Assembly: GCF_004799665.1 (NCBI RefSeq)
Contig: NZ_CP031310.1
Coordinates: 1,790,887-1,854,886 of the forward strand
DNA from: Halapricum salinum
GTDB lineage: Archaea; Halobacteriota; Halobacteria; Halobacteriales; Haloarculaceae
Reading direction: 5' to 3'
DNA length: 64,000 bases
Each line of letters opens with the position of its first letter. The stretch's first letter is position 1. The notes beneath the pieces are model-generated. The model was not told the origin of the DNA and did no database searches. It saw only the letters and a list, made by a program, of their open reading frames with translations. Below, piece by piece: positions 1-64,000 of this stretch. The translations under genes were made by a program, and so were the position numbers.

Positions 1-384
1 GTCGCCGACGCGGGCGTCGCCTCGGTCCTGCAACTTTTCGAGGAAGGCCTCGGCGAAGGCGATCGACGTCTCGGTGGTGATCCCTCCATCGAGTTCCTGA
101 CTGGCGGTCATACACGAGCCACCATAGAGTGGCCCCGCGGCGCCGCCGACCTCCGAGATGAGTGTCATGCCGACGGTCTTGACGATCTCCTGGGGGTCGG
201 CGCCGTCCATTTCCTCGACTTTTTTCAGGACGGCCTGGAAGCCACGGTTCAGGTTCGCGCCGTGGTCTGCGTCGCCGATCGCCGAGTCCAGATCCGTCAG
301 GTACTCCTTTTCGTCGGCGATCCGCGCGGTTACGTTCTCGATCGCCGCGAGCAGTGCCTCACGCTGGACCGATTCGTCTGCCAT
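1..384 (-). CDS. dhaL: Dihydroxyacetone kinase subunit DhaL (partial)
   Basis: ADP-binding subunit of dihydroxyacetone kinase, which phosphorylates dihydroxyacetone held by DhaK in the cytoplasm. The first 128 codons are present and the gene runs off the left edge of the window. The start ATG (complement of 382-384) opens MADESVQREAL. The Mg-ADP binding signature GDADHGANLNRGF lies near residues 40-52 and is followed by GGAAGPLYGGSCM, both diagnostic of DhaL. It lies 60 nt downstream of dhaK on the same strand, so the two are very probably one operon. A phosphotransferase partner (DhaM) would be expected beyond the window, but this cannot be seen. Confidence 0.93.
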   Translation of the reverse strand, partial: MADESVQREALLAAIENVTARIADEKEYLTDLDSAIGDADHGANLNRGFQAVLKKVEEMDGADPQEIVKTVGMTLISEVGGAAGPLYGGSCMTASQELDGGITTETSIAFAEAFLEKLQDRGDARVGD

Positions 385-444
385 ACGATACCAATCGGCG
401 AGCAAAAAGTAAACAGTTCCGGCGATTCCGGCCGAGCGAGACGC

Positions 445-1443
445 TCAGCGCTTCAGCGCGGGCGTGTCGGCCTCGTACGCGAGCAGCTCTTTGAGTTCGT
501 CGTCGACGGCACAGACCGTGATCGAGGCGCCCATCATGTCCAGGGAGGTCATGTAGTCGCCGACCATCGCGTCCCAGACTTCCAGTCCGTGGTCGTCCAT
601 CAGCTTCTGGACCTTCCGGTTGAGGACGAACAGCTCCATCTGTGGCGTCCCGCCCATCCCGTTGACGATCGTCACTACTTCCTGGCCGTCTTCGAGCCCG
701 AGGTCGTCGAGGACGCTGTTCGTCAGTTCCTCGGCGATGTCGTCGGCCGGCATCATGTCGACGCGCTCGGTACCGGGCTCGCCGTGGATCCCGATCCCGA
801 GTTCGATCTCGTCCTCGCCGAGGTCAAAGGTGGGTTCGCCCTTCTCGGGGGTGACACAGGACGTGAGTGCGGTGCCCATCGTCCCGACGTTGTCGATAAC
901 CTTCTCGGCGATTCGCTGGACCTCCTCGAGGTCGTCACCGCGGTGGGCGGCCGCGCCGGCGGCCTTGTGGACGAGGATCGTCCCACAGACCCCGCGCCGG
1001 CCCGAGGTGTACAGCGAGTCCTCGACGGCGACGTCGTCGTTGACGACGACCTGCGCGACCTCGGAGACCCCTTCCATCTCGGCCATCTCCGCGGCCGTCT
1101 CGAAGTTCATCACGTCTCCCTCGTAGTTCTTCACGACGCAGAGGACGCCCTCGCCCGCGTCTGTGGCCTGGATCATCTCACTCAGCTCGTCGGCCGTCGG
1201 CGAGGTGAACACCTCGCCCGCGGCCGCGCCGTCGAGCATCCCCTCGCCGACGTAGCCCGCGTGTGTCGGCTCGTGGCCCGACCCCCCGCCGCTGACGATC
1301 GCGACCTCCCCATCTACCGGCGCGTCGGCCCGTACGATCACGTTCGTCCCGTCGAGCCGGCGTAACTCCTCGGGATAGGCCGCTGTCATCCCATCGAGCA
1401 TCTCGTCGACGACGTCTCCCGGTTCGTTGATCAACTTCTTCAT
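445..1443 (-). CDS. dhaK: Dihydroxyacetone kinase subunit DhaK
   Basis: Substrate-binding subunit of dihydroxyacetone kinase, giving dihydroxyacetone phosphate for glycolysis. At 332 aa it is close to the usual DhaK length of about 330-356. The sequence shows SGGGSGHEPTHAGYVGEG (residues 51-68, catalytic His57 region), the conserved Asp in NYEGDVMNF (D110), and GIGIHGEPG with His220, the residue that forms the covalent hemiaminal with substrate in this family. ATG at 1441-1443 gives the canonical MKKLINEP start. dhaL follows 60 nt downstream, and a cupin gene ends 77 nt upstream on the same strand. Known role in haloarchaea: growth on dihydroxyacetone overflow from Dunaliella or Salinibacter. 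Confidence 0.95.
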   Translation of the reverse strand: MKKLINEPGDVVDEMLDGMTAAYPEELRRLDGTNVIVRADAPVDGEVAIVSGGGSGHEPTHAGYVGEGMLDGAAAGEVFTSPTADELSEMIQATDAGEGVLCVVKNYEGDVMNFETAAEMAEMEGVSEVAQVVVNDDVAVEDSLYTSGRRGVCGTILVHKAAGAAAHRGDDLEEVQRIAEKVIDNVGTMGTALTSCVTPEKGEPTFDLGEDEIELGIGIHGEPGTERVDMMPADDIAEELTNSVLDDLGLEDGQEVVTIVNGMGGTPQMELFVLNRKVQKLMDDHGLEVWDAMVGDYMTSLDMMGASITVCAVDDELKELLAYEADTPALKR

Positions 1444-1520
1444 GGTTCATTATGATAGTCGTCACGTATCGGCAAATACGTTTTTCTTTACTGGCACTCC
1501 GTCCAGCGAAGGAACGCCTG

Positions 1521-1832
1521 TCAGCGGTCTGTTCTCGGGGGGACGTAGAGATTGACAGTTTCCAGAGACGAGCCGTCGTCAGCGCCGATTTCGTGGCGCT
1601 CGCCGGCTTCGATACAGAGGAGATCGCCAGTCTCCAGGCTGTACTCGTCGCCGTCGACGACGGCCCAGCCCGAACCCGAATGGACGAACAGCCACTGATC
1701 GCTGTCTGCGTGGAAATTGTCGGGCCCGCCGGTCGACTGTCCGGGATCGAGGGTCATCTGGGCTGCCTGTGCGTCGTCGGTCTCGCTCACGACTTCGAAG
1801 AAGCGGTCGAACGCCAGGTGTGTGCGTCGCAC
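1521..1832 (-). CDS. Small single-domain cupin protein
   Basis: A 103-aa cupin-2 barrel. The sequence has the two cupin motifs in shortened form: a His-containing first motif around HADSDQWLFVHSGSG and the second motif around GDLLCIEAGERHEIG, where the last His is a usual metal ligand. The enzymatic role cannot be read from sequence; small cupins of this type include sugar isomerases, dioxygenases and metal-binding sensors. It lies on the same strand just upstream of dhaK (77 nt gap), so a shared transcript and some role in dihydroxyacetone or triose use are possible. Its start faces the divergent secreted-protein gene across about 110 nt. Confidence 0.8.
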   Translation of the reverse strand: MRRTHLAFDRFFEVVSETDDAQAAQMTLDPGQSTGGPDNFHADSDQWLFVHSGSGWAVVDGDEYSLETGDLLCIEAGERHEIGADDGSSLETVNLYVPPRTDR

Positions 1833-1941
1833 AGGTGACTCGTCGAGCGCGGAGACAAGATGTGTTCCGACTGGGGCTGCTCAAAGAGCCGTTTGAGGTT
1901 CCGATATCCCTTCTTAAGTGGGGTTTGTACGAGCGGATGCA

Positions 1942-2739
1942 ATGCGAACGAGAGTAGCCCTCCTCGTGGGCGCGGTCCTGCTCGCCGGTCTGGCGATGGC
2001 AGGCGCGGCCACGGCGACGCAGCCAGACGCACAGCTCGGAGACGAACAGATAAACGGGACAGACGGAGACAACGGGACCGACGTCGGGATCTGTATGATC
2101 GGCGTCGACAGTCCCTGCAACGGCGAGCAATGGGACGGTGACAACGAGACGACCGACAGCGACGCGAAACGGATCGGCGACGACGAGAACCAGTCCGACG
2201 ACAGCGCCGCTGGCATCTGCATGGTCGGTGCCGGCGGCCCCTGTAACAGCGACAATTCCTCGAGCGACAGCTCCAATCTGACGCCCGCCAACGACACCGA
2301 CGACGAGCGCCGGATCGGCTCCGGACAGAAAGACGACAGTGACGAGGCCGGAATCTGTCTGGTCGGTGCCGGTGGTCCCTGCAACGACGGGAATGACTCG
2401 GACGCTGGCGGCCAGCTGACGCCGGTCACTGACGAGAACCGAACTGGTGAGAATCGCACTACTGAGCCGGACAAAGACGACGGCGGCGAGGCCGGAATCT
2501 GCCTGGTCGGTGCCGACAGCGCCTGCAACGGCGAGCAGTTCGACGGTGACACCGAAAACGACGACGGCCGTATCGGCCAGGGCAACGATAGCGACAGCGG
2601 CGAGGCCGGGATCTGCCTGGTCGGTGCCGACAGCGCCTGTAACGGCGACTCGGGGCCGAGCGCCTCAATCGAATCGATCACGACGCAGCGACGGTCCACG
2701 GTCGACTTCCTCACGGGTCTGTTCGGCGCGCTGTTCTGA
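1942..2739 (+). CDS. Secreted acidic protein with five C-x7-C repeats
   Basis: A 265-aa exported protein of unknown function. ATG at 1942 is preferred over the in-frame GTG at 1918 because it starts directly at a signal peptide (MRTRVALLVGAVLLAGLAMA, followed by an AATA-type cleavage region). The mature part is a chain of N/D/S/T-rich linkers separating five copies of a 12-residue cassette: GICMIGVDSPCN, GICMVGAGGPCN, GICLVGAGGPCN and GICLVGADSACN twice. Each has two Cys seven residues apart. The C-terminus ends with a hydrophobic VDFLTGLFGALF. Paired Cys in an extracellular protein suggest disulfides or metal binding, but that is inference. The gene is divergent from the cupin gene and convergent with the exporter gene. 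I do not recognise a named family. Confidence 0.85.
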   Translation: MRTRVALLVGAVLLAGLAMAGAATATQPDAQLGDEQINGTDGDNGTDVGICMIGVDSPCNGEQWDGDNETTDSDAKRIGDDENQSDDSAAGICMVGAGGPCNSDNSSSDSSNLTPANDTDDERRIGSGQKDDSDEAGICLVGAGGPCNDGNDSDAGGQLTPVTDENRTGENRTTEPDKDDGGEAGICLVGADSACNGEQFDGDTENDDGRIGQGNDSDSGEAGICLVGADSACNGDSGPSASIESITTQRRSTVDFLTGLFGALF

Positions 2740-2791
2740 TCCCCGGTCACGCGCTCTCTTCCCCTTCCCTTTTCGCCGGCACTGCAGTCGA

Positions 2792-5392
2792 TCAGTCGTC
2801 TCCACCGGTAGTCGTCGTATCGAGGCCGGTCCGGGGCGACTGCTCGAAGTCAACGTCGCCCGGTCCGAAGACCCTGGTCCAGACGACCAGCAGGCTCGGG
2901 AGCACCAGTACCGTGCTCAGGAAGGCGTACACCAGCGCGAGCGCGACCAGCAGGCCGAACTGCGCGAGCTGTGGCATCGTCGCGAGCCCCAGCGTCGCGA
3001 ACGCCGCGACCGTGGTGACGAATCCACCGAACAGCGCGCCGCCGGTCCCGGCCATCGTGGCGAACAGCGCCGGCCAGACGCCGGACTGGCGGTCCAACTC
3101 CTGTTTGTAGCGCTCGCTGAAGTGGATGCTGTAGTCGACGCCGAGCCCGACCGTCAGCGAGGCGATCACACTGGTCAACAGGGTCAGCTCTTCGCCGAGC
3201 ACCCAGAGCGTGCCGAAGAACCACGCGACGCCGAACGTCACCGGGAGCAGCGTCACGAATCCCAGACTCGCACTGCCCTCGGTGAGACGGTAGCCGACGA
3301 TCAGGAGGACGTTGACGGCCACGAGCGTCACCAGCAGCGTGACGATGACGTTCTCGATCAGCGACCCGAGCGTCATCGAGAGGATGACGGCGTCGCCGGT
3401 CGGAACGGCCGTAATAGCTCCGTCGCCGGTTTCGAGGTCGGCCGCGAGCCCGCGGAGTGCGGCCGAGACGGCGTCGTCGCCAGCGGTCGGGACTGGATCG
3501 GCGATCACCAGCGCCGAGACGTACTCCCCATCGACTGTGCGTTCGAGGACGGTTCCTGCCAGTTCGGGCGCGGCGGCGAACAGCGCGTCGTACAGCGCGC
3601 CGACGTCACGGTCGGGGACGCCGTTGCCGTCGGTGTCGGCCGCGGCGAGGGCGGTGGCGAAGTCGGGATCGGCCCCGGCGACCCGTTGCATGGCCGACAG
3701 CGGCGAGACGAGCGTCGAACCCTCGGCCGTGGCGATGAACACGTCGCGGTCCGCGCCGGCGTCGGCCGCAGCCATCCGTTCGAGCGCGCGGTCGTCGGTG
3801 ATCGACCCGCGCAGGAGCACGTATCCGGCGGTCGCGTCGCTCTGGCGGAAGTTCGTCTCGACGTAGGTCAGCTTCTCCTTGGCCGTGTAGTCGCCGGGTT
3901 TGAACGGCTCCGGGAGCGCGTCCATCCAGCCCGGCGGGTCGTCGGCCAGGAACTCCTGGTCGGCGCTGGCATCGAGCTGGACGGCCCCGTAGGCCGCACC
4001 AGCCGAGACCACGAGCGCGAGCGCGAGGACGACCACGGGCGCGCGCCGGGCGGCGGTCGCGCCGGTCCCGAGCACGCCGCTGAACCGGCCGCCGCCGGCC
4101 CCGAACGCCTGCCTGGGTCTGTCGCGGCCAAGCCGGGCGAGTAGCCCGTCGATCTCGATCTTCAGCGCGGGAACGAGCGTCGTGAACACGAGCAACGCGG
4201 CCGCGAGCCCGAGCGTGGTCGCGACACCGAACGCCCGGATCTCCGCGAGGTCGCTGGTGAGATTCGAGAGAAAGCCCAGCCCGGCGGTCAAGGTGACCCA
4301 CAGCAGGGCGGCCCCGACCCCGACCAGCGAGCGCCGCATCGCGAGCCGGCTGGCCTCCCCGCGGCTGCGCTCCTCGCGGTGGCGCATGAAGGTGTGGATG
4401 GCGTAGTCGACGGAGATCCCGATCAGCAGCACGGGAACGCCGAGCGTGATGATGTCGTAGCCCGGAATCCCGAACCAGCCCATCAGGCCGAACAGCCAGA
4501 CCAGCACCAGTACGGTTCCAAGCAGCGCCAGCGCGATGTCGGCCAGTTTGCGGTAGGCGACGACCAGCGCGACGACGATCAATCCCAGCGCCAGGGGAAT
4601 GACCAGCGTCAGGCTGTCGGACATGGCGACGGCGTCCTCCTCGAGCAACGTCGTGAAGGTCGCGAGGAAGTACTCCGTGCTGGCCTGCTCGGCGGCGAGG
4701 TCGGCGATTGCTCGCTCACTGTCGAAGACTGCGGGCGAGAAGTCCTCGCCGAGTTCCGTCCCGCTGACGTCACGCGAGACGAGCGTCGCCCGCGCCTCGG
4801 CCGTCGCGTCGCCGGGCTCGAAGTCGACGGGGAGGAGCCGGAGCGTCGCTCCGGCGGCCGGCGCGTCGGGAGCGCCGGTCAGCACGCTCGCGACGACCGA
4901 GGCGACTTCGGCGTCGGTCATTCCCGCTAACTGCGCGATCTGTTCGTCCAGCGTGACGCCGGCGACCTGGGCGTGCAGCGTCGGCTCCGTCCTGCCCATG
5001 GCGGCAGTTGCGACGACGTTCTCGACGCCGACGATGGGCGTCCGGTCGGTCACCAGCGGGGCCGTCACGGTCGCGTCTGCGTACAGCGCCTGCTGGAAGT
5101 ACAGCCCGTCCAGCAACGCGGCCTTGCTCAGCGCCGAGCCCGACTCGTGATCGCGGGCGAACAGCTGGATGGTCGAGACGCCCTCGTCGCTACTGTAGGC
5201 GTCCTGGACGTACTCGATCGCGGCCAGCTCTTCGGAGTCGTCGATAAACTCCGAAGCGTCCTGCGGTGGGGCCGCTGGAATAGCCGACGCGCCGCTGGCG
5301 ACGACGACGGTCAGGACGAGCATCGCGACGATCACCAGCCGCGAGTGACCGGTGACCAGCTCCGAGAACCGTTCGAGGGGGTTCACGACCAC
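2792..5392 (-). CDS. RND superfamily (MMPL-type) transporter
   Basis: An 866-aa membrane exporter of the RND/MMPL superfamily, with two repeats of one TM helix plus a large extracellular domain plus five TM helices. The first TM follows immediately (residues about 18-38), and the extracellular domain contains the expected long Ala/Asp-rich segment. Each half carries the hallmark motif in the TM bundle: GISVDYAIHTFMRHREER and GLGVDYSIHFSERYKQE, whose Asp is the proton-relay residue. The start is GTG (5390-5392) or the in-frame GTG two codons on; the N-terminus is MVVNPLERFSELVTGHSR. The cargo is unknown; archaeal relatives are annotated as predicted exporters of lipids or drugs. It is convergent with the secreted Cys-repeat gene (52 nt between stops). 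Confidence 0.92.
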   Translation of the reverse strand: MVVNPLERFSELVTGHSRLVIVAMLVLTVVVASGASAIPAAPPQDASEFIDDSEELAAIEYVQDAYSSDEGVSTIQLFARDHESGSALSKAALLDGLYFQQALYADATVTAPLVTDRTPIVGVENVVATAAMGRTEPTLHAQVAGVTLDEQIAQLAGMTDAEVASVVASVLTGAPDAPAAGATLRLLPVDFEPGDATAEARATLVSRDVSGTELGEDFSPAVFDSERAIADLAAEQASTEYFLATFTTLLEEDAVAMSDSLTLVIPLALGLIVVALVVAYRKLADIALALLGTVLVLVWLFGLMGWFGIPGYDIITLGVPVLLIGISVDYAIHTFMRHREERSRGEASRLAMRRSLVGVGAALLWVTLTAGLGFLSNLTSDLAEIRAFGVATTLGLAAALLVFTTLVPALKIEIDGLLARLGRDRPRQAFGAGGGRFSGVLGTGATAARRAPVVVLALALVVSAGAAYGAVQLDASADQEFLADDPPGWMDALPEPFKPGDYTAKEKLTYVETNFRQSDATAGYVLLRGSITDDRALERMAAADAGADRDVFIATAEGSTLVSPLSAMQRVAGADPDFATALAAADTDGNGVPDRDVGALYDALFAAAPELAGTVLERTVDGEYVSALVIADPVPTAGDDAVSAALRGLAADLETGDGAITAVPTGDAVILSMTLGSLIENVIVTLLVTLVAVNVLLIVGYRLTEGSASLGFVTLLPVTFGVAWFFGTLWVLGEELTLLTSVIASLTVGLGVDYSIHFSERYKQELDRQSGVWPALFATMAGTGGALFGGFVTTVAAFATLGLATMPQLAQFGLLVALALVYAFLSTVLVLPSLLVVWTRVFGPGDVDFEQSPRTGLDTTTTGGDD

Positions 5393-5610
5393 CCTCCGAT
5401 CGAGAACGTCGAGCGGGCGATACCGTCACCGGTGACCTCACCAGTCGTGACGTGTCGATCTGTCTCCCCACGGTACATGCGGAACGAGACGCTCGCGAAG
5501 TATTTATAGACGTATTGATACTATCTGGTCTGTGTCGGCGTCGCACGGGTCCCGGCGACCGGCGGGTCGTGTCACTACTGGTATTTCTTCCTTGCCGGCG
5601 TAGGGGGAGC

Positions 5611-6056
5611 ATGAACGCACAGACCCGCTCAGACCGACAGCTCCCGAACACCGGTCCCTTCGATCGGCTGTACGATCGGGCTGCCGAGACGTTGCTCGGT
5701 CGCCAGGGGCTACTGGAGGGGGTGCTCGCGCGGTTGTGTACCGACCCCGTCGCCAACCTCCCGACGGTGACCGTCGAGACGATCGGGATGGCTCTACGGA
5801 CGAGCGACCTGAAGGCCGACTTTCCCGGCTCGGACAGCGCCGACTCGCTCGCGGCGTTCGAGGTCCGGTCCTCGTCGTCAGTGCGGGACTCGACCCGTTG
5901 TTCCCGACCGAGGCGATCAGCGAACGGGTGGACGTCCGGCTTCCGAGGCTCGAACGCCACGTGAGTCTATCCGAGGAACGGCACTTCCTGTCGAGGGCCG
6001 GCCAGCAACGGGTCCGCGAGGAGGTGCGGCCCTTCCTCGCCGCACACATCAAATAG
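5611..6056 (+). pseudogene. Alpha/beta-hydrolase remnant, frameshifted and 5' truncated
   Basis: Two adjacent frames make one C-terminal half of an alpha/beta-hydrolase. From ATG 5611 the first frame reads up to DLKADFPGSDSADSLAAFE. The second frame then continues PVLVVSAGLDPLFPTEAI and ends with SEERHFLSRAGQ and FLAAHIK. PVLVV..G.DPLFP and the His of ERHFL match the usual acid and His parts of the triad. The frame change falls at about 5863-5866 (gaggtccggtcctcgtc), where one extra C would restore EVPVLVV. The N-terminal half with the nucleophile is missing, so the gene is dead even without the frameshift. A sequencing error could explain the frameshift but not the truncation. Confidence 0.75.
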
Positions 6057-6065
6057 TGCCGCGGC

Positions 6066-7418
6066 TCAGCCCAGTTTCCCGCCGAGCACTTTCGCGGCCG
6101 TCAACACGGGGTCCCACGTCGGACTGAACGGTGGCGCGTAGGCCAGATCCAGGTACTCGACCTCTTCGACGGTCAGTCCGGCGTGCAGAGCGGTCGCGAC
6201 GGTGTCGATCCGTTTGGCGACGCCTTCCTCGCCGACGATCGTCGCGCCGAGCAAGCGGCCGGTCTCGCGGTCGCCGACCATCGTGATCTCCAGGTCGGTC
6301 CCCCCTGGGTAGTAGTGCGCACGCGAGGGTGCGGTGATCGACACCGAGACGGGATCGAAGCCGGCCTCGCTGGCTTCGCCTTCGTCGGTGAGCCCGGTCC
6401 GGGCGGCCGCCAGATCGAACGCCTTCAGGACGGCCGTCCCTGCGACGTCGCCGACCCGGGTTCGATCGCCGGCGACGGTCTGGCCGATCGCCCGGCCCGC
6501 ACGGTTTGCGGTCAGTGCCAGCGGGACGTGCGTCGGCTCGCCCGTCACGACGTGGTCCATCTCGGCGACGTCACCCGCGGCGTAGACGTCCGGGGCGCTG
6601 GTCCGGCCGTACTCGTCGGTCGCGACCGCGCCCGTCGCCCCCAGTTCGATCCCGGCGGCCTCGGCGAGTTCGACGTTCGGGACGACACCGGCCCCGACGA
6701 GGACGGCGTCGACGGGAACTGACTCTTCGGCGGTCTCGACGGCCTGGACCCGTTCGTCGCCGGCCAGCCGCTGTACCTGCGTGTCGAGGTGGAGGTCGAC
6801 GCCCTGCTCGCGGAGTTCCTCGGCGACGGCCTCGCCGACGGCTCCGCCGAACGTCGGAAGCACCTGCGGGAGCATCTCGAACAGCGACACGTCGAGATCG
6901 TGGGCCCGGAAGGCCTCGGCCATCTCGATGCCGACGTACCCGCCGCCGATCACCGCGACGCGTTCGAGGTCCGGTTCGGACTCGACGAACGCTCTGATCT
7001 CCCGGCCGGCCGCCATGCTGTGCAGGGTGAACACGCCGCCGCGGTCGAGACCGTCGATCGGCGGTTCGAGCGCCCGCGCGCCGGTCGCGATCAGGAGGTG
7101 GTCGTAGGACTGCTCGTAGGTCTCGGTCTCGGTCTCGACGGTTACCTGTCGGGTCTCGGTGTCGATCGCCGTCGCCTCGTGGCCCGTCCGGAGGTCGATG
7201 TCCCGCTCCTGGACGAACGACTCCGGCGGCACTGCGACGAGATCCTCGAGATCGGACACCTCTCCCTTGACGTAGTAGGGGAGACCACATGCGCCGTAGG
7301 AGACCCACTCTCCCCGTTCGAGGACGACGACGTCCAGGTCGGGATCGTCGCGCTTTGCTTTGCTCGCCGCGCTCATCCCCGCCGCGTCACCGCCCACGAT
7401 CAGGAACGTCTCCGTCAT
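6066..7418 (-). CDS. FAD-dependent pyridine nucleotide-disulfide oxidoreductase (CoA-disulfide reductase/NADH oxidase type)
   Basis: A 450-aa flavoprotein. The N-terminal FAD-binding dinucleotide fold is VGGDAAGMSAASKAKR. The single active-site Cys44 lies in SYGACGLPYYVKGE, the motif of the CoA-disulfide reductase / NADH oxidase / persulfide reductase branch rather than the CxxxxC of lipoamide-type enzymes. The NAD(P)H-binding fold is VAVIGGGYVGIEMAEAFR, and the second FAD motif is VYAAGDVAEMDH. The C-terminal dimerisation domain ends TWDPVLTAAKVLGGKLG. Substrate (CoA disulfide, O2 or polysulfide) cannot be decided by eye. The start ATG at 7416-7418 opens directly on the Rossmann strand. It is divergent from the glycosyltransferase gene across an AT-rich spacer. 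Confidence 0.9.
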   Translation of the reverse strand: MTETFLIVGGDAAGMSAASKAKRDDPDLDVVVLERGEWVSYGACGLPYYVKGEVSDLEDLVAVPPESFVQERDIDLRTGHEATAIDTETRQVTVETETETYEQSYDHLLIATGARALEPPIDGLDRGGVFTLHSMAAGREIRAFVESEPDLERVAVIGGGYVGIEMAEAFRAHDLDVSLFEMLPQVLPTFGGAVGEAVAEELREQGVDLHLDTQVQRLAGDERVQAVETAEESVPVDAVLVGAGVVPNVELAEAAGIELGATGAVATDEYGRTSAPDVYAAGDVAEMDHVVTGEPTHVPLALTANRAGRAIGQTVAGDRTRVGDVAGTAVLKAFDLAAARTGLTDEGEASEAGFDPVSVSITAPSRAHYYPGGTDLEITMVGDRETGRLLGATIVGEEGVAKRIDTVATALHAGLTVEEVEYLDLAYAPPFSPTWDPVLTAAKVLGGKLG

Positions 7419-7537
7419 ACCTCGTACTTGCGTAGCGAGACGGTAAAGAATTGCGAAAATTGTACAATTCTAATATAGCCACAAGATAACATAGAACGTC
7501 AATATAAGTTTGGAACAGTTTTTCGAGGATATTACGA

Positions 7538-7546
7538 AATCTATAA
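7538..7546 (+). promoter_or_regulatory. TATA box for the glycosyltransferase gene
   Basis: The AT-rich stretch 7440-7560 contains cgaaatctataatg with the TATA element about 28 nt before the ATG at 7572. This is the spacing of a haloarchaeal leaderless promoter. Confidence 0.55.
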
Positions 7547-7571
7547 TGCGTGCACAGCACACTACTATAGC

Positions 7572-8192
7572 ATGGACAGTGTCACGGTCGTCGTGCCGGC
7601 GTACGAGGAGGCGGGCCGTATCGGCCGTGTAGTCAGCGAATTAGTCGATCAGTATCGCGTTCTGGTCGTCGACGACGGCTCGACAGACGAGACGGCGGCC
7701 GAGGCCCGCGCGGCCGGGGCGACGGTCGTCGAACAGCCGACGAACGAGGGATACATCCCGGCCCTGAAGCGTGGATTTCGAGCCGCCGAGACACCGATCG
7801 TCGTGACGTACGACGCCGACGGTGAGCACCGCCCCGGCGACGTTGCACGGCTCGCCGGGGCGATCGAGTCACACGACCTGGATCTGGTGCTCGGCGCGCG
7901 CTCGACGATCCCCCGGCCATCGGAACGGCTGCTCAATCGACTGACACAGACGGAGGTCGACGTCACTGACTCCGGGACGGGCTTTCGAGCGATCCGACGG
8001 GACCTCGCGGTCGACCTCGAACTGGACACGGTCTGTACCTGCGGGACGCTCGTGCTCGAAGCCGCTGGGAAGGGCGCCCGGATCGGAGAGGTTCCGATCG
8101 AAACTCGCGACATCGAGAAGCCTCGGGGAATCGCCTGGGGCCACGCTCGACAGCTGTGGCACGTGATGGGACACCTGTGGCGGGCTCGATGA
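7572..8192 (+). CDS. GT2 family glycosyltransferase (dolichyl-phosphate sugar synthase-like)
   Basis: A 206-aa GT-A fold enzyme that would transfer a nucleotide-activated sugar, probably to a polyprenyl or dolichyl phosphate at the cytoplasmic membrane face. Visible motifs are VVVPAYEEAGRIGRVV at the start, LVVDDGSTDET, and the metal-binding DADGEHRPGD (DxD). There is no C-terminal membrane segment, so it is the short soluble form. Cys residues in TVCTCGTLVLEAAGKGARIGEVPI sit near the usual acceptor-side loop. The promoter spacing supports the ATG at 7572. No other glycosylation genes are adjacent, so the pathway (N-glycan, lipid or other) is open. Confidence 0.88.
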   Translation: MDSVTVVVPAYEEAGRIGRVVSELVDQYRVLVVDDGSTDETAAEARAAGATVVEQPTNEGYIPALKRGFRAAETPIVVTYDADGEHRPGDVARLAGAIESHDLDLVLGARSTIPRPSERLLNRLTQTEVDVTDSGTGFRAIRRDLAVDLELDTVCTCGTLVLEAAGKGARIGEVPIETRDIEKPRGIAWGHARQLWHVMGHLWRAR

Positions 8193-8211
8193 TACCGTCT
8201 ACGCGATCGCG

Positions 8212-8310
8212 TCAGTCACAGGACTGACAGACTGCATGCCGGCGGTACACTGTCGGCTCTTCGAGTTCTCGATCGCACTTCTGGCAGTGCTGGTACGCGT
8301 TGACCTGCAT
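8212..8310 (-). CDS. 32-aa double-CxxC zinc-finger microprotein
   Basis: A 32-aa reading frame with ATG at 8308-8310 and TGA at 8212-8214: MQVNAYQHCQKCDRELEEP, then TVYRRHAVCQSCD. It has two CxxC knuckles (CQKC and CQSC) spaced by 21 residues, which is the layout of the single-zinc-ribbon microproteins widespread in haloarchaea. Its role is unknown; known members affect motility, biofilm or metabolism through unclear partners. It is convergent with the glycosyltransferase gene. Confidence 0.6.
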   Translation of the reverse strand: MQVNAYQHCQKCDRELEEPTVYRRHAVCQSCD

Positions 8311-8462
8311 ACCTCGAAGATACGGCCTGGGACGTATACCTCTTGCAGAACGGGCGATTTCTGCCTGTTTTTAGGCCAACCAAAACCATGTCCCACTCTT
8401 CGCACGATCCTGAAACCATGGAAACCCTTTTTCGCTCTGCAGGCGAACTTTTAGGTCGGATC

Positions 8463-8684
8463 ATGGATGCCGAAGACCTGCGTACACAACTCGAACAGAA
8501 CGGCGAACTGATGACGGCGGTCTCGGAGTTCGACCAGCCGATCGAACTGCATCTGCACGACACCGAGATCACCGACGAGACTGTCACGCTGCAGTTGACC
8601 GACGGTGTGCTCACGTTCGACGTCGACGAGATCGTCGGCACCTGGCAACACACCCACTCACTTGCGGACCTCGGCCTGGAATAA
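8463..8684 (+). CDS. 73-aa acidic protein, copy A of a duplicated pair
   Basis: A 73-aa acidic protein (MDAEDLRTQLEQNGELMTAV...) of unknown function. The reading frame is open further upstream, but ATG 8463 is chosen because the second copy at 10373-10594 begins at the equivalent residue. The two copies match at 68 of 73 positions (differences at residues 4, 8, 9, 18 and 24) and share long runs of identical DNA in their 3' halves. Predicted features are an N-terminal helix followed by alternating strands (IELHLHDTEI, TVTLQLTDGVLTFDVDEI), a small beta-rich fold. It is convergent with the TrmO-like gene (16 nt between stops). Confidence 0.75.
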   Translation: MDAEDLRTQLEQNGELMTAVSEFDQPIELHLHDTEITDETVTLQLTDGVLTFDVDEIVGTWQHTHSLADLGLE

Positions 8685-8700
8685 CTCCGATAAATCGGTC

Positions 8701-9192
8701 TCAGAGAAATCGACTGTCGGCACGAGTACGGCCGGTTCCGTCGTCACTGTCGGCGATCCAGCCACTCTCTGTGTTTTGGGGGATATCGAACTCGGGAACG
8801 AACGGTTTGACGTCGAGTAGGGGCGTCCCGTCGACGACGTCGATCCCGCTGACGGTGAGTTCGGTTCCGTCGATCGATTCGATCGCCACTACCGAGAGGC
8901 CGATGTTGTTCGGTCGTTTCGGGGCTCGCGTCGCGAACAGTCCTCGCTCGCTCTCGTCGAGAAACGGCGTGACCGTCGGCGAGTGATCGCCGTCACTGCC
9001 GTGGAAGTGATAGAGCAGAATACAGTGGGAGAACCCGTCGAGATCGGACAGTGCAAGTTCGAACTCGGCGTCGAATGCGACGACTCCGGTCGCGTCCCCG
9101 GCGACTGTCGGCTGGATCGGCATTCCCTCGGCGGTTTCGAAGTCGGTGTGTATCGTCCCGATCGGCGTGTACTCCACTGGCGTGTCGCTCAT
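8701..9192 (-). CDS. TsaA/TrmO family tRNA N6-methyltransferase-like protein
   Basis: A 163-aa beta-barrel protein of the TsaA (UPF0066) family. Characterised members (TrmO) use S-adenosylmethionine to methylate N6 of t6A37 in tRNA. The signature RPNNIGLSVVAI near residues 93-104 corresponds to the family's RPNPIGL motif, and GTPLLDVKPFVPEFD is the second conserved block. ATG at 9190-9192 (MSDTPVEYTPIGTIHTDFET) is preferred over the longer upstream frame because the family starts at this strand. It is transcribed toward copy A of the duplicated small gene. Confidence 0.85.
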   Translation of the reverse strand: MSDTPVEYTPIGTIHTDFETAEGMPIQPTVAGDATGVVAFDAEFELALSDLDGFSHCILLYHFHGSDGDHSPTVTPFLDESERGLFATRAPKRPNNIGLSVVAIESIDGTELTVSGIDVVDGTPLLDVKPFVPEFDIPQNTESGWIADSDDGTGRTRADSRFL

Positions 9193-9317
9193 GAGCGACC
9201 TTGTTCGCCGGTGGGTATGAAGGGCCCGCTTCCACAGAGCATGCCGGGGCGTGTTGTGTGTCGCGACGGGGCGTCGAGCGAAAGTAGTATTGTATAGAAG
9301 GCCCAATATAGTAATGG

Positions 9318-10175
9318 ATGCATGCCGCAATCGAACGAGTGACCGAGCACAGACACCGGACGGCGACGGCCGCGAGTCTCGTCGCTCTCGTGGCGTTCGT
9401 GGGCGTCGTGGCACTCGGCGTCGCCACCGGGCGAACGAAACTCACGGGGATCGTGGTGTTCGGCTTCGCGGCGATGCTGGGTGGTGTCGCGATCAGCCAC
9501 TGGGGCGACTTTCACACCCCGCGACAGCAGGTGTGGGCGTACGGACTCGCCAGCGGAGCCATGCTCGCGAGCGCGGCCGCGCTACTGGCGCCGAAAGCGA
9601 TCACCCAACACCCCGAATACGGCGGGTTCGCGATCGCACTCGGCTATCTGCTGGGGTACGCTGGCCACGAACTGGGCCACCTTCTGACCCACTACGACCT
9701 GCCGTTGAACGCCCCGGCGTCCGAGTTGACGCTGCACGCCCTCGCCGCGGGGTCGATCATGGGCGTCGTCTACGGCTCGTTGCCGTCGCTGACGCCCCTG
9801 TTCGGGTACGGCATCGTCGCCCACAAGTTCCCGGCCGGTTTCACCGGTAGCGAGACCGTCGAGCAGTCCGGACTCCCGACGATCGTGATGGTGATCCCGG
9901 CGGTCGCGGTCGCGCTCACGGCGATCCCCCTCTCGATACTGGCGCCCGACTTCTCGACCGTGGGCAAGGCGGCGTTCTTCGGGATCTCGACGGGCGTGTT
10001 CGCCCACGTCGCGATCGACATGCTTCCGGAGTGTACCCACGGGGATGCCGGATCCGGCCACGGTGCCGTCCGGTGTTCCCGCGACGCCGACCGCCTCCGT
10101 CAGTACGCCGTCCTCAGCACGGTCCTCGGCGCGGGCGCTATCTTCGCGCTCTGGCAACTGCTCGCTGTCGCGTGA
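9318..10175 (+). CDS. ZIP family metal transporter
   Basis: A 285-aa membrane protein with about eight hydrophobic helices, matching the ZIP divalent-metal transporter fold. The His-rich putative metal path includes GHELGHLLTHYDL, LTLHALAAGSIMG (TM4-like), GIVAHKFPAGF (TM5-like, usually HE or HK) and HVAIDMLPECTHG. Such proteins move Zn, Fe or Mn into the cytosol. A DtxR-type metal regulator lies 0.5 kb downstream on the other strand, which fits metal uptake control. The start ATG 9318 is followed by a charged N-terminus (VTEHRHRTATAAS) before TM1. Metal specificity cannot be told from sequence. Confidence 0.8.
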   Translation: MHAAIERVTEHRHRTATAASLVALVAFVGVVALGVATGRTKLTGIVVFGFAAMLGGVAISHWGDFHTPRQQVWAYGLASGAMLASAAALLAPKAITQHPEYGGFAIALGYLLGYAGHELGHLLTHYDLPLNAPASELTLHALAAGSIMGVVYGSLPSLTPLFGYGIVAHKFPAGFTGSETVEQSGLPTIVMVIPAVAVALTAIPLSILAPDFSTVGKAAFFGISTGVFAHVAIDMLPECTHGDAGSGHGAVRCSRDADRLRQYAVLSTVLGAGAIFALWQLLAVA

Positions 10176-10372
10176 TCGCGCCGGCTTCCGCGATGACAGC
10201 CTGACTCGTAGTGGTCGCACTCGACTGTTTCACTGTCGACGTCTTCCTCGACCGTCCGGTTTCTCTCCCACCGGCAAATCCGAAATCTGAAAAGATTTGT
10301 TTGTATATCGGTAATCTAGATTTCTACTTAATCAAAATACTTTAGTAACTCCCCACAATATTACGAATTGCA

Positions 10373-10594
10373 ATGGACGCCACAGACTTGCGAGCGGAAC
10401 TCGAACAGAACGGCGAACTGATGGCGGCGGTCTCGGAGTTCGAGCAGCCGATCGAGCTGCACCTGCACGACACCGAGATCACCGACGAGACCGTGACGCT
10501 GCAGTTGACCGACGGTGTGCTCACGTTCGACGTCGACGAGATCGTCGGCACCTGGCAGCACACCCACTCGCTGGCCGATCTCGGTCTGGAGTAA
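10373..10594 (+). CDS. 73-aa acidic protein, copy B of a duplicated pair
   Basis: Second copy of the small acidic protein at 8463-8684 (68 of 73 residues identical). The region upstream is AT-rich and unrelated to that of copy A (10290-10372), so the duplication covers little more than the coding sequence and the promoters differ. Function unknown. Confidence 0.8.
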   Translation: MDATDLRAELEQNGELMAAVSEFEQPIELHLHDTEITDETVTLQLTDGVLTFDVDEIVGTWQHTHSLADLGLE

Positions 10595-10694
10595 CGCCCG
10601 CGACCCGGCCGCCACGGTAGCGTTCACATATCGACGGCGCAGGCCGGAATCGCGGTGATTTCTGTCGATCTTCACGAACGTACAGCCGGCAGTA

Positions 10695-11147
10695 TCAGCC
10701 CGCGAGCGCGTCGCAGTCCGCGGCGGTCGTCGCCTCACACCGGCCTCGACAGGGCTGATCGACCCGTTCCGACAGCGCGTGCACTTCCGCCTCCGAGAGC
10801 GTGAACCCGATTCGATACGCGCGGTCGTCGTCCAGCGTGACGCCCGCCGCCGTCTCGAAGAACTCCCGCACTGCACACCGCCGCCAGAGGATCTCGCGGG
10901 CGACGGCCTCACCGCGCTCGGTCAGGGCCGCCCCGCCGTAGCGCTCGTACTCGACCAGTCCGTCGTCGTCGAACGTTTCGATCATCTCGGTGACGCTGGC
11001 ACCGCTGACGTTCAGGTACGTCGCGAGGTCGCCGTTACTGATCGGCTCGCAGTCGAGCAGTGACAGGTACAGCAGGCCACAGAGATATCGGCCCTCGCCC
11101 GGGCTGACCGGCACGTCTGCCGCTTTCGCGCCATCACTCTCGACCAT
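10695..11147 (-). CDS. DtxR/MntR-type metal-dependent transcriptional regulator
   Basis: A 150-aa winged-helix regulator. The HTH is seen in DLATYLNVSGASVTEMIETF, followed by the wing DDGLVEYERYGGAALTERG and the family's dimerisation/metal region AREILWRRCAVREFFETA. The tail has the Cys-containing CRGRCEATTAADC. DtxR relatives repress metal uptake when Fe or Mn is bound. ATG at 11145-11147 lies 4 nt after the stop of the upstream HTH gene, so the two form an operon. The ZIP transporter gene nearby is a plausible target. The usual C-terminal SH3-like domain is absent. Confidence 0.85.
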   Translation of the reverse strand: MVESDGAKAADVPVSPGEGRYLCGLLYLSLLDCEPISNGDLATYLNVSGASVTEMIETFDDDGLVEYERYGGAALTERGEAVAREILWRRCAVREFFETAAGVTLDDDRAYRIGFTLSEAEVHALSERVDQPCRGRCEATTAADCDALAG

Positions 11148-11151
11148 CGTC

Positions 11152-11622
11152 TCACTCGCTCCCGACGCGCCAGTAGACGACGGTTCGGCCGGTCTTGCGC
11201 CGCCTGCAGTCGCCTTCACCGACGAGGGCGTTGAGCTTCTGGCGGGCCGATTCGGTCGTGATACCCAGCACGTCCGAGACGTCGGTCGTCGTCACGACCG
11301 GACCCTCGACCGCGTCGAACACCGATCGCACGTCGTCGAGACCGATGGTCTGGGCGTACTGCCCGTCGTCGTCGCGCGTCCGCTCGCGCCGACGGCCCCG
11401 GCGACGCCGCCCGTCGCAGTCCCTGCCCCGACACCCCTTCTCGCCGCCGGACCCTCCCTCGGCAGTGTGACCACGCCCACGTCCCTCGCCCCGCCGTTTG
11501 CCCGCGTCGCCCCGACGACCGCCCCCGTCGTCACATCCGCCATCGCCGTCCCGGGCTCGCTTGCCGCGGATTCCTTCGCCGCCGTGTCGACGCTCACTGG
11601 TCTGTCCGTGTTCGTGTGCCAT
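11152..11622 (-). CDS. Winged-helix DNA-binding protein with Arg/Gly-rich N-terminus
   Basis: A 156-aa protein whose C-terminal 75 residues are a clear winged HTH: LDDVRSVFDAVEGPVVTTTD, VSDVLGITTESARQKLNALV, and the wing CRRRKTGRTVVYW. The N-terminal 80 residues are Gly/Arg/Asp-rich low complexity (GRGRG, DGRRRRGRRRERTRDDDGQY), which is unusual for an acidic haloarchaeal proteome. A different frame (11292-11597) is also open there and looks more typical in composition, so the N-terminus may be wrong, frameshifted or out of frame. It is the first gene of a two-gene operon with the DtxR-type regulator. Confidence 0.7.
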   Translation of the reverse strand: MAHEHGQTSERRHGGEGIRGKRARDGDGGCDDGGGRRGDAGKRRGEGRGRGHTAEGGSGGEKGCRGRDCDGRRRRGRRRERTRDDDGQYAQTIGLDDVRSVFDAVEGPVVTTTDVSDVLGITTESARQKLNALVGEGDCRRRKTGRTVVYWRVGSE

Positions 11623-11959
11623 CCCCTGTTCGTTCGTGACCGCCGTACGTAATCCTTTTGCTAGTACCAAATTGGTGTCGGGGCGTCGACGGTCGCGTCC
11701 GCCGAGACACACCGTGGCCGGTACGCTCGTAGTCCTCGCCGAAGGCGTCTCGAGCTCGCGGCGGGCGTCGTGGCCGGTGCAGTGGGTCGACGCACTCGTC
11801 GAGTCAGTCGACTCCCGCCGCGAGTTCGGCACCCCCCGGTCGACTGGAGGTGTGTCCCACCGACGACGGTGTGGACTGTGTCCGCTAGCGCGTCCGCAGC
11901 GTGGTCGATTTCCCCCTGGATCGACGGATGAAAACCGCTCGGGCTCAGAGACGGTGATA

Positions 11960-13216
11960 ATGGATCTCCAGTTCCTCGGCGGCGCGGGCGAGGTCGGCCG
12001 CAGTGCCATCCTCGTCAACGACTCGCTGTTGCTGGACTACGGCCTGAAAAACGACACCCCCACGCAGTATCCCGTCGGCGACGTCTCTCCCGACGCGGTC
12101 GTGGTTTCACACGGCCACCTCGACCACGCCGGCGCGGTTCCCGCACTCCTCTCCGGCAGCGACCGCCCCGAGATTCACTGGACACCGCCGACCCGGGACC
12201 TCGCGCGAACGCTCGCCCGGGACACGCTCAAACTCCACGGCGGGACGATGCAGTGTCCGTTCACCCAGGAAGACCTGAATCGCGTGGGCGAGGTCTCGGT
12301 GACCCACGGCTACGGTGAGTCTTTCGAGGCGGCTGGACACGAGGTCGCGTTCTACGACGCCGGCCACATCCCCGGGAGTGCGCACGTTCTCGTTGATGAT
12401 GGGGAAACGCGCCTGCTCTATACCGGTGACTTTCACACCGATAGCCAGCGACTCGTCGCCGGGACGACAGCCCGCCCCGACGCCGACGTCGTCCTCTGTG
12501 AGTCGACCTACAGCGACGTCGAACACGAACCGCGGGACGCCGTCGAGAGTGAGTTCGTCGAGAGCGTCCGGACGACCATCTGGGAGGGCGGCACGGTCGT
12601 GGTGCCAGCGTTCGCGATCGGCCGTACGCAGGAACTCATGCTCGTCTGCGCCGCCCACGACATCGACTGTTACGTCGACGGTCTCGGCCAGCAAATCACC
12701 CAGATCTTTCGCCAGTATCCCGAGTTCATCCGTGACAGTGACGCGCTCCAGCGTGCGAAGTCCAACGCCCGGTACGTGACTGGCCGCGATGGACAGCGAA
12801 AGCGGATCGCCGAACAGAATACGGTGATAATCACGACAGCCGGAATGCTGAGTGGTGGCCCCGTCCAGTCGTACATTCCTGAAATCGCGAATCGGCCGGT
12901 GAACAAGATCGCTTTTACTGGCTATCAGGTCGAGGGCACGCCCGGCCGGGAACTCTTAGACACTGGGAGTGCCGAGATCGACGGCCGTCGAATGCCCGTG
13001 AGTGCGCAAGTCGAATCCTATGACTTCTCGGCGCATGCTGATCGCGACGGGCTACTGGACTTTTTAGATGACTATCGAAACGCAGAGATTCTCGTCAATC
13101 ACGGCGATCGGTGTGAAGAATTCGCCGTGGAACTTCAGGAGAAGGGGTACGACGCCACCGCTCCGGAACTGGGCGAGACGTGGCGTCGAAACCTTCGCGA
13201 CTCGTGGACGTGTTGA
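11960..13216 (+). CDS. Beta-CASP metallo-beta-lactamase ribonuclease (aCPSF2-like)
   Basis: A 418-aa RNA-processing nuclease without KH domains. The start ATG 11960 gives MDLQFLGGAGEVGRSA, the normal beginning of archaeal beta-CASP enzymes. The Zn-binding motif 2, SHGHLDHAGAVP, is at residues 50-61 (H51, H53, D55, H56). Further motifs are GHIPGSAHVL (His), LLYTGDFHTDS (Asp), beta-CASP region VVPAFAIGRTQELMLV, ITTAGMLSGGP, VESYDFSAHADRDGLLDF and ILVNHGD. These enzymes act as endo- or exonucleases in RNA maturation and decay. A relic of a second gene of this family lies at 23170-23365. Confidence 0.9.
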   Translation: MDLQFLGGAGEVGRSAILVNDSLLLDYGLKNDTPTQYPVGDVSPDAVVVSHGHLDHAGAVPALLSGSDRPEIHWTPPTRDLARTLARDTLKLHGGTMQCPFTQEDLNRVGEVSVTHGYGESFEAAGHEVAFYDAGHIPGSAHVLVDDGETRLLYTGDFHTDSQRLVAGTTARPDADVVLCESTYSDVEHEPRDAVESEFVESVRTTIWEGGTVVVPAFAIGRTQELMLVCAAHDIDCYVDGLGQQITQIFRQYPEFIRDSDALQRAKSNARYVTGRDGQRKRIAEQNTVIITTAGMLSGGPVQSYIPEIANRPVNKIAFTGYQVEGTPGRELLDTGSAEIDGRRMPVSAQVESYDFSAHADRDGLLDFLDDYRNAEILVNHGDRCEEFAVELQEKGYDATAPELGETWRRNLRDSWTC

Positions 13217-13280
13217 GCGAACACGCCCCACCTGCCGTCAAGAGTACTTGTTGGTAACAGCATGATCTGCAGACCCACGT

Positions 13281-13323
13281 TGGTGGTTCAGAGGTGAACT
13301 GCAGTCTATTTCGAGAACCACCA
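13281..13323. other. 9-bp inverted repeat between the RNase gene and tnpB
   Basis: tggtggttc at 13281-13289 is answered by gaaccacca at 13315-13323, with a 25-nt loop. It lies 64 nt after the RNase stop. It may be a transcript end or the subterminal hairpin of the tnpB element's right end. Confidence 0.45.
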
Positions 13324-13600
13324 GATAGAGTTGTAGAACGTGAAATATAGCAGCAGTGAACTGCTATGTGGACGGCGTGATATCCTCACTTGCAGGTTTG
13401 CAAGTTTCCCCACAGGGGAACTATCGAGGTTCGAGGACGGCGGCTCTGAACGTCATCATACAGGGTTTCTGTCTCGATTCGGAGTGTCCTATGGTGCTAT
13501 CACGGGCACACCCATCCCGTGGCGAGTCATCGTTCTCAGACACGCGTGTGACTGATCAGCAATCGCCTGTCCGGCGATGCTGGTCCGGTTTCCAGGGACA
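13324..13600 (-). ncRNA. Candidate omega-RNA region at the 3' end of tnpB
   Basis: The TnpB guide RNA normally overlaps the 3' end of tnpB and extends to the right end of the element. Here the 339-nt space after tnpB has no gene and contains two adjacent perfect hairpins: 13388-13405 (acttgca/tgcaagt, 4-nt loop) and 13406-13420 (ttcccc/ggggaa, 3-nt loop). Boundaries are not determined. The call rests on position and structure only. Confidence 0.3.
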
Positions 13601-14713
13601 ACTCTCTCCCCACGGGTCAGCGCGGCGGGCGATGTTCGCCGCCGCGTTGATATCTGCCTGAAAGGTCGTAATGTGACACTCCTCGTTGCGACATTCGAAC
13701 ATCGCCTGTGAAGGTCTAGATCCGAGATGGAAACAGGAGTGACAGATCTGACTCGTATACTCTGGACGGACATACGTGACCGGCATACCCGCATCTACAG
13801 CCTTCTGTTCGATACGCCGCTGTAGACGTGCGAATGCCCAACCGTGGAGTCGCCTGTTCATGTACGCCCCATAGTCGATATCGTCTCTCATGTGCGTTAG
13901 CTCTTCCATCACAATCAACGGGTCTTCGAAGTGGCTCGCGTACTCGATAGCCTGCCGTGAGGATTTCTCGATGATGTCTTCGATCGCGTTTGCAAACGAC
14001 GTATACTGCTCACGCAATCGTTTTCGTGGCGCGTTTCTCCGCTTCAGACGACGGATAGTCGTTTCGCGTTCTTTTCTAAGTCGTTTTGCACGAGATCCGT
14101 CCACGAGTAGCGGCTGCGTCGGAATACCGTTGCAAAGTACACATCCTGTCACGAGTGCAGACTCGCCGACATCGAATCCGAGGACCGTTGTCGGATCTGT
14201 TTCCGGTGACACTGCTGAGACGTACTTGATATCAACGTGTAGTTCCCACCTGTCCTGTCGCTGGAGTAATCGCAATTCACCAGCGCTCTTCGGATCCTCA
14301 CACAGTGACTCCCAGTGCTCGTACTGTGTGGGGTTGATCTGCAACGGTATCCAGAATGCATTGCCTCGCCCGGCTTGTGGAACGCGCCAACAGAACTCGT
14401 GGGTTCGGTCGGACGAGCGGTCAAACGTCGCAGCACGGTTGACGAAGCGGACGGGATGATTCTCGTTGAGTTCCTGTGCTTTCGTTCCTCTGTAGAGTGT
14501 TGGGACGAAGCTTTTGAGCGCGTCTTTCGCTTGATAGGGCAACTCGTACGGAGTTACGATATCGTTGACAGCGCTCATCGTCGTCGCATTGTGCTCGAAA
14601 GCCTCGTGAAGCGCTTCGCGATACGTATCGCGAAGCGCTTCGATTTTTCGCTGCTTGTGAGCAGTCGGTTCGACGAATCTTGCAACTACTGTTCGTACGA
14701 CTAAGTCTGTCAT
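13556..14713 (-). CDS. tnpB: IS1341-type TnpB RNA-guided nuclease (transposase accessory)
   Basis: A 385-aa TnpB of the IS200/IS605 group. RuvC residues are visible: D181 in LGFDVGES, E270 or E271 in IVMEELTHMR, and D354 in FQADINAAANIA. The zinc finger is C324-x2-C327 and C341-x4-C346 (ICHSCFHLG, ECRNEEC). All catalytic and zinc positions are present, so it may be active. TnpB is an RNA-guided DNA endonuclease that keeps its element in place after excision. No tnpA lies beside it, so this is a TnpB-only element. A 34-bp perfect palindrome lies within codons 25-36. The start ATG 14711-14713 opens MTDLVVRTVVARF. Confidence 0.92.
   Translation of the reverse strand: MTDLVVRTVVARFVEPTAHKQRKIEALRDTYREALHEAFEHNATTMSAVNDIVTPYELPYQAKDALKSFVPTLYRGTKAQELNENHPVRFVNRAATFDRSSDRTHEFCWRVPQAGRGNAFWIPLQINPTQYEHWESLCEDPKSAGELRLLQRQDRWELHVDIKYVSAVSPETDPTTVLGFDVGESALVTGCVLCNGIPTQPLLVDGSRAKRLRKERETTIRRLKRRNAPRKRLREQYTSFANAIEDIIEKSSRQAIEYASHFEDPLIVMEELTHMRDDIDYGAYMNRRLHGWAFARLQRRIEQKAVDAGMPVTYVRPEYTSQICHSCFHLGSRPSQAMFECRNEECHITTFQADINAAANIARRADPWGESCPWKPDQHRRTGDC
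14608..14641. repeat. Perfect 34-bp palindrome inside tnpB
   Basis: The sequence from gaagcgcttcgcgatac to its exact reverse complement gtatcgcgaagcgcttc is uninterrupted, centred between 14624 and 14625. It encodes residues 25-36 of TnpB, so it is also translated. Confidence 0.9.
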
Positions 14714-14796
14714 TGGTCTCGATCACTTACGATCTTTTTCTCATCTGGAGTCTATCTCCTGAGGACGGACATTCGATTCCAGTCGGCCACTTGTTT

Positions 14797-14821
14797 ACAG
14801 CCGACGCCCGTCGTCGGCTGT
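14797..14821. other. 10-bp stem, 5-nt loop hairpin upstream of tnpB
   Basis: acagccgacg (14797-14806) and cgtcggctgt (14812-14821) form a perfect hairpin 84 nt upstream of the tnpB start. Subterminal hairpins mark the left ends of IS200/IS605 elements, so this is a candidate left-end structure. Confidence 0.45.
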
Positions 14822-14982
14822 CGATATAATCGCCTGTTTGATCCCTTTCAGCCACTGATTGATTCCACCCTCACAATCGACTTATTTATATACTCTTCTG
14901 GCGTGGCTCTCTCCAACTAAGGGGTGATTGCTGGGGGTCGGAGGCGTGTGGTCACGTATCCGAAGCGTATCCAGCGACTCGA

Positions 14983-16722
14983 ATGTCAAAGACGAAACCG
15001 AAGAACACAGAGCAAGACGCGCCGCCTCATCTTACGGAGAGTGACAGAGAACCGATCGAGGTCCCAGAGAAACCAATACCAGACTCCATCGAAGACCGGC
15101 CGTACATCGAGATACGACCCACGGAGACGTCGACTGATCCAGGAGCGATATGCCAGGCGATGGAGTTACTCTGTACGTCGCTGCAAGAGGTGACGAAGAC
15201 TGGCTGGGGGGCTAAACTCACGGGGAAGACGCAGATACCGCTCGTCGAGTGGCTGCTCGTCGCAGACGGTGACGGAGATTCGGGAATCCGCTATTTTATC
15301 GGTTCGACATATTCTGATTTCACCGAAGATCTCGAGACGATCCTCCGGACGGCGTTCCCGCAATCGTACGAGTTTCGCTTCGTTCAGTGGCATCCGCGTC
15401 GACTTCTGGCTGAAGTACCGCCAGGACGTGAGCAGTTGGATGAGCGTCCGGACGACCCAGAGCAGCGAGTCGGCCTGCATCACCCGGCAATCACCCCAGA
15501 GATGCCATACGTCGCTGGTGTCGAGTACAGGGGGCACACCTCTCGGGGGCCGGACTGGCAGACGCCGCTGACCGCATACGACGCGTTCACCGCACCGCGG
15601 TCGGCTCGTCTGGACCGATCGCATCGACAGGAATCCCGTCGCGTTCCGCTGGCGTCGCTCGTCGACGTGATGTGTGAGTCTTCGATTCCGGTCGTCTACC
15701 AGGTCGTCTGTCGGCCCTACAGCGACTGGTCGTCGCTCGCGGAGGCGTATCTCCGAGACCTTGAGACGGGTACAGCCTCGTTTACTAGCCGCCTTTGGGA
15801 CTTCCTTTCGCCCCGTTCTAGAGAGGAGAAACAGGCCTACCAGCCACGACCGCGCGATCAACTGCGCATCGACGCTATCACCCAGCGCGATCCTCGACGG
15901 ACGTTCTGCGTGTCCGCACGGACGATCGCACTCACGCGTGAAGTACCCGCGCAGGCAGATGCCGTGGCTCGGCGCATGTCGAACGCGCTGGGCCACGTCG
16001 GGGGTAAATTTCACGAGATTCGCGGCCACACCGCTACTGACGACGAGTTTTACGCGACGTCACAATCGCCGGGTGTGAAGCTCTTCGAAGACCTCTGTAG
16101 TCGGGCGAGCCACCACGTGACCTACCAGTCGCTGGGGAACTACCTTCTTGGGCGGACGCCCCAGAGCCAGGGAATCGTCACGTCACCGGGGGAACTCGCG
16201 AGTTTCTGCTGTCTGGATGGTGGGGCACTGACGCCTCGGGGCCAGCGTGCACTCGCCACGCGAACGGCCGAGCGGACGGCTATTACCCTCCCATCACCGG
16301 AGCAACTTCGGCGCTATGGTGGGGCGGGGATGGTACTGTGTCTGCCGCTGACCCACGACCGTCAGGTGCTCGGCCAGCCCATCGTCCTTCCGCCCGACGA
16401 GCAGGATCGCCACGTGCTCGTCATCGGCAACACTGGCGCGGGCAAGACGATCCTCATCCAGCAGGCGCTATTGAGTAACGTCCAGGCGACCGACGGCCCG
16501 GAAATTCTCATCGACTCGAAAGGAGGGGGCACGGCCAGAGAGTATCTACAGGCACACTACGCAGCACACGGGAATCTGGATGACGTCCTCTATTTCGACT
16601 GCACGCGCGTCTTGCCCGCGTCCGGCTTTTTCGACATCGGTCCGCTCCTCGAAGCGGGCGTCCCCCAGGAGGAAGCGAGGGCTCGAAAGGTCGTGGCTGC
16701 GCGCATAGTCAACAGAACATGA
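14983..16722 (+). CDS. Conjugation-type HerA/VirB4-like ATPase, C-terminally truncated
   Basis: A 579-aa N-terminal part of a haloarchaeal type IV-like conjugative ATPase. A long N-terminal region with no named motif is followed by the P-loop VIGNTGAGKTILIQQ (GNTGAGKT at about residues 482-489) and LIDSKGGG. The frame stops only about 90 residues after the P-loop, with FDIGPLLEAGVPQEEARARKVV followed by an unrelated AARIVNRT. The Walker B, sensor and Arg-finger parts that should follow are missing, and the next genes are unrelated. The gene is therefore probably inactive, a breakpoint scar of an integrated plasmid or conjugative element. Confidence 0.75.
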   Translation: MSKTKPKNTEQDAPPHLTESDREPIEVPEKPIPDSIEDRPYIEIRPTETSTDPGAICQAMELLCTSLQEVTKTGWGAKLTGKTQIPLVEWLLVADGDGDSGIRYFIGSTYSDFTEDLETILRTAFPQSYEFRFVQWHPRRLLAEVPPGREQLDERPDDPEQRVGLHHPAITPEMPYVAGVEYRGHTSRGPDWQTPLTAYDAFTAPRSARLDRSHRQESRRVPLASLVDVMCESSIPVVYQVVCRPYSDWSSLAEAYLRDLETGTASFTSRLWDFLSPRSREEKQAYQPRPRDQLRIDAITQRDPRRTFCVSARTIALTREVPAQADAVARRMSNALGHVGGKFHEIRGHTATDDEFYATSQSPGVKLFEDLCSRASHHVTYQSLGNYLLGRTPQSQGIVTSPGELASFCCLDGGALTPRGQRALATRTAERTAITLPSPEQLRRYGGAGMVLCLPLTHDRQVLGQPIVLPPDEQDRHVLVIGNTGAGKTILIQQALLSNVQATDGPEILIDSKGGGTAREYLQAHYAAHGNLDDVLYFDCTRVLPASGFFDIGPLLEAGVPQEEARARKVVAARIVNRT

Positions 16723-16801
16723 CCTCGGGGGCTACAGTCTTGGAATACTCAGCCTCTGTCCCCAACGTTTACTGTTCCGAGTTTCGTAACTCTATACAGC
16801 A

Positions 16802-17398
16802 ATGTCTTACGACACAGACCACGTTCGGAATGCAGGGCGACCCTCTGAGCGTATCAGAGGAATTGATGCGTTTACCGACTTGGTGGACAACGCCGCTCTA
16901 GCTGGTCTCTATACAAGTATCCGTAGCAAGGGAACCGCAACCGGCCCTGAACTTGTCGACGAGGCGGAGGTTTCGAAGAAGACTGTCTACGACTATCTCG
17001 GTAAACTCGTACGTGCAGGACTCATTACGGATGTTGGCGAGGACAGCGGCGCTTCCACGTACGCTGCTGAAGACTTCGAAATGACGCTAACAGTACGAGA
17101 TGTAGCAGTGTCGATCACGCCCGAACTGGTCGAGGTACTGAGCCATCGGGACGAATATCCCGTCATCGACCGCGTTCTCGAAGAGCATGGACTCCTAACG
17201 TTCGCTCTCGCACACGACCTCGTGGTGGATCACCACGAGGGGGACATCACGATTCGCCAGATCAGCGAGCTCACAGGACTCTCTTCCGGTATGACCTACG
17301 ATCTCGTCGACGCGATCTACACGATTCGGGGGTTCGGCGAAAGCGCATCTAGCCCAGAGACGTACACTCCGGGTGACGTCGACATGACTGAAAAATGA
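16802..17398 (+). CDS. HTH antitoxin/regulator of HTH-PIN pair 1
   Basis: A 198-aa winged-helix protein. The first HTH is in GTATGPELVDEAEVSKKTVYDYLGKLVRAG, and the second half (DITIRQISELTGLSSGMTYDLVDAIYTI) looks like a second HTH. The stop overlaps the start of the downstream PIN gene (ATGA, 17395-17398), a coupling typical of toxin-antitoxin operons. The same architecture repeats at 18167-19294. Inferred role: autoregulator and neutraliser of the PIN protein. It starts at ATG 16802, just downstream of the break in the ATPase gene. Confidence 0.75.
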   Translation: MSYDTDHVRNAGRPSERIRGIDAFTDLVDNAALAGLYTSIRSKGTATGPELVDEAEVSKKTVYDYLGKLVRAGLITDVGEDSGASTYAAEDFEMTLTVRDVAVSITPELVEVLSHRDEYPVIDRVLEEHGLLTFALAHDLVVDHHEGDITIRQISELTGLSSGMTYDLVDAIYTIRGFGESASSPETYTPGDVDMTEK

Positions 17399-17979
17399 GT
17401 GCTGGGAAGCGGGGGCGTCTGTACACAGCCAATATCGTCGATACAGTCATCTTCCGAAGCTTAGGGAAGTACCCGAACCACCATCTCGACAGACTCAAAG
17501 ACGCCGTCGAGGAATCCCAGACAGAGATTTGGGTGCCAGAGCTGGTCTATGACGAATTGGCAGACCACGGACCCAACGGTACGGTGACGAACCCCTATCT
17601 GGATCATGGGATCGAAGACGGATGGATTCGTCTCGTGTCGCCACCCTTCCCTGAAGAGGAGTCAGTCGGAGACGAGCACACTCCCAGATCCGCTTCGAAA
17701 GCGTGGCAAGAGGCGAATCACTTCCTCGACCAGCACAGCAAATACCCAACGACGAACAATCACAGAGACAGTGCGATGGTGGCTTCAGCAGTCCATCTTT
17801 TCGATCAGAACAAGCGGATTCGGATCATCACGCATACCGCAGACGAATTGCTAGCGAAGGCCTGTACAGTCATCCCACCCGAATTTGGCTACTACGAGGT
17901 CTCATCACGATATTACCATCCGCCACGGGATGCGAAGGAAACGTTCCCCACAGTCGACAGCCTCACGTGGGACGAGTGA
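17395..17979 (+). CDS. PIN-domain toxin-like nuclease of pair 1
   Basis: A 194-aa PIN-like protein. Acidic positions fit a PIN active site: NIVDTVIFRSLG (first Asp), VPELVYDELADHG (Glu), NNHRDSAMVASAVHLF (third Asp), and IITHTADELLAKAC (fourth Asp). PIN toxins cleave RNA (tRNA, rRNA or mRNA). It overlaps the upstream HTH gene by 4 nt. The protein is longer than a classical VapC (about 130-140 aa), with an insertion between residues 60 and 105. The target is unknown. Confidence 0.7.
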   Translation: MSAGKRGRLYTANIVDTVIFRSLGKYPNHHLDRLKDAVEESQTEIWVPELVYDELADHGPNGTVTNPYLDHGIEDGWIRLVSPPFPEEESVGDEHTPRSASKAWQEANHFLDQHSKYPTTNNHRDSAMVASAVHLFDQNKRIRIITHTADELLAKACTVIPPEFGYYEVSSRYYHPPRDAKETFPTVDSLTWDE

Positions 17980-18137
17980 CTCGCCTCTTGGTAGCTCTCT
18001 CGGCACCCACTTCCAAAAGAACGAGCCGCTCTGCTACACTCCGTCCTTCTCAGGGAACGAGACCAGCGTATGCACCGAGATAGATCGTGACAGAGTACGA
18101 TAGTGGGAATTTCTCTCGGAAGGATCCGGCGACAATG

Positions 18138-18143
18138 TTTTAT
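18138..18143 (+). promoter_or_regulatory. TATA box for HTH-PIN pair 2
   Basis: tgttttatag centred about 26 nt before the ATG at 18167 predicts a leaderless transcript for the second HTH-PIN pair, separate from the first. Confidence 0.6.
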
Positions 18144-18166
18144 AGAATCCGCGGAAAGTAAAATAC

Positions 18167-18754
18167 ATGTCCGATATCGCTGCTCGGCGCTCACATCCAC
18201 TCGATGCAATGCTCGCCATCTCTGATGTCGTGACGAACCAGCGGTATGTCCGGATTTACGCCAGGGTACTCGCCCTTGATACGCCAACGGTTGAAGAGCT
18301 GTCCGAAGAACTCGACAGTTCGACCACTACCATCTACGAGGACGTGAAACACCTGGTCGAAAGTGGCATCCTCGCACGGGTCACCGACACGCAACCGCAC
18401 CGCTACCAGGCCCAACAAGTCGATTTACGTGTGCAAGCGGGCGACGAGACCTATCGGATCACACCAGCGCTGTTCGTCGCACTCGCTCGAAGTGAGACGA
18501 ACGAAAATCTCCAGTTGTATCTCGACCGGCACGGGACAAGCGGGCTCGCAACTGGGCTCGAATATGCCCGTGACTACGTTCAGGGGCGGATGAACGCTCG
18601 TCTCATGGCTCGCGAGCAAGAGATCCCTGTGCTTGAAGCCGAGACGATTCTCCAAGAACTGCGCGACGTGCTCATCGAGGTCGATCCTGAACTCGAAGAA
18701 AGCCCCAACATCGACGAACTCGACGCGGTAGTTGATGAGCGTCGGCAGGAGTGA
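18167..18754 (+). CDS. HTH antitoxin/regulator of HTH-PIN pair 2
   Basis: A 195-aa winged-helix protein with the same layout as 16802-17398: a basic/neutral leader (MSDIAARRSHPLDAMLAIS), an HTH in TVEELSEELDSSTTTIYEDV with wing ILARVTDTQPHRYQAQQVDL, then an acidic helical C-terminal half ending in ELDAVVDERRQE. It is followed after 6 nt by the PIN gene. Promoter spacing supports ATG 18167. Inferred antitoxin and autorepressor. Confidence 0.75.
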   Translation: MSDIAARRSHPLDAMLAISDVVTNQRYVRIYARVLALDTPTVEELSEELDSSTTTIYEDVKHLVESGILARVTDTQPHRYQAQQVDLRVQAGDETYRITPALFVALARSETNENLQLYLDRHGTSGLATGLEYARDYVQGRMNARLMAREQEIPVLEAETILQELRDVLIEVDPELEESPNIDELDAVVDERRQE

Positions 18755-18760
18755 GACGGC

Positions 18761-19294
18761 GTGCCGAATTCGCTGTTCCCCGATGTGGAGGCTCACGTTA
18801 TCGATACGAACCTGTTCGTCGCTTTCGAGCGACACGACACTGTTGCATTGCTCGAACGAGCTGTCAGAGAACACGATATCGTGCTCCTTCTTCCATCTCG
18901 GGTATACGAGGAGTTGACGCCCGAGAACTACCCGTACGGGACACCCCCGGTTGAGGACGCGCTCGAGGCCGGATGGATAGACGTTCTCGACGAGGTTGAC
19001 TACACGAATCCTGTGGTTTCAGCCACGATGGACATGGTCCGTCGGTACATCGCCGCCGCTGACGACCGCGCTGAACACGACATTGAGCAAGCTGATGCCG
19101 AGATAGGTGGATCCACAGCGATGTTGTTAGACCGTGGAGAAGCTGGCTCAGTAGCCGTCTACACACACGATTTGCCCGCCTTCCGAGGAGTTGAGCGAGC
19201 GATGACCGAGCACGGCTACGACGATCGTGTCCAACTTGTCAGGGCGTTCGACTTTGTCGACGCTGTCGAAGCCCGATATCAGTTCAGAGGATGA
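18761..19294 (+). CDS. PIN-domain toxin-like nuclease of pair 2
   Basis: A 177-aa PIN protein starting at GTG 18761, 6 nt after the upstream stop. Motifs: HVIDTNLFVAFE (D1, with the DTN signature), SRVYEELTPEN (Glu), EIGGSTAMLLDRGEAGSVAV (central acidic helix), and YTHDLPAFRGV (last Asp). The Cys-free, acidic sequence is typical for haloarchaea. It belongs to the same HTH-PIN arrangement as the upstream pair, but the two PIN proteins are only distantly alike, so the tandem is not a recent duplication. Confidence 0.78.
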   Translation: MPNSLFPDVEAHVIDTNLFVAFERHDTVALLERAVREHDIVLLLPSRVYEELTPENYPYGTPPVEDALEAGWIDVLDEVDYTNPVVSATMDMVRRYIAAADDRAEHDIEQADAEIGGSTAMLLDRGEAGSVAVYTHDLPAFRGVERAMTEHGYDDRVQLVRAFDFVDAVEARYQFRG

Positions 19295-19453
19295 CTGCAC
19301 GTTTCGAATTTCAGGAAGTGTCCAGTGCAATCTCGACAACCCACCCTGCGGGGATACGTGACTGAGTGACACAAAGAAGTGACGTCAGATACCAACGGGT
19401 GAAGCCGGTGGGCTTTCGCACTGGTACCGGCTCCAAAAAACGAGAGCCGCCCG

Positions 19454-20293
19454 TTACTGCCTGTCTTGACCGGGGAAGGAGACCAGCGTCTTCCCCGTGA
19501 GCGCAACCGAACACCGGCCCTCGTACCAGTTCTTCGCGACCGCCCGTAGCCGCACTCGCTCGCCCTCACGAACCAGTGGCTGGCCTGATTTGCGCCACGA
19601 CGTGAACTTGATCCGCCCAGTCTGATCTTCGAGCAACCCCACTTGCCTGATCGCCGCACAACTAGGTTCCCACAACACGCTCACCACACCCTCGATATCC
19701 ACCTCGTATTCATCCACCTGTTCCACCCTCGAAATCGGGATTACCTGCCCCCCACATTCGGTGAGTTCGTCGTAGACTGCCACGACCGCATCCAGCATCT
19801 CCACGCCATCGACCACGCGCTCAGCCAACCGCCGACTGATCGCTCCCCGACTCCACCCACGGAGTTCGCCTGCCAACCGCGCCGCCTGCCTGTTCACCTC
19901 GCCCAACTGCACTCGCGACAACTGCACTCTGGGATCGTCGATGTCCGGGTCGGCCCACCGATCCACGCTCGCCGCTCGCTTTCCAATCTCGTGCCGTCGC
20001 TTCGCGTTCACGTCTTCGACCACGCTTCGCGTCCGGACTTCTCTGTCTGAGTCTTGCCGTCGATCCCACCGCACTCTCGTCCGTCGAACTTCCCACTCTC
20101 TGGCCACCATCCGTTCTTCGTCTTCGAGGCTCATCCCCCGAGAGACCGTTCCTGGTGCGATCCCGTCCACCTTCGCATCGATCTCCTGTGCGACTGAGGG
20201 CCGTAGCTCCGGTTCTTCGACTGCCTCGAATTCCTCGACAGACTGCTGTTCATCGTGCGAAACTTCATATCCGATTCGGGTTGTACTCGACAT
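19454..20293 (-). CDS. RPA-like single-stranded DNA-binding protein with OB fold
   Basis: A 279-aa protein. The C-terminal 90 residues form an OB fold as in archaeal RPA: VDEYEVDIEGVVSVLWEPSC, VGLLEDQTGRIKFTSW, and GERVRLRAVAKNWYEGRCSV. The N-terminal 170 residues are helical and charged, with repeated Arg/Glu (VAREWEVRRTRVRWDRRQDS). Proteins of this type are common on haloarchaeal plasmids and integrative elements, where they likely coat single-stranded DNA during replication or transfer. It lies between the HTH-PIN pairs and the repeat region and supports the plasmid-derived reading of this segment. Confidence 0.75.
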   Translation of the reverse strand: MSSTTRIGYEVSHDEQQSVEEFEAVEEPELRPSVAQEIDAKVDGIAPGTVSRGMSLEDEERMVAREWEVRRTRVRWDRRQDSDREVRTRSVVEDVNAKRRHEIGKRAASVDRWADPDIDDPRVQLSRVQLGEVNRQAARLAGELRGWSRGAISRRLAERVVDGVEMLDAVVAVYDELTECGGQVIPISRVEQVDEYEVDIEGVVSVLWEPSCAAIRQVGLLEDQTGRIKFTSWRKSGQPLVREGERVRLRAVAKNWYEGRCSVALTGKTLVSFPGQDRQ

Positions 20294-20380
20294 TGGAGTT
20301 CAGCTCCGAAGGCGTCACACGACGCCGACCACCCGCGTCACTACCGCGGGTTTTCCTGCGACATCGACAGATACGTCACA

Positions 20381-20426
20381 GCGCCGCTCGCGCCTTCGTG
20401 AGCGCCCCCTGGGGCGCGAGCGGCGC
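20381..20426. repeat. 14-bp inverted repeat, 18-nt loop
   Basis: gcgccgctcgcgcc at 20381-20394 pairs exactly with ggcgcgagcggcgc at 20413-20426. All-GC stem; it could act as a transcript end or a plasmid structural element. Confidence 0.6.
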
Positions 20427-20774
20427 CACAGTCGAAACAACCAGCCACGCGCGCTGGAGTGGCCAGTGCGAGCGGCCAGCGGGAGTAGTCTGCTCGCGTT
20501 CCGAGCACCGCAGGCGCGCAGGAACCGACCGACTACCCCGCTGGCACTGACGAAGTGAGCGAGCAGCGGTGTGAGCGCCAGCGAACACCGCGTCTGGCCA
20601 CGAGAGGCGAGCGGGGCGAGCCATCGAGATCCAGTAAAACACGGCGACTCGGAAACAGACACGTCCACGCTCCTGGTGGATTGAAAGGGCGAAGCGCGCT
20701 CGCGCTGAAAGGGAGTCGTTGCGCAGGCGCTATCTGAGCGAGCAGAGTGAGCGAAGATATCCTGCGCAACGGCC

Positions 20775-20912
20775 GCGAGCGTGGTGAGGGCTTTCCCTGC
20801 TTGTTGTCTCCTTCAGAAATTCCTAGCCAGCGTGGTGAGGGCTTTCCTGCGTTGTTGAATACAGCGGTTATGCTGACGCGATCTCCTAGCGAGCGTGGTG
20901 AGGGTTTTCTGG
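20775..20912. repeat. Three copies of a 25-bp direct repeat
   Basis: Copies of agcgagcgtggtgagggctt (plus about six further bases) start near 20775, 20825 and 20888. The invariant core gtggtgaggg lies at 20781, 20832 and 20895, so spacing is 51 and 63 nt. Unique sequence lies between them. Copies 2 and 3 share an extra cct before the repeat. Iteron-like or binding-site array; too few and too irregular for CRISPR. Confidence 0.6.
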
Positions 20913-21017
20913 AGTTGCTGCTCTCTTCTATCACGACATGCGCTCCGAGTGCTTCTCTGGAATCAAACCGAAACGATAGTGCTCCCATACAGAGATTGAG
21001 CGCTACCGACTCACGCC

Positions 21018-21986
21018 ATGCCCCTCGAACCCTACAGTGACTCGTTCACACTCACACAGCAACCTCCTGCCACAGTCAGCGACTCTTCCATACAGTGGCT
21101 TACCGACGACGACTATCCGAGAGCGTTCACGACCAACACAGGGAATCGCGTCGTGGTCTGTCTCCCGACGTTCTCCCTCCCAGTGATCGAACGCGGTGCC
21201 CCACAGTTCTCGACGCTCACGGCCCGAACCACGACTGATACGACAGCTGACCTCACTACACTCTTCGAGACAGCCCAGTTGCTCCTCGACCCAACGCTCG
21301 AACCGCAGACGTTCTTCTACGCCGTTCGCTTCGGGTCGAGACAGATCTACGGGAACACGCCCGGACGCTTTCTCGAAGACCTCGAAGACCTCGAACGCCG
21401 ACTCGAACACAGTAGCGTCGACACGATTCACTCGAAGATCGCCGATGCGTCGATCGTGGGTGCGGGCTGCTGGCCGACTGATTACGGCTGGCTCGCGTTC
21501 GAAGTCACCAGATCTACCCAGGGGTCGTTCACCGTCGAACTCTCTCTGCTCACGACCGGAGCGCTCTTGGATCCGACACCAGTATTCGAGTTCTTCGAAA
21601 CCTGCTCGCTCGATCCCCCTCGAACGCACACCAGCTGGCCACTTCGTCACCTCCGCTGTCGCGGCCACGCCGAGACACGAATACACCCGATCGAGCCGAT
21701 CACCACCGAACTCGATTCTGATCCCGAGTATGGCACCACACTCTCTTATCACGGCGCGAATCCGTTGTTCGACTTCGATCTTGCATCAGTCGCTCCATCC
21801 TGCTCGGAGGCGGCCCGCTCAGAAATAGTGGCCCCGCTCAGCGCCGTCGCCACGCTCTGTTACGAAACCGATACGACAGGTACGGACAGCTATCGACTCG
21901 ACCGACTGCTGGCCGTCGAACCTCCTGGGGCTCGAACGTTATTCGTGAGCGCGACGGTCCGTCCAGTCGATGCCCCTATAGCGTGA
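21018..21986 (+). CDS. Conserved-looking hypothetical protein, 322 aa
   Basis: A 322-aa soluble protein with no motif that I recognise. The composition is acidic with high Thr and Ser, and there is no signal peptide or membrane segment. The codon pattern is coherent over the whole length. Notable segments are TFFYAVRFGSRQIYGNTPG, DLEDLERRLEHS, and the Trp/Tyr-rich AGCWPTDYGWLAFEV. Its place between the repeat region and plasmid-type genes suggests a plasmid or integrative-element protein. The ATG at 21018 begins MPLEPYSDSFTLTQQ. Confidence 0.65.
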   Translation: MPLEPYSDSFTLTQQPPATVSDSSIQWLTDDDYPRAFTTNTGNRVVVCLPTFSLPVIERGAPQFSTLTARTTTDTTADLTTLFETAQLLLDPTLEPQTFFYAVRFGSRQIYGNTPGRFLEDLEDLERRLEHSSVDTIHSKIADASIVGAGCWPTDYGWLAFEVTRSTQGSFTVELSLLTTGALLDPTPVFEFFETCSLDPPRTHTSWPLRHLRCRGHAETRIHPIEPITTELDSDPEYGTTLSYHGANPLFDFDLASVAPSCSEAARSEIVAPLSAVATLCYETDTTGTDSYRLDRLLAVEPPGARTLFVSATVRPVDAPIA

Positions 21987-22167
21987 GGTGTGTGTCGAGA
22001 CTTTTGGAAAAGAGCACGTAGACAGCGAGCGAGACAGGTATCTCACTCAGTCGAAGAGGTCTTCTCGAGTCGGCGTCTGTTCGTTCCTATCCATGCCCGA
22101 GACAGTACGACGGGCTTCATTTGATTGTCAAGCCTCTTCTTGTGATCACTAAGTAGAACTCGACCTC

Positions 22168-22593
22168 TTGACGGGTGCGTTGCCTGGTTGGTCACTCTGT
22201 GGCTGTGGATATGGGTACACGATAGCTGATGCAAACAGTCCCGTCAGGGTGATCGACGAGTATGGTACTGTCGAGGTTCACGAGGAAATCCAGATGCGCA
22301 TATCCCTGAACGTCGAAGAGACACTTCAGGGTCGAGATGAGGTTCGTGGCGACGTCCGTACACGCGAACGACGGAGCGAACTCCTCGCAGAGCTCAGTGC
22401 CCAGGGGGCGTTCACACTCGGATCTATTCCGCTCCCGGTTGGCTCTCTTGAAGAACATGGACTGGATCTTCCGGAAGCACACGTACTCAAGATAAGCCTC
22501 GAAGCCACGCCGCCCGCACTTCGGACGATCGCCGAATACTACGCCACGGAAGTCAAGAGAGTCGTCGAAACATTCGGCGATGAAGACTCGTAG
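22168..22593 (+). CDS. Hypothetical acidic protein, start uncertain
   Basis: An open frame of 141 codons from a TTG at 22168. A later start is likely, for example GTG 22249 or the ATG opening MRISLNVEETLQGRDEVRG. The C-terminal part (LPVGSLEEHGLDLPEAHVLK, AEYYATEVKRVVETFGDEDS) has normal haloarchaeal composition. Family unknown. Confidence 0.4.
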   Translation: MTGALPGWSLCGCGYGYTIADANSPVRVIDEYGTVEVHEEIQMRISLNVEETLQGRDEVRGDVRTRERRSELLAELSAQGAFTLGSIPLPVGSLEEHGLDLPEAHVLKISLEATPPALRTIAEYYATEVKRVVETFGDEDS

Positions 22594-23169
22594 GGTATCT
22601 GTGAGTCGGGCTGCTCGATACAGAAGCCCCATTCACCATCGAATTCAGCTTTCCCGCACAACCATCCCGAGGGTCCGCAAGAACAGTGTTCTCCGGAGAA
22701 TTGCGTGGGTGTGTGGAATGGCCAGTGTTGGAGGGGTGCTCTCGCGATAGGAGTCCCAGTGGCCGAGCAGTCTCCAGACGCCCGTTCGAGGCTGATTTCT
22801 CACTCTGTTTCGACGTGAAACCGGCCTCACCATCACTCTATAGATCGGTCGATTCTAAAACCGCTATACTGCGGACGTGTGTGTAAAATAGTGTTGCGCT
22901 CGACACGAAATGTGGGGGTTCGCTGAACTGGGGTTTCAAACGCGTTATTTGCCCATTCGGGGCTTCTCTATGGTGTCTATAGCCTCGCTCCCGGCTTCGC
23001 TCTCCCGATTGTCCCCGACCGAAGGGTCCGACACATCCCCTGTTTTGATTCAGTCAATTGCTCTTTGCGGATCATTCGATGGGTGTTGCCCCCTCTCGGA
23101 GTAGTTTGACCGGCATAATGTAACACCGAAACCCATAGACTGCGAAAGGATGTGCAAATTGAGTCGTTT
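22594..23169. other. Gene-free, comparatively AT-rich stretch
   Basis: No supported gene or RNA is seen in 22594-23169. Short open frames on either strand lack coherent codon use. It leads into the RNase relic at 23170. Confidence 0.5.
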
Positions 23170-23365
23170 CTACGTCGGAAGTCTGCTCGGGCACGCGCGT
23201 CACCGAGATTCTCCGGCAGTATCCCGCGTTCGTTCGGGACGCCGACGCCCTCCAGCGAGCGGTCTCGAACGCCCGTGAGGTCACCGGACGCGACGGCCAG
23301 CGACGCCGGATCGCCGACCAGAACACCGTCATCATCACCACTGCGGGGATGCTCACTAATGAAGA
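23170..23365 (+). pseudogene. Relic of a second beta-CASP ribonuclease gene
   Basis: Translation from about 23199 reads VTEILRQYPAFVRDADALQ, then AVSNAREVTGRDGQRRRIAD, QNTVIITTAGML, and ends in unrelated NED. This aligns without gaps to the intact gene at 11960-13216 (QITQIFRQYPEFIRDSDALQ and onwards), but the two differ at many positions, so it derives from a different family member. Upstream, tacgtcggaagtctgctcggg looks like a decayed copy of the YVDGLG codons with small indels. Only about 60 of some 420 codons survive. Confidence 0.8.
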
Positions 23366-23699
23366 TCTACTAGTACTCCAATTCTCCAAAACCAAGGGAG
23401 TGCGTGGCGATGATCCCTCGATATCAATATCATTTATAAGTGATTCTGAAGAGGTTTATAAGAGTATAGTCGGCCATGGATTCACAAGTTCGAATCTCGC
23501 TAACTCCTCTGTGTCTTGAAAGTTATATTGACGCGTGAAAGATGTAGCGCGCGCATTCATCGAAGAGGTGCCTTCGGTCTGATGCTGCGGCCCAGTCAGG
23601 AGGCGACAACAAGATCACCGATTATCTCGAATTAGCCGAGATCGTCAAAACCAACTCCGTCTTAGCCATGCAGTCTCCTCAACAGATAGTGCCCAAAAG

Positions 23700-23707
23700 C
23701 CTATTTT
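23700..23707 (+). promoter_or_regulatory. TATA box for the PH/SHOCT gene
   Basis: aaaagcctattttg places a TATA element about 27 nt before ATG 23731. It supports that ATG over the upstream in-frame one at 23668. Confidence 0.5.
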
Positions 23708-23730
23708 GTTACGAGAGAGTCTCACATGGT

Positions 23731-24309
23731 ATGGGGCTATTCAGTCAAGATGACGATGATATCGTACTCGAAAATGCCGATCTAAATTGTGAACCACAGG
23801 GCCCATCAGTCACAAAATCGGACGTGGCAAAAATCGATCAACACCTCTCACCGGGGGAAAAGGTGCACTACCTATCAACTGGGAACCGTTTCTCTATCAA
23901 TGGTGAGGAGAAGCAGACGATGAAGCTACGTTTGGCCCTGACTGATAGGCGGATACTGCTCAAGCGAAAGCAGAAGCTGATAGGCAACGAGCAACAGACG
24001 TTTAATTACGAAGACATATCTTCGGTGAACCTGCGGAAAGGGATGGTTTTCAAAAAGATAGCCATAGAGACTCAGTCGGCGACGTATGGGATTGGCGTGA
24101 CAAACTCGCATGACTCAAATGAGTTGCAAGCGATGGTGAACTTCATCAGGGAGAAATCCAGATCGTCTCGGGGGGCACAGGATGGATCGGCCGGCGGAGA
24201 GACAGACCCGTTGGACAGGATCGATAAATTAAAAGAACTGAATGAAAAGGGTGCAATCTCCGACGAGGAGTTCGAACAAAAGAAAGATGATCTGTTAGAC
24301 CAAGTTTAG
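23731..24309 (+). CDS. PH-like domain protein with C-terminal SHOCT domain
   Basis: A 192-aa protein. Residues about 30-145 form a bacterial-type PH domain (KVHYLSTGNRFSINGEEKQT, LRLALTDRRILLKRKQK, YEDISSVNLRKGMVFKKIAI). A charged linker follows, then a SHOCT domain (DRIDKLKELNEKGAISDEEF, EQKKDDLLDQV) at the C-terminus. Such proteins are often membrane-proximal oligomers or accessory parts of secretion and phage-related systems; no specific role is known here. ATG 23731 is chosen by promoter spacing and because it opens MGLFSQDDDD. The stop codon overlaps that of the opposite zinc-protein gene (24306-24309). Confidence 0.8.
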   Translation: MGLFSQDDDDIVLENADLNCEPQGPSVTKSDVAKIDQHLSPGEKVHYLSTGNRFSINGEEKQTMKLRLALTDRRILLKRKQKLIGNEQQTFNYEDISSVNLRKGMVFKKIAIETQSATYGIGVTNSHDSNELQAMVNFIREKSRSSRGAQDGSAGGETDPLDRIDKLKELNEKGAISDEEFEQKKDDLLDQV

Positions 24310-24740
24310 AGCGAAAATACTAGTATCAGTATAATAACCAGCAATAGTATTGCCAATGCCACCGCCGCTTGATTCATCTCTACTGCCGTCTCATCGGATA
24401 GCGATCCGCCAACTATTTCGCTTGGGATTTTGCCATGATAATGGTCTGCGTCGTCAGGATGCCCGTGGATGTTTCTAGCGCACTCCTCGCAGATGATGAA
24501 CCCATTCACATTTGGGTGCCGCTGATCTGTTTCGTCTAACTGGAACACTAGTTCAAACTCCCAGTTACCCTCGTGTTCTACATTCTTGCTGAGTTCACCT
24601 TCACCAAGGATCACAGCGTATGCTTTTGGATCGATCACGTCGTCAGGTACTGACTGGCCGAGAGCGACTTCTCTTTCACAAATCGAACAGTGCCCAGTAT
24701 CGTACGAGATGGTTTCGGAAACTGCACTTTCCCGCTTCAT
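24306..24740 (-). CDS. Tail-anchored protein with two CxxC zinc knuckles
   Basis: A 144-aa protein. The N-terminal zinc site is made by CSICEREVALG and, 60 residues later, IICEECARNIHGH, giving a split zinc ribbon. The last 20 residues are strongly hydrophobic (AVALAILLLVIILILVF), a C-terminal membrane anchor. ATG at 24738-24740 overlaps the stop of the upstream paralogue by 4 nt (24737-24740), so the genes are translationally coupled. Function unknown. It looks like a membrane-bound partner of the soluble upstream protein. Confidence 0.7.
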   Translation of the reverse strand: MKRESAVSETISYDTGHCSICEREVALGQSVPDDVIDPKAYAVILGEGELSKNVEHEGNWEFELVFQLDETDQRHPNVNGFIICEECARNIHGHPDDADHYHGKIPSEIVGGSLSDETAVEMNQAAVALAILLLVIILILVFSL

Positions 24741-25042
24741 TCTCCGTACAGTGACTTCGCACAGGATCGGCAAAGATACTGTTCAGTCAGATCGGCGCTT
24801 TGTCCCTCACTTGTGAACCACTTAATGACCGTCTTGGGACGCCAATGGCTCTTTGATAGGGTACTGCGGTCTGTCTTGTCTACAGACATTTGCTCACCCC
24901 CACCGATCACCAAGGGTATCCCTTCGGGTAAATCGTCTACATTTTCTCTTTCGTTGTCGATAAATACCTCATCGTTACAATGGGTGCATTCAGCAATATC
25001 GTACTCTATTGAACGCGATACTGCTGTTTGCCGGTCGTTCAT
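24737..25042 (-). CDS. Soluble zinc-binding protein related to the downstream gene
   Basis: A 101-aa protein with the same split zinc site as its downstream neighbour: CTHCNDEVFIDNE near residue 19 and LCRSCAKSLYGE at the C-terminus. There is no membrane segment. The N-terminus (MNDRQTAVSRSIEYDIAECT) resembles the neighbour's SAVSETISYDTGHC, so the two are diverged paralogues. The leaderless promoter at 25065-25072 fits the ATG at 25040-25042. Function unknown. Confidence 0.7.
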   Translation of the reverse strand: MNDRQTAVSRSIEYDIAECTHCNDEVFIDNERENVDDLPEGIPLVIGGGEQMSVDKTDRSTLSKSHWRPKTVIKWFTSEGQSADLTEQYLCRSCAKSLYGE

Positions 25043-25064
25043 ACACAGATATATTTTTTCAGAA

Positions 25065-25072
25065 TATATAAA
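25065..25072 (-). promoter_or_regulatory. TATA box for the paired zinc-protein genes
   Basis: On the minus strand cctttatatattc places tttatata 23-30 nt before the ATG at 25042, a classical haloarchaeal leaderless promoter. Confidence 0.65.
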
Positions 25073-25979
25073 GGGGCTGTACGATTTGGCTGTCAGTCAT
25101 CTTTCCGTGTTGAAGTATGTCGCTAATTATGGGGTATTCACTGGCTCGCTACCGATGTTCAATGGGATATCAGTAGCTGGTAGGATACTAGAAGTCGGCG
25201 GCGAGTCGTTCCCGTCCTGGACACCCAGGGTCACCGACGACCTATGCTGCATTCACGCTCTGTATCTTGCACGATGTTTTTGTCAGGGATTGGTGCTATC
25301 CATCGAGGGGACGATGAGCTTGCAAGTTGGGCCTTGAAGCATCAATAAGTCGCACATGGACAGACGAGCGGGAGAATTCGTGCGTTTCCGAACCGTGTGT
25401 GGTCAACGCTATATGAACTGATGCGACCGTTTAGAACAGTACATCTTGAGTTTCTCCAGTAGCGAACGAGAGCTCCGAGTTGTCGTTTTCGACTCGTAAC
25501 TTGACGATCGAGACGGTACCAGTGGGATGCTTTGTGATGAAACTGTCAGGACCTGTCTTTTATAAAGAAGATGTTTTTGGTGAAGACGAGATTTCAGCGC
25601 TGAAGCCGGTGAGGTTGTATTCTTTATAAAGAGAGTGTTTTTGTTGAAGACGAGGTTTCAGAGATGACATATAGGTATTCTCCATGGAGAAGGGAGTCGC
25701 GTACATCACTGAGAAAGGAACAATCACATACTGAAAAGTCGTCTATGAAATCAAGGTAGTTTCACAGCCTTGTATCGTCTCGGCTGGTGCATCCTCTGGC
25801 GAGATCACATGTTCAGATCGCCAAGATGGACGCCGATTACTCGCTGAGAACAGGAATAACCATTCCTAAGGAGGTGAGCCTTGACGGGTGACTCTCAAAT
25901 GCGGACTCATCGCGAGAATTCGCGCCCTCTGATGACTGCATCTCCGTTTCGTTGGAGAGATTTAATACACGGGCAGTGG
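25073..25979. other. 0.9-kb gene-free stretch with a tandem repeat
   Basis: No supported gene. AT content is raised. A 40-nt imperfect direct repeat lies at 25556-25661. The end of the recombinase operon is at 25980, so this is the distal side of that module and a plausible place for an attachment site or its recombined products. Confidence 0.5.
25556..25661. repeat. Two imperfect 40-nt direct repeats, 65 nt apart
   Basis: Copy 1 (25556-25597) and copy 2 (25621-25661) share tcttt-ataaag, gtttttg, gtgaagacgag/ttgaagacgag and tttcag, with about five mismatches and one indel. Such repeats next to a recombinase operon could be recombinase or excisionase arm sites. Confidence 0.6.
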
Positions 25980-27125
25980 TCACAGTAGCCCGAACTTGAA
26001 GACGTTCTCCCGGTATACCTCTTCGATGTCTTCGTACTTCGGGTGCAGGTACGTATCGATGGCGTCGTTCTGATTGTCCTCATCTTGTAGCTCGTCCCCG
26101 CGCATGTATTTGACGAGCTCACGGGGGAGGTTCTGATCAATTCCCCAATACGTTGTTGAGTAGTGTCGCCCGTAGTGACTCGTGATCGGCTCATACTGCT
26201 CTGTTTCGGCGAATTCTGGGTGGAAGGCCGACTTCCACATCTGGTTGATCCGCTTCGGCCACAACTGGTCATTCCTCTCTTGTGACAGGAAGAGGTACGG
26301 TTCGTCAGCATCCGGACGGATCAGCAAGTATTGGACGAACAGCCGGCGCAGTTCATCGTCTATCGGCAGGATTCGTGAATTCGCCGATTTGTTCCGCGAT
26401 CTCGAATTACCGTCCGGAATAACGACTGCGTTTTCATAGTCCTCAAGATGCGGGTGGGTGCCGAGTTCAGGATAGTGTTCCTGGATCTCGGAGTGCTGGA
26501 TAGTGATGTCACGGAGCAGCATCTCGGTCACCGCACCGACACGCTCCAGCAGCTTGAACTGGGTTGTGATGATCGTTTGGTTCCGGATGTTTTTGATCGA
26601 CTGCACCCGTTCCCGCAGGACGTCTTGGTCCAGTATCCGCACATCTTTGTCCGATTCTTCTTTTCGGTATTCCGGGAACCCGACCATCTCATTACCCTCT
26701 TTGATTGGGTGATAGTCTTCGGGATGGGGCCACGTGTCCGATTCCTGCCAGTATTCGTAGGCCTTGTCAAGTAATCGCAGATCCTCTTTGACCTGCTGGA
26801 CCCCCTTTCCGCGTTCCTCCAGTTGGTGGATCGCAAAACGCCGGATATGGTCTTTTCGGGGACACGCCGGTGGTCGTCCTTCGGTGTCCATGAACTCCCG
26901 ATACTGCTCGTACGCTCGCTCGTAGTCACGCACTCTTGCATCGGAGAGCCCTTTCCCGTAGATGTTCTCCTCTAGGTACATTTGCAACGGATCTATCCTG
27001 AGTGACTTGAACTTAGGCACGTACTCTGCTAACCGATCAGCAGTTGTGCCGAACGCATCCGCTACCTCTTCTTGCTTTTCTCGGATCGCTTCTGAATCGA
27101 CCGCCTTGTCGTCTCTGTCAGTCAT
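25980..27125 (-). CDS. Tyrosine recombinase (integrase), last gene of a four-gene operon
   Basis: A 381-aa site-specific recombinase of the XerC/D-phage integrase superfamily. The N-terminal core-binding domain (YLEENIYGKGLSDARVRDYE onward) is followed by a catalytic domain with TTQFKLLERVGAVTEMLLRD (first Arg), NKSANSRILPID (Lys-type strand), SHYGRHYSTTYWGID (HxxR), LVKYMRGDE and YLHPKYEDIEEVYR (candidate nucleophile Tyr). It overlaps the upstream gene by 8 nt. Four overlapping or abutting genes (28358 to 25980) form one transcript, of which two encode recombinase-type domains. It probably integrated the surrounding element. Confidence 0.85.
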   Translation of the reverse strand: MTDRDDKAVDSEAIREKQEEVADAFGTTADRLAEYVPKFKSLRIDPLQMYLEENIYGKGLSDARVRDYERAYEQYREFMDTEGRPPACPRKDHIRRFAIHQLEERGKGVQQVKEDLRLLDKAYEYWQESDTWPHPEDYHPIKEGNEMVGFPEYRKEESDKDVRILDQDVLRERVQSIKNIRNQTIITTQFKLLERVGAVTEMLLRDITIQHSEIQEHYPELGTHPHLEDYENAVVIPDGNSRSRNKSANSRILPIDDELRRLFVQYLLIRPDADEPYLFLSQERNDQLWPKRINQMWKSAFHPEFAETEQYEPITSHYGRHYSTTYWGIDQNLPRELVKYMRGDELQDEDNQNDAIDTYLHPKYEDIEEVYRENVFKFGLL

Positions 27126-27591
27126 ATTTTTTACCTCGATTGACTTTTTCTGTCCAAACCCGCGACGCGCATTCGCCTGTCACAGCGGCCATGACGACGG
27201 GGTTGTAGACATGCGGATGGGCTGGGTGATACAGCAACCAATCGTAGAATTGCTGTATTTTCACCCAGTAATTGAGATACACCGTTTCAGCATTCCGTTC
27301 CTCCAGCAGTGATTCACACCACGTTTCGACATCGGCTGGCGTGGCCAGCGCCGGGTGCCTTCCTCGACTATCGAGGTGTTGCTGCCAGGACTCTCCAGCG
27401 CGACGGACATCCTGTTCGTACCGGTCAGTGCGCTCTTCTGCGAGGAGCTCCGCCTCAACAAACTCCTGCCAGACGTCGCGGTCTCTGTATTCTCCCGCGT
27501 ACTGGTGGAGTCGATAGCGCTCTGGCACCTCTTCGTACCGTTTGTAGACACCGAGACGGTCTACTGGTGCCTTCGACAATGCCCGCGGCAT
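27118..27591 (-). CDS. Stand-alone recombinase core-binding-domain protein
   Basis: A 157-aa protein resembling only the N-terminal SAM-like/core-binding domain of tyrosine recombinases: YEQDVRRAGESWQQHLDSRG, ADVETWCESLLEERNAETVY, and YWVKIQQFYDWLLYHPAHPH. It ends before any catalytic domain, and no frameshift joins it to the next gene. It overlaps the full recombinase by 8 nt. It may bind the same sites as the recombinase and act as a directionality or architectural factor; this is inference. Confidence 0.7.
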   Translation of the reverse strand: MPRALSKAPVDRLGVYKRYEEVPERYRLHQYAGEYRDRDVWQEFVEAELLAEERTDRYEQDVRRAGESWQQHLDSRGRHPALATPADVETWCESLLEERNAETVYLNYWVKIQQFYDWLLYHPAHPHVYNPVVMAAVTGECASRVWTEKVNRGKKYD

Positions 27592-27592
27592 A

Positions 27593-28045
27593 TTAGCCAG
27601 CCCCCTTTGCTTCGTCTGCCTGCTCTACTGGGTAGTACTGGCCGTCTGCAATGCGTACGGTGTCACCTTCCATCGTGTGCAGGTGCGTGTTGACGCGCCG
27701 TGGCGCTGAATCAACGACAAATTGCAGGATTTCCTCGAAGGAGGCGCCTGGATTCGAGGCCACGTACTGTTCGATCGCTCGGGACTCGTGATCATGGAGT
27801 TGGTCTTCGAGTTCTTCGATGCGGTCTCTGGCTCTGTCGAGTTCTTTCTTCAGGTCGTTCCGCTGGTGCCGGAGTTCTCGCCGTGATTCATCGGGCGTCA
27901 CTTCGATCGAGACGGCTTTCAGTCCGGTTTCCACCATCGCCTGTATGAATTCGCTGACGCTCATATCGCGGTTGGCAGCTTCCTCGCACCACCGCTGGTA
28001 CTGTTCCGACGTTGGATACGCGGTGGCATTTTCCGACTCAGTCAT
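27593..28045 (-). CDS. Ribbon-helix-helix/coiled-coil accessory protein of the recombinase operon
   Basis: A 150-aa protein. The N-terminal 45 residues fit a short DNA-binding helical domain (TSEQYQRWCEEAANRDMSVS, EFIQAMVETGL), followed by a strong coiled coil (RRELRHQRNDLKKELDRARD, RIEELEDQLHDHE) and a small C-terminal winged-like part with TPRRVNTHLHTM-type sequence (APRRVNTHLHTMEGD). ATG 28043-28045 lies within the end of the upstream gene (8-nt overlap). It is followed 1 nt later by the core-binding gene. Probable DNA-binding accessory factor. Confidence 0.65.
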   Translation of the reverse strand: MTESENATAYPTSEQYQRWCEEAANRDMSVSEFIQAMVETGLKAVSIEVTPDESRRELRHQRNDLKKELDRARDRIEELEDQLHDHESRAIEQYVASNPGASFEEILQFVVDSAPRRVNTHLHTMEGDTVRIADGQYYPVEQADEAKGAG

Positions 28046-28358
28046 CGTGGTGCTCACTCCAGAGGTGGATCTGCTCACTCGTTACTCGATACTTGATTTC
28101 GCTGGCTTGCTCAGGATCGACACCTAGTTTGTTGAGTTCGTCTGGTCCGACGACGATGGCGATCGGCAGTGGCTGTCCGTCGGCTGTCTGTGAGACTGTT
28201 GCAGTCCGACACGGGGGCCGGCCGGTCCACGCGGGCTCGGTTACCGTTAGTCCATACTCGTCAGACCCAGTCGATGCCTCAAACTCTGCTGCTGGTCGCG
28301 CAAAGCTTGACCAGTCTCCTGAAGCGGAAGCCAACTCAGGGTCACTACTCATCGGCAT
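28038..28358 (-). CDS. Small hypothetical protein, first gene of the recombinase operon
   Basis: A 106-aa acidic protein with no recognised domain. The C-terminal half (LPIAIVVGPDELNKLGVDPE, ASEIKYRVTSEQIHLWSEH) looks like a small alpha/beta unit. The start is ATG 28358 or the in-frame ATG two codons later. The TATA box at 28380-28387 gives a leaderless transcript. It heads the operon divergent from the PhiH1-like repressor. Confidence 0.6.
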   Translation of the reverse strand: MPMSSDPELASASGDWSSFARPAAEFEASTGSDEYGLTVTEPAWTGRPPCRTATVSQTADGQPLPIAIVVGPDELNKLGVDPEQASEIKYRVTSEQIHLWSEHHDD

Positions 28359-28379
28359 CGAGTCCTTATCGCCACTAGG

Positions 28380-28420
28380 TTAAAAATGTAAGCCAATACT
28401 GTACCAATATACTAGTACAG
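28380..28420 (-). promoter_or_regulatory. Recombinase operon promoter with inverted-repeat operator
   Basis: On the minus strand atttttaa (28380-28387) is a TATA box 22-29 nt before the ATG at 28358. Immediately upstream, ctgtac (28399-28404) and gtacag (28415-28420) form an inverted repeat with a 10-nt spacer. It is a plausible operator for the divergent PhiH1-like repressor, placed to block TBP/TFB binding. Confidence 0.5.
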
Positions 28421-28455
28421 AAATGTGCCACAGAGCTGGATTCATTCTGGTCGAA

Positions 28456-28461
28456 ACTATA
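28456..28461 (+). promoter_or_regulatory. TATA box for the PhiH1-like repressor
   Basis: gaaactatagcc is centred about 24 nt before ATG 28482, predicting a leaderless transcript. Confidence 0.45.
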
Positions 28462-28481
28462 GCCCATAACCAGGTCAAACA

Positions 28482-29075
28482 ATGCCGAATATGAGACGAC
28501 TCCAACCCAACTGGTTGAACGCCAACGACGACAAGATCCTCGAGTTACTCGGTGAGACAGGCGTCGCACTCAACAAGCGCGGCATCGAAGTAAATCTCGA
28601 CCTACAAGACCGACCAGTCTCCTACTCAACGATCAAACGACGGGTAGACAAACTCGAAGACTCCGATTTTCTTGAAGACGTTGGGACAACCGGCTCGTAC
28701 TATCGCATCAGTGACCGCGGCAAACGATATTTGACCGGAAACCCATATGGGACATCTGAGATCACTGAAGGCGTAGACCCAGTTACCCTGTCTCCCCCTG
28801 ATTATCAATTACTCCGAGAAATCAAAGAAGCAAAAGCCACAGTAGACGAGGAAGCAATTCTTGCTCGCATTACCGGTGATAGACAAGAAGCTTCTGAACG
28901 ATTAGCAGATCTCAAACGCAAAGGCGTTATCACAGAAAACGATGGCCTCCAACTGGATTTCCTAGGACAATTTATCTTGGAACACTTCAAAGAAGGCAAA
29001 GAAGTCCTCTCCGACGCAAAGAACCAACCAGATACCCCTGCTTCTGCGGAAACATACTACGATGCAGTCCGATGA
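28482..29075 (+). CDS. PhiH1 repressor-like winged-helix regulator
   Basis: A 197-aa protein of the haloviral PhiH1-repressor type. The N-terminal winged helix is MRRLQPNWLNANDDKILELL, LNKRGIEVNLDLQDRPVSYS, TIKRRVDKLED, and the wing FLEDVGTTGSYYRISDRGKR. The second half (SPPDYQLLREIKEAKATVDE, ERLADLKRKGVITENDGLQL) forms a second winged helix, an extension not found in the short repressors. It is divergent from the recombinase operon with a shared 120-nt control region containing an inverted repeat. It most likely controls integration or excision. Confidence 0.75.
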   Translation: MPNMRRLQPNWLNANDDKILELLGETGVALNKRGIEVNLDLQDRPVSYSTIKRRVDKLEDSDFLEDVGTTGSYYRISDRGKRYLTGNPYGTSEITEGVDPVTLSPPDYQLLREIKEAKATVDEEAILARITGDRQEASERLADLKRKGVITENDGLQLDFLGQFILEHFKEGKEVLSDAKNQPDTPASAETYYDAVR

Positions 29076-29255
29076 TCACCACTGACACCAACCATCTTGC
29101 TACTCAGAAACGGATCTATCACCCAGAATACCCTCTGAGCGACTTGAGTTAGGTGGATGGACATCCGGATAGCCGCCGATGAAGCATGGTCGTTTCAGGA
29201 TTACAAATACGCACCGTGATAAACACTGAATAGAATTCGTGCCGTTGCACATCGA

Positions 29256-29651
29256 ATGGTATACTGCCAGCATTGCGGGGAACAGATCGCAAAGACGGAT
29301 CGGTATTGCTCAGGGTGCGGGAGAAAACAGGAGCAAAGATCGAGTAAGGAGCCTCTTGAAGAGTTCTTCAGCAAAATCGACAGGCTTGTCGATAGACAGG
29401 TGGACTGGATTGCGACCAAGTATCCGGATATTGAACAAGAGATCTTGCTTGATGAACACACGTTCGCTATGCAGATGTACGTGATCGGCCTGCTCAAAGG
29501 CCAAATTGGGACGTTAATTCTGCTCAGCGCCGACGACTGGGACGACACTGACCGCGAAAACATCGACCTCGACCCGATCTATAGCTATCTCGTTGACACA
29601 GTTCAGGAACGGGAAGGCAACATCCGGGAGGCGCTCAATGCGACTGCGTGA
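29256..29651 (+). CDS. Zinc-ribbon protein, 131 aa
   Basis: An N-terminal zinc ribbon (YCQHCGEQIAKTDRYCSGCG) occupies residues 3-22 with four Cys. A helical C-terminal domain of about 100 residues follows (FFSKIDRLVDRQVDWIATKY, DEHTFAMQMYVIGLLKGQIG), acidic and without TM helices. Function unknown. It sits between the repressor and the second integrase, so it is probably an element-borne gene. Confidence 0.65.
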   Translation: MVYCQHCGEQIAKTDRYCSGCGRKQEQRSSKEPLEEFFSKIDRLVDRQVDWIATKYPDIEQEILLDEHTFAMQMYVIGLLKGQIGTLILLSADDWDDTDRENIDLDPIYSYLVDTVQEREGNIREALNATA

Positions 29652-29936
29652 GTTCGACAAAGAATCGACTTCCGGCTCGTCTCACTATGTGATCTGAGTC
29701 CTGTAATTAGTCGTGTATTCTACGAATCAGGTGATGTCAAATTCATGTCCCGGACGCTACGACGTCCAGGAGATCTGAAATAGTCGCTCGTGACCTGTTG
29801 GATAGGGATAACGACCATTCGGTCGCGCACCCACCATTGGATGGAGGCGCGCTACACATGCCGAATAGACACGAACTCAAACCAGAGCGTGCAACAGCGA
29901 CCGAAGACACAGCCAGTTACCTCTCTCATCACGGAG

Positions 29937-31064
29937 GTGGGTGGAGTGCCTGAACGGTTTTCGAAGCTTGACGATGAAATTGTCGAGGAGTTACGCGATG
30001 TGGTTGGTCCTGATCTCAAGCCTCTCGAACCTACCGACGGTGTGCAGCGGTTTTTGAATCGAAAGCAGGACGACGTGACGTCGAACACGATCGCCGAGTA
30101 TCAAAAGAAGCTGTCTCGCTTTGAGTCGTTCTGCGAGAGACGTGATATCGATGACCTTCGAGAGCTAGATCGGCGTAGTGTCGATGAGTATGTCTCGTGG
30201 CTGCGTCACGAGTCAAGTGACGAAGTTGAAGAATTGTCGCCGAAGACGATGCGTGACGAACTCTACCTCATTCGCCAACTGCTTGGGTACTTGGAACGGA
30301 TCGACGCGGTTGAGCCTGGGTTGAGTGAGGTGGTGCAGATCCCGGATCTCTCCGATACCGAAGGTGTCAGAGATGTTGATGTCGATCCTGAGCGGGTGCA
30401 GACGATATTGGAGTATCTCGAGCGGTATCAGTACGCCTCGCTGGAGCATGTTGTCTGGCTCGTGAGTGCGCGCGTCGGTCGGCGACTCGGTGGGTACGTT
30501 GCGCTGGATCTGTGCGATGCGCATCTCGAGGGGCGTGACCCGTATCTAGAGTTCCGTCATCGGCCGCCGACTCGACTCAAAAACGGGGAGAACGGGGAAG
30601 AGCAAGTCGCGATCGCCACGGAGGTCGCCGATGTATTGCGCGACTACATCGACGATATTCGTCCTGAGGTCACGGATGACAATGGACGTGAGCCATTGCT
30701 CGCGACACGGTACGGACGAATATCGACGACGACGTTTCGGAAATATATATACAAATGGTCCAGGCCGTGCATGATCCACGGCGATTGTCCACACGACAAA
30801 GCGCTTGATGACTGCGAAGCTGCGCAGTCAGTCAATCAGGCAGCGAAATGCCCATCGTCACGCTCACCACACGCGCTTCGACACGGATACATCAGCGAGG
30901 CCCGTCGGCGAGGCGTCCCACTGGAGGTCCTCACCGACCGGGTCGATGTGACTCCGGAGGTGATTCAGGAGGTCTACGACGAGAGTACTCCTGAAGAGCG
31001 ACGCGAAGTCCGACGTGACATCCTCGAGGAGTACACTTCGGACAAAGGACGAGGGTATCTTTGA
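29937..31064 (+). CDS. Tyrosine recombinase (second integrase)
   Basis: A site-specific recombinase. The core-binding domain (TSNTIAEYQKKLSRFESFCE, LSPKTMRDELYLIRQLLGYL) precedes the catalytic domain: LVSARVGRRLGGYVALDLCD (first Arg), SPHALRHGYISEARRRGVP (HxLRHG), VLTDRVDVTPEVIQEVYDES with the candidate nucleophile Tyr. A Cys/His insertion (CMIHGDCPHDKALDDCEA) before HxLRHG is typical of haloarchaeal plasmid and proviral integrases. The start is uncertain: GTG 29937 or GTG 29946 (VPERFSKLDDE); the frame is open back to 29790. It marks the right side of the mobile region. Confidence 0.85.
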   Translation: MGGVPERFSKLDDEIVEELRDVVGPDLKPLEPTDGVQRFLNRKQDDVTSNTIAEYQKKLSRFESFCERRDIDDLRELDRRSVDEYVSWLRHESSDEVEELSPKTMRDELYLIRQLLGYLERIDAVEPGLSEVVQIPDLSDTEGVRDVDVDPERVQTILEYLERYQYASLEHVVWLVSARVGRRLGGYVALDLCDAHLEGRDPYLEFRHRPPTRLKNGENGEEQVAIATEVADVLRDYIDDIRPEVTDDNGREPLLATRYGRISTTTFRKYIYKWSRPCMIHGDCPHDKALDDCEAAQSVNQAAKCPSSRSPHALRHGYISEARRRGVPLEVLTDRVDVTPEVIQEVYDESTPEERREVRRDILEEYTSDKGRGYL

Positions 31065-31248
31065 AACGGATCTCACAGGTCCGACGTAGGACACCCCGGC
31101 CCAGAAAGATCTGTGAAAAGCAGAGATGGCGAGTAGTGGCGCACTGAATCCGTTCGGTGGTGAGCACCCCTCTCTATTCGGGACGGGCAAGAAATAGTGT
31201 GACAGTGAAGTGAGTGTCACGGTCAACTACGTCAGCAGTTCCTCAATA

Positions 31249-31965
31249 CTAAGGATAGATAACAGATCCAGGACTAATCTCAAAATCGCAGTTGGCGGCG
31301 ACGGTATACAGTGGTCGCTCGCGAATTACGACGTCGGCGAATCGTTCGGCGATACAGTGCTCTCCGAACCACAGGCTTGCGTGCCGCCGTGGCCAAATCC
31401 CGGCCCTGCCTGAGAGTCGTGTTTCTTCACGGAGGAGGGAGTCGTCTTTGACAGTGTAGTTGTAGCCGGATAGTCGCGCGGGGATTGTCGGTGGTCGTTT
31501 TCCTTCGAACGAGAGGATATGCTGTCCATCGGCAGTGACAGTCGCATATCGTGTGCGGCCATTGTCTCGAAGGTCGATATCGGCGACGAGTTTCGGGTAT
31601 CCCCAGATGTCCTCGCCGAAGGCGCGTGCTGGATCGGTCGAAACCGGAAGGGTGTAGACGTAGCCGCTGACGCCGCGTCGCAGTGCTGAAAGATACGGCC
31701 ACGTCCGTGTCCCGGTTTCGACCGCTGGGAGGATGACGCCCACCTCGTCGTACGGCTCGATCGTGTCGTCGCCGACGCGGTCGTAGCTGACCGCCAGCAC
31801 TGTCAGCGCAGCCCGGGACCGTGTTGCCCGGATCGGTTCTAAGCCAGCAGGCAGCAACGCAGCAACGTCAGCCCGGTCAGCGGGGAACACAGCGCCTACG
31901 ATCGAGGCAGAGAGTTGCGCCGGGAGTTGGAATGTGTGGCCGGTCGAGATCGTTTGCTGTATCAT
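31249..31965 (-). CDS. Acetoacetate decarboxylase family protein
   Basis: A 238-aa beta-barrel protein of the acetoacetate decarboxylase superfamily. The family core GEDIWGYPKLVADIDL and the opening TFQLPAQLSASIVGAVFPAD are visible. Whether it has the Schiff-base Lys chemistry is unsure; many relatives are lyases or dehydratases with other substrates. ATG at 31963-31965 overlaps the stop of the upstream SDR gene by 4 nt (ATGA), so the two form an operon and likely one short pathway acting on a keto compound. Confidence 0.8.
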   Translation of the reverse strand: MIQQTISTGHTFQLPAQLSASIVGAVFPADRADVAALLPAGLEPIRATRSRAALTVLAVSYDRVGDDTIEPYDEVGVILPAVETGTRTWPYLSALRRGVSGYVYTLPVSTDPARAFGEDIWGYPKLVADIDLRDNGRTRYATVTADGQHILSFEGKRPPTIPARLSGYNYTVKDDSLLREETRLSGRAGIWPRRHASLWFGEHCIAERFADVVIRERPLYTVAANCDFEISPGSVIYP

Positions 31966-32804
31966 CGGTCCTGGCCTCGGAAGCGGTGCAGTGCGGCGAA
32001 GGCTTTGATCACTGTCCGCTGCCCGAGTGACCGAACTGGCTGAGGAAGCCATCGGGTCGAGAGGAGTAGCTTCGCTGGCCAGCCGACAGGGTGGCGGAGT
32101 GCGGGATTCTCGGTGGTGGCGACAGTGTGGATCTTGGCTGCGACCCGGTCCGGCGACACTGTCAGTGGGCCACGCCCCGCTATGAGTGTTCCCTCTGCCA
32201 TCGCGTCATAAACGTCTGCAAACCGGTCGCTGTGATCCGTGTTGGCGAGGTGCTGTTGGGAGGTGTCTGCGAAGGCGGTGGTGACCCAGGCGGGTTCGAT
32301 CACGGCGACATCGACGCTGAGATCGGTGACTTCCATGCGGAGTGTTTCCGCGAGGGCTTCGACGGCGTGTTTCGAGGCGGCGTACGCCCCCATGCCTGGG
32401 GTCGTGATCCGGGCGTGCGTGCTGGAAACGATGATGGCAGTCCCGTCGCGTTCGGCCAGCAGTGGCAGCATCTCTTGGATGGTGCGGTGGGCGCCGTGCA
32501 CGTTGACATCGAACTGTGCTTGGAGCTGCTCACTCGGGATATCAGCGAGCGGGCCGAGCTGAGCCACACCTGCGTTGGCGACGACACAATCTAGCCCGCT
32601 GACTTCGTCAGCGATCCGTGAATGGAGTGACTCGATGTCGTCGGCATCAGTGACGTCCACTGTCTCCGTAAGACAGTTCTCGAGAGTTTCGAGAGCGTCG
32701 GCGTCGATGTCGGTGGCGTAGACGCGCCACCCCGCAGCGGCCAGAGTTTCAGCAGTGGCTCGCCCGATTCCCGACCCAGCGCCAGTCACGAGCGCCGTCC
32801 TCAT
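31962..32804 (-). CDS. Short-chain dehydrogenase/reductase
   Basis: A 280-aa classical SDR. The cofactor motif TGAGSGIGRATAETLAAAGW is at the N-terminus, with ATDIDADAL (acidic residue after strand 2, favouring NAD). Further motifs are VVANAGVAQLGPL, IIVSSTHARITTPGMGAYAA (catalytic Ser) and YAASKHAVEALAETLRMEV (YxxxK), followed by VIEPAWVTTAF. The start is taken at ATG 32802-32804 (MRTALVTGAGSGIG), seven codons inside the longest frame. It is coupled to the decarboxylase-family gene by a 4-nt overlap. Confidence 0.9.
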   Translation of the reverse strand: MRTALVTGAGSGIGRATAETLAAAGWRVYATDIDADALETLENCLTETVDVTDADDIESLHSRIADEVSGLDCVVANAGVAQLGPLADIPSEQLQAQFDVNVHGAHRTIQEMLPLLAERDGTAIIVSSTHARITTPGMGAYAASKHAVEALAETLRMEVTDLSVDVAVIEPAWVTTAFADTSQQHLANTDHSDRFADVYDAMAEGTLIAGRGPLTVSPDRVAAKIHTVATTENPALRHPVGWPAKLLLSTRWLPQPVRSLGQRTVIKAFAALHRFRGQDR

Positions 32805-32884
32805 CGCCACTATCTCGGCACCCACCCATGGAAATCATTTCGACTCCTGGCCAGAGTGGGAGTCCACGCGAAATCCCCACCCCT

Positions 32885-32977
32885 TCACGAGCGGATCTGC
32901 CAGGACGCTCGAAGTAGGGTCAGGTTGTTGAGCAAGACGTTGGTATCGACGACACAGATGGCTCGTCCTTCGGTCGT
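32885..32977 (-). pseudogene. Truncated PIN toxin with lost start codon
   Basis: Directly after the antitoxin gene the minus strand reads TEGRAICVVDTNVLLNNLTL, LRASWQIRS, then TGA at 32885-32887. VVDTNVLLN is the first PIN strand with its catalytic Asp. The position that should be the start is ACG at 32975-32977, overlapping the antitoxin TAA by one base (taACG where taATG would be the usual coupled start). The frame ends after 30 codons, so about 100 residues are missing. Confidence 0.65.
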
Positions 32978-33366
32978 TACCTGCGCGACTCACCGTCGTC
33001 CGAGACCTCGTCAGGTGTCCACTCTGGCACAGCGCCGTCGTAGAACTCTTCGTCAGTGGGGAGATCACCCGTGAGCGTCGGCTCCGGTGGTCCGTGGTCG
33101 ATTGATTCTTTGAGGAGTTTCATCCGTAAGGCCTCTTCTCGACCGAGGATCGACGCAACCGTCTCGAAGTCTACTTGATCGTCGTAGTACGCATCGCTGA
33201 GCCGCCGCCGGAACTCCTCGTCGGCGGCGATCTCCTCAAGTTTGGCTTCGAGCGCCTCAATGAGTAGGCGTGTCCGGGAGATGTCGAGGACGTCAACGAC
33301 CCGGTCCGCTCGTTCGACGAGCGAGGCAGGGGCGGTGAAATCGACGCGTGTGTCCTCCTCCGCCAT
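32977..33366 (-). CDS. VapB-like ribbon-helix-helix antitoxin, orphan
   Basis: A 129-aa protein. The N-terminus (DTRVDFTAPASLVERADRVV, DVLDISRTRLLIEALEAKLE) is a ribbon-helix-helix DNA-binding domain. The acidic remainder (DYVDF-type YYDDQVDFETVASILGREEA, LPTDEEFYDGAVPEWTPDEV) would wrap a toxin. Its PIN toxin downstream is reduced to a fragment, so this is an antitoxin without a working partner. It could still act as an autorepressor or neutralise a related toxin elsewhere. ATG 33364-33366. Confidence 0.75.
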   Translation of the reverse strand: MAEEDTRVDFTAPASLVERADRVVDVLDISRTRLLIEALEAKLEEIAADEEFRRRLSDAYYDDQVDFETVASILGREEALRMKLLKESIDHGPPEPTLTGDLPTDEEFYDGAVPEWTPDEVSDDGESRR

Positions 33367-33461
33367 GGCTCTGTATTATTTCTCCAGGTAAATGGGTTCA
33401 TTGGGGTCGCTCGAAGGGACAGGGAATCTGTTGTTTCGGTGCTGTTTGATGTCGAGGGAGC

Positions 33462-35033
33462 TCAACACAGCATGAGATAGAGCCAGTATGGCAGTTCGAT
33501 AATACCTGGTTCTCGGTGTGCTATTGGGTCAAGTCGGTTGCCTGCGTCGCCGGTGACGAGGAATCCGACTGGTGCGCGGTACTGATCTTGGAATTCGTCA
33601 AGAGCGTCGTGTTTCGTGTCTTGATGACGGCCGCGGTAGGTGAGTGCGATCGGGACTGGCGTGTCATCAACTTCGAAGACATAATCTACTTCGCCACTTC
33701 GCCCGCGCCAGTACTGGACTGACGGTGTTTCTGGGTTTCCTTGGGCGGCGTTGACGCCGTAGGCGAGCCGCATCGTGTGGTCGAAGGCGGCGATCCTTGC
33801 AAGGTCGGCCTCGTAATCCAGGTCGTTCAGCGCTGTGCGGGGGCCCGTGTTCTCCAAGGCGGAGACGAGGCCTGTGTCGCGGAGATACAGTCGCGTCGCG
33901 CGTGGGCGCTGGTTGTCGTATTCGGTGACGCTCGTCAGGACGAACAGTTTCTCGAGGACGGCGAGGTAGCTGTCGCGGATGGTGCGGCGATCGACGTCGA
34001 ACAGTTCGACGAGGCGCTGAAACCGGATCGGATCGCGGCCGCGGTTGCGCGCGGCCAGCGCGCAGAGACGTTCAAGGTCAGCAATCGTCCGCATCGACTC
34101 GAGACTCGGCGCGTCCTGGTAGAGGGTGGCGGTCAGGTTCCGGTATAACAGTTGGTAGGCGTCGGCATCGACGTCGCTCGCATCGACGGCGTCGCCATCG
34201 GCCACGTAGCTGAGGACGCCGCCCAAGGTGAGGTAGTGAGCGACTTGTGATTGGAGTTGTCGTGCGGCGTCCGCGACGCGTTGATGCTGGTCGCGAAGCG
34301 TTTCGACGAGTGCCGCTGTCTCGCCGGTTTCGAGGGCGTGCGGGAGGCTGCCATCGCCTTCACGAACAGGAGTTGGGGTGACGCGTGTGTCGCCGTCTTC
34401 GAGATCGGGATAGCGGGTGAAGATGTAGTCGCGGAATTTCTCGGGCAGGATCGGTTGGGTGTCGTAGCTACCGGATTCGAGCCCGACGCGGTGCAGTTCA
34501 TCGCGGACTTGTTCGGTTGCGCCGGCCGAGACGACGATATTGCGGCCGTCTTCCTCAAGGGCGTCGCGAACGACGGAGCCCCAGCCTTCGACGCCGGGTT
34601 TGTCACTGTGTGCGACGCGGTGGACGTCGTCGAGAATGAGGTAGTGCGGTGCGGGGTCGTCGAGGCGGCCGAGGATGCGGCTTTCGTAGTAGCGAAGAGC
34701 TTGCTGGAATTGGTCGGCTGCGTGGAGTTGGTAGAGGGCGGTGGCGTCGAACGGGATGTAGCAGAAGCGTTCGGGGGCGGTGCCGGTTTGGAGTTCGTGG
34801 TGGATGAATTGTTTCAGGAGTGTGGTTTTGCCGACGCCGTGGCGACCGACGAGACCGACGACGTCGGCGTCGTCGAACTGGGTGGTGCCTTCGTTTGGGC
34901 GGACGAGATGGTAGTAGTCGCTTTTCTGGCGGGCAGGGAGTGTGTCGTGGAGGGCTGTGGCTCCGTCTTGCCACCATGGGTTGTGGTCGCCGAGTGATCG
35001 GACGAGGACCTCTTGGATGTCGTCGCTGGACAT
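33462..35033 (-). CDS. AAA-type ATPase with DUF4143-like C-terminal domain
   Basis: A 523-aa protein. Walker A GRHGVGKT is at residues 63-70, and Walker B HYLILDDVHRV is at about 130-140 (D135, D136). A central winged-helix region is RFQRLVELFDVDRRTIRDSY, and the C-terminal DUF4143-like module has YWRGRSGEVDYVFEVDDTPV, IALTYRGRH, which has the restriction-fold pattern D-x(n)-E/T-x-R/K. Family members are poorly characterised and often occur in mobile or defence contexts. It faces the VWA operon across a 262-nt intergenic region, so the two may be co-regulated. Confidence 0.82.
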   Translation of the reverse strand: MSSDDIQEVLVRSLGDHNPWWQDGATALHDTLPARQKSDYYHLVRPNEGTTQFDDADVVGLVGRHGVGKTTLLKQFIHHELQTGTAPERFCYIPFDATALYQLHAADQFQQALRYYESRILGRLDDPAPHYLILDDVHRVAHSDKPGVEGWGSVVRDALEEDGRNIVVSAGATEQVRDELHRVGLESGSYDTQPILPEKFRDYIFTRYPDLEDGDTRVTPTPVREGDGSLPHALETGETAALVETLRDQHQRVADAARQLQSQVAHYLTLGGVLSYVADGDAVDASDVDADAYQLLYRNLTATLYQDAPSLESMRTIADLERLCALAARNRGRDPIRFQRLVELFDVDRRTIRDSYLAVLEKLFVLTSVTEYDNQRPRATRLYLRDTGLVSALENTGPRTALNDLDYEADLARIAAFDHTMRLAYGVNAAQGNPETPSVQYWRGRSGEVDYVFEVDDTPVPIALTYRGRHQDTKHDALDEFQDQYRAPVGFLVTGDAGNRLDPIAHREPGIIELPYWLYLMLC

Positions 35034-35158
35034 GGGTCACTCGGCTGGATCGTGGGTGCTGGCTGCGGAGCGGTTGTTGTGTTCCTGCGCGCCTGTTATC
35101 GACATCGTGTTGTTCTTTCTCTGCGCTCTACCCACAATAATGTTCTCCTTAGCGAAGG

Positions 35159-35165
35159 ATTTAAA
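35159..35165 (+). promoter_or_regulatory. TATA box for the VWA-led gene series
   Basis: gcgaaggatttaaacc: the TATA element atttaaa with a purine-rich BRE before it. Predicted transcription start is about 35185-35190, leaving a leader of about 105 nt before ATG 35296. Confidence 0.5.
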
Positions 35166-35240
35166 CCAGCAAAGTTCATACTAGTGAACGCTCCGGCCAG
35201 AAAAGACACATCACGATGTGTTTGTTCCAGATGGGAGGAC

Positions 35241-35260
35241 CATTCGGCTGTCGCCGAATG
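35241..35260 (+). other. Leader hairpin before the VWA gene
   Basis: cattcgg (35241-35247) and ccgaatg (35254-35260) form a perfect 7-bp stem with a 6-nt loop in the predicted 5' leader. Leaders with stems are unusual in a genome that mostly uses leaderless mRNAs. The structure may affect translation. Confidence 0.45.
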
Positions 35261-35295
35261 CAGCGGGGCCGGCGCGAACCAAAGGGGACGAGACA

Positions 35296-37380
35296 ATGCC
35301 AGCAACACATACCGCCGACGGCGAGCGCACTGACTTCACGGGTGCCTTCATCACGCGCCGCACAATCACCCTCGACGGCACGAGCGTCCACCGCCTGACG
35401 TTCGACACCGACGACGACACCACGCAGACGCTGCTGATCCCAGCGTCGGCCGACTGCACCGTCTACGGCCTCCAGACCGGACACCGCTACGAAATCAGTG
35501 ATACGCGTTACTGCGTGCCGACGACCGCCGCTGATCCGAGTGACGAACGTTGCCCGGACTGCGACGCCCAACTACGGCACGCCGTCGCCATCGACGCCGA
35601 ACCCGAGTCACTCCGCCGCGCTACCCAGGAGTTCGGGATCGACGACCCGTTCTTCGTCGCAACCGACCAGACACGCATCGTCCGCGCGGATCGCGAGAAA
35701 GCCGACGACTGGCAGCCGATGGACCAGGGCGATCGCGCCCGGCACACGGCGCCGGACTACGTCTGTGACAACTGCGGAGAGGTCTTCGACGAACGCGAAC
35801 TGCACCTCCCCGCCGAAGAGGATCGTGAGGTGATGATGGACGCGATGCACGCCGAAGCAGCGGCACCGGCGGAAACGATGGGGTTGGCGACTGGTGGCGC
35901 GAAGGACGCGACGAACTTCCGGGAGAACATCGAACAGGGATACACGCCCCAGCCTGGTGCGATCAGCACGGAGGGGTTGTTCTACGATTACTACTTCGAG
36001 ACTGGCGGGCGTCGCGCGGAGACAGACGCTATGTTCGCGCCGCGATACGCTGCCGGCGTCTCGAAACATCCTGTCACCGGCGACACCGAGCACGTCCTCA
36101 GCGTCGGGTTAGACTCGACACTTTCTCCGGAGGACTTCGAGCGGCCACGCCTCGATCTGGTCGCGGTGCTTGACGTTTCGGGGTCGATGGACTCGCCGTT
36201 CGACGAGTACTACTACGACGAACACGGCCGCCGTCGCGAGGTCGAGACGACGAGCGACCGCAAGATCGACGCCGCCACCCGCGCGCTGTGCGCACTCACT
36301 GAGCAGTTGGACGACGAGGATCGGCTCGGCGTCGTCCTGTACAACAACCGCGCGCACATCGCCAAGCCGCTACGCGATGTCGGTTCGACGGACATGCACG
36401 CGATCCGCCAGCACATCCGCGAGGTGTCGGCCGGCGGCGGCACGAACATGGAAGACGGATTCGAGGCAGCGTGGGACCTGCTTCAGGACGCGCCGGCCGA
36501 ACCCGAGACTGAGCGCCGCGTCGTGTTCATGACGGATATGATGCCGAACATGGGCGGCACCGGCCAGAGCCAGCTCCGTGAGCTGTTCGCCGACGCCGCG
36601 GCTGACGGCATCCACACGACGTTCCTCGGGATGGGGCTCGACGAAAACGCCGACCTCGCCGACGCCGTCTCGGACGTCCGCGGCGCGAACCACTACTTCG
36701 TCCACTCCGTCGAAGAGTTCGAGCAACGCCTCGGCGAAGAGTTCGCCTACATGGTGTCGCCGCTGGTCTACGACCTCCAGCTCGAACTCGACGCTAACGG
36801 CTGTGAGATCGCTGCGGTCCACGGCGCCCCCGGCAACGACGCGACTGACCAACTCATGCACGTGACGACGCTCTTCCCTTCACCGAAGGAAGACGGCGAA
36901 ACCCGCGGCGGCATCATCCTCGTCGAACTGGACGTGACCGACGCAGACCGCGCCGTCGAACTCGTGGCGTCCTGGGTCGAACGCGACGGCAGCAATCACT
37001 CCGAGCGCGTCGCCGTCGAACTCCCACGGGAGGTACCGTCGTTCGATCACAGCGGCGTCCGGAAGGCCACCGCGCTCGCCCGGTACGCAGACACGCTCCG
37101 GGAGTGGGCCGAGGACGTCCATTCCCGTTCCGAAGGGACAGGCGTCGATGACTGGATCGACCCCAGCAGGCCGGACGATCAGGAACGCGAGTCAGTGCCG
37201 CTGACGGTCCCCGAGTCCTACGCGCGCCGGTTCAAGACGCTGCGAGCGTATCTCGTCGCCGAAGCCGACGATGTCGGTGACGATTCCCTGCTTCAGGAGG
37301 CTCGCTTGCTGGAGACGCTGTGTGCTGAGGCCGGTATCGAGATCCAGCCGACGGTCGATCCGGGAGGAAATGGGACCTGA
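35296..37380 (+). CDS. VWA (von Willebrand A) domain protein with N-terminal zinc ribbons
   Basis: A 694-aa cytoplasmic protein. Residues about 85-175 hold two CxxC pairs (RCPDCDAQL and VCDNCGEVFD). The VWA domain begins near 285 with the MIDAS motif VLDVSGSM (D293, S295, S297) and continues with GGGTNMEDGFEAA (Thr) and FMTDMMPNMGG (Asp), so the metal site is complete. A beta-sandwich-like and a helical tail follow. VWA proteins act as Mg-dependent adaptors, often with AAA ATPases or in TerY-type phosphatase clusters. ATG 35296 is chosen because the residues after it look like a folded start; GTG 35218 is also in frame. It is followed with 1-nt overlap by the HAD-HEAT gene. Confidence 0.85.
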   Translation: MPATHTADGERTDFTGAFITRRTITLDGTSVHRLTFDTDDDTTQTLLIPASADCTVYGLQTGHRYEISDTRYCVPTTAADPSDERCPDCDAQLRHAVAIDAEPESLRRATQEFGIDDPFFVATDQTRIVRADREKADDWQPMDQGDRARHTAPDYVCDNCGEVFDERELHLPAEEDREVMMDAMHAEAAAPAETMGLATGGAKDATNFRENIEQGYTPQPGAISTEGLFYDYYFETGGRRAETDAMFAPRYAAGVSKHPVTGDTEHVLSVGLDSTLSPEDFERPRLDLVAVLDVSGSMDSPFDEYYYDEHGRRREVETTSDRKIDAATRALCALTEQLDDEDRLGVVLYNNRAHIAKPLRDVGSTDMHAIRQHIREVSAGGGTNMEDGFEAAWDLLQDAPAEPETERRVVFMTDMMPNMGGTGQSQLRELFADAAADGIHTTFLGMGLDENADLADAVSDVRGANHYFVHSVEEFEQRLGEEFAYMVSPLVYDLQLELDANGCEIAAVHGAPGNDATDQLMHVTTLFPSPKEDGETRGGIILVELDVTDADRAVELVASWVERDGSNHSERVAVELPREVPSFDHSGVRKATALARYADTLREWAEDVHSRSEGTGVDDWIDPSRPDDQERESVPLTVPESYARRFKTLRAYLVAEADDVGDDSLLQEARLLETLCAEAGIEIQPTVDPGGNGT

Positions 37381-39152
37381 TGCTGATCTTCGCGTTCGAT
37401 CGCGACTGGACCGTGGACGTCAACCCACACCCGCATCATGAGGCTGTTCCCCTGGAGTGGGTGCGGCATCTGGCCCACGAAACCGACCACGCCGTCTACG
37501 CAATCGGGAACCAGGAGCTGACTGAGGAGGCGGCGATCCCGGGCGTGGTGGATATCGTCGGTCGCCACCCCGACCACTGGGACGAGTGGCTCGGCAGCAA
37601 GCAGCCTGACGGCTACTACGAGCAGTTCCCCCTCCGACGTGAACGACTGTCGTTGATCGCTGATCTGCACCCGGACGCTGACGGATATATCGTCATCGAC
37701 GACCTCGACTTGAGCGACGTCGAAGGCTGGCAGCACTACCACGCCTGGGATTTCGTGCCAGCTGTCCGGCAGGGTGACATCGACCCGGATCTTCCCTGGG
37801 CTGGCGAGCCCGTCGCAGATGGTGGGATGCCGACGATTGCAGGCATCATTCCCTCCGGCGCGGATCACCTGCGGCGGTTTCTCCGCGAACAGGACCGAAC
37901 CCCAGCATTCGAGATTACCTCTCTCGATGACGGTGTCGAACGCACGTGGCTGTGCTGGGATGTTGAACCACTGCTGGGCTCCTACGGGCGGGCTGTCGCC
38001 CCACAGCTCAGGTGTACGCCGCTCGACCCAGCTGCGGAGTCGTTCAGTGTCGCCGCAGACTCCGTCGAGAAGCTCAGTGTCGTCCGACCCTCGCCAGACC
38101 AGTTCCTCGCGCCCGCAGAGACACAAGCTGAAGAGGCGATAGCACTGGCGCGACTCGCGGCTGTCAACCCGGACGCGGTCCCTGTCTCGGCGATACTCAC
38201 GCTGCTGGACCAACCCGACGAGGATGCAGCGCGCGACCGAGACGCCCTGACGGCGTTACAGCGCGTCGCAGCGACCAGGCCGGACGAATGCCTCCCAGCC
38301 ATCCCGATCCTGAAGTCGATCCTGACGAGTGACTCAGAACACGGAACAGCCGCCGCACTGGCGACGCTGGGCCACATCGGCGAGGAGGACGCCGCCGATA
38401 TCGCGCCGCTGGCGGACAGTATCGCGCCGTATCTCGACGCCGAAGACGAGACAATCCGACGCGAAGCCGCGCACTGCATCGCTGCCATCGCCGCCGAGTA
38501 CCCGGATGATGTCGCCGAGACACAAATGGAACTAGTCGAAATCGTCCGTGACGGAGGTGCCGCCCTGGGTCACGCCGTCGATGCGCTGGTCCAGATCAGT
38601 GAGGAGTTCCCGCTCGCGCTGGAGCCTGCCGTCCTGCCGCTCGGTGAGGTCCTTCGCGACTCATCAGTGGCTACCAGGGTTCGCATACAGGCGACGCTCG
38701 CGTTCCGGAATCTGGCGACTGAAAAACTGACGCTGGCAGTAGATGTAATGGATGATGTCGCGGCCGTGTTCGATGCCGACGACTACCGTCTCCGGAACAA
38801 CGCGCTTGCGCTTACATTTGATTTCGCAGAGTACCAAGCCGACCTCGTCAAACCGTATGTTGACGACATTGCCGCGTTCCTCACCGAAGACGACGCCTAC
38901 ACGCGGACCAACGCCAGCGGGACACTCGCTCGCGTCGCCGGTGACTTCCCGGACGCAGTCGCCCATCTCACGCCGACGGTCATCGACTGTCTCTCCGACG
39001 ACGATCATCGCGTCCGGGAAAACGCCTGCTGGGCGCTCGGCTATCTTCAGGCCTCCGAAGCAGAAGCGGCACTCAAGGACCGCCTGGACGACCCTGCCGA
39101 CGACGTTCGAGACAAGGCTGCCTGGGCACTTTCGGAGATCCACCCACTATGA
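37380..39152 (+). CDS. HAD-like domain plus HEAT-repeat protein
   Basis: A 590-aa protein starting in the stop of the VWA gene (tgATG). The first residues, FAFDRDWTVD, match HAD motif I (D7-x-D9-x-T11), and IVIDDLDLSD near residue 105 could supply a further acidic motif, so the N-terminal 170 residues may be a phosphatase-like fold. From about residue 240 to the end there are HEAT repeats, seen as TAAALATLGHIGEEDAADIA, IRREAAHCIAAIAAEYPDDV, RVRENACWALGYLQASEAEA and DVRDKAAWALSEIHPL, a protein-protein scaffold. It probably forms a complex with the VWA protein. The HAD call is moderate; the HEAT call is firm. Confidence 0.78.
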   Translation: MLIFAFDRDWTVDVNPHPHHEAVPLEWVRHLAHETDHAVYAIGNQELTEEAAIPGVVDIVGRHPDHWDEWLGSKQPDGYYEQFPLRRERLSLIADLHPDADGYIVIDDLDLSDVEGWQHYHAWDFVPAVRQGDIDPDLPWAGEPVADGGMPTIAGIIPSGADHLRRFLREQDRTPAFEITSLDDGVERTWLCWDVEPLLGSYGRAVAPQLRCTPLDPAAESFSVAADSVEKLSVVRPSPDQFLAPAETQAEEAIALARLAAVNPDAVPVSAILTLLDQPDEDAARDRDALTALQRVAATRPDECLPAIPILKSILTSDSEHGTAAALATLGHIGEEDAADIAPLADSIAPYLDAEDETIRREAAHCIAAIAAEYPDDVAETQMELVEIVRDGGAALGHAVDALVQISEEFPLALEPAVLPLGEVLRDSSVATRVRIQATLAFRNLATEKLTLAVDVMDDVAAVFDADDYRLRNNALALTFDFAEYQADLVKPYVDDIAAFLTEDDAYTRTNASGTLARVAGDFPDAVAHLTPTVIDCLSDDDHRVRENACWALGYLQASEAEAALKDRLDDPADDVRDKAAWALSEIHPL

Positions 39153-39234
39153 TCACAGGTACCGCTACTCCCGCGACCGCTGTATCGAAACTGACCGAGA
39201 CAGTTCCCAGACCGACGACTCAGGAGCAATACCA

Positions 39235-40167
39235 ATGATACAACCCGCGAAGGCGGAAGGCTGTCTGCTGGGGCTCGCCTGTGGTGACGCGCTTGGCCGA
39301 CCGGTAGAATTCAAATCCGCCGCCACGGTCGAACAACGTCACGGCACCGTAGACGCGATGCTCGGTTACGGGAGCCACGGCCAACCAGCGGGCACGATCA
39401 CCGACGACACCGAGCTCGCCCTCTGTATCGCGCGCAGTCTCGTCGCCTGCGACGGGTTTGACGGCGCAGATGTCGCCGAACGATTCGTCGGCTGGTACGA
39501 AACCGACCCGTTCGACATCGGATTGATGACCACCGACGCACTCGCCCGTCTCCAGCGCGGAGACCCGTGGGACCAGGCCGGACAGGCCGTGTGGGAGTCC
39601 CGTCGCGAGGGAAGTAACGCCGGCAACGGCAGCGTGATGCGGTGTGCACCGTACGCGCTGGCGGTCGCTGACGACCTCCAGCAACTGGGACATGTGAGCG
39701 AACAGTCCTCGGCGATCACGCACGCCGACCCGCGATGCAAACGCGGCTGTGCCGTCTTGAATCTCACCATCGCAGCCCTCCTACGCGACGAGGACGACCC
39801 CCTGCAACAGGCGCTCGAGGCGACTTACCCCGAACAGTCGAATGCATCGGAAATCGACGATGCCGTCGAAGGACTGCCTGGCAGCGTATCAGCGAGCGAG
39901 GTCAACAACGGTGGCTACGTCGTTGATGCGCTCCAAGCCGGCCTCTACTACGCACTCAGCGCTGGCAATGCCGAAGACGCGATCGTCCGAGCCGTCAACG
40001 CTGGCGGCGACGCCGATACTGTCGGAGCGATCACGGGCGCGGTGGCCGGCGCGCGCTTTGGCGCAGCGTCGCTTCCCGATGCCTGGCTGGAGGAAATCGA
40101 CGAGACAGCTGAACTGCGCACCCTCGCAGGACAGTTACTCGAAGTAGGGCAGTCCGGTGAGTCCTGA
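39235..40167 (+). CDS. ADP-ribosylglycohydrolase (DraG/ARH family)
   Basis: A 310-aa all-helical ARH-fold hydrolase. It opens with AKAEGCLLGLACGDALGRPV. The first metal motif is TITDDTELALCIARSL, middle motifs are NAGNGSVMRCAPYALAV and SAITHADPRCKRGC, and the second metal motif is VNAGGDADTVGAITGAVAGA. All Mg-binding acidic residues are in place. Such enzymes remove ADP-ribose from Arg residues or other acceptors, including nucleic acids, or hydrolyse ADP-ribose derivatives. ATG 39235 is chosen because it begins the family's N-terminal helix; the frame is open upstream but with shifted composition. It lies 82 nt after the HEAT gene and 2 nt before the phosphoesterase gene. Confidence 0.9.
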   Translation: MIQPAKAEGCLLGLACGDALGRPVEFKSAATVEQRHGTVDAMLGYGSHGQPAGTITDDTELALCIARSLVACDGFDGADVAERFVGWYETDPFDIGLMTTDALARLQRGDPWDQAGQAVWESRREGSNAGNGSVMRCAPYALAVADDLQQLGHVSEQSSAITHADPRCKRGCAVLNLTIAALLRDEDDPLQQALEATYPEQSNASEIDDAVEGLPGSVSASEVNNGGYVVDALQAGLYYALSAGNAEDAIVRAVNAGGDADTVGAITGAVAGARFGAASLPDAWLEEIDETAELRTLAGQLLEVGQSGES

Positions 40168-40169
40168 CC

Positions 40170-40826
40170 ATGAGCGAACAGCCTGCTCGAATCGGCCTCG
40201 TTTCCGACATCCACGGCAACGCCGTCGCATTCGAGGCGGTTCTCGAAGACATGCCGGCCGTGGACGCAGTGGTGTGTGCCGGCGATGTTGTCGGCTATGG
40301 GCCGTCACCGGGACGCTGTATCGATCTCATCCGTGAGCGGTCGATTCCGACCGTTGAGGGGAACCACGATCGTGCGGTCGTCCAGGACCAACCGTACGAA
40401 TCCGGTGACCAGTACGCCAGCCTCACGCTCTCGGAAGACAAGCTCTCGTGGCTTGCGGGCCTCCCGCGTGAGCGATTGCTATTCGATGACCGGCTGAAAG
40501 TCGTCCACGACCACCCCGAGGAGAAGAACCGCTACACGATCCCTGCGGTATTCGATCCAGTCCTCCTCGATGATGAAGCTGTGCTTGTCTTGGGACACAC
40601 CCACGTCCAGCACGCGGAAGAGTTCGGCGATGGAATCGTCGTCAACCCCGGCAGCGTCGGTCAACCACGAGACAAAGACCCAGACGCCGCCTACGCAGTC
40701 GTCGATCTCGACGAGATGACCGTCGATTTGCGCCGCGTGCCATACGACATCGACGAGGTCCAGCGACGGATCGGGGACACGAGCATCGATACGTACAACG
40801 CCAAGCGACTAACGGATGGCCGGTAA
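40170..40826 (+). CDS. Calcineurin-like metallophosphoesterase
   Basis: A 218-aa two-metal phosphoesterase. All five family motifs are visible: LVSDIHGNAVAFEAVL, VCAGDVVGYGPSPGRC, VEGNHDRAV, VLGHTHVQHAEE and VVNPGSVGQPRD. The GYGP and NPGSVGQPRD sequences place it near the small cytosolic phosphodiesterases of unknown substrate. It starts 2 nt after the glycohydrolase stop, so it is translationally coupled. In this operon it could act on a cyclic or linear nucleotide or on an ADP-ribose product; that is inference. Confidence 0.9.
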   Translation: MSEQPARIGLVSDIHGNAVAFEAVLEDMPAVDAVVCAGDVVGYGPSPGRCIDLIRERSIPTVEGNHDRAVVQDQPYESGDQYASLTLSEDKLSWLAGLPRERLLFDDRLKVVHDHPEEKNRYTIPAVFDPVLLDDEAVLVLGHTHVQHAEEFGDGIVVNPGSVGQPRDKDPDAAYAVVDLDEMTVDLRRVPYDIDEVQRRIGDTSIDTYNAKRLTDGR

Positions 40827-40855
40827 CCCGGCCGCGGCACAACGAACACTCACCA

Positions 40856-41977
40856 ATGTACGAACTCACGTACGAATTCGATGGCAGCGGGGGGAACATC
40901 CAGCATCAAACCAGACAGCGAGTCGAAACAGACGCCACCACGGCCGACATCGACGTTGAGATCGTCTCGACAGGCCTGTCGCTCGGTGACGACACGATCG
41001 ACGGTCTCGCGATCGTCGCCGTTCCAGAGGCTGTCGATCCTGACACAGCGTTCGACTCGGCGACCAAGGTGCGTCGGACTGACGAGCTGATCGACCCAGC
41101 CATGGCCCAGGAACTTGTAGAGCGAACTGCACTCACAGATGCAGCCATCGCCACCCGGTTCGAGCTGTCAAAAGCACCCCTCGTCGTGGGGGCAGCCACG
41201 CATGGTCCTGGTCAGATCGATGCCGTGTTCCGCACCGATGCCGGCGACGTAATTACCAACGACGACCTCGCCTCCCGGTATCAGCATGCTTCTCAGGACG
41301 AGCATTTCCATCCGCTCGGCGTCCTCGTCGAAGGCGATCTGTATCGTCCCGTCACTACGAGACTGCCCGATGGTGATCGCAGTGCCGTTGGCGAGCCGAT
41401 CCGACTGGCGACGCATCGTGGATCCTCCTCGACGCCGTGGCAGTTCGGAATCGCCCGTTATGACGGACAGTTGCTCCTGACGCAGGCTCGAGCTGGGCCA
41501 TCAAAATTCGACCCGGTGCTCAAGCGGTTCCCGATCAAGACGCAGCCACTCGGTACTGAGCCGCTTGTGTTCAGTCACACTGTCAGTCGGCGTGTCTGGT
41601 CGGAAGACCCGGCGAATATACACATCGAATCCCAGCGCAGCGAAGGGCTGCGGACGCAGTTGCTCTACAGTGATGCAGATGGCTGGCATCTCATCCAGCC
41701 TGCGGGGCTTGACGATACTTCCGATGGCGATGGTGAGTCGTTCGAACCAACCCAGCTCGACGGTGTGTCGGTTCGGTCAGCGCTGCTGCGAGCAGAGACG
41801 GACGGTGAAACAAAAGCCACAGTCGAACACGAATACCGAATCACCCCTGAGGCTCTGGATGGATGCACCCGCCTGTACGCGCTGTCCTACCACGAGGCCA
41901 ACGAGGAGTCCTTCGACACCCTCCAGTGGGACATTGCCGAGGCGACTGCCTACGAAATCGTCGAAAAGGAGTCCTGA
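40856..41977 (+). CDS. Unknown protein of the VWA/CARF operon, 373 aa
   Basis: A 373-aa soluble protein that I cannot assign. The N-terminus is a beta-rich unit (MYELTYEFDGSGGNIQHQTR), followed by an acidic domain with repeated Val/Ile strands. The central part has PLVVGAATHGPGQIDAVFRT, and the C-terminal part has LRTQLLYSDADGWHLIQPAG and EHEYRITPEALDGCTRLYAL. There are no catalytic motifs, Cys clusters or membrane segments. It begins 29 nt after the phosphoesterase and ends 84 nt before the CARF-like gene. Its presence between them suggests a structural or sensing role specific to this system. Confidence 0.7.
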   Translation: MYELTYEFDGSGGNIQHQTRQRVETDATTADIDVEIVSTGLSLGDDTIDGLAIVAVPEAVDPDTAFDSATKVRRTDELIDPAMAQELVERTALTDAAIATRFELSKAPLVVGAATHGPGQIDAVFRTDAGDVITNDDLASRYQHASQDEHFHPLGVLVEGDLYRPVTTRLPDGDRSAVGEPIRLATHRGSSSTPWQFGIARYDGQLLLTQARAGPSKFDPVLKRFPIKTQPLGTEPLVFSHTVSRRVWSEDPANIHIESQRSEGLRTQLLYSDADGWHLIQPAGLDDTSDGDGESFEPTQLDGVSVRSALLRAETDGETKATVEHEYRITPEALDGCTRLYALSYHEANEESFDTLQWDIAEATAYEIVEKES

Positions 41978-42027
41978 CATGAGGACTGAACCGCAACGAC
42001 TCGGTGTTCGTCCTGAGCGCTGGCGTA

Positions 42028-42034
42028 CTTTTAT
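42028..42034 (+). promoter_or_regulatory. Internal TATA box before the CARF-PIN pair
   Basis: gtacttttatactg is centred about 30 nt before ATG 42062 and 21 nt before ATG 42053. This predicts a start of transcription near 42058, so the CARF-PIN pair can be made independently of the upstream operon. Confidence 0.5.
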
Positions 42035-42061
42035 ACTGATTGGGTCTCTGTCATGAGTGGT

Positions 42062-42550
42062 ATGGAAACCGTCTGGATTACGAGCGGGAGTACGCGGGTC
42101 GAAGCGATGATTAACCCCCTAGCAGCGGCCTGCATCGGAGACGGAATCGACGACCCGTTTATCCCTGATACCGTGTACTTCCTCGACAATCCAGGACTCG
42201 GTGATACACTCTCCGAAGCCAAGACTCTCGCCCGCGAGATCTTGGAAGGGCACGGCGTCGAGTCGCCGACGATTCACACGAGTACGCTTGAGGCTGAAAC
42301 TGATTTCGAAGCGATCGCCGCGTACTTCCAGGCAGCCGTCGAAGACGCCCGCGCCGCAGATGCCGACGTTGCGATCGACGTCACGCCCGGCCGCAAATTC
42401 ATGTCCGTATTTGCTTTTGAGGCCGGAACCACCTACGATGTCGATCACCTCTTCTACTTCTATCTGCACTCGAACGCCTACTTCGACCAGATCTACCAGA
42501 CAATCCCACGCACCGCTGGCGAACTCTACGACTTCACGGAGGTGATCTGA
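42062..42550 (+). CDS. CARF-like ligand-sensing domain protein
   Basis: A stand-alone Rossmann-type domain of about 162 aa. The features of a CARF (CRISPR-associated Rossmann fold) domain are seen in order: the first strand and ligand loop TVWITSGSTRVEAMINPLAA; the second strand DTVYFLDNP; and late in the chain the strand-loop-helix ADVAIDVTPGRKFMSVFAFE, matching the D-x-T-x-G-x-K-x-M signature. CARF domains bind cyclic oligoadenylates or similar nucleotides made by type III CRISPR Cas10 and gate an attached effector. Here the effector is the next gene, whose ATG directly follows the stop. ATG 42062 fits promoter spacing; 42053 is also in frame. No cas gene is present in the window. Confidence 0.65.
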   Translation: METVWITSGSTRVEAMINPLAAACIGDGIDDPFIPDTVYFLDNPGLGDTLSEAKTLAREILEGHGVESPTIHTSTLEAETDFEAIAAYFQAAVEDARAADADVAIDVTPGRKFMSVFAFEAGTTYDVDHLFYFYLHSNAYFDQIYQTIPRTAGELYDFTEVI

Positions 42551-43603
42551 ATGCAACTTCCTCGCGATCACATCGTCGTGTTGCTGAACGCGCTCTACGA
42601 CATGGATGAGCGCACGATCACGGTGCAGCATCCTGCTGCCGAAATCGGCGAACTGCTGCGGATCAACCTCGGTGACCCACAAGCGAGCACCGTCACCGTC
42701 AAGACGGGAGCCATGACTTACGATTCGATCATCAACGACATTCAACGCGAATACGGTGACGAAGTCTACAACGAACTCCCGAATGAGGCGGCCTACGTGA
42801 AAGCTCTGGTCGCCAGCGGGCTCGCCGATATCCGGAATCGGGATGAAATCGACACAACGATCAAGCGCTACGGCTACCAGGATCTCCACGAAGGTCATCC
42901 GCCGCGATACGCCGGGTTCGACACCAACCTCCTTCCTTGGCGAATGCACGACGTCCTCGGAATTGACCCTGAATTGTACGGCGAGGACGGTGCGCCGAAA
43001 CCCGTTAACGGCTACACCCTCGCCGAAGGCGTTGATGAGGAACTTAAACACAGCCATCGGTACGGCCACACAGCCATGCCTGCCGCTGAGCTAGCCGATG
43101 TCTTCGGCACTGAATTCGAGCGGCTGGACGGCCAGCCGAACCAGGATAGCCGCGAGATGCGGCTCGGCCTCCGCGAGTACCGCCGCCTCAGAGAAACACG
43201 GCCCCACGACGTTGTCGCCAGCGACACCGGCGACGCCGGCATCATCGCCGGCTGCAAAGAATTCTACGCTGACGAACCGACCGGTGTCATCCTGTTCTCG
43301 AATGACTACGGTTTCGTCGATCGCGCCCGCGAACAGAAAGTCCCCGCCGTTCACGTCGAATTCGACCTCGACGTCCCCAAAACCATCACCGCCACCTGGG
43401 ACGAAATCGCACTCCTCCTCTACGAGCTTGCCGTGCTGTTCGGCGTCATCGTGCTCCCGAAAGCAACCCTGTATGGTGCCTGGGACGGCAAAGACGAACA
43501 GGACTGGCAAGCCGAAACAATCGACGTCCAATGCCGGAGTGACGACCTGGAAGACATCCTTCGCAGAGACCGAGCGATCGCCGAGACATACACGCACTTG
43601 TGA
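42551..43603 (+). CDS. PIN-domain ribonuclease, partner of the CARF-like protein
   Basis: A 350-aa protein. The N-terminal 110 residues are helical and may include an HTH (TITVQHPAAEIGELLRINLG). From 119 onward there is a PIN fold: RYAGFDTNLLPWRM (D124), AMPAAELADVFGTEF (E180), DVVASDTGDAGIIAGCKEFY (D225 or D228) and VILFSNDYGFVDRAREQKVP (D252). All four acidic positions of an active PIN nuclease can be assigned. It begins at the base following the CARF-like gene's stop, so the pair is made together. Inferred role: an RNase switched by the CARF protein's ligand. The C-terminal 80 residues are a helical extension of unknown role. Confidence 0.72.
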   Translation: MQLPRDHIVVLLNALYDMDERTITVQHPAAEIGELLRINLGDPQASTVTVKTGAMTYDSIINDIQREYGDEVYNELPNEAAYVKALVASGLADIRNRDEIDTTIKRYGYQDLHEGHPPRYAGFDTNLLPWRMHDVLGIDPELYGEDGAPKPVNGYTLAEGVDEELKHSHRYGHTAMPAAELADVFGTEFERLDGQPNQDSREMRLGLREYRRLRETRPHDVVASDTGDAGIIAGCKEFYADEPTGVILFSNDYGFVDRAREQKVPAVHVEFDLDVPKTITATWDEIALLLYELAVLFGVIVLPKATLYGAWDGKDEQDWQAETIDVQCRSDDLEDILRRDRAIAETYTHL

Positions 43604-43731
43604 TCACTGATGCAATACCCAGCACGACCCAGTACTGTGACCGGCCGTAGGTGGAACAGAGCGAAGCGAACCCGAGCTACTCGCGGGTTCGTGGCGTCCG
43701 GAGATAGAATTATCACCCAACCGGAGGATGT

Positions 43732-46329
43732 GTGACCGTGCCAATTCAGCGAGCAAAACCGGTTGACGCTCTGTACGAGGAAATCAGCGACTACGAGTTA
43801 GTTCTCGTGCCAGATGCGCCGCTCGCGAGCGCGCTCAACCGTCATCTCGATCGTCCACATCTCGGTGATTTCGCGACAACGCCGCGGCGGGCCGCCGCCG
43901 GGCGCCGCGAGCAGGTCGAAGAACGAACGGTCTTTCTCGAACTGCTGCACGAAACTGACCTGACGTGGAAGCAAGCGGCGTACCTCGGCGAGGAAATCAT
44001 TCACGCTTGGGAATACACCGGCCGGCCGGACGGGATTCTCGACTATGATCGGTTCGACACCCCTGCTGTCAGGAACGCTGTCGAACACGTCGCAGGACTG
44101 GAGACGACATCACGCCGGCTCACTGACTACACCGTTGATGAATCAACGGAGCTAGCCGTTGTCGGGTATCCGCAGTTCACTGCGCTTGAGCGCTCGATCC
44201 TTCCGGACTCGTTCGACCGTATTGACCGCTTTGCCGACGGGACGTTTGACCACCCGCCGTTCAGGGTGTTCGACTCGGCGACAGACATTGTCGCGGCGCT
44301 CCGAGACACGATTACAGCGGAGACGGCCGACCAGGTAGCGGTTGTTCTCGATGCCAGCAGCGAATTCTCGACGCTCGTCGAGTCAGCGTTTGACAGCGCC
44401 GACATCCCGTTTTACGGCGGCCCCGGATTCTTAGACAATCCCGATCACCGCGCCTTCTTGCGACTCCTCCGAGCCGCGTACCGGGGACGGGATGTCCGTG
44501 TTTCGGTGATCCGGCCGATTCTCGATCATCTCGGTCTTGACGTTGATCCAGACCACGATCAGAAACGCCTCCATACGCTCGACGATCCGGCTCTCACGCC
44601 GATCCGTGATTGGTGTACAGCAGTTGCACACGGTGAGCACACGTTCAACTCGGCACTGACTGAGTACGAAGCGCTGCTGGACACGGAGTTCGAAGCGTTC
44701 CGAGCCGAACTGGAGACGCTCGATTTAGCCGAGCAAACCATCACCGAGGACCGCGTTAATGACCTCGAGTTTTACCTCCAGTCATACGAGGTCCCGATCA
44801 CCCGCGAGAACGAAGGGGTGTTGCTGGCGGATGCGAATGCCGCGACACACGTCGATCGGCCGCTGGTTTTCTACCTCGGGTTAGACGATGACTGGACTCG
44901 GACACCGTTGCGCCGGCCGTGGGTCGATGCCGACATCGAGTTCGATCGTCATCTCCGGAAGTTTCAGTTACTCCTCCAAAATGGGGCGCAACAGGAGTAT
45001 CTCGTGCGGGACACCGTCGGCGGCGATTTGGTAACTCCGTGCTTCTATTTCGCGGAGCTGTTCGAGGAGTCGTTCTCACGGTTCGATGACGCCGACAGCG
45101 AGCGCTACACCGTGGCTCGCGACACAGCGACGGAGTCGTTCACTGATGACGCAGTGTCCGTTGAGCCAGACACGCTGAGTGCGCTCAGCCAATCTAGTCT
45201 CAGCACCTATGTCAACTCCCCGCGGGACTACTTTTTCGACCAGCTCGTGGACTCGCCCGACCGGGATTACTTCCGGCGCGGCAATCTCTTCCATGACTTC
45301 GCAGAGTTCTACGTCCATCACCCAGATATCCTGTCCTCGTCGTCAACTGAGGAAATCCTCGACGTGATGCTCGAAGAGATGTCACCGTTCATCCGAGACG
45401 TCGATGAGGACGTCTACCGGACACGGTTCCGCGGCGGCCTTGAAAACCTCATCGCGTTTCTCGATGAGCACGCACCGGACGCTGGCACGCTGTCGCTCGA
45501 CGCGACACCCTCGGGCAACAACACGTTCTCTGCGTACTTTGACCGCCCGATCGGGTCAGACGTCACCGAACGCTGGTTCAAAAACGAAGACATCGGCATC
45601 AAGGGCTTGATCGATCTCGTGCAGTCCTCGACCCGGCTGGTCGATTACAAGTCCGGCTCGAAGAAATCCGCCTCGAAAATCGTCACCAACTCGTCGCTGT
45701 CGGAGATCTCAGACACACCGAACTTCCAGGCGCTGCTCTATCTCACCCATCAACGATCAGTCACCCCGGACGAACAACTTGAGTTCGTGTTCGTCCACTT
45801 CCTCGAGAACATCGACGACGTCGTCCGCGGCACCGCTGACCCCGATGAAACCCTCACCAAGGTCACGTACTACCCAACCACCTACGAAGAGTTCGTTCAG
45901 CGCGAGGCGATGTTCGAACAGCTCCGCGAGGACGGCTCGAACAAGTGCCAAAAGACCCTGTCACAGGTCGAGTACGCAGATTACCGCGCTGTCTTCGAGG
46001 CGGAACCAATCCCGAAGACACGCGACAACGACGAATTGATCGAGTCCGACTTCGGGGACACGTTCATCGAGCGGATGCAAGCCGTCGTCGGCGAGTACAA
46101 ATACGTCAAGACAGGGTGCAAGCAAGCGATGCGCGATCTTGTCGGCGTTCGGAAGGAGAACTACTTCGCGGACGATCTCGACGCGTTTGAGGCGTTCATC
46201 GACGACCGCCTGACCGAGTTGAACGAGCGGCGCGCCGGCGCTGAGCGCTTCCCGATTGCAGACCTCGTAGACGAACCGAATTACAGGCGCGTCAATCACC
46301 GCGACCTGCTGCTGGAGGACACCCAATGA
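43732..46329 (+). CDS. AddB/RecB-like PD-(D/E)XK nuclease
   Basis: An 865-aa protein with an inactive-helicase-like N-terminal half and a C-terminal RecB-family nuclease. The nuclease core is GIKGLIDLVQSSTRLVDYKS (residues about 624-643), preceded by SQSSLSTYVNSPRDYFFDQL and the helix GNLFHDFAEFYVHHPD that usually supplies the first His. No Walker A is seen, as in AddB proteins that keep only a degenerate helicase fold. The Fe-S Cys set of bacterial AddB is not evident. GTG 43732 follows the Shine-Dalgarno-like ggagg at 43723-43727; GTG 43738 is possible. The stop overlaps the helicase gene (ATGA). Confidence 0.8.
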   Translation: MTVPIQRAKPVDALYEEISDYELVLVPDAPLASALNRHLDRPHLGDFATTPRRAAAGRREQVEERTVFLELLHETDLTWKQAAYLGEEIIHAWEYTGRPDGILDYDRFDTPAVRNAVEHVAGLETTSRRLTDYTVDESTELAVVGYPQFTALERSILPDSFDRIDRFADGTFDHPPFRVFDSATDIVAALRDTITAETADQVAVVLDASSEFSTLVESAFDSADIPFYGGPGFLDNPDHRAFLRLLRAAYRGRDVRVSVIRPILDHLGLDVDPDHDQKRLHTLDDPALTPIRDWCTAVAHGEHTFNSALTEYEALLDTEFEAFRAELETLDLAEQTITEDRVNDLEFYLQSYEVPITRENEGVLLADANAATHVDRPLVFYLGLDDDWTRTPLRRPWVDADIEFDRHLRKFQLLLQNGAQQEYLVRDTVGGDLVTPCFYFAELFEESFSRFDDADSERYTVARDTATESFTDDAVSVEPDTLSALSQSSLSTYVNSPRDYFFDQLVDSPDRDYFRRGNLFHDFAEFYVHHPDILSSSSTEEILDVMLEEMSPFIRDVDEDVYRTRFRGGLENLIAFLDEHAPDAGTLSLDATPSGNNTFSAYFDRPIGSDVTERWFKNEDIGIKGLIDLVQSSTRLVDYKSGSKKSASKIVTNSSLSEISDTPNFQALLYLTHQRSVTPDEQLEFVFVHFLENIDDVVRGTADPDETLTKVTYYPTTYEEFVQREAMFEQLREDGSNKCQKTLSQVEYADYRAVFEAEPIPKTRDNDELIESDFGDTFIERMQAVVGEYKYVKTGCKQAMRDLVGVRKENYFADDLDAFEAFIDDRLTELNERRAGAERFPIADLVDEPNYRRVNHRDLLLEDTQ

Positions 46330-49181
46330 GCGACCCCGACACCGAGTCAGAACCCACGCCGAACAACAAGCAGCGAGACCTCATCAACAGTGTAGACGGG
46401 ACCTATCTCGTTGACGCAGGCGCCGGCACCGGCAAAACCTTCGCCGTCACCCGCCGGTACGCGAATATCCTTGAGACGACCGACGCTACCCCAGAAGATA
46501 TCCTGCTGATCACGTTCACGCGGAACGCAGCCACGGAGATGAAAGACCGGATCGTCAGTCACTGCGACTACAGCACAGCTGAACTCGCAGACGCACCGAT
46601 CCAAACCTTCCACAGCCTCTGTAACGATATCCTGCAAGACTACGGCTTCGACGCACCGACACTGCTCGGCATCGACGATCGCATCCCGAGCAGCACCCGC
46701 ATCATCGAAGACAGTATCGTCGAAGAAGCACTGTTCCGAGAATTCTTCGAGCAATTCAGCGACACCCACCCCGAGTACACTGACTACGTCCGGATCATCT
46801 CTGATCCGACTGAACTCCTTGATCTCATCAATCAACTCGCGTCGAAAGGCGTGTTCCCAACCAGCGACGGCTGGTATCGGAACGGCGCCACCGATCTTGA
46901 CGGGGACTTCGAGGCGTTCAAATCACAGTTCGACACCGTCAACGAACCCAGAAACGACGGCAACAAGCAGTCGCGTCTACGGTCGAAACTCAACGGCTAC
47001 GGGGACAACAAGATCTACCTCCCGGACGCACCGCCCAAACACGAAATCCGGGGTGACGGCAAACAGGTCCCTGCGGACCTCGCACGCCGGGTGTTCGACG
47101 CGGACCGTGAGCAACTCCGCGCGTTCGTCCACGACGTCTACTTCGAGTACTTGGAGTTCGCACTCGCCCGCAACTACCTGAACTTCGGATTCCTGCAACT
47201 GTTCGCGTTCGTCCTGCTCTGCGAGGACCACGAACTCCGGAAAGAGCTGGAGTATGACTACGTCATGGTAGACGAGTTCCAGGACTCAAGCGAGATCCAA
47301 TTCAAGCTGACACTGCTGCTGGCCGGCACAAACAATCTCTGCGTCGTCGGCGACTGGAAACAGAGTATCTACTCCTTCCAGTACGCCGCGGTCGAGAACA
47401 TCACGGACTTCCGCAATCGCTTCCAGCAGTTCGCAGACGAACTGAACGACGACACCACACGAGTCTCCTACGACACCGCCCCCGTCGAAACTATCGAGCT
47501 GAAGAAGAACTACCGCTCCACACAGACAATCCTTGATTTCTCCGAGCACGCGCTCCTCACGCCAGCCGCAAACCACGACACGGTCGATACTGCTGCGGTC
47601 CGCGACGATATCGTCTCCCTTGATTCGACAGCCACCCACGACAACACTCAGATCGAAGCCATCCAGCACGAGGACGAACACGAAACGATTCTACACACAA
47701 TCACCGACATCGTCGGTAACGACGCCTACCAAGTCACGGACGACGACGGCAACCTCCGCCTCCCGGAGTACCGCGATATCGCCGTATTAACACGGACACG
47801 TGACTTCGGGCGCGAACTCCAATCAGTCGCTGACGAACACGGGCTTCCGATGGCCTACGACGGCGGGATCGAACTGTTCCGTACCGATCCCGCGAAACTC
47901 CTGCTGGCCTGGCTCCGCATCTTGGACGCCGACAGCGACCGCGGCTGGGCGCCGGTCCTGGAACGCGCCGGGTACACCTTGGATGAAGTAGATCATATGC
48001 TGGACACCGAGACGTATCCAGAGGACATGCTCGCGTTCCGTGATACACTGGCCGCGATGGAGACACTCGCCGGCGTGATGCGGACGGTGTTCGAGCGGTA
48101 CGGCTACACCGGCCCGCGGGCTGACGTTCTGCTGCACACGGTTGAGTCGATCCGGGACACGACGACACTCACGCATGGCGATCTCATCCAGTTCATCGAG
48201 CGCGGGATCGAGCACGGCAGCACCCATGAAGTGAACACGAGCGCCGGCGAAAACTCCGTGACCGTGCAGACGATCCACGCCACGAAAGGCCTGGAACACC
48301 CGATCGTGATCCTCGCAAACATGAACAGCGGCCGCTTCCCGCCGAGCAGTACCGGCAGCCAGACGATCATGTACGATGACACTGTCGGGCTCCGCCAACG
48401 CAAGCGATTCGCGACCGCGCACGGCCAACCCTACATCTACGACGACTGGAAAACCGACGTGCTGCGTCGCTGCCTCAATCGAGACTACGATGAAGAGCGC
48501 CGCCTCCTGTATGTCGCAATCACGCGCGCCGAAAGCCACGTCCTATTCACCGCCGGCGACGACCCCAACACCTTCCTCGAAGAACTCCCGCTCGACATCA
48601 CCGACGGCGACGCCACCATTCCGGAGATCACCATTGACACCGATGAGCGTCCGGTGTTTTCGGTGTCGCTACCCGAGGAATCGGGGCCAACGAAGTACTC
48701 GCCGCACTCGTTGATGGACACGGCTGTCTACGAAGACGTGACAGAGGGCCGCGGCACAGAATTCGGGACGCGTGTCCACGATTTCGCCGAAGAGTACGCA
48801 CTCGGCGCCGACATCGACCCACAGAACGACGACGAACACAATGTCAAGCAACTCCTCGACGACCTCTCCGGTACCTTCCGGGTGGAGGAAGACGTCTACC
48901 TCCCACTCAACACCGACGACGGCCGCGTCACACTTTCCGGCGTCATCGACCTGCTACACATCACACCCGACACCATCGATATCATCGACTACAAAACCGA
49001 CCGCGGTCGCCACGCCGAAAGCGAATACCGCAAACAACTCAGCGTCTACTACCACGCACTCACCGCTCTCTACCCAGACCGCTCTATCGACCCGCAACTG
49101 TTCTACACAGCCACCGGCGAAACCATCCACATCGACCCCCTTGACCAGACCACTCTTGCAGACTTGACCATCCAACACTGA
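46326..49181 (+). CDS. AddA-like UvrD/Rep helicase with C-terminal nuclease
   Basis: A 951-aa superfamily-1A helicase. Motifs: VDAGAGTGKTFAVTRR (Walker A, residues 30-45), LLITFTRNAATEMKDRI (Ia), PIQTFHSLC, YDYVMVDEFQDSS (Walker B), VVGDWKQSIYSFQYA (III), IELKKNYRSTQTILDFSEH (IV), VTVQTIHATKGLEHPIVILA (V) and RRLLYVAITRAESHVLF (VI). The C-terminal nuclease has GVIDLLH and TIDIIDYKTDRGRH with a preceding FGTRVHDFAEEYA. It therefore combines helicase and nuclease as AddA does. It overlaps the AddB-like gene by 4 nt and probably forms a heterodimer with it that processes DNA ends. Confidence 0.9.
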   Translation: MSDPDTESEPTPNNKQRDLINSVDGTYLVDAGAGTGKTFAVTRRYANILETTDATPEDILLITFTRNAATEMKDRIVSHCDYSTAELADAPIQTFHSLCNDILQDYGFDAPTLLGIDDRIPSSTRIIEDSIVEEALFREFFEQFSDTHPEYTDYVRIISDPTELLDLINQLASKGVFPTSDGWYRNGATDLDGDFEAFKSQFDTVNEPRNDGNKQSRLRSKLNGYGDNKIYLPDAPPKHEIRGDGKQVPADLARRVFDADREQLRAFVHDVYFEYLEFALARNYLNFGFLQLFAFVLLCEDHELRKELEYDYVMVDEFQDSSEIQFKLTLLLAGTNNLCVVGDWKQSIYSFQYAAVENITDFRNRFQQFADELNDDTTRVSYDTAPVETIELKKNYRSTQTILDFSEHALLTPAANHDTVDTAAVRDDIVSLDSTATHDNTQIEAIQHEDEHETILHTITDIVGNDAYQVTDDDGNLRLPEYRDIAVLTRTRDFGRELQSVADEHGLPMAYDGGIELFRTDPAKLLLAWLRILDADSDRGWAPVLERAGYTLDEVDHMLDTETYPEDMLAFRDTLAAMETLAGVMRTVFERYGYTGPRADVLLHTVESIRDTTTLTHGDLIQFIERGIEHGSTHEVNTSAGENSVTVQTIHATKGLEHPIVILANMNSGRFPPSSTGSQTIMYDDTVGLRQRKRFATAHGQPYIYDDWKTDVLRRCLNRDYDEERRLLYVAITRAESHVLFTAGDDPNTFLEELPLDITDGDATIPEITIDTDERPVFSVSLPEESGPTKYSPHSLMDTAVYEDVTEGRGTEFGTRVHDFAEEYALGADIDPQNDDEHNVKQLLDDLSGTFRVEEDVYLPLNTDDGRVTLSGVIDLLHITPDTIDIIDYKTDRGRHAESEYRKQLSVYYHALTALYPDRSIDPQLFYTATGETIHIDPLDQTTLADLTIQH

Positions 49182-49320
49182 ATCCTCTTTCAGATCTCAT
49201 TCGTCGAAGACGTCTTGTCACCAAACAGCCAGCCCAGTAGCCACTGAGTTGTAGAGAAATATGGGGGACGGGCCCTCCAGTAACTATTTCATTATTCAGG
49301 TTAAACAACACTTCCTACCG

Positions 49321-50523
49321 ATGTCTTCGCAAACCCAGCCGACGGTATCCGTTCAGGAAGACCGAGTGGTGATCGAAAACGCCGAAATCGAAGACTCTGA
49401 AGTCGTTGACCACTTCACAGACATCGATCCAGACGAACGCGGAGAAGCGCTAAAACGGGCACTCCGCGTTGGAGTGGTGACGCTTGAGCTGGCCGAAACA
49501 TCAGGTGAAGAAGAATACGTCGAACGACGATTCGAAGAACTCCGACGGGATCTCGAAACAGAGATTGACCGGATCGAGGATCAAGTCGAAGAGAAATTCG
49601 GCGACAACGGCCACGTCCCCCAGACGTTAGAAACTCATTTCGGGGATGACGGAAAACTCCGCGAACACATCGAAGACGCATTCGGCGAAGACGGTGTCTT
49701 CGTCGAACGGTTAGACAAAGAACTCGGTGAAGACGGTGAACGGATTCGGAAAGCACTCGACCCAGACAACGAAGGCAGCCCGACATACCGGCTTGAACAG
49801 CGACTCAAAGACGAAATCGAGTCGATCAAAGAGCAAGTCATCGAAGAGGAGAAAGAATCCGAGATGCGGAGTCAGACCTATTTCAAAGGCGGCGACTTCG
49901 AGGACTCCTTGCACCAGATTCTCGAAGAGATCGTCCGACAGACGCCGAACAACGTCGAATTCACCGGTGATACACCCGGTGAGATCGGACGGGATGTCGG
50001 CGACTTCGTCATCACACTTGCAGATACCGGACAGAACATCGTCGTTGAGGCAAAAACCGAGAGCTACTCACTCCAGGACATCAAAGACGAGATGGAGGAA
50101 GCCATGCAAAACCGCGATGCGGCATACGGTCTCTTTGTCACCGACACACTCGCGAATCTTCCCCGGACGAAAACAGGCTGGTTCCACGAATTCCCTGAGC
50201 AAAACACCGTCGTCGTCGCAATGAGCGAAACCGACGACCAAGACCTTGAACCAGGATACCTCCGCATCGCGTTCAACTGGGCACGCATGCGATCGGTACA
50301 GGCCTACGCCGAGTTCGACAGCGACTTTGACCCAGAGGAGCTACGCTCTGAGCTCTCCGAAATCGAAGAAGACATCAGCCAATTTAAAACTATTCGCGGC
50401 CAGTGCACCGAAATCCGGAAATCACGCGAACGCATCGAAGAAACACTCGACAACATCGAGCAAAGCATCAAAAACCGACTCGCCGAAATCGAAGCTCAAC
50501 TCACAAAAGCTGACAATCAATAA
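49321..50523 (+). CDS. Coiled-coil protein with PD-(D/E)XK nuclease core
   Basis: A 400-aa acidic protein. Residues 60-190 are largely coiled coil and include an unusual repeat of F/L-GDDG/EDG units (FGDNGHVPQTLETHFGDDG, FGEDGVFVERLDKELGEDGE). Residues about 195-320 form a restriction-like fold, GDFEDSLHQILEEIVRQTPN, VGDFVITLADTGQNIVVEAK with the D and E-x-K residues. A second coiled coil (ISQFKTIRGQCTEIRKSRER) ends the protein. ATG 49321 is preferred over the open frame from 49261. Likely a DNA-cutting or DNA-binding effector held in an oligomer by the coils. It is 140 nt after the helicase gene and may be a separate unit. Confidence 0.72.
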   Translation: MSSQTQPTVSVQEDRVVIENAEIEDSEVVDHFTDIDPDERGEALKRALRVGVVTLELAETSGEEEYVERRFEELRRDLETEIDRIEDQVEEKFGDNGHVPQTLETHFGDDGKLREHIEDAFGEDGVFVERLDKELGEDGERIRKALDPDNEGSPTYRLEQRLKDEIESIKEQVIEEEKESEMRSQTYFKGGDFEDSLHQILEEIVRQTPNNVEFTGDTPGEIGRDVGDFVITLADTGQNIVVEAKTESYSLQDIKDEMEEAMQNRDAAYGLFVTDTLANLPRTKTGWFHEFPEQNTVVVAMSETDDQDLEPGYLRIAFNWARMRSVQAYAEFDSDFDPEELRSELSEIEEDISQFKTIRGQCTEIRKSRERIEETLDNIEQSIKNRLAEIEAQLTKADNQ

Positions 50524-50719
50524 CAGCGGCCTTGTTGAAATCCTCAATTGATGATAGGTTTCAGCGGTCCTGATGAATACACCGCGCATATGCAGCAGGT
50601 ATTCAGTACATTCGATGTAGAGCTCTTTATTGGTGGAATTCGTCTCTCTAATGATCCAGATAGAGGTTTCTAAACCCCAACTCCATTGGAGTTATTTGAT
50701 CACGGATGGCAGTACGCAT

Positions 50720-51241
50720 ATGAGCGCGAGGGATTCTGAATCCATCACCAATATCTACTTAGGGGTGATCGTCTTCTTCGCCGCGTCTCTGGTCCTTGCC
50801 GATTACGGTAATAGATTTTTCGTATATGTTGTCCAGATAGACGTACATCACCGATTTATTGCCGGGATCATTGAACCGGTTCTGACGAAATTCCTCCCAG
50901 CTTCCGTCGTTGTAAGCCTACTTGAATGGTATGAGGTACCCGATGATTACCTTCGCGCCCACCCGTACAGGATGGCGTTACTCGGCGGGTTTTCTGTCGC
51001 ACTGTTCGAGCGAATCCTGTTTGTAGTGATTCGAGGGGGCACGATTTCACTGGGATTCACTCTTGCAGCGGCATTGCACGTACTGAATGCACTTCTAATC
51101 GCTGGATTAGTGTTCTCAACGCCGACTGAAGAACAGGATTGGATGTTTCTGGCAAAGTTGGTCGCGATAACGGTGCTCGCCATGATTATACACGTGTGGT
51201 GGAACGGATGGGGCGTACTTTGGGTAGCTGAGACGTTCTGA
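50720..51241 (+). CDS. Membrane protein, about 4-5 TM helices, unknown
   Basis: A 173-aa integral membrane protein. Hydrophobic helices are visible at YLGVIVFFAASLVLADY, RMALLGGFSVALFERILFVV, ISLGFTLAAALHVLNALLIA and LVAITVLAMIIHVWW. ATG 50720 (MSARDSES) gives a short cytoplasmic N-terminus; the frame is open upstream to 50630 with poorer codon use. No family recognised. Confidence 0.6.
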   Translation: MSARDSESITNIYLGVIVFFAASLVLADYGNRFFVYVVQIDVHHRFIAGIIEPVLTKFLPASVVVSLLEWYEVPDDYLRAHPYRMALLGGFSVALFERILFVVIRGGTISLGFTLAAALHVLNALLIAGLVFSTPTEEQDWMFLAKLVAITVLAMIIHVWWNGWGVLWVAETF

Positions 51242-51373
51242 CCTTGCTGAACTCATCCTCTACATCGGTCACGTCGATACTGACAGAAATCAGGTAGCTG
51301 GTGAAGAAGCTGCTGCATAGAACGCGCGAGTCTTGCACGGTACCAGCTCCAAGATCTGGTTGGAACGCGACGG

Positions 51374-51904
51374 TCAGCGGCGCTCGAATTTCCCGAGTTC
51401 TAGATCCACATGCTGATGTACTCCGTGGGGATCAATAAATTCCATTTTCCTGGTGTTGATGAACCGACTCACTTCGCCGTGCTTAGGTCCCCAGTGAGCG
51501 ACATCAATTCCAATCTCTGATTCAAGCACCACTCCCCCGACGAAGTTCACTGTCCCTCCGATGAGCAACGCGATCCACCAATCCGTTGGTGCTGCAAGGA
51601 TAACGGCTGCGACTGGGAGCGACGCGTAAATCGTGAACGCCGGTACACGGTACAGCCTCCCGGTCTCAGCATTCACAAGATATGCGAGCATCCCGTAGGC
51701 TCCAAGAATCAATCCGAGGTCACCGTACCAAACAAGGAATCTTGGTGCTGACTCTAAGCTCAGAAACGACATGTTCAACGCCAGAACGTTTGTAAATGTC
51801 GTCACCCTGGATACGTAGTATTTCTCGACCACAATACCAACGAACAGCAAGGCGAATATTGAGAGATTAGCCCCGAACGCCTTGGCGAGCGCGTCAATCA
51901 GCAT
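51374..51904 (-). CDS. Membrane protein, about 4-5 TM helices, unknown
   Basis: A 176-aa membrane protein. Helices are seen at NLSIFALLFVGIVVEKYY, FLVWYGDLGLILGAYGMLAY, AFTIYASLPVAAVILAAP and WWIALLIGGTVNFVGGVV. The C-terminal 45 residues are soluble and His-rich (FIDPHGVHQHVDLELG). Codon use is less GC-biased than the genome average. It is convergent with the preceding membrane gene. No family recognised. Confidence 0.6.
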   Translation of the reverse strand: MLIDALAKAFGANLSIFALLFVGIVVEKYYVSRVTTFTNVLALNMSFLSLESAPRFLVWYGDLGLILGAYGMLAYLVNAETGRLYRVPAFTIYASLPVAAVILAAPTDWWIALLIGGTVNFVGGVVLESEIGIDVAHWGPKHGEVSRFINTRKMEFIDPHGVHQHVDLELGKFERR

Positions 51905-52081
51905 ATCTGTCAGTTTTCCTCACGTATGCATTATTGTTGGGTCAGTCGCTGGGCTGAGATTAGCTCCCCATCCCGGTTTTGAATGTGCTGCATCTATACT
52001 CTCTATGCAGTTCGCGACTCTTATCAACGGCTGAGGGTTTCAACAGAGCCTTAATGGCTTCAATATCTTGTGGACCGCCAA

Positions 52082-53446
52082 TCAGATCGCCCCACTCGTT
52101 GCGAGCACTCCGATCACAAAGAGAACTGCCGTGATGATACTCCCCACTAACAGTGGCTTGTTCTCCATCGCTTTCCTGTGGATCGGCATAGCTTCGTACT
52201 GTTCACGGAAGGTGTCGCGGTTGTCCTCGTCATAGAAGTATTTCGTCTTCAGCGCGAATCGCTCCGTGACGGCACACCCAGTGCAGACCGGTTCACCTTC
52301 AAGGCGTTCGGCCTTGATGTGATCGGTGCAACTGATGCTGCCGCAGTTCGCACAGTACGTGTAGGTCTCATCGCCACCGCTTGTGTCACAGTGCACGCAG
52401 CGGTGGATACCGTCTTCAGTGGTGACGCGTGACGGGCCGGCCGCGAAATACTCGTAAGGGTAGGTGTACTGCTGGAGATCAGTTGTCTGCCAGACTTCAG
52501 GCAGATACACGGGTTCGATCGATTGCACCGAGATGTCTGAAAGGTTCGGTTCGCAGGTCTTGGTGTAGGTGACGTTGTTGTCGCCGGTGTACTGGACTGT
52601 CGTCGTGTGATGCTCCTGGAGACGATCGACCGCCCAGTCTTTGTACTCTGTCTGGGTCTGCCCGAAGCGTTTCTCCTCGAGTTCATCGAATACATCGCCG
52701 AACCGATCGGTGTCCAGTTCGACCGCTGCGTGCCTGTTCTCCGAGACGAGCCGCGCCACAGTGTCGTCAGCGACCGACGGCTGGCCCCGGTCTGCATGCA
52801 CGACGAACCGGGTGCGCTCGTTAATCCGATGGATCACGCCGACACTCGTCTCGAACACCGCGTCCGTGTCAGCCGTGATTTCGACGACCGGCCGAAACAC
52901 CGCCCGGCTGTACGGCTCGGGCAACTCAGCAGCCTCAATATTTTCGACGTCACGGAAGGCCGCTTCGACCGGAGCGTTGACCGACGCCGCCGGGTCGTAC
53001 GGGCGTAGCGTCATGTCGCACAGAATCTCGATTCGGCCGTTATACAGATCGAGCCCGATCTCGTCGGCGATCTCACGGAGATCCTCGCCATCGATCAACT
53101 CAACCGGATACGGGTCGTCGTTCTTCCGCAATCGGTCGGCGTATTCTTCGGCAGGCCCCGTGAACCGCCCCGTCGTCGCCACCATTCCGCGTTTCGGCCC
53201 GTCGAACTCGAATGTCGCGACCGCCGAATGCAGCTTCTGCACGACCGGGCGGCCGACCGTGTCGGTGTGTTTGCACTCAACGACCACGCCACGCCGCGTC
53301 CCGTCCACAACCTCCTCCATCAGAATGTCCCGCCCCTCGTCGGCCGTTCGCTCGGCCTGCCGGACGTTCTCGTACCCGAGATTCCGAAAGACGTCCTCCA
53401 TCACGTCCTCGAACTCGAACCCCGAGAGATCGTCCAGAACAGCCAT
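52082..53446 (-). CDS. Mrr-type restriction endonuclease, zinc-finger containing and tail-anchored
   Basis: A 454-aa protein. The N-terminal Mrr_cat domain is complete: GFEFEDVMEDVFRNLGYENV, TADEGRDILMEE (D40), RGVVVECKHTD (E57-C-K59), and VVQKLHSAVATFEFDGPKRG. A middle domain of 200 residues is unassigned. Near 350-395 there are zinc knuckles (HRCVHCDTSG, YCANCGSISCTDH, VCTGCAV). The C-terminus is one TM helix (LLVGSIITAVLFVIGVLATS). Mrr enzymes cut modified or foreign DNA; a membrane anchor would place it at the DNA entry site. ATG 53444-53446 opens directly on the domain. Confidence 0.85.
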   Translation of the reverse strand: MAVLDDLSGFEFEDVMEDVFRNLGYENVRQAERTADEGRDILMEEVVDGTRRGVVVECKHTDTVGRPVVQKLHSAVATFEFDGPKRGMVATTGRFTGPAEEYADRLRKNDDPYPVELIDGEDLREIADEIGLDLYNGRIEILCDMTLRPYDPAASVNAPVEAAFRDVENIEAAELPEPYSRAVFRPVVEITADTDAVFETSVGVIHRINERTRFVVHADRGQPSVADDTVARLVSENRHAAVELDTDRFGDVFDELEEKRFGQTQTEYKDWAVDRLQEHHTTTVQYTGDNNVTYTKTCEPNLSDISVQSIEPVYLPEVWQTTDLQQYTYPYEYFAAGPSRVTTEDGIHRCVHCDTSGGDETYTYCANCGSISCTDHIKAERLEGEPVCTGCAVTERFALKTKYFYDEDNRDTFREQYEAMPIHRKAMENKPLLVGSIITAVLFVIGVLATSGAI

Positions 53447-53673
53447 CTTCTATCCCAACACCATCATCTCCGCCACCAAATCAATTTCCCAGCACGCACC
53501 CGTTGGCTTCGGAGAAGGTGCTGGCAGCCAATACACGGCTACACTCCAACACTGACGCACGCCGAATACACAACCCGGCACCATTCAATAATCGGCTGGC
53601 AATTAAGATTCGCGACAGCGAAGACGACGTGCACGCACTCTCAGCGGTAGTGACGGCCGGACAAATTATACAG

Positions 53674-55113
53674 ATGCGGCCGGTACCCCAACCAGTGAGT
53701 CTTTATACCGCCCGCACGACGGTCACCGCGATCGCGGTCGCCTTCCTCATCGTGCTTGCCGGCTGTTCCACCGGTGTCGGCCCAGACACCACACCCGCGC
53801 CGACAACTGACGACGACCTGTCCCAGACCACGACTGGCACTACGGACGCCAACGGCACACTGGAGGTTCATTTCATCAACGTCGGTCAATCGGTGAGTAC
53901 GCTTGTTGTCGGGCCAACTGGCGAAACGATGCTTATCGATAGTGGGCACTACCGTGATGACGGCGAGTACGTCCTCCAATATTTGCAGCGACACAATATC
54001 GACCGCATCGACTACCTCATCACCTCCCACAACGACGCGGATCACATCGGGGGCAATGCAGCGATCATCGAGTACTTCGAGACGGAAGCCGACGGGATCG
54101 GCGCTGTCTACGACCCAGGGATCGCTGCCAGCACACAAACCTACGCGGAGTATCTCGACGCGATCGAGGAGCACGATGTGACGCTGTATGAGACGCGTGA
54201 AGGCGACTCGATCCCGCTCGACGGCGTCGATGTCGCAGTGCTCGGCCCACCGGAGCCGTATCTCGAAAACGAGGCGCGCAACGAGAACAGCATCGTCCTC
54301 AAACTCACGCACGGCGAAACGAGTTTCCTGCTCACCGGCGACGCCGAAGACGACCAAGAAGCCTACCTCGTCGATACCTACGGCTCTCAACTCCAAGCAA
54401 CTGTGCTGAAAGCCGGCCACCACGGCTCATCGAGTTCCTCCAGCGAGTCATTCCTCGACACCGTCCAGCCCCAAGCCATCATCGTCTCCAGCGCCTACGA
54501 TTCACAGTACGGCCACCCAACTGAAGAGGTACTGGAACGGTTTGCTGATCGGTCGTTACCAACGTTCTGGACGGCCACGCATGGCGATATCGTGCTTGTC
54601 AGCGATGGGCAGGGCGTTTCCGTTCGGACACAGCAAGACGCGCCGACCGACCCGCAAGCACTGCGCGACGGTGCCCCTGTCGAACCGGGGACGAGCGGCG
54701 ACCTGGTTGAACGGCTGCGGCTTGGCGGCGAGCCAGTCACTGACCCGACAGCAACCACCGTTACCGACGGCGGAACGACCAGCGGCGAGTTGAGTGTCGC
54801 AACGATTCACGCTGACGCGGATGGTGACGACCGGGAGAATCTCAACGACGAGTACATTGTCTTTGAAAACACTGGCGACGAGTCAATAGATCTCTCGGGC
54901 TGGACAGTCACGGACGACGCTGGGCACACCTATACATTTCCTGCATTCACTCTAGATCCAAGCGCAACAGTGACGCTTCGAACGGGAAGCGGCACTGACA
55001 CAGCAACCGATTTGTACTGGGGTGCTAGTTCCCCAATCTGGAACAACGCCGGCGATACAGTCATCGTAACTAACAGTACCGGTGAACAAGTCCTCAGTGA
55101 AACCTACCCATGA
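53674..55113 (+). CDS. Lipoprotein with ComEC-type metallo-beta-lactamase and lamin-tail domains
   Basis: A 479-aa exported protein. ATG 53674 gives a signal peptide ending in a lipobox (FLIVLAGC, Cys31). The MBL domain follows: VHFINVGQSVSTLVVGPTGE, SHNDADHIGGN (HxxxDH), LLTGDAEDDQ, LKAGHHGSSSSSSESFLDTV. It is the ComEC-like extracellular nuclease branch. The last 90 residues form a lamin-tail-type beta sandwich (DEYIVFENTGDESIDLSGWT, SPIWNNAGDTVIVTNSTGEQ). It may process extracellular DNA. Its stop overlaps the DUF3006-like gene. Longer upstream frame to 53212 is rejected because the signal peptide would be internal. Confidence 0.85.
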   Translation: MRPVPQPVSLYTARTTVTAIAVAFLIVLAGCSTGVGPDTTPAPTTDDDLSQTTTGTTDANGTLEVHFINVGQSVSTLVVGPTGETMLIDSGHYRDDGEYVLQYLQRHNIDRIDYLITSHNDADHIGGNAAIIEYFETEADGIGAVYDPGIAASTQTYAEYLDAIEEHDVTLYETREGDSIPLDGVDVAVLGPPEPYLENEARNENSIVLKLTHGETSFLLTGDAEDDQEAYLVDTYGSQLQATVLKAGHHGSSSSSSESFLDTVQPQAIIVSSAYDSQYGHPTEEVLERFADRSLPTFWTATHGDIVLVSDGQGVSVRTQQDAPTDPQALRDGAPVEPGTSGDLVERLRLGGEPVTDPTATTVTDGGTTSGELSVATIHADADGDDRENLNDEYIVFENTGDESIDLSGWTVTDDAGHTYTFPAFTLDPSATVTLRTGSGTDTATDLYWGASSPIWNNAGDTVIVTNSTGEQVLSETYP

Positions 55114-55409
55114 CCGATATCACAACGCTTCCAGACGGTGAGTACACCGCCGTCGTCGATACCGTCGAAGACGGACTCGCAACCGTGTTTTTCGAACAAC
55201 ACGGCGACGAAGTCGGCGATGCGGTCCTCGAGGCATCAATCTTGCCTGAAGACGCCCGTCACGCCGACGCAGTCCTGACCGTCAAGATCACAAACGGAAA
55301 TCTTCTGGACGCAGAATACGACCCCGATCAATCCAAAGAGCGAGCTGACAAAGCACAAAGCCGCTTCGACCGGCTCTCCAAGCGACCACCATCAGACAAA
55401 GACACCTAA
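55110..55409 (+). CDS. DUF3006-like small protein
   Basis: A 99-aa protein overlapping the MBL gene by 4 nt (ATGA). The core EYTAVVDTVEDGLATVFFE fits the DUF3006 pattern of a small beta domain that begins with a VDRIE-like strand. DUF3006 genes are regularly found next to MBL/ComEC-like genes, so a shared role is likely, though unknown. Confidence 0.75.
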   Translation: MTDITTLPDGEYTAVVDTVEDGLATVFFEQHGDEVGDAVLEASILPEDARHADAVLTVKITNGNLLDAEYDPDQSKERADKAQSRFDRLSKRPPSDKDT

Positions 55410-55597
55410 ACAGCTTTTGCAAGAAAGTACCCGCTGACTTTTCTTCCATAGATCGATTATATCACTCACCACTGCTACGAAGTCCGTGCCGAATATAGAG
55501 GGTGTACGCAGCAGTATGTCTCCTGAAGGGTGAACACTGTTCAATCATCCCACTTGTATGCGGTAATTTCATCATCTGAAGCTGATTGTTGTTCTGC

Positions 55598-57745
55598 ATG
55601 AAGCTAGTCAACATTGAGATTGAACGCTTTCGGTCGATAAAAAACCAGACAGCAGAGGGCTCAATTGAATTTCAGGGCCTTGACTGTTTAGTTGGGGAGA
55701 ACAACGCTGGCAAGACAAACATTCTATCCGCGGTACGGTTCCTGCTCAGAGAAGAAAAGAAGCCGAATGACGAGGAGTTATTTTGGCAAAAACGGGATGA
55801 AGAAGTCGTCAAAGTGAGAGGTTTTTTCGAAATCAGTTCCGAGGATTTGGACCGAATCAAAGACGTCGAAAAACGAGACAGTGTCCGAGATGCCCTTATT
55901 TCTGAGTATGAGTCCTATAACAGGGTTCTGGGTATTTGTCGCCAGTTCGATGGTGAGGGAGATTCCAGTCCGTCATTCAAGCTTTTGCAGCGAGTACCAG
56001 AAGACGAAGATCTCCGGAAGAGTTCAATTGAGGAGGTACGGAACAAGCTCTGGAAGAAGCAGAAAACAGACACGAACTATTCAAAAGCCGATTATCGGAA
56101 AGAGATGGCGGACCGATATGAGCGATTGGCAGATATCATCCCCAGAGATAAGCAGCGTAACAAGGGTATCTGGACCAGCAAGTATCAAGAATTCGTCAAC
56201 CAAAACGAAGAAGAGCTTGCCATGACGATTGCCCCCACTGACTTTCCCCAAGGCACGGTAACTGTCGTTCGCGAGGATCTTCTCCCCGATGTCATCACGA
56301 TCCCGGCGGTCAAAGAGATGGATTCAACCACAAAGCGCGGTGGTGAAGTGGGGGAACTGGTCGATGCAATCTCTGAGGGCGTCAAAGAAGAACTCGACAA
56401 GAAACTGAAAGCACAGCTGGAGGGCTTCGACTTTCAGGACCATGACGGCATCACGAAAATCGAGAACCACATTACAGACCACCTCAGTGAAACATTCGAT
56501 GACCGCGAAGTCTCCTTTGACTTCCCCAGCTTTTCAATGAACTATATATTCTCCGGCGCAGACATCAAAATCGACGAAACACACCTCGACGGGTCACTCT
56601 CCAAAGAAAACGTCGGCGAAGGTGTCAAACGAACACTCATTTTCAGTCTCCTGCGAACACTTGCCGACCTCCAACAAGGACGCCTCAGCGTCACTACAGA
56701 CGAAGAGGACGACAAACGGAAAGCGCCACCACTCCTCATTCTCTTCGAGGAAGCTGAACTCTATCTTTACCCACAACTCCAGAAACAACTGCTCTCTGCT
56801 CTCTCTAAGATCACCGACAGCCAAAATCAGGTCATCTTCTCAACTCACTCCCCCGTTCTCATCGATCACACAATACTTGACACGATCAACATCGTTCGAA
56901 AAAACGACGCTGAAGCAACGACCGTCACTCAGTTCCACTCAGTACTGGTGCGAGAGGTTGACGAATCCGACCGGCCGCTTGTCACTGACCTCAATAGCGT
57001 CTCTGAATACATTTTCTCAGACCAAATCGTGCTCGTCGAGGGCGCCTGCGACCGCATTATCCTACAGAAGTTAGCGCCACACCTCGATAGTGAGTGGGAC
57101 TTCAGAACGTCCGGCATTCCAATAATGGAGGTTGGAGGAAAATCCGAAGTAACGCGCTTCCATAACTTCTTATCAGAACTCGGCATCACCACGTACTCCA
57201 TATTGGATATTGACGCCGTCCAAGACCAAATCGAGAACATCAGTGATGAACCAGCCTCCATCGAATTAGCAGAGGAACTGCAAGAAGCGGCCGAAGACGA
57301 ATTCGACAGCTCGGAATACAACCACAACAATCTCCCGACTGAAATCACACACGAATCGTGGGATAACGCATTTGACCGGCTTGAGGACCTCGAAGAGAAA
57401 ATTCGAAATGGAAACCCGGTAAATGAGAGCCATGCAGATATGGTGACGAAAGTCCTCGCCGCCTGCGAAACAAAGAACATTACTGATATCCTCCCGGCGT
57501 CAGCCGTTGAAGAACAACGGGTAGCGCTTGTTGAGGCCTTGCTTAAGGAAAACGTGCTGCTCCTGAGCGGTGAGATTGAGGACTATTACCCGAGGGATCA
57601 AGACATGGGCAAACGAGAAGCAGCTCTCGCCTTCGATCCCAAGACGGACTACGAAAATGTGGAACCACGTTCATTCTTTCAATCGCTCCCTAACCACGAA
57701 CGACCAGATGTAGACGTATTCCTACAACGAGTCTTCGAGAACTGA
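55598..57745 (+). CDS. OLD family ATP-dependent nuclease (ABC ATPase + TOPRIM)
   Basis: A 715-aa protein. The ABC-type ATPase has Walker A GENNAGKT (residues 33-40), signature-like region DGSLSKENVGEGVKRTLIFS, Walker B LLILFEEAELYLYPQLQKQL, and FSTHSPVLID (H-loop). The TOPRIM nuclease follows: DQIVLVEGACDRIILQKLAP (Glu) and YSILDIDAVQDQ (DxD). OLD proteins cut or nick DNA and serve in phage defence, alone or with a UvrD partner. No helicase gene follows, so it is a solitary OLD or its partner is elsewhere. Internal ATP-grip region is unusually basic for this genome. The ATG at 55598 opens MKLVNIEIERFRSIKN, the family's normal start. Confidence 0.88.
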   Translation: MKLVNIEIERFRSIKNQTAEGSIEFQGLDCLVGENNAGKTNILSAVRFLLREEKKPNDEELFWQKRDEEVVKVRGFFEISSEDLDRIKDVEKRDSVRDALISEYESYNRVLGICRQFDGEGDSSPSFKLLQRVPEDEDLRKSSIEEVRNKLWKKQKTDTNYSKADYRKEMADRYERLADIIPRDKQRNKGIWTSKYQEFVNQNEEELAMTIAPTDFPQGTVTVVREDLLPDVITIPAVKEMDSTTKRGGEVGELVDAISEGVKEELDKKLKAQLEGFDFQDHDGITKIENHITDHLSETFDDREVSFDFPSFSMNYIFSGADIKIDETHLDGSLSKENVGEGVKRTLIFSLLRTLADLQQGRLSVTTDEEDDKRKAPPLLILFEEAELYLYPQLQKQLLSALSKITDSQNQVIFSTHSPVLIDHTILDTINIVRKNDAEATTVTQFHSVLVREVDESDRPLVTDLNSVSEYIFSDQIVLVEGACDRIILQKLAPHLDSEWDFRTSGIPIMEVGGKSEVTRFHNFLSELGITTYSILDIDAVQDQIENISDEPASIELAEELQEAAEDEFDSSEYNHNNLPTEITHESWDNAFDRLEDLEEKIRNGNPVNESHADMVTKVLAACETKNITDILPASAVEEQRVALVEALLKENVLLLSGEIEDYYPRDQDMGKREAALAFDPKTDYENVEPRSFFQSLPNHERPDVDVFLQRVFEN

Positions 57746-57931
57746 TCTGATTGCGTGGGCTTATCTCACCAGACGCTTGGCTACCCTGTAGCAATCGGTC
57801 TGATACGGTCAATTTGTTTTTCTCCACATGATGGATGGGCATCCCGTGTTCAGCACGAACGTTGAAGTCTGTCATCGAGTGAGGGAATCATCACTGGGAC
57901 CCTCGAATATCGACTGTGTCGCTGATTTCTG

Positions 57932-58156
57932 TTAGCCGCTCCACTCCTTGTTGATCTGCGCGACAATACACACCGAGTCCAATCCCTGTTTGTCACTAAT
58001 CCGTTCGATCAACTCGGCAGCACGGTCCGCTCGCTCCGGTTCAAAGTGTCTTAACTCTAGCCGCCACTGCGACAACGCTTCAGCGATCAATAACCAATCT
58101 TGCGGGTGGAACTCCTCTGTCCGATCCATCGCCAGCAACTGCTGCCGACATCGCAT
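57932..58156 (-). CDS. Small helical hypothetical protein
   Basis: A 74-aa helical acidic protein from ATG 58154-58156 (MRCRQQLLAMDRTEEFHPQD), continuing WRLELRHFEPERADRAAELI. The frame is open further upstream but composition becomes Cys/Trp-rich and unlikely. Function unknown. Confidence 0.5.
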   Translation of the reverse strand: MRCRQQLLAMDRTEEFHPQDWLLIAEALSQWRLELRHFEPERADRAAELIERISDKQGLDSVCIVAQINKEWSG

Positions 58157-58780
58157 ATAAATCTCAGGCCGCGCAGCATCATGACTGCACAGAGATACTC
58201 CCCATAAGCAACGAATGCCCTGCAATTATTTCCGGGAGAATAACACGAATGCCCGTTCCAGAAAGTATTTACAGAAGAGCGTCGCGAACCCTAATTGTCG
58301 GTCCCCGCTTACGGAGGCCGACACTCCTGCCCGAAGCCCATCCCCCGACCAACTTTCCCCTCTGATTGCCACCGGTCGGGGGCTTTCGTTCCCCACCTGA
58401 ACAGCACCGTCGCGCAGCACCGGCATATCCCATCCCGGTATTCGCAGCAAACCCACTGAACCGTCCACGCAATCTGTGACCCTGCACTCATTCCCCACGA
58501 CTGGACCTCTTCGTTCTGAATGCTACCCGTATGCAACTACACGTGCAGCCTGCGGCGCCGATCTTGACCCGCTGTTTATTCCGGTTTGCTTCCACTGGAC
58601 TTTCTCGACAGTCCCGACTCGGGCCGCGTATCTATCGGTCCAACAGAAGCGGAGAAAAACACTGTCCCCGCTTCTGGGTAGAAACAACACCTACGCGGCG
58701 TTGTGTCACCGCTGATGATATCACCTGAGACGGGGTGTTGTGGACAGCACGTTTAGGGCGGCTGCCGTGCACGTTGCTGT
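58157..58780. other. Gene-free stretch, about 620 nt
   Basis: Several short frames on both strands, none with coherent codon use. One minus-strand frame (58309-58536) is Cys-rich but shows no recognised zinc motif spacing. Nothing else supported. Confidence 0.5.
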
Positions 58781-59494
58781 ATGAGCGAGCAGCGTCCAGG
58801 CTTTACAGACACCCCATATCACCCTGACTCGGACTACCGCGTGCACGATCCTGCACGGCCGCATCCCTCCTCAGTGACGCCAGCCGGCCCAGTAACCCAG
58901 GCCCCGCCCTCGGATGCGACCCCACTATTCAATGGCACAGACCTCGCCGGATGGGACGCCGCCGACGGCAGCGACCCTGAGTGGACCGTCGCAGACGGGG
59001 AGTTAGTCGTTGAACCCGGCGCCGGCGATATCCGCACCACGACTGCGCTCGGTGACTGCCAACTCCACATCGAATGGGCCACCCCCGCAGACCCAGGCGA
59101 CGCCGAGTACCCCGGCAACAGCGGCGTGTTCCTCGCGGATCGCTACGAACTCCAGATCCTGGACTGCTCACAGACCACGATTTACGCTGACGGCTGGGTC
59201 GGCGCCATCTACGGCCAACACCCGCCAAGCGTGGATGCCAGCCTCCCCTCAGGCGAGTGGCAATCATTCGACATCGTGTGGCGACGCCCACGCTTCGACG
59301 ACGACACACTCACGGCTCCAGCACGCATCACCGCCTTCCACAACGGCGTCCTCATCCATCGTGAATCCGAGCCGTTCGGCCCGACAACCTACCGCGACTA
59401 CCTTGACTACGAACCGCACGGCCCAGCACCGCTGCGCCTCCAAGACCACGGCTTCCGGGTTCGCTTCCGAAACATCTGGTCCCGCTCACTGTAA
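58781..59494 (+). CDS. DUF1080 (3-keto-disaccharide hydrolase-like) domain protein
   Basis: A 237-aa single-domain protein with a concanavalin-like fold. DUF1080 motifs are clear: TPLFNGTDLAGWDAADGSDP, NSGVFLADRYELQILDC, GWVGAIYGQHPPSVDASLPS, GEWQSFDIVWRRPRF, and PAPLRLQDHGFRVRFRNIWS. In bacteria these proteins act on keto sugars at the cell surface; here no signal peptide is visible, so it may be cytoplasmic. The N-terminal 45 residues are Pro-rich and probably disordered. No sugar genes are adjacent. Confidence 0.8.
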   Translation: MSEQRPGFTDTPYHPDSDYRVHDPARPHPSSVTPAGPVTQAPPSDATPLFNGTDLAGWDAADGSDPEWTVADGELVVEPGAGDIRTTTALGDCQLHIEWATPADPGDAEYPGNSGVFLADRYELQILDCSQTTIYADGWVGAIYGQHPPSVDASLPSGEWQSFDIVWRRPRFDDDTLTAPARITAFHNGVLIHRESEPFGPTTYRDYLDYEPHGPAPLRLQDHGFRVRFRNIWSRSL

Positions 59495-59658
59495 CGTGGT
59501 TTCCTGCGACACTTATTCAAGCAGTTCTACAACTGTTTCTTCGACAGCATTCATCTCAATTGTTCCAATAGACGTTGTTGTCCCGAATTCCGGAAATCTA
59601 GTTATAGATGAGAAGTTTGAGAGGGAGACCCAAGGTGCTCGCTGCTGATGGTTCTGGT

Positions 59659-59963
59659 ATGGACTGTCCAATTTGCGGTGCGTCGATCGGGGAGTCAACG
59701 TATCCGAACCAGGTGTGTGAGGCCTGCGACGAGCGAGCTGTGAACGCCGACGGCGACGACCCATGGCACGGCTGGCCACCTGGCGAACGCCCCGACGCAG
59801 AGGACGGAACGATCCAGATGCCGCCAGACCGCGGCGAAACCCCGTGTTCATCGACGGCCAGCAATGCTGGCGCCGATACCGCTTCGGCGGCTGGATCACC
59901 ATGCTCGACGAACACGACTGCGACACCATCGAAGAGTTCTACGAGACGCACGACATCATGTAA
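59659..59963 (+). pseudogene. Zinc-ribbon protein gene with a frameshift
   Basis: The first frame from ATG 59659 reads [40 protein letters not shown], ending sensibly at PPDRGE. The next frame continues [39 protein letters not shown] and stops at 59963. The shift is at about 59838-59842 in gcgaaaccccgtgttc, where one extra A or C would restore ENPVFIDG. Otherwise a typical haloarchaeal 4-Cys ribbon protein of 101 residues. May be a real lesion or an assembly error. Confidence 0.65.
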
Positions 59964-60213
59964 CTCCGCTGCCGATCGTGGTCGTATCGGTACATCTTAA
60001 CGAACACAGACTCCAGATCATCTTCTCCGATCACAAGATCATGCCGTACCGACTACGTGGGTATACCGGCTTCAGCACTGACAACGGGATTGTTTCACCG
60101 CGTGCTCAGTACAGATGTCCCCGATGTCGAACCTCCGCAACCCTTTAGCCGTTTTCGCTGGCTTTGCGTTCGAAGGTACCCGACAGCTGTGGTGGAGTAT
60201 GGAGTGCGGTGAT

Positions 60214-61569
60214 TCAATCTCGGATGCGGCGTGTTCGGGTACTTGATGATTGGGATCCGTCGTTGTTTGTATAGGCTTTCCAGTGGCCTTCCAGCGTGAG
60301 GTCAGAGTGTTCTGGATGGGTGATGACGGTTTGACCGTCGTCTTGTTCAACGACGTCGTGGCGAGTTCCGTTGAGGTCCTCGAAGTTCGTCGCTTGTTTC
60401 ATCTGAACGAAAAATATATCGCCTTGCCGGATCACTTTACGCCCTTCCTCACGGTAGTTTTGGACCTCAGCCGGCGTGATGAAGTCCAGTGCTTCATCGA
60501 CGGTTTCATGCGTTGTGTAGACCTGCTGGCACCAGATTTGGTCGTCATCTTGACCGATCAGCCACGCGCGTTCTGACTTCCCCCGCATGGAGCTTCGATA
60601 GTAGCTGGCTTGCCCGAGATTGACCAAGAGCATCTGTCGCTCAGGGTCGAAGTCTCGGAACTCGGTCCAAGCTTTCACGTACCGGTTGCTGTACCCGCCA
60701 TCACCAGACTGAAGCTTGATGATGTGAGCTTTCTCTTTGGCTTCACCACGCCCAATTGCAACGTCCAGTGCTTCCTTGTCCGAGGACGTGCAGGAGGCGT
60801 CTCGAGATTCGACTTCGATCAGACCGGCCTTTGCGGCGATCGTTTCTAGGGGCTGGTGGCTGAATGAGTAGCCCCCTGCATCGACAGTCAGGGTACCGGT
60901 TCCGTATCTGGATTCGATGGTGACCGTCGATTCGTCTTCGAGCACGTAGACATCAGGCTGCATGTACTTTCCCGGCAGTTTTCCGCTGTCGGTAGTGGCG
61001 TTTTCTATCGAGACGGTTGTGACTGGCTCTGACTCATCTTTTTCGCGCTGAGTGAATGTGCCAGCGTCTCCCTGCCACCAACGCTTTGTGACTGTCTCTC
61101 CAGGTTGGCCGAAGAATTCGGCCATGGTTGCGTCGGCGGTTTCATCTAGTTCTGTACTGGTCTCGGCGACGACCGAGTCTGCGTGGTCTTTGATTCGAGT
61201 CCTGAGTATCTCTCCGATGAATTCTTTCCGGCGTGCCGGGTGGAGCCGCTGGAGATCGTGTTCCTCCTGAAGGTTACGGACAGTTGATTCGTCGATTCCG
61301 ACAGCGTCTTGTAGTGTTTTGAGTTCGGCTGTTGAATCGGTTGTCACGCTGAGAGATCCTCGGGCTCCGGCCGAAAGCGCGCTTGACTGGCTCGCGATAG
61401 TGTCGGCTTTTTGACTGGCGGCTTGCCGACGTTTGTCTTTCTCTAGGGCGTCGCGCACCCTCGCTCTGATATCGTCGATACTAGTCGTTGTGAGGGTGAT
61501 TGGTACGTATTTCGCGTTCTGTTCTGCTTCGTCGGTGTTGTCGGCGTTTGGTTCGCTGATGTGTTCCAT
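60214..61569 (-). CDS. Large hypothetical protein, 451 aa
   Basis: A 451-aa protein with no family I recognise. The N-terminal 190 residues are helical (TTSIDDIRARVRDALEKDKR, ADTIASQSSALS), with TVRNLQEEHDLQRLHPARRK reminiscent of an HTH. The middle is beta-rich (DVYVLEDESTVTIESRYGTG). The C-terminal part, RKVIRQGDIFFVQMKQATNF, DVVEQDDGQTVITHPEHSDL, resembles a small barrel. ATG 61567-61569 opens MEHISEPNADN. Possibly an element-borne gene, as neighbours are unrelated. Confidence 0.7.
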   Translation of the reverse strand: MEHISEPNADNTDEAEQNAKYVPITLTTTSIDDIRARVRDALEKDKRRQAASQKADTIASQSSALSAGARGSLSVTTDSTAELKTLQDAVGIDESTVRNLQEEHDLQRLHPARRKEFIGEILRTRIKDHADSVVAETSTELDETADATMAEFFGQPGETVTKRWWQGDAGTFTQREKDESEPVTTVSIENATTDSGKLPGKYMQPDVYVLEDESTVTIESRYGTGTLTVDAGGYSFSHQPLETIAAKAGLIEVESRDASCTSSDKEALDVAIGRGEAKEKAHIIKLQSGDGGYSNRYVKAWTEFRDFDPERQMLLVNLGQASYYRSSMRGKSERAWLIGQDDDQIWCQQVYTTHETVDEALDFITPAEVQNYREEGRKVIRQGDIFFVQMKQATNFEDLNGTRHDVVEQDDGQTVITHPEHSDLTLEGHWKAYTNNDGSQSSSTRTRRIRD

Positions 61570-62184
61570 AGTTGTCACTACTTCTTCGAGCTTAGTTATC
61601 ACTATGCCGATGCTTTGTCTGGGTTTTCCGTGACTCACCCACGGTCAGTCCGGGGCGGCCCGGACAGGGTCAACCACGGAGATGCATATTCTATAGTTCG
61701 CCGACGCCACCAATGAGAGGGCGCACAGCAGGTACCATGCGCATCCTCCAGCCGAGGTCAACGACGGCATCGGGTTGTATTCGGGGGATTAATAAAAGCA
61801 TAAGCCAGGTTCTGGTCCTTCACTAAGATCCAACAATGAGAGCAGTGTCGATACAGTACTTCCCAAACAGTTTCATCTAATCACAATCTCATACCCCGAC
61901 TCTAGTTCATCAACGCTAATTTGAGCCATGTAGCTCCTAATAAGCATAATTCCCGATATCATATTCGCCACAGCGCGAGGAAATGACAGGAATATATGAC
62001 TAATCAAAAACAGCTGTCTGCTCGAAAAGTTGTCCGAAGTCGGTGAAAGTCGTTGATGGCGAAGGAGCTACATCCTAACCCGCTTTCCGCAACCAAGCAA
62101 CACCTGTTGAATCCATGTCGATCGAGGTAACCGGTGGCACCACTGTCCGGTTCTCATCTCCACAACCGCTCCAACCCAGTACCA
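61570..62184. other. Gene-free, AT-rich stretch
   Basis: No supported gene in 615 nt. Composition is visibly AT-richer than the flanking genes (aattcccgatatcatattcg type sequence), as seen in regulatory or recently acquired spacers. No hairpin or repeat stands out. Confidence 0.5.
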
Positions 62185-62904
62185 CTACTCAACATCCACA
62201 GTTGCAACTCTGAACTCAGGAAAATAAATCCGCGGCTCATCCGAAGCAGGGTCAGATGGTGCCGTTCTCAGTGACGCACTTCGAGCAGCGTGGGCAAGCA
62301 CCATCGAGTCCAAGATATCATCGCGACGCACCTCTTTGAGCAGGTATCTCTCTCGAGCCTCTTCATACAGCGCGCCCGCATCACGAAGTACCTCTGTCAA
62401 GAGATGCATCCGGACCCCGCGACCGAGGTCCGACGACTTGGGATACGCGACCGGTTGCCCGTTCAACGCCGCAAAACACAACTCCGGATGACTCTCCCTG
62501 ATCAACCCGTCAAACCGATCGCCGACGACCGATTGGACCTCGATAATCTTCTCACTGATGGCGTATGCTTGCTGGGAAAGCCCGTGCTCCATTTTGTCCC
62601 GGTGCTCGTTGTTCGCACTCTCATAATCCGGTTTTGCCGCCGCTGTCTCACACGGTGGAAAAAACACTGACGACCCACGGCAGCCAAGCAACTCGCGCGC
62701 CTTCAGGTCACACCGGCGGCGCTCACCCTGGGGAAGACCGATTGGGATATCGACGAATATCTTGTCCGCATCGTCATTCGCTTGCTCTACCTCGCTGAAG
62801 GTCTCATAAGTTTTGATGGTAGGGCTGTGCTCATCGATCACGGTCACGACCCAGCCAACTGGACATGCATCAACGCCGACTCCGGTACCCTCGCTCATGC
62901 TCAT
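62185..62904 (-). CDS. DUF429 family protein
   Basis: A 239-aa protein of the DUF429 family (ribonuclease H-like fold, predicted nuclease). Motifs: GVGVDACPVGWVVTVIDE (first Asp), KIFVDIPIGLPQGERRRCDL (second Asp), ARELLGCRGSSVFFPPCETA, RESHPELCFAALNGQPVAYP, and DILDSMVLAHAARSASLR (late Asp). The residues fit the RNase H acidic set. Biochemistry unknown. Start is ATG 62904 or 62898 (MSEGTGVGVDA); the longer frame to 63027 has a basic, unlikely N-terminus. Divergent from the nuclease gene at 63128. Confidence 0.82.
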   Translation of the reverse strand: MSMSEGTGVGVDACPVGWVVTVIDEHSPTIKTYETFSEVEQANDDADKIFVDIPIGLPQGERRRCDLKARELLGCRGSSVFFPPCETAAAKPDYESANNEHRDKMEHGLSQQAYAISEKIIEVQSVVGDRFDGLIRESHPELCFAALNGQPVAYPKSSDLGRGVRMHLLTEVLRDAGALYEEARERYLLKEVRRDDILDSMVLAHAARSASLRTAPSDPASDEPRIYFPEFRVATVDVE

Positions 62905-63095
62905 AGGTAGCTCAACTTGGTTGGTGTAGCTATTGATCTCATTCCTTCGTTTGTTCCGGTACAGAGCAACCGGATTGTCCTTGCAGGTACGGTCCGCCCT
63001 GAGAATACTCCGGTCCGGTAGAAGCAAAAGAAATTCTGTAGAAGAGAGTGTCTAATTAGAGTCTACTCACGGATGACGGGTTCAACAGTGAGAGG

Positions 63096-63103
63096 GATAT
63101 TTA
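63096..63103 (+). promoter_or_regulatory. TATA box for the nuclease-like gene at 63128
   Basis: gggatatttactc lies about 28 nt before ATG 63128, giving a leaderless transcript. Confidence 0.45.
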
Positions 63104-63127
63104 CTCATCTATCTGTATTTCCCTCTC

Positions 63128-63811
63128 ATGTCACTCTCTTCAGCTATTACCCAGTTGGATACAGAATTTCAAGCTACACCGCTCAACTTCACTGTTGAGC
63201 AGTCACTGCAAGCCCGCCTCCAGCACCTCCTTCGACAGGAACTCGGCGAGACAATCCTCGCTCGAGGCGGCTTCGACCACGACGACACAACAAACTACAA
63301 AGAGAAATACATCCGTCGGCTTGCAGAACCACACGAAATCAGCTCTGTACAATCAGAAGTGAACTACGGCTCCCCGAACGCCAACAAACGCCTCGATATC
63401 GCCGTTCTGCAACCGGAATCAACCCCGCAGTATAGCGATCTTGACTATGTCCCTTCAGCTGAAACACCGAATCTCACAGTCCGGTTTGTTGACGGAACCA
63501 AGTATTTCCCGGCGGCAGCAATCACTCACGCAATCGAAATCAAATACATCAAGAACGTTGATATCGCTGGGTCTCGCCTCGAACGAGACAGCCTTGACGA
63601 GTGGCCGTACCTCAATAACGATCTGCGAAAACTCGCCGAACTCCCAGACACAGTCTCACGCCACCTCCTCATCTGCACCAACAAGAACCCATTCCAGCGC
63701 GGTGAAGAAGATGTCTACGGGACAACGAAAGCCCAGCGCCGATTTGAACGAGTGCAAACGGAATGTGATGCCCGGGACATCACGCTAACAGAAATCCATC
63801 CTCGAGAATGA
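63128..63811 (+). CDS. PD-(D/E)XK nuclease-like protein
   Basis: A 227-aa single-domain protein. It has the restriction-like core: a helix with Glu (FTVEQSLQARLQHLLRQELG), then NKRLDIAVLQ (Asp near residue 91) and THAIEIKYIKN (E-I-K near 140). This is the usual E, D, E-x-K pattern. A C-terminal helix bundle follows (RFERVQTECDARDITLTEIH). It may be a stand-alone defence or repair nuclease. Its promoter faces the DUF429 gene. Nothing further is supported between its stop and the window end. Confidence 0.68.
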   Translation: MSLSSAITQLDTEFQATPLNFTVEQSLQARLQHLLRQELGETILARGGFDHDDTTNYKEKYIRRLAEPHEISSVQSEVNYGSPNANKRLDIAVLQPESTPQYSDLDYVPSAETPNLTVRFVDGTKYFPAAAITHAIEIKYIKNVDIAGSRLERDSLDEWPYLNNDLRKLAELPDTVSRHLLICTNKNPFQRGEEDVYGTTKAQRRFERVQTECDARDITLTEIHPRE

Positions 63812-64000
63812 ACAGCATACAGCACAATCTACGAATTACAATAAAATCTGGATGCTTGAGCGCTGGCTGGCGCCTCCAACAAATCCCTCAGCACCGAGAT
63901 ACACAGTGATGTCCACGACCAAAGTGGACTGAGCCAGAATATTTCCTGCCCTAAGCGACTCTTCCGATCTTCACAATGTCCGGTCGTTTGATACCGATCG

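Follow-up and report, generated by a model that had tools for sequence, protein, structure and literature searches.

An accessory AddAB-type helicase-nuclease pair of haloarchaea and its putative coupling to a CARF-PIN module

Within the 64-kb stretch of Halapricum salinum DNA analysed here (hereafter the window), two adjacent genes at 43732-49181 on the forward strand encode a helicase-nuclease pair, which we label F1 together with its relatives. The first gene (43732-46329, GTG start) encodes an AddB-like subunit of 865 aa, in which a motor-dead SF1 helicase fold (residues ~1-460) is followed by a PD-(D/E)XK nuclease domain (~485-835) without an Fe-S triad, and its nuclease motifs (H521, GxxD628, D638-Y-K640 and Q666xxxY670) lie at 45292-45741. 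The second gene (46326-49181, ATG start) encodes an AddA-like subunit of 951 aa, consisting of an active SF1A helicase and a C-terminal PD-(D/E)XK nuclease. Its Walker A motif GAGTGKT (residues 32-38, at 46419-46439) is near-invariant among relatives, its Walker B or motif II sequence DEFQD (residues 316-320) is found at 47271-47285, and its nuclease motifs (GxxD875, D888-YKT and Q904xxxY908) at 48939-49049. The two reading frames overlap by 4 bp, and their coordinates are exactly those given in a preliminary description of this DNA.

Upstream of the pair, on the same strand, lies a cassette that begins with a 694-aa vWA-domain protein (35296-37380; Pfam VWA) and continues with a 590-aa HEAT-repeat protein (37380-39152; Pfam HEAT_2/HEAT_EZ), an ADP-ribosylglycohydrolase (39235-40167; Pfam, 8.9e-77), a calcineurin-like metallophosphoesterase of the YfcE type (40170-40826; Pfam, 5.1e-25) and a 373-aa protein without a Pfam match (40856-41977). 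These are followed, directly upstream of F1, by a CARF-domain protein of 162-165 aa (42053-42550; PADLOC CARF_m1, 2.7e-57) and a PIN-domain nuclease of 350 aa (42551-43603; PADLOC CARF_PIN, 3.4e-25), which form a conserved gene pair. The small gaps and the shared strand suggest that 35296-49181 constitutes a putative nine-gene operon with the vWA gene as its first member. Divergently oriented from the vWA gene, at 33462-35033 on the reverse strand, is an AAA_14/DUF4143 ATPase (Pfam; PADLOC candidate PDC-S01), which also precedes vWA in L205, L256, L260, L262 and L265. The whole series from vWA to CARF-PIN is shared by the window, Salinibaculum KK48 (L129) and a Halapricum plasmid (L205), with the metallophosphoesterase and the 373-aa protein at the same position in the latter two; in L205, AddB is annotated as two reading frames, followed by an IS66 transposase. 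Parts of the cassette are more widespread: the vWA gene recurs beside CARF-PIN, the HEAT gene adjoins vWA in L129, L205, L254-L256, L260 and L265, and the ADP-ribosylglycohydrolase stands beside CARF-PIN in L129, L205 and L254-L257.

The preliminary description had proposed that both F1 subunits retain a PD-(D/E)XK core, that only the second carries helicase motifs, and that the genes follow the addB-addA order of bacteria, and all three proposals are borne out. Pfam PDDEXK_1 matches both proteins (6.9e-12 for the AddB-like and 7.6e-9 for the AddA-like subunit); the motifs DYKSG and DYKTD are at residues 638-642 and 888-892, respectively. In the family alignments, H521, D628, D638, K640, Q666 and Y670 are identical in 61 of 61 AddB-like proteins, while the AddA-like proteins share D875, D888, K890, Q904 and Y908 throughout (58 of 58), and likewise H818 (59 of 59), so that a lack of nuclease-motif conservation in relatives, which had been named as an argument against the assignment, is not observed. 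The UvrD N- and C-terminal helicase domains of Pfam are confined to the AddA-like protein, in agreement with the Walker A pattern (GxGK[ST]), which occurs in 59 of 60 AddA-like and in none of 61 AddB-like proteins; DEFQD is invariant in 20 of 20 AddA-like helicases and present in at least 97% of 60. Across 88 non-redundant F1 loci, AddA lies directly 3' of AddB with overlapping or nearly overlapping ends in 85, two of the three exceptions being at or near contig ends. Judged by these conserved residues, the pair is a combination of one active SF1A motor, two conserved PD-(D/E)XK sites and a motor-dead helicase-like partner.

Neither the AddB-like sequence nor its profile retrieved a relevant relative from the PDB sequences, and we therefore turned to structure prediction and profile comparison. 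The predicted AddA-like model (pLDDT 80) finds B. subtilis AddA as its best Foldseek match over the whole length (4cej_A, E 1.5e-38), followed by RecB, while VIA-align ranks the helicase-only PcrA/UvrD chains at the top (Z 25) and gives AddA a Z of 19.8 over 799 residues. For the AddB-like model (pLDDT 82), Foldseek puts AdnA first (E 9.2e-13), closely followed by B. subtilis AddB (E 2e-12) and with RecC behind, and VIA ties AdnA and AddB (Z 17.0 and 16.7). The rmsd of ~24 Å indicates that the domains match and their relative placement does not, and the predicted domain arrangement is uncertain given the low pTM of 0.49. None of the PADLOC and NCBIfam matches names the F1 system, and the AddA-like protein scores 171.5 bits against the NCBIfam AddA model, whose cut-off is 707.65 bits.

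Haloarchaea carry two further AddAB-like types. F2, present in 38 of the 195 genomes of our Halobacteriales set, combines an AddB of ~1020-1140 aa with an AddA of ~1210-1320 aa (L210, L211, L222, L228); it is closest to the addA_Gpos/addB_Gpos models (376 bits to addA_Gpos), near bacterial AddAB, and is a much better candidate than F1 for a bacterial-type AddAB. F3, found in 57 of the 195 genomes, has its AddB split into genes of ~690 and ~305 aa, followed by a helicase-nuclease of ~1143 aa (L209, L223). Between the F1 and F2 AddB profiles, hhalign finds a match that spans 459 columns with a probability of 97.3% (E 2.4e-11). In one F1 locus (L253, G148), a 1028-aa helicase-like protein encoded two genes upstream of CARF-PIN weakly resembles the F3 and F2 AddA proteins, and is possibly a fourth type. 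Compact pairs (AddB-like 855-881 aa, AddA-like 1014-1105 aa) also occur on bacterial plasmids of Thermus, Variovorax, Bradyrhizobium and Rhizobium (L212, L214, L219, L213), one with an upstream WYL gene and one near the cas3 of a type I-U CRISPR system.

The same gene order and fold as in bacterial AddAB could be taken to mean that F1 is a bacterial operon, recently transferred and still working as a Chi-regulated, recombinase-loading recombination enzyme. The preliminary description had raised transfer from bacteria, and had proposed a helicase phylogeny and a search for the Fe-S cysteines of the AddB-like protein as checks; the Chi-recognition residues, a third check named there, are too divergent for a reliable alignment. 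The triad C-x2-C-x5-C, sought both by regular expression and by column inspection, is missing in all 61 F1 AddB proteins, and is present in F2 (4 of 4), F3 (2 of 2) and the Thermus AddB-like protein. A cysteine at the first triad position only is found in 17 of the 61, and may be a relic of a lost cluster. In the helicase-core tree, for which the references were E. coli RecB, UvrD and Rep, Listeria PcrA, the bacterial plasmid AddAB pairs and B. subtilis AddA (the latter as pieces taken from a PDB alignment), F1 forms its own clade (100/100), which has a long stem and is placed between AddA/RecB on one side and UvrD/PcrA on the other. It thus falls outside the UvrD/PcrA/Rep clade, and the grouping with ordinary haloarchaeal UvrD that had been named as a counter-argument is not seen, in a tree where canonical haloarchaeal UvrD is thinly sampled and the UvrD-like protein of the genome itself (L225) is too divergent to serve as an anchor. 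The position of F3 near UvrD/PcrA and the joining of Thermus with Variovorax both rest on long branches. Grafting F1 onto B. subtilis AddA plus F2 is narrowly unrejected (AU p = 0.059, with several of the reference branches long), which leaves some room for a bacterial origin. The separate helicase lineage and the loss of the triad nevertheless leave a recent transfer from bacterial AddAB unsupported; in the searches made, relatives of the AddB-like protein are moreover confined to archaea, and the patchy spread of F1 argues against its being the main recombination enzyme of the cell. Taken together, we regard this explanation as very unlikely.

F1 is found in 75 of the 195 genomes and in 43 of the 66 genera of the order, with a full-length AddB in ~69 of the 75. 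Outside the order but within the same phylum, two genomes (G196 and G221) gave full-length matches, and a single peptide pattern, which could miss distant bacterial relatives, retrieved from a collection of 84,980 species haloarchaea together with one MAG each of Methanonatronarchaeales and Aenigmatarchaeota. Relatives are present on 34 plasmid records, all of those listed being haloarchaeal; no F1 was found in the phage collection or, by the patterns scanned, among IMG/VR viral contigs. DNA-end resection in archaea is usually ascribed to HerA-NurA and Mre11-Rad50, and NurA occurs in 58 of 59 relatives, with two copies in the Halapricum salinum genome. The patchy spread, the plasmid records and the near-universal NurA imply that F1 is a mobile accessory that supplements the universal NurA pathway, rather than a core resection enzyme. 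The same genome also encodes a Dna2-like protein with a PDDEXK_1 match (L001), which looks like an ordinary Cas4-domain helicase. The G+C content across 12000-64000 of the window drops from ~0.66 to 0.51-0.60 (32-40 kb excepted), which fits an accessory island, and the 64-kb window contains no tRNA genes.

Downstream of the pair, three further genes stand out. Just after AddA, a gene at 49261-50523 (+) encodes a coiled-coil protein with a weak Mrr-like domain, and its cluster recurs near F1 in 4 of the 88 loci (the window, L088, L124 and L129). At 52082-53446 (-) there is an Mrr_cat restriction-endonuclease-like protein whose C-terminal stretch is cysteine-rich and hydrophobic, and at 55586-57745 (+) an OLD-family ATPase/TOPRIM protein (PADLOC Old, 9.3e-70), which is GajA-like and a likely defence gene in its own right. 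Since this last gene lies 6.4 kb downstream, and PADLOC GajB models match the F1 helicase core (best 3.6e-42), one could speculate that F1 is a defence helicase of the Gabija kind, in which GajB has gained a nuclease. UvrD-fold similarity is generic, however, and the GajB chains in the PDB are only ~500 aa long; the OLD-family cluster is found in just 2 of the 88 F1 loci, and the actual partner of the helicase is the AddB-like protein. We therefore hold this possibility to be extremely improbable.

In the gene pair directly upstream of F1, the ligand motif of the CARF protein, TPGRKFxS (residues 108-115), is conserved in 22 relatives, with K112 in 95%, and the acidic residues D124, E164, D228 and D252 of the PIN nuclease are invariant over 23 loci. 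CARF-PIN is present in 22 of the 195 genomes. Of 21 intact loci, 16 have an AddAB-like pair no more than 20 kb away (15 of them within 10 kb), the partner being F1 in four, F2 in eight and F3 in four; in three of the loci with F2, L254-L256, the vWA, HEAT and ADP-ribosylglycohydrolase genes stand ahead of CARF-PIN and F2. Under uniform placement, 0.44 such co-locations would be expected (P 4e-24), a null that overstates the significance, since accessory genes tend to lie in clusters. A better yardstick is the mutual co-location of F1, F2 and F3, which was seen in none of the 36 genome comparisons with two of them present; against an assumed rate of 3/36, the CARF-PIN co-location has a P of 7e-14, where, as for the first value, AddA extents were approximated by fixed lengths and related loci were treated as independent. 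At least seven changes of partner family can be counted along the PIN tree, for example between the sisters L263 (with F3) and L264 (with F2; support 100/99), and in several loci the same-strand gap between CARF-PIN and AddAB is only ~70-150 bp. Such recurrent switching of CARF-PIN among three different AddAB-like complexes implies a functional coupling.

A simpler view would be that F1 is a stand-alone accessory enzyme for end resection or degradation, in repair or in a restriction-like role, and that the upstream genes are unrelated defence genes of the same island. F1 is self-contained, patchy and carried on plasmids, and the recurrence of any other gene is limited to at most 10 of the 88 loci; CARF-PIN itself is directly upstream in only ~4 of them, so that the pair does not need it. 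Of the defence-type operon and the defence-specific use put forward in the preliminary description, the former is real in the window but an unusual context for F1, while the latter accords with the accessory role and the defence-type CARF-PIN setting, unlike the bacterial transfer with which it had been paired. Several loci have CARF-PIN and AddAB on opposite strands or kilobases apart, and some of the co-location could thus reflect common insertion hot spots. Five of the 21 CARF-PIN loci have no AddAB-like pair within 20 kb, and some of these adjoin AbiE toxin-antitoxin genes and integrases, which makes islands a real factor. Yet shared islands would be expected to bring the accessory machines together as well, and these were never found co-located with one another, whereas CARF-PIN is found with them in most of its loci; the partner swaps and the short same-strand gaps also speak against the stand-alone view, which we consider credible but unlikely. 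Among the AddAB-free loci, L258, L259 and L261 form a clade of CARF-PIN, in which AbiEi/AbiEii adjoin CARF-PIN in two of the three; an integrase cluster recurs as well, along with a DUF429 gene.

A known source of cyclic oligoadenylate for the CARF protein was not found. The Cas10 palm model PF22335 had no match in the 195 genomes while being positive in five controls, and the Csm1/Cmr2 models (TIGR02577, TIGR02578) gave nothing above cut-off in 20 CARF-PIN genomes, where the Csm1 model produced weak matches of 19-24 bits, restricted to its N-terminal part. A very divergent synthase may still be encoded in these genomes; otherwise, as no Cas10 cyclic-oligoadenylate synthase was found, the CARF ligand must come from elsewhere. 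A literature search for a link between CARF, PIN and AddAB, with the 2020 CARF classification outside its scope, returned no earlier report.

Because of the partner swaps, and thus on the basis of gene association, we prefer a two-arm or guard arrangement over island coincidence: with confidence slightly better than even, we propose that F1 is an archaeal AddAB-type heterodimer acting on DNA, and that CARF-PIN is a signal-gated RNase that serves as its second arm or guard. The AddA-like and AddB-like proteins would form a complex on double-strand DNA ends, unwind in the 3'-5' direction and cut both strands, whereby linear foreign DNA would be degraded or breaks resected. The subsequent steps are the least certain. 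A nucleotide signal or a degradation product, arising once the helicase-nuclease engages invading DNA or once a virus disables it, might turn on the PIN nuclease through the CARF sensor, and the active nuclease might then halt translation or growth as a back-up, following an effector or a guard logic. The vWA, HEAT, ADP-ribosylglycohydrolase and phosphoesterase genes would be optional regulators. The locus of F1 and CARF-PIN as a whole suggests a putative antiviral or DNA-damage module. More tentatively, and with rather less than an even chance in our estimate, CARF-PIN could be a Cas10-independent immune module, either monitoring AddAB-type machines in three non-orthologous versions or being triggered by them, which would in effect make it an archaeal guard or two-arm system that links the processing of DNA ends to the cutting of RNA. 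Three or more machines of the AddAB type are in circulation among haloarchaea as patchily distributed additions, and one of these is a separate lineage that lacks the Fe-S cluster motif. The association of CARF-PIN with whichever machine is available, in genomes in which no Cas10 was found, suggests CARF signalling through a ligand from another source. The coupling of CARF-PIN to AddAB is thereby a concrete and testable prediction.

The bacterial AddAB of B. subtilis (3u44/4cej) shares with F1 the gene order, an AddA with an active SF1 helicase and a nuclease, and an AddB with a motor-dead fold and a nuclease, and is among the best whole-length fold matches. F1 differs from it in its smaller subunits, in the AddB-like protein without the triad, in a separate helicase lineage that scores far below the NCBIfam AddA cut-off, and in being accessory rather than core. 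Mycobacterial AdnAB likewise has two nuclease-bearing subunits, and the AddB-like model fits AdnA as well as AddB; AdnA carries a motor domain of its own, whereas F1 has motor motifs in one subunit only. RecBCD resembles F1 in its RecB-type helicase-nuclease subunit, but the F1 pair includes no RecD gene, and the AddB-like protein keeps the nuclease residues that RecC does not. The CARF and PIN genes of the window match the CARF_m1 CARF-PIN of PADLOC-DB, from which they differ in being two separate genes, linked to AddAB rather than to a type III CRISPR locus with its Cas10. In its logic, the proposed arrangement, in whose cassette no retron was noticed, resembles that of retron Ec48, which guards RecBCD: in both, a toxic arm would be coupled to an enzyme of the RecBCD/AddAB type, a coupling to which gene association points in the present case.
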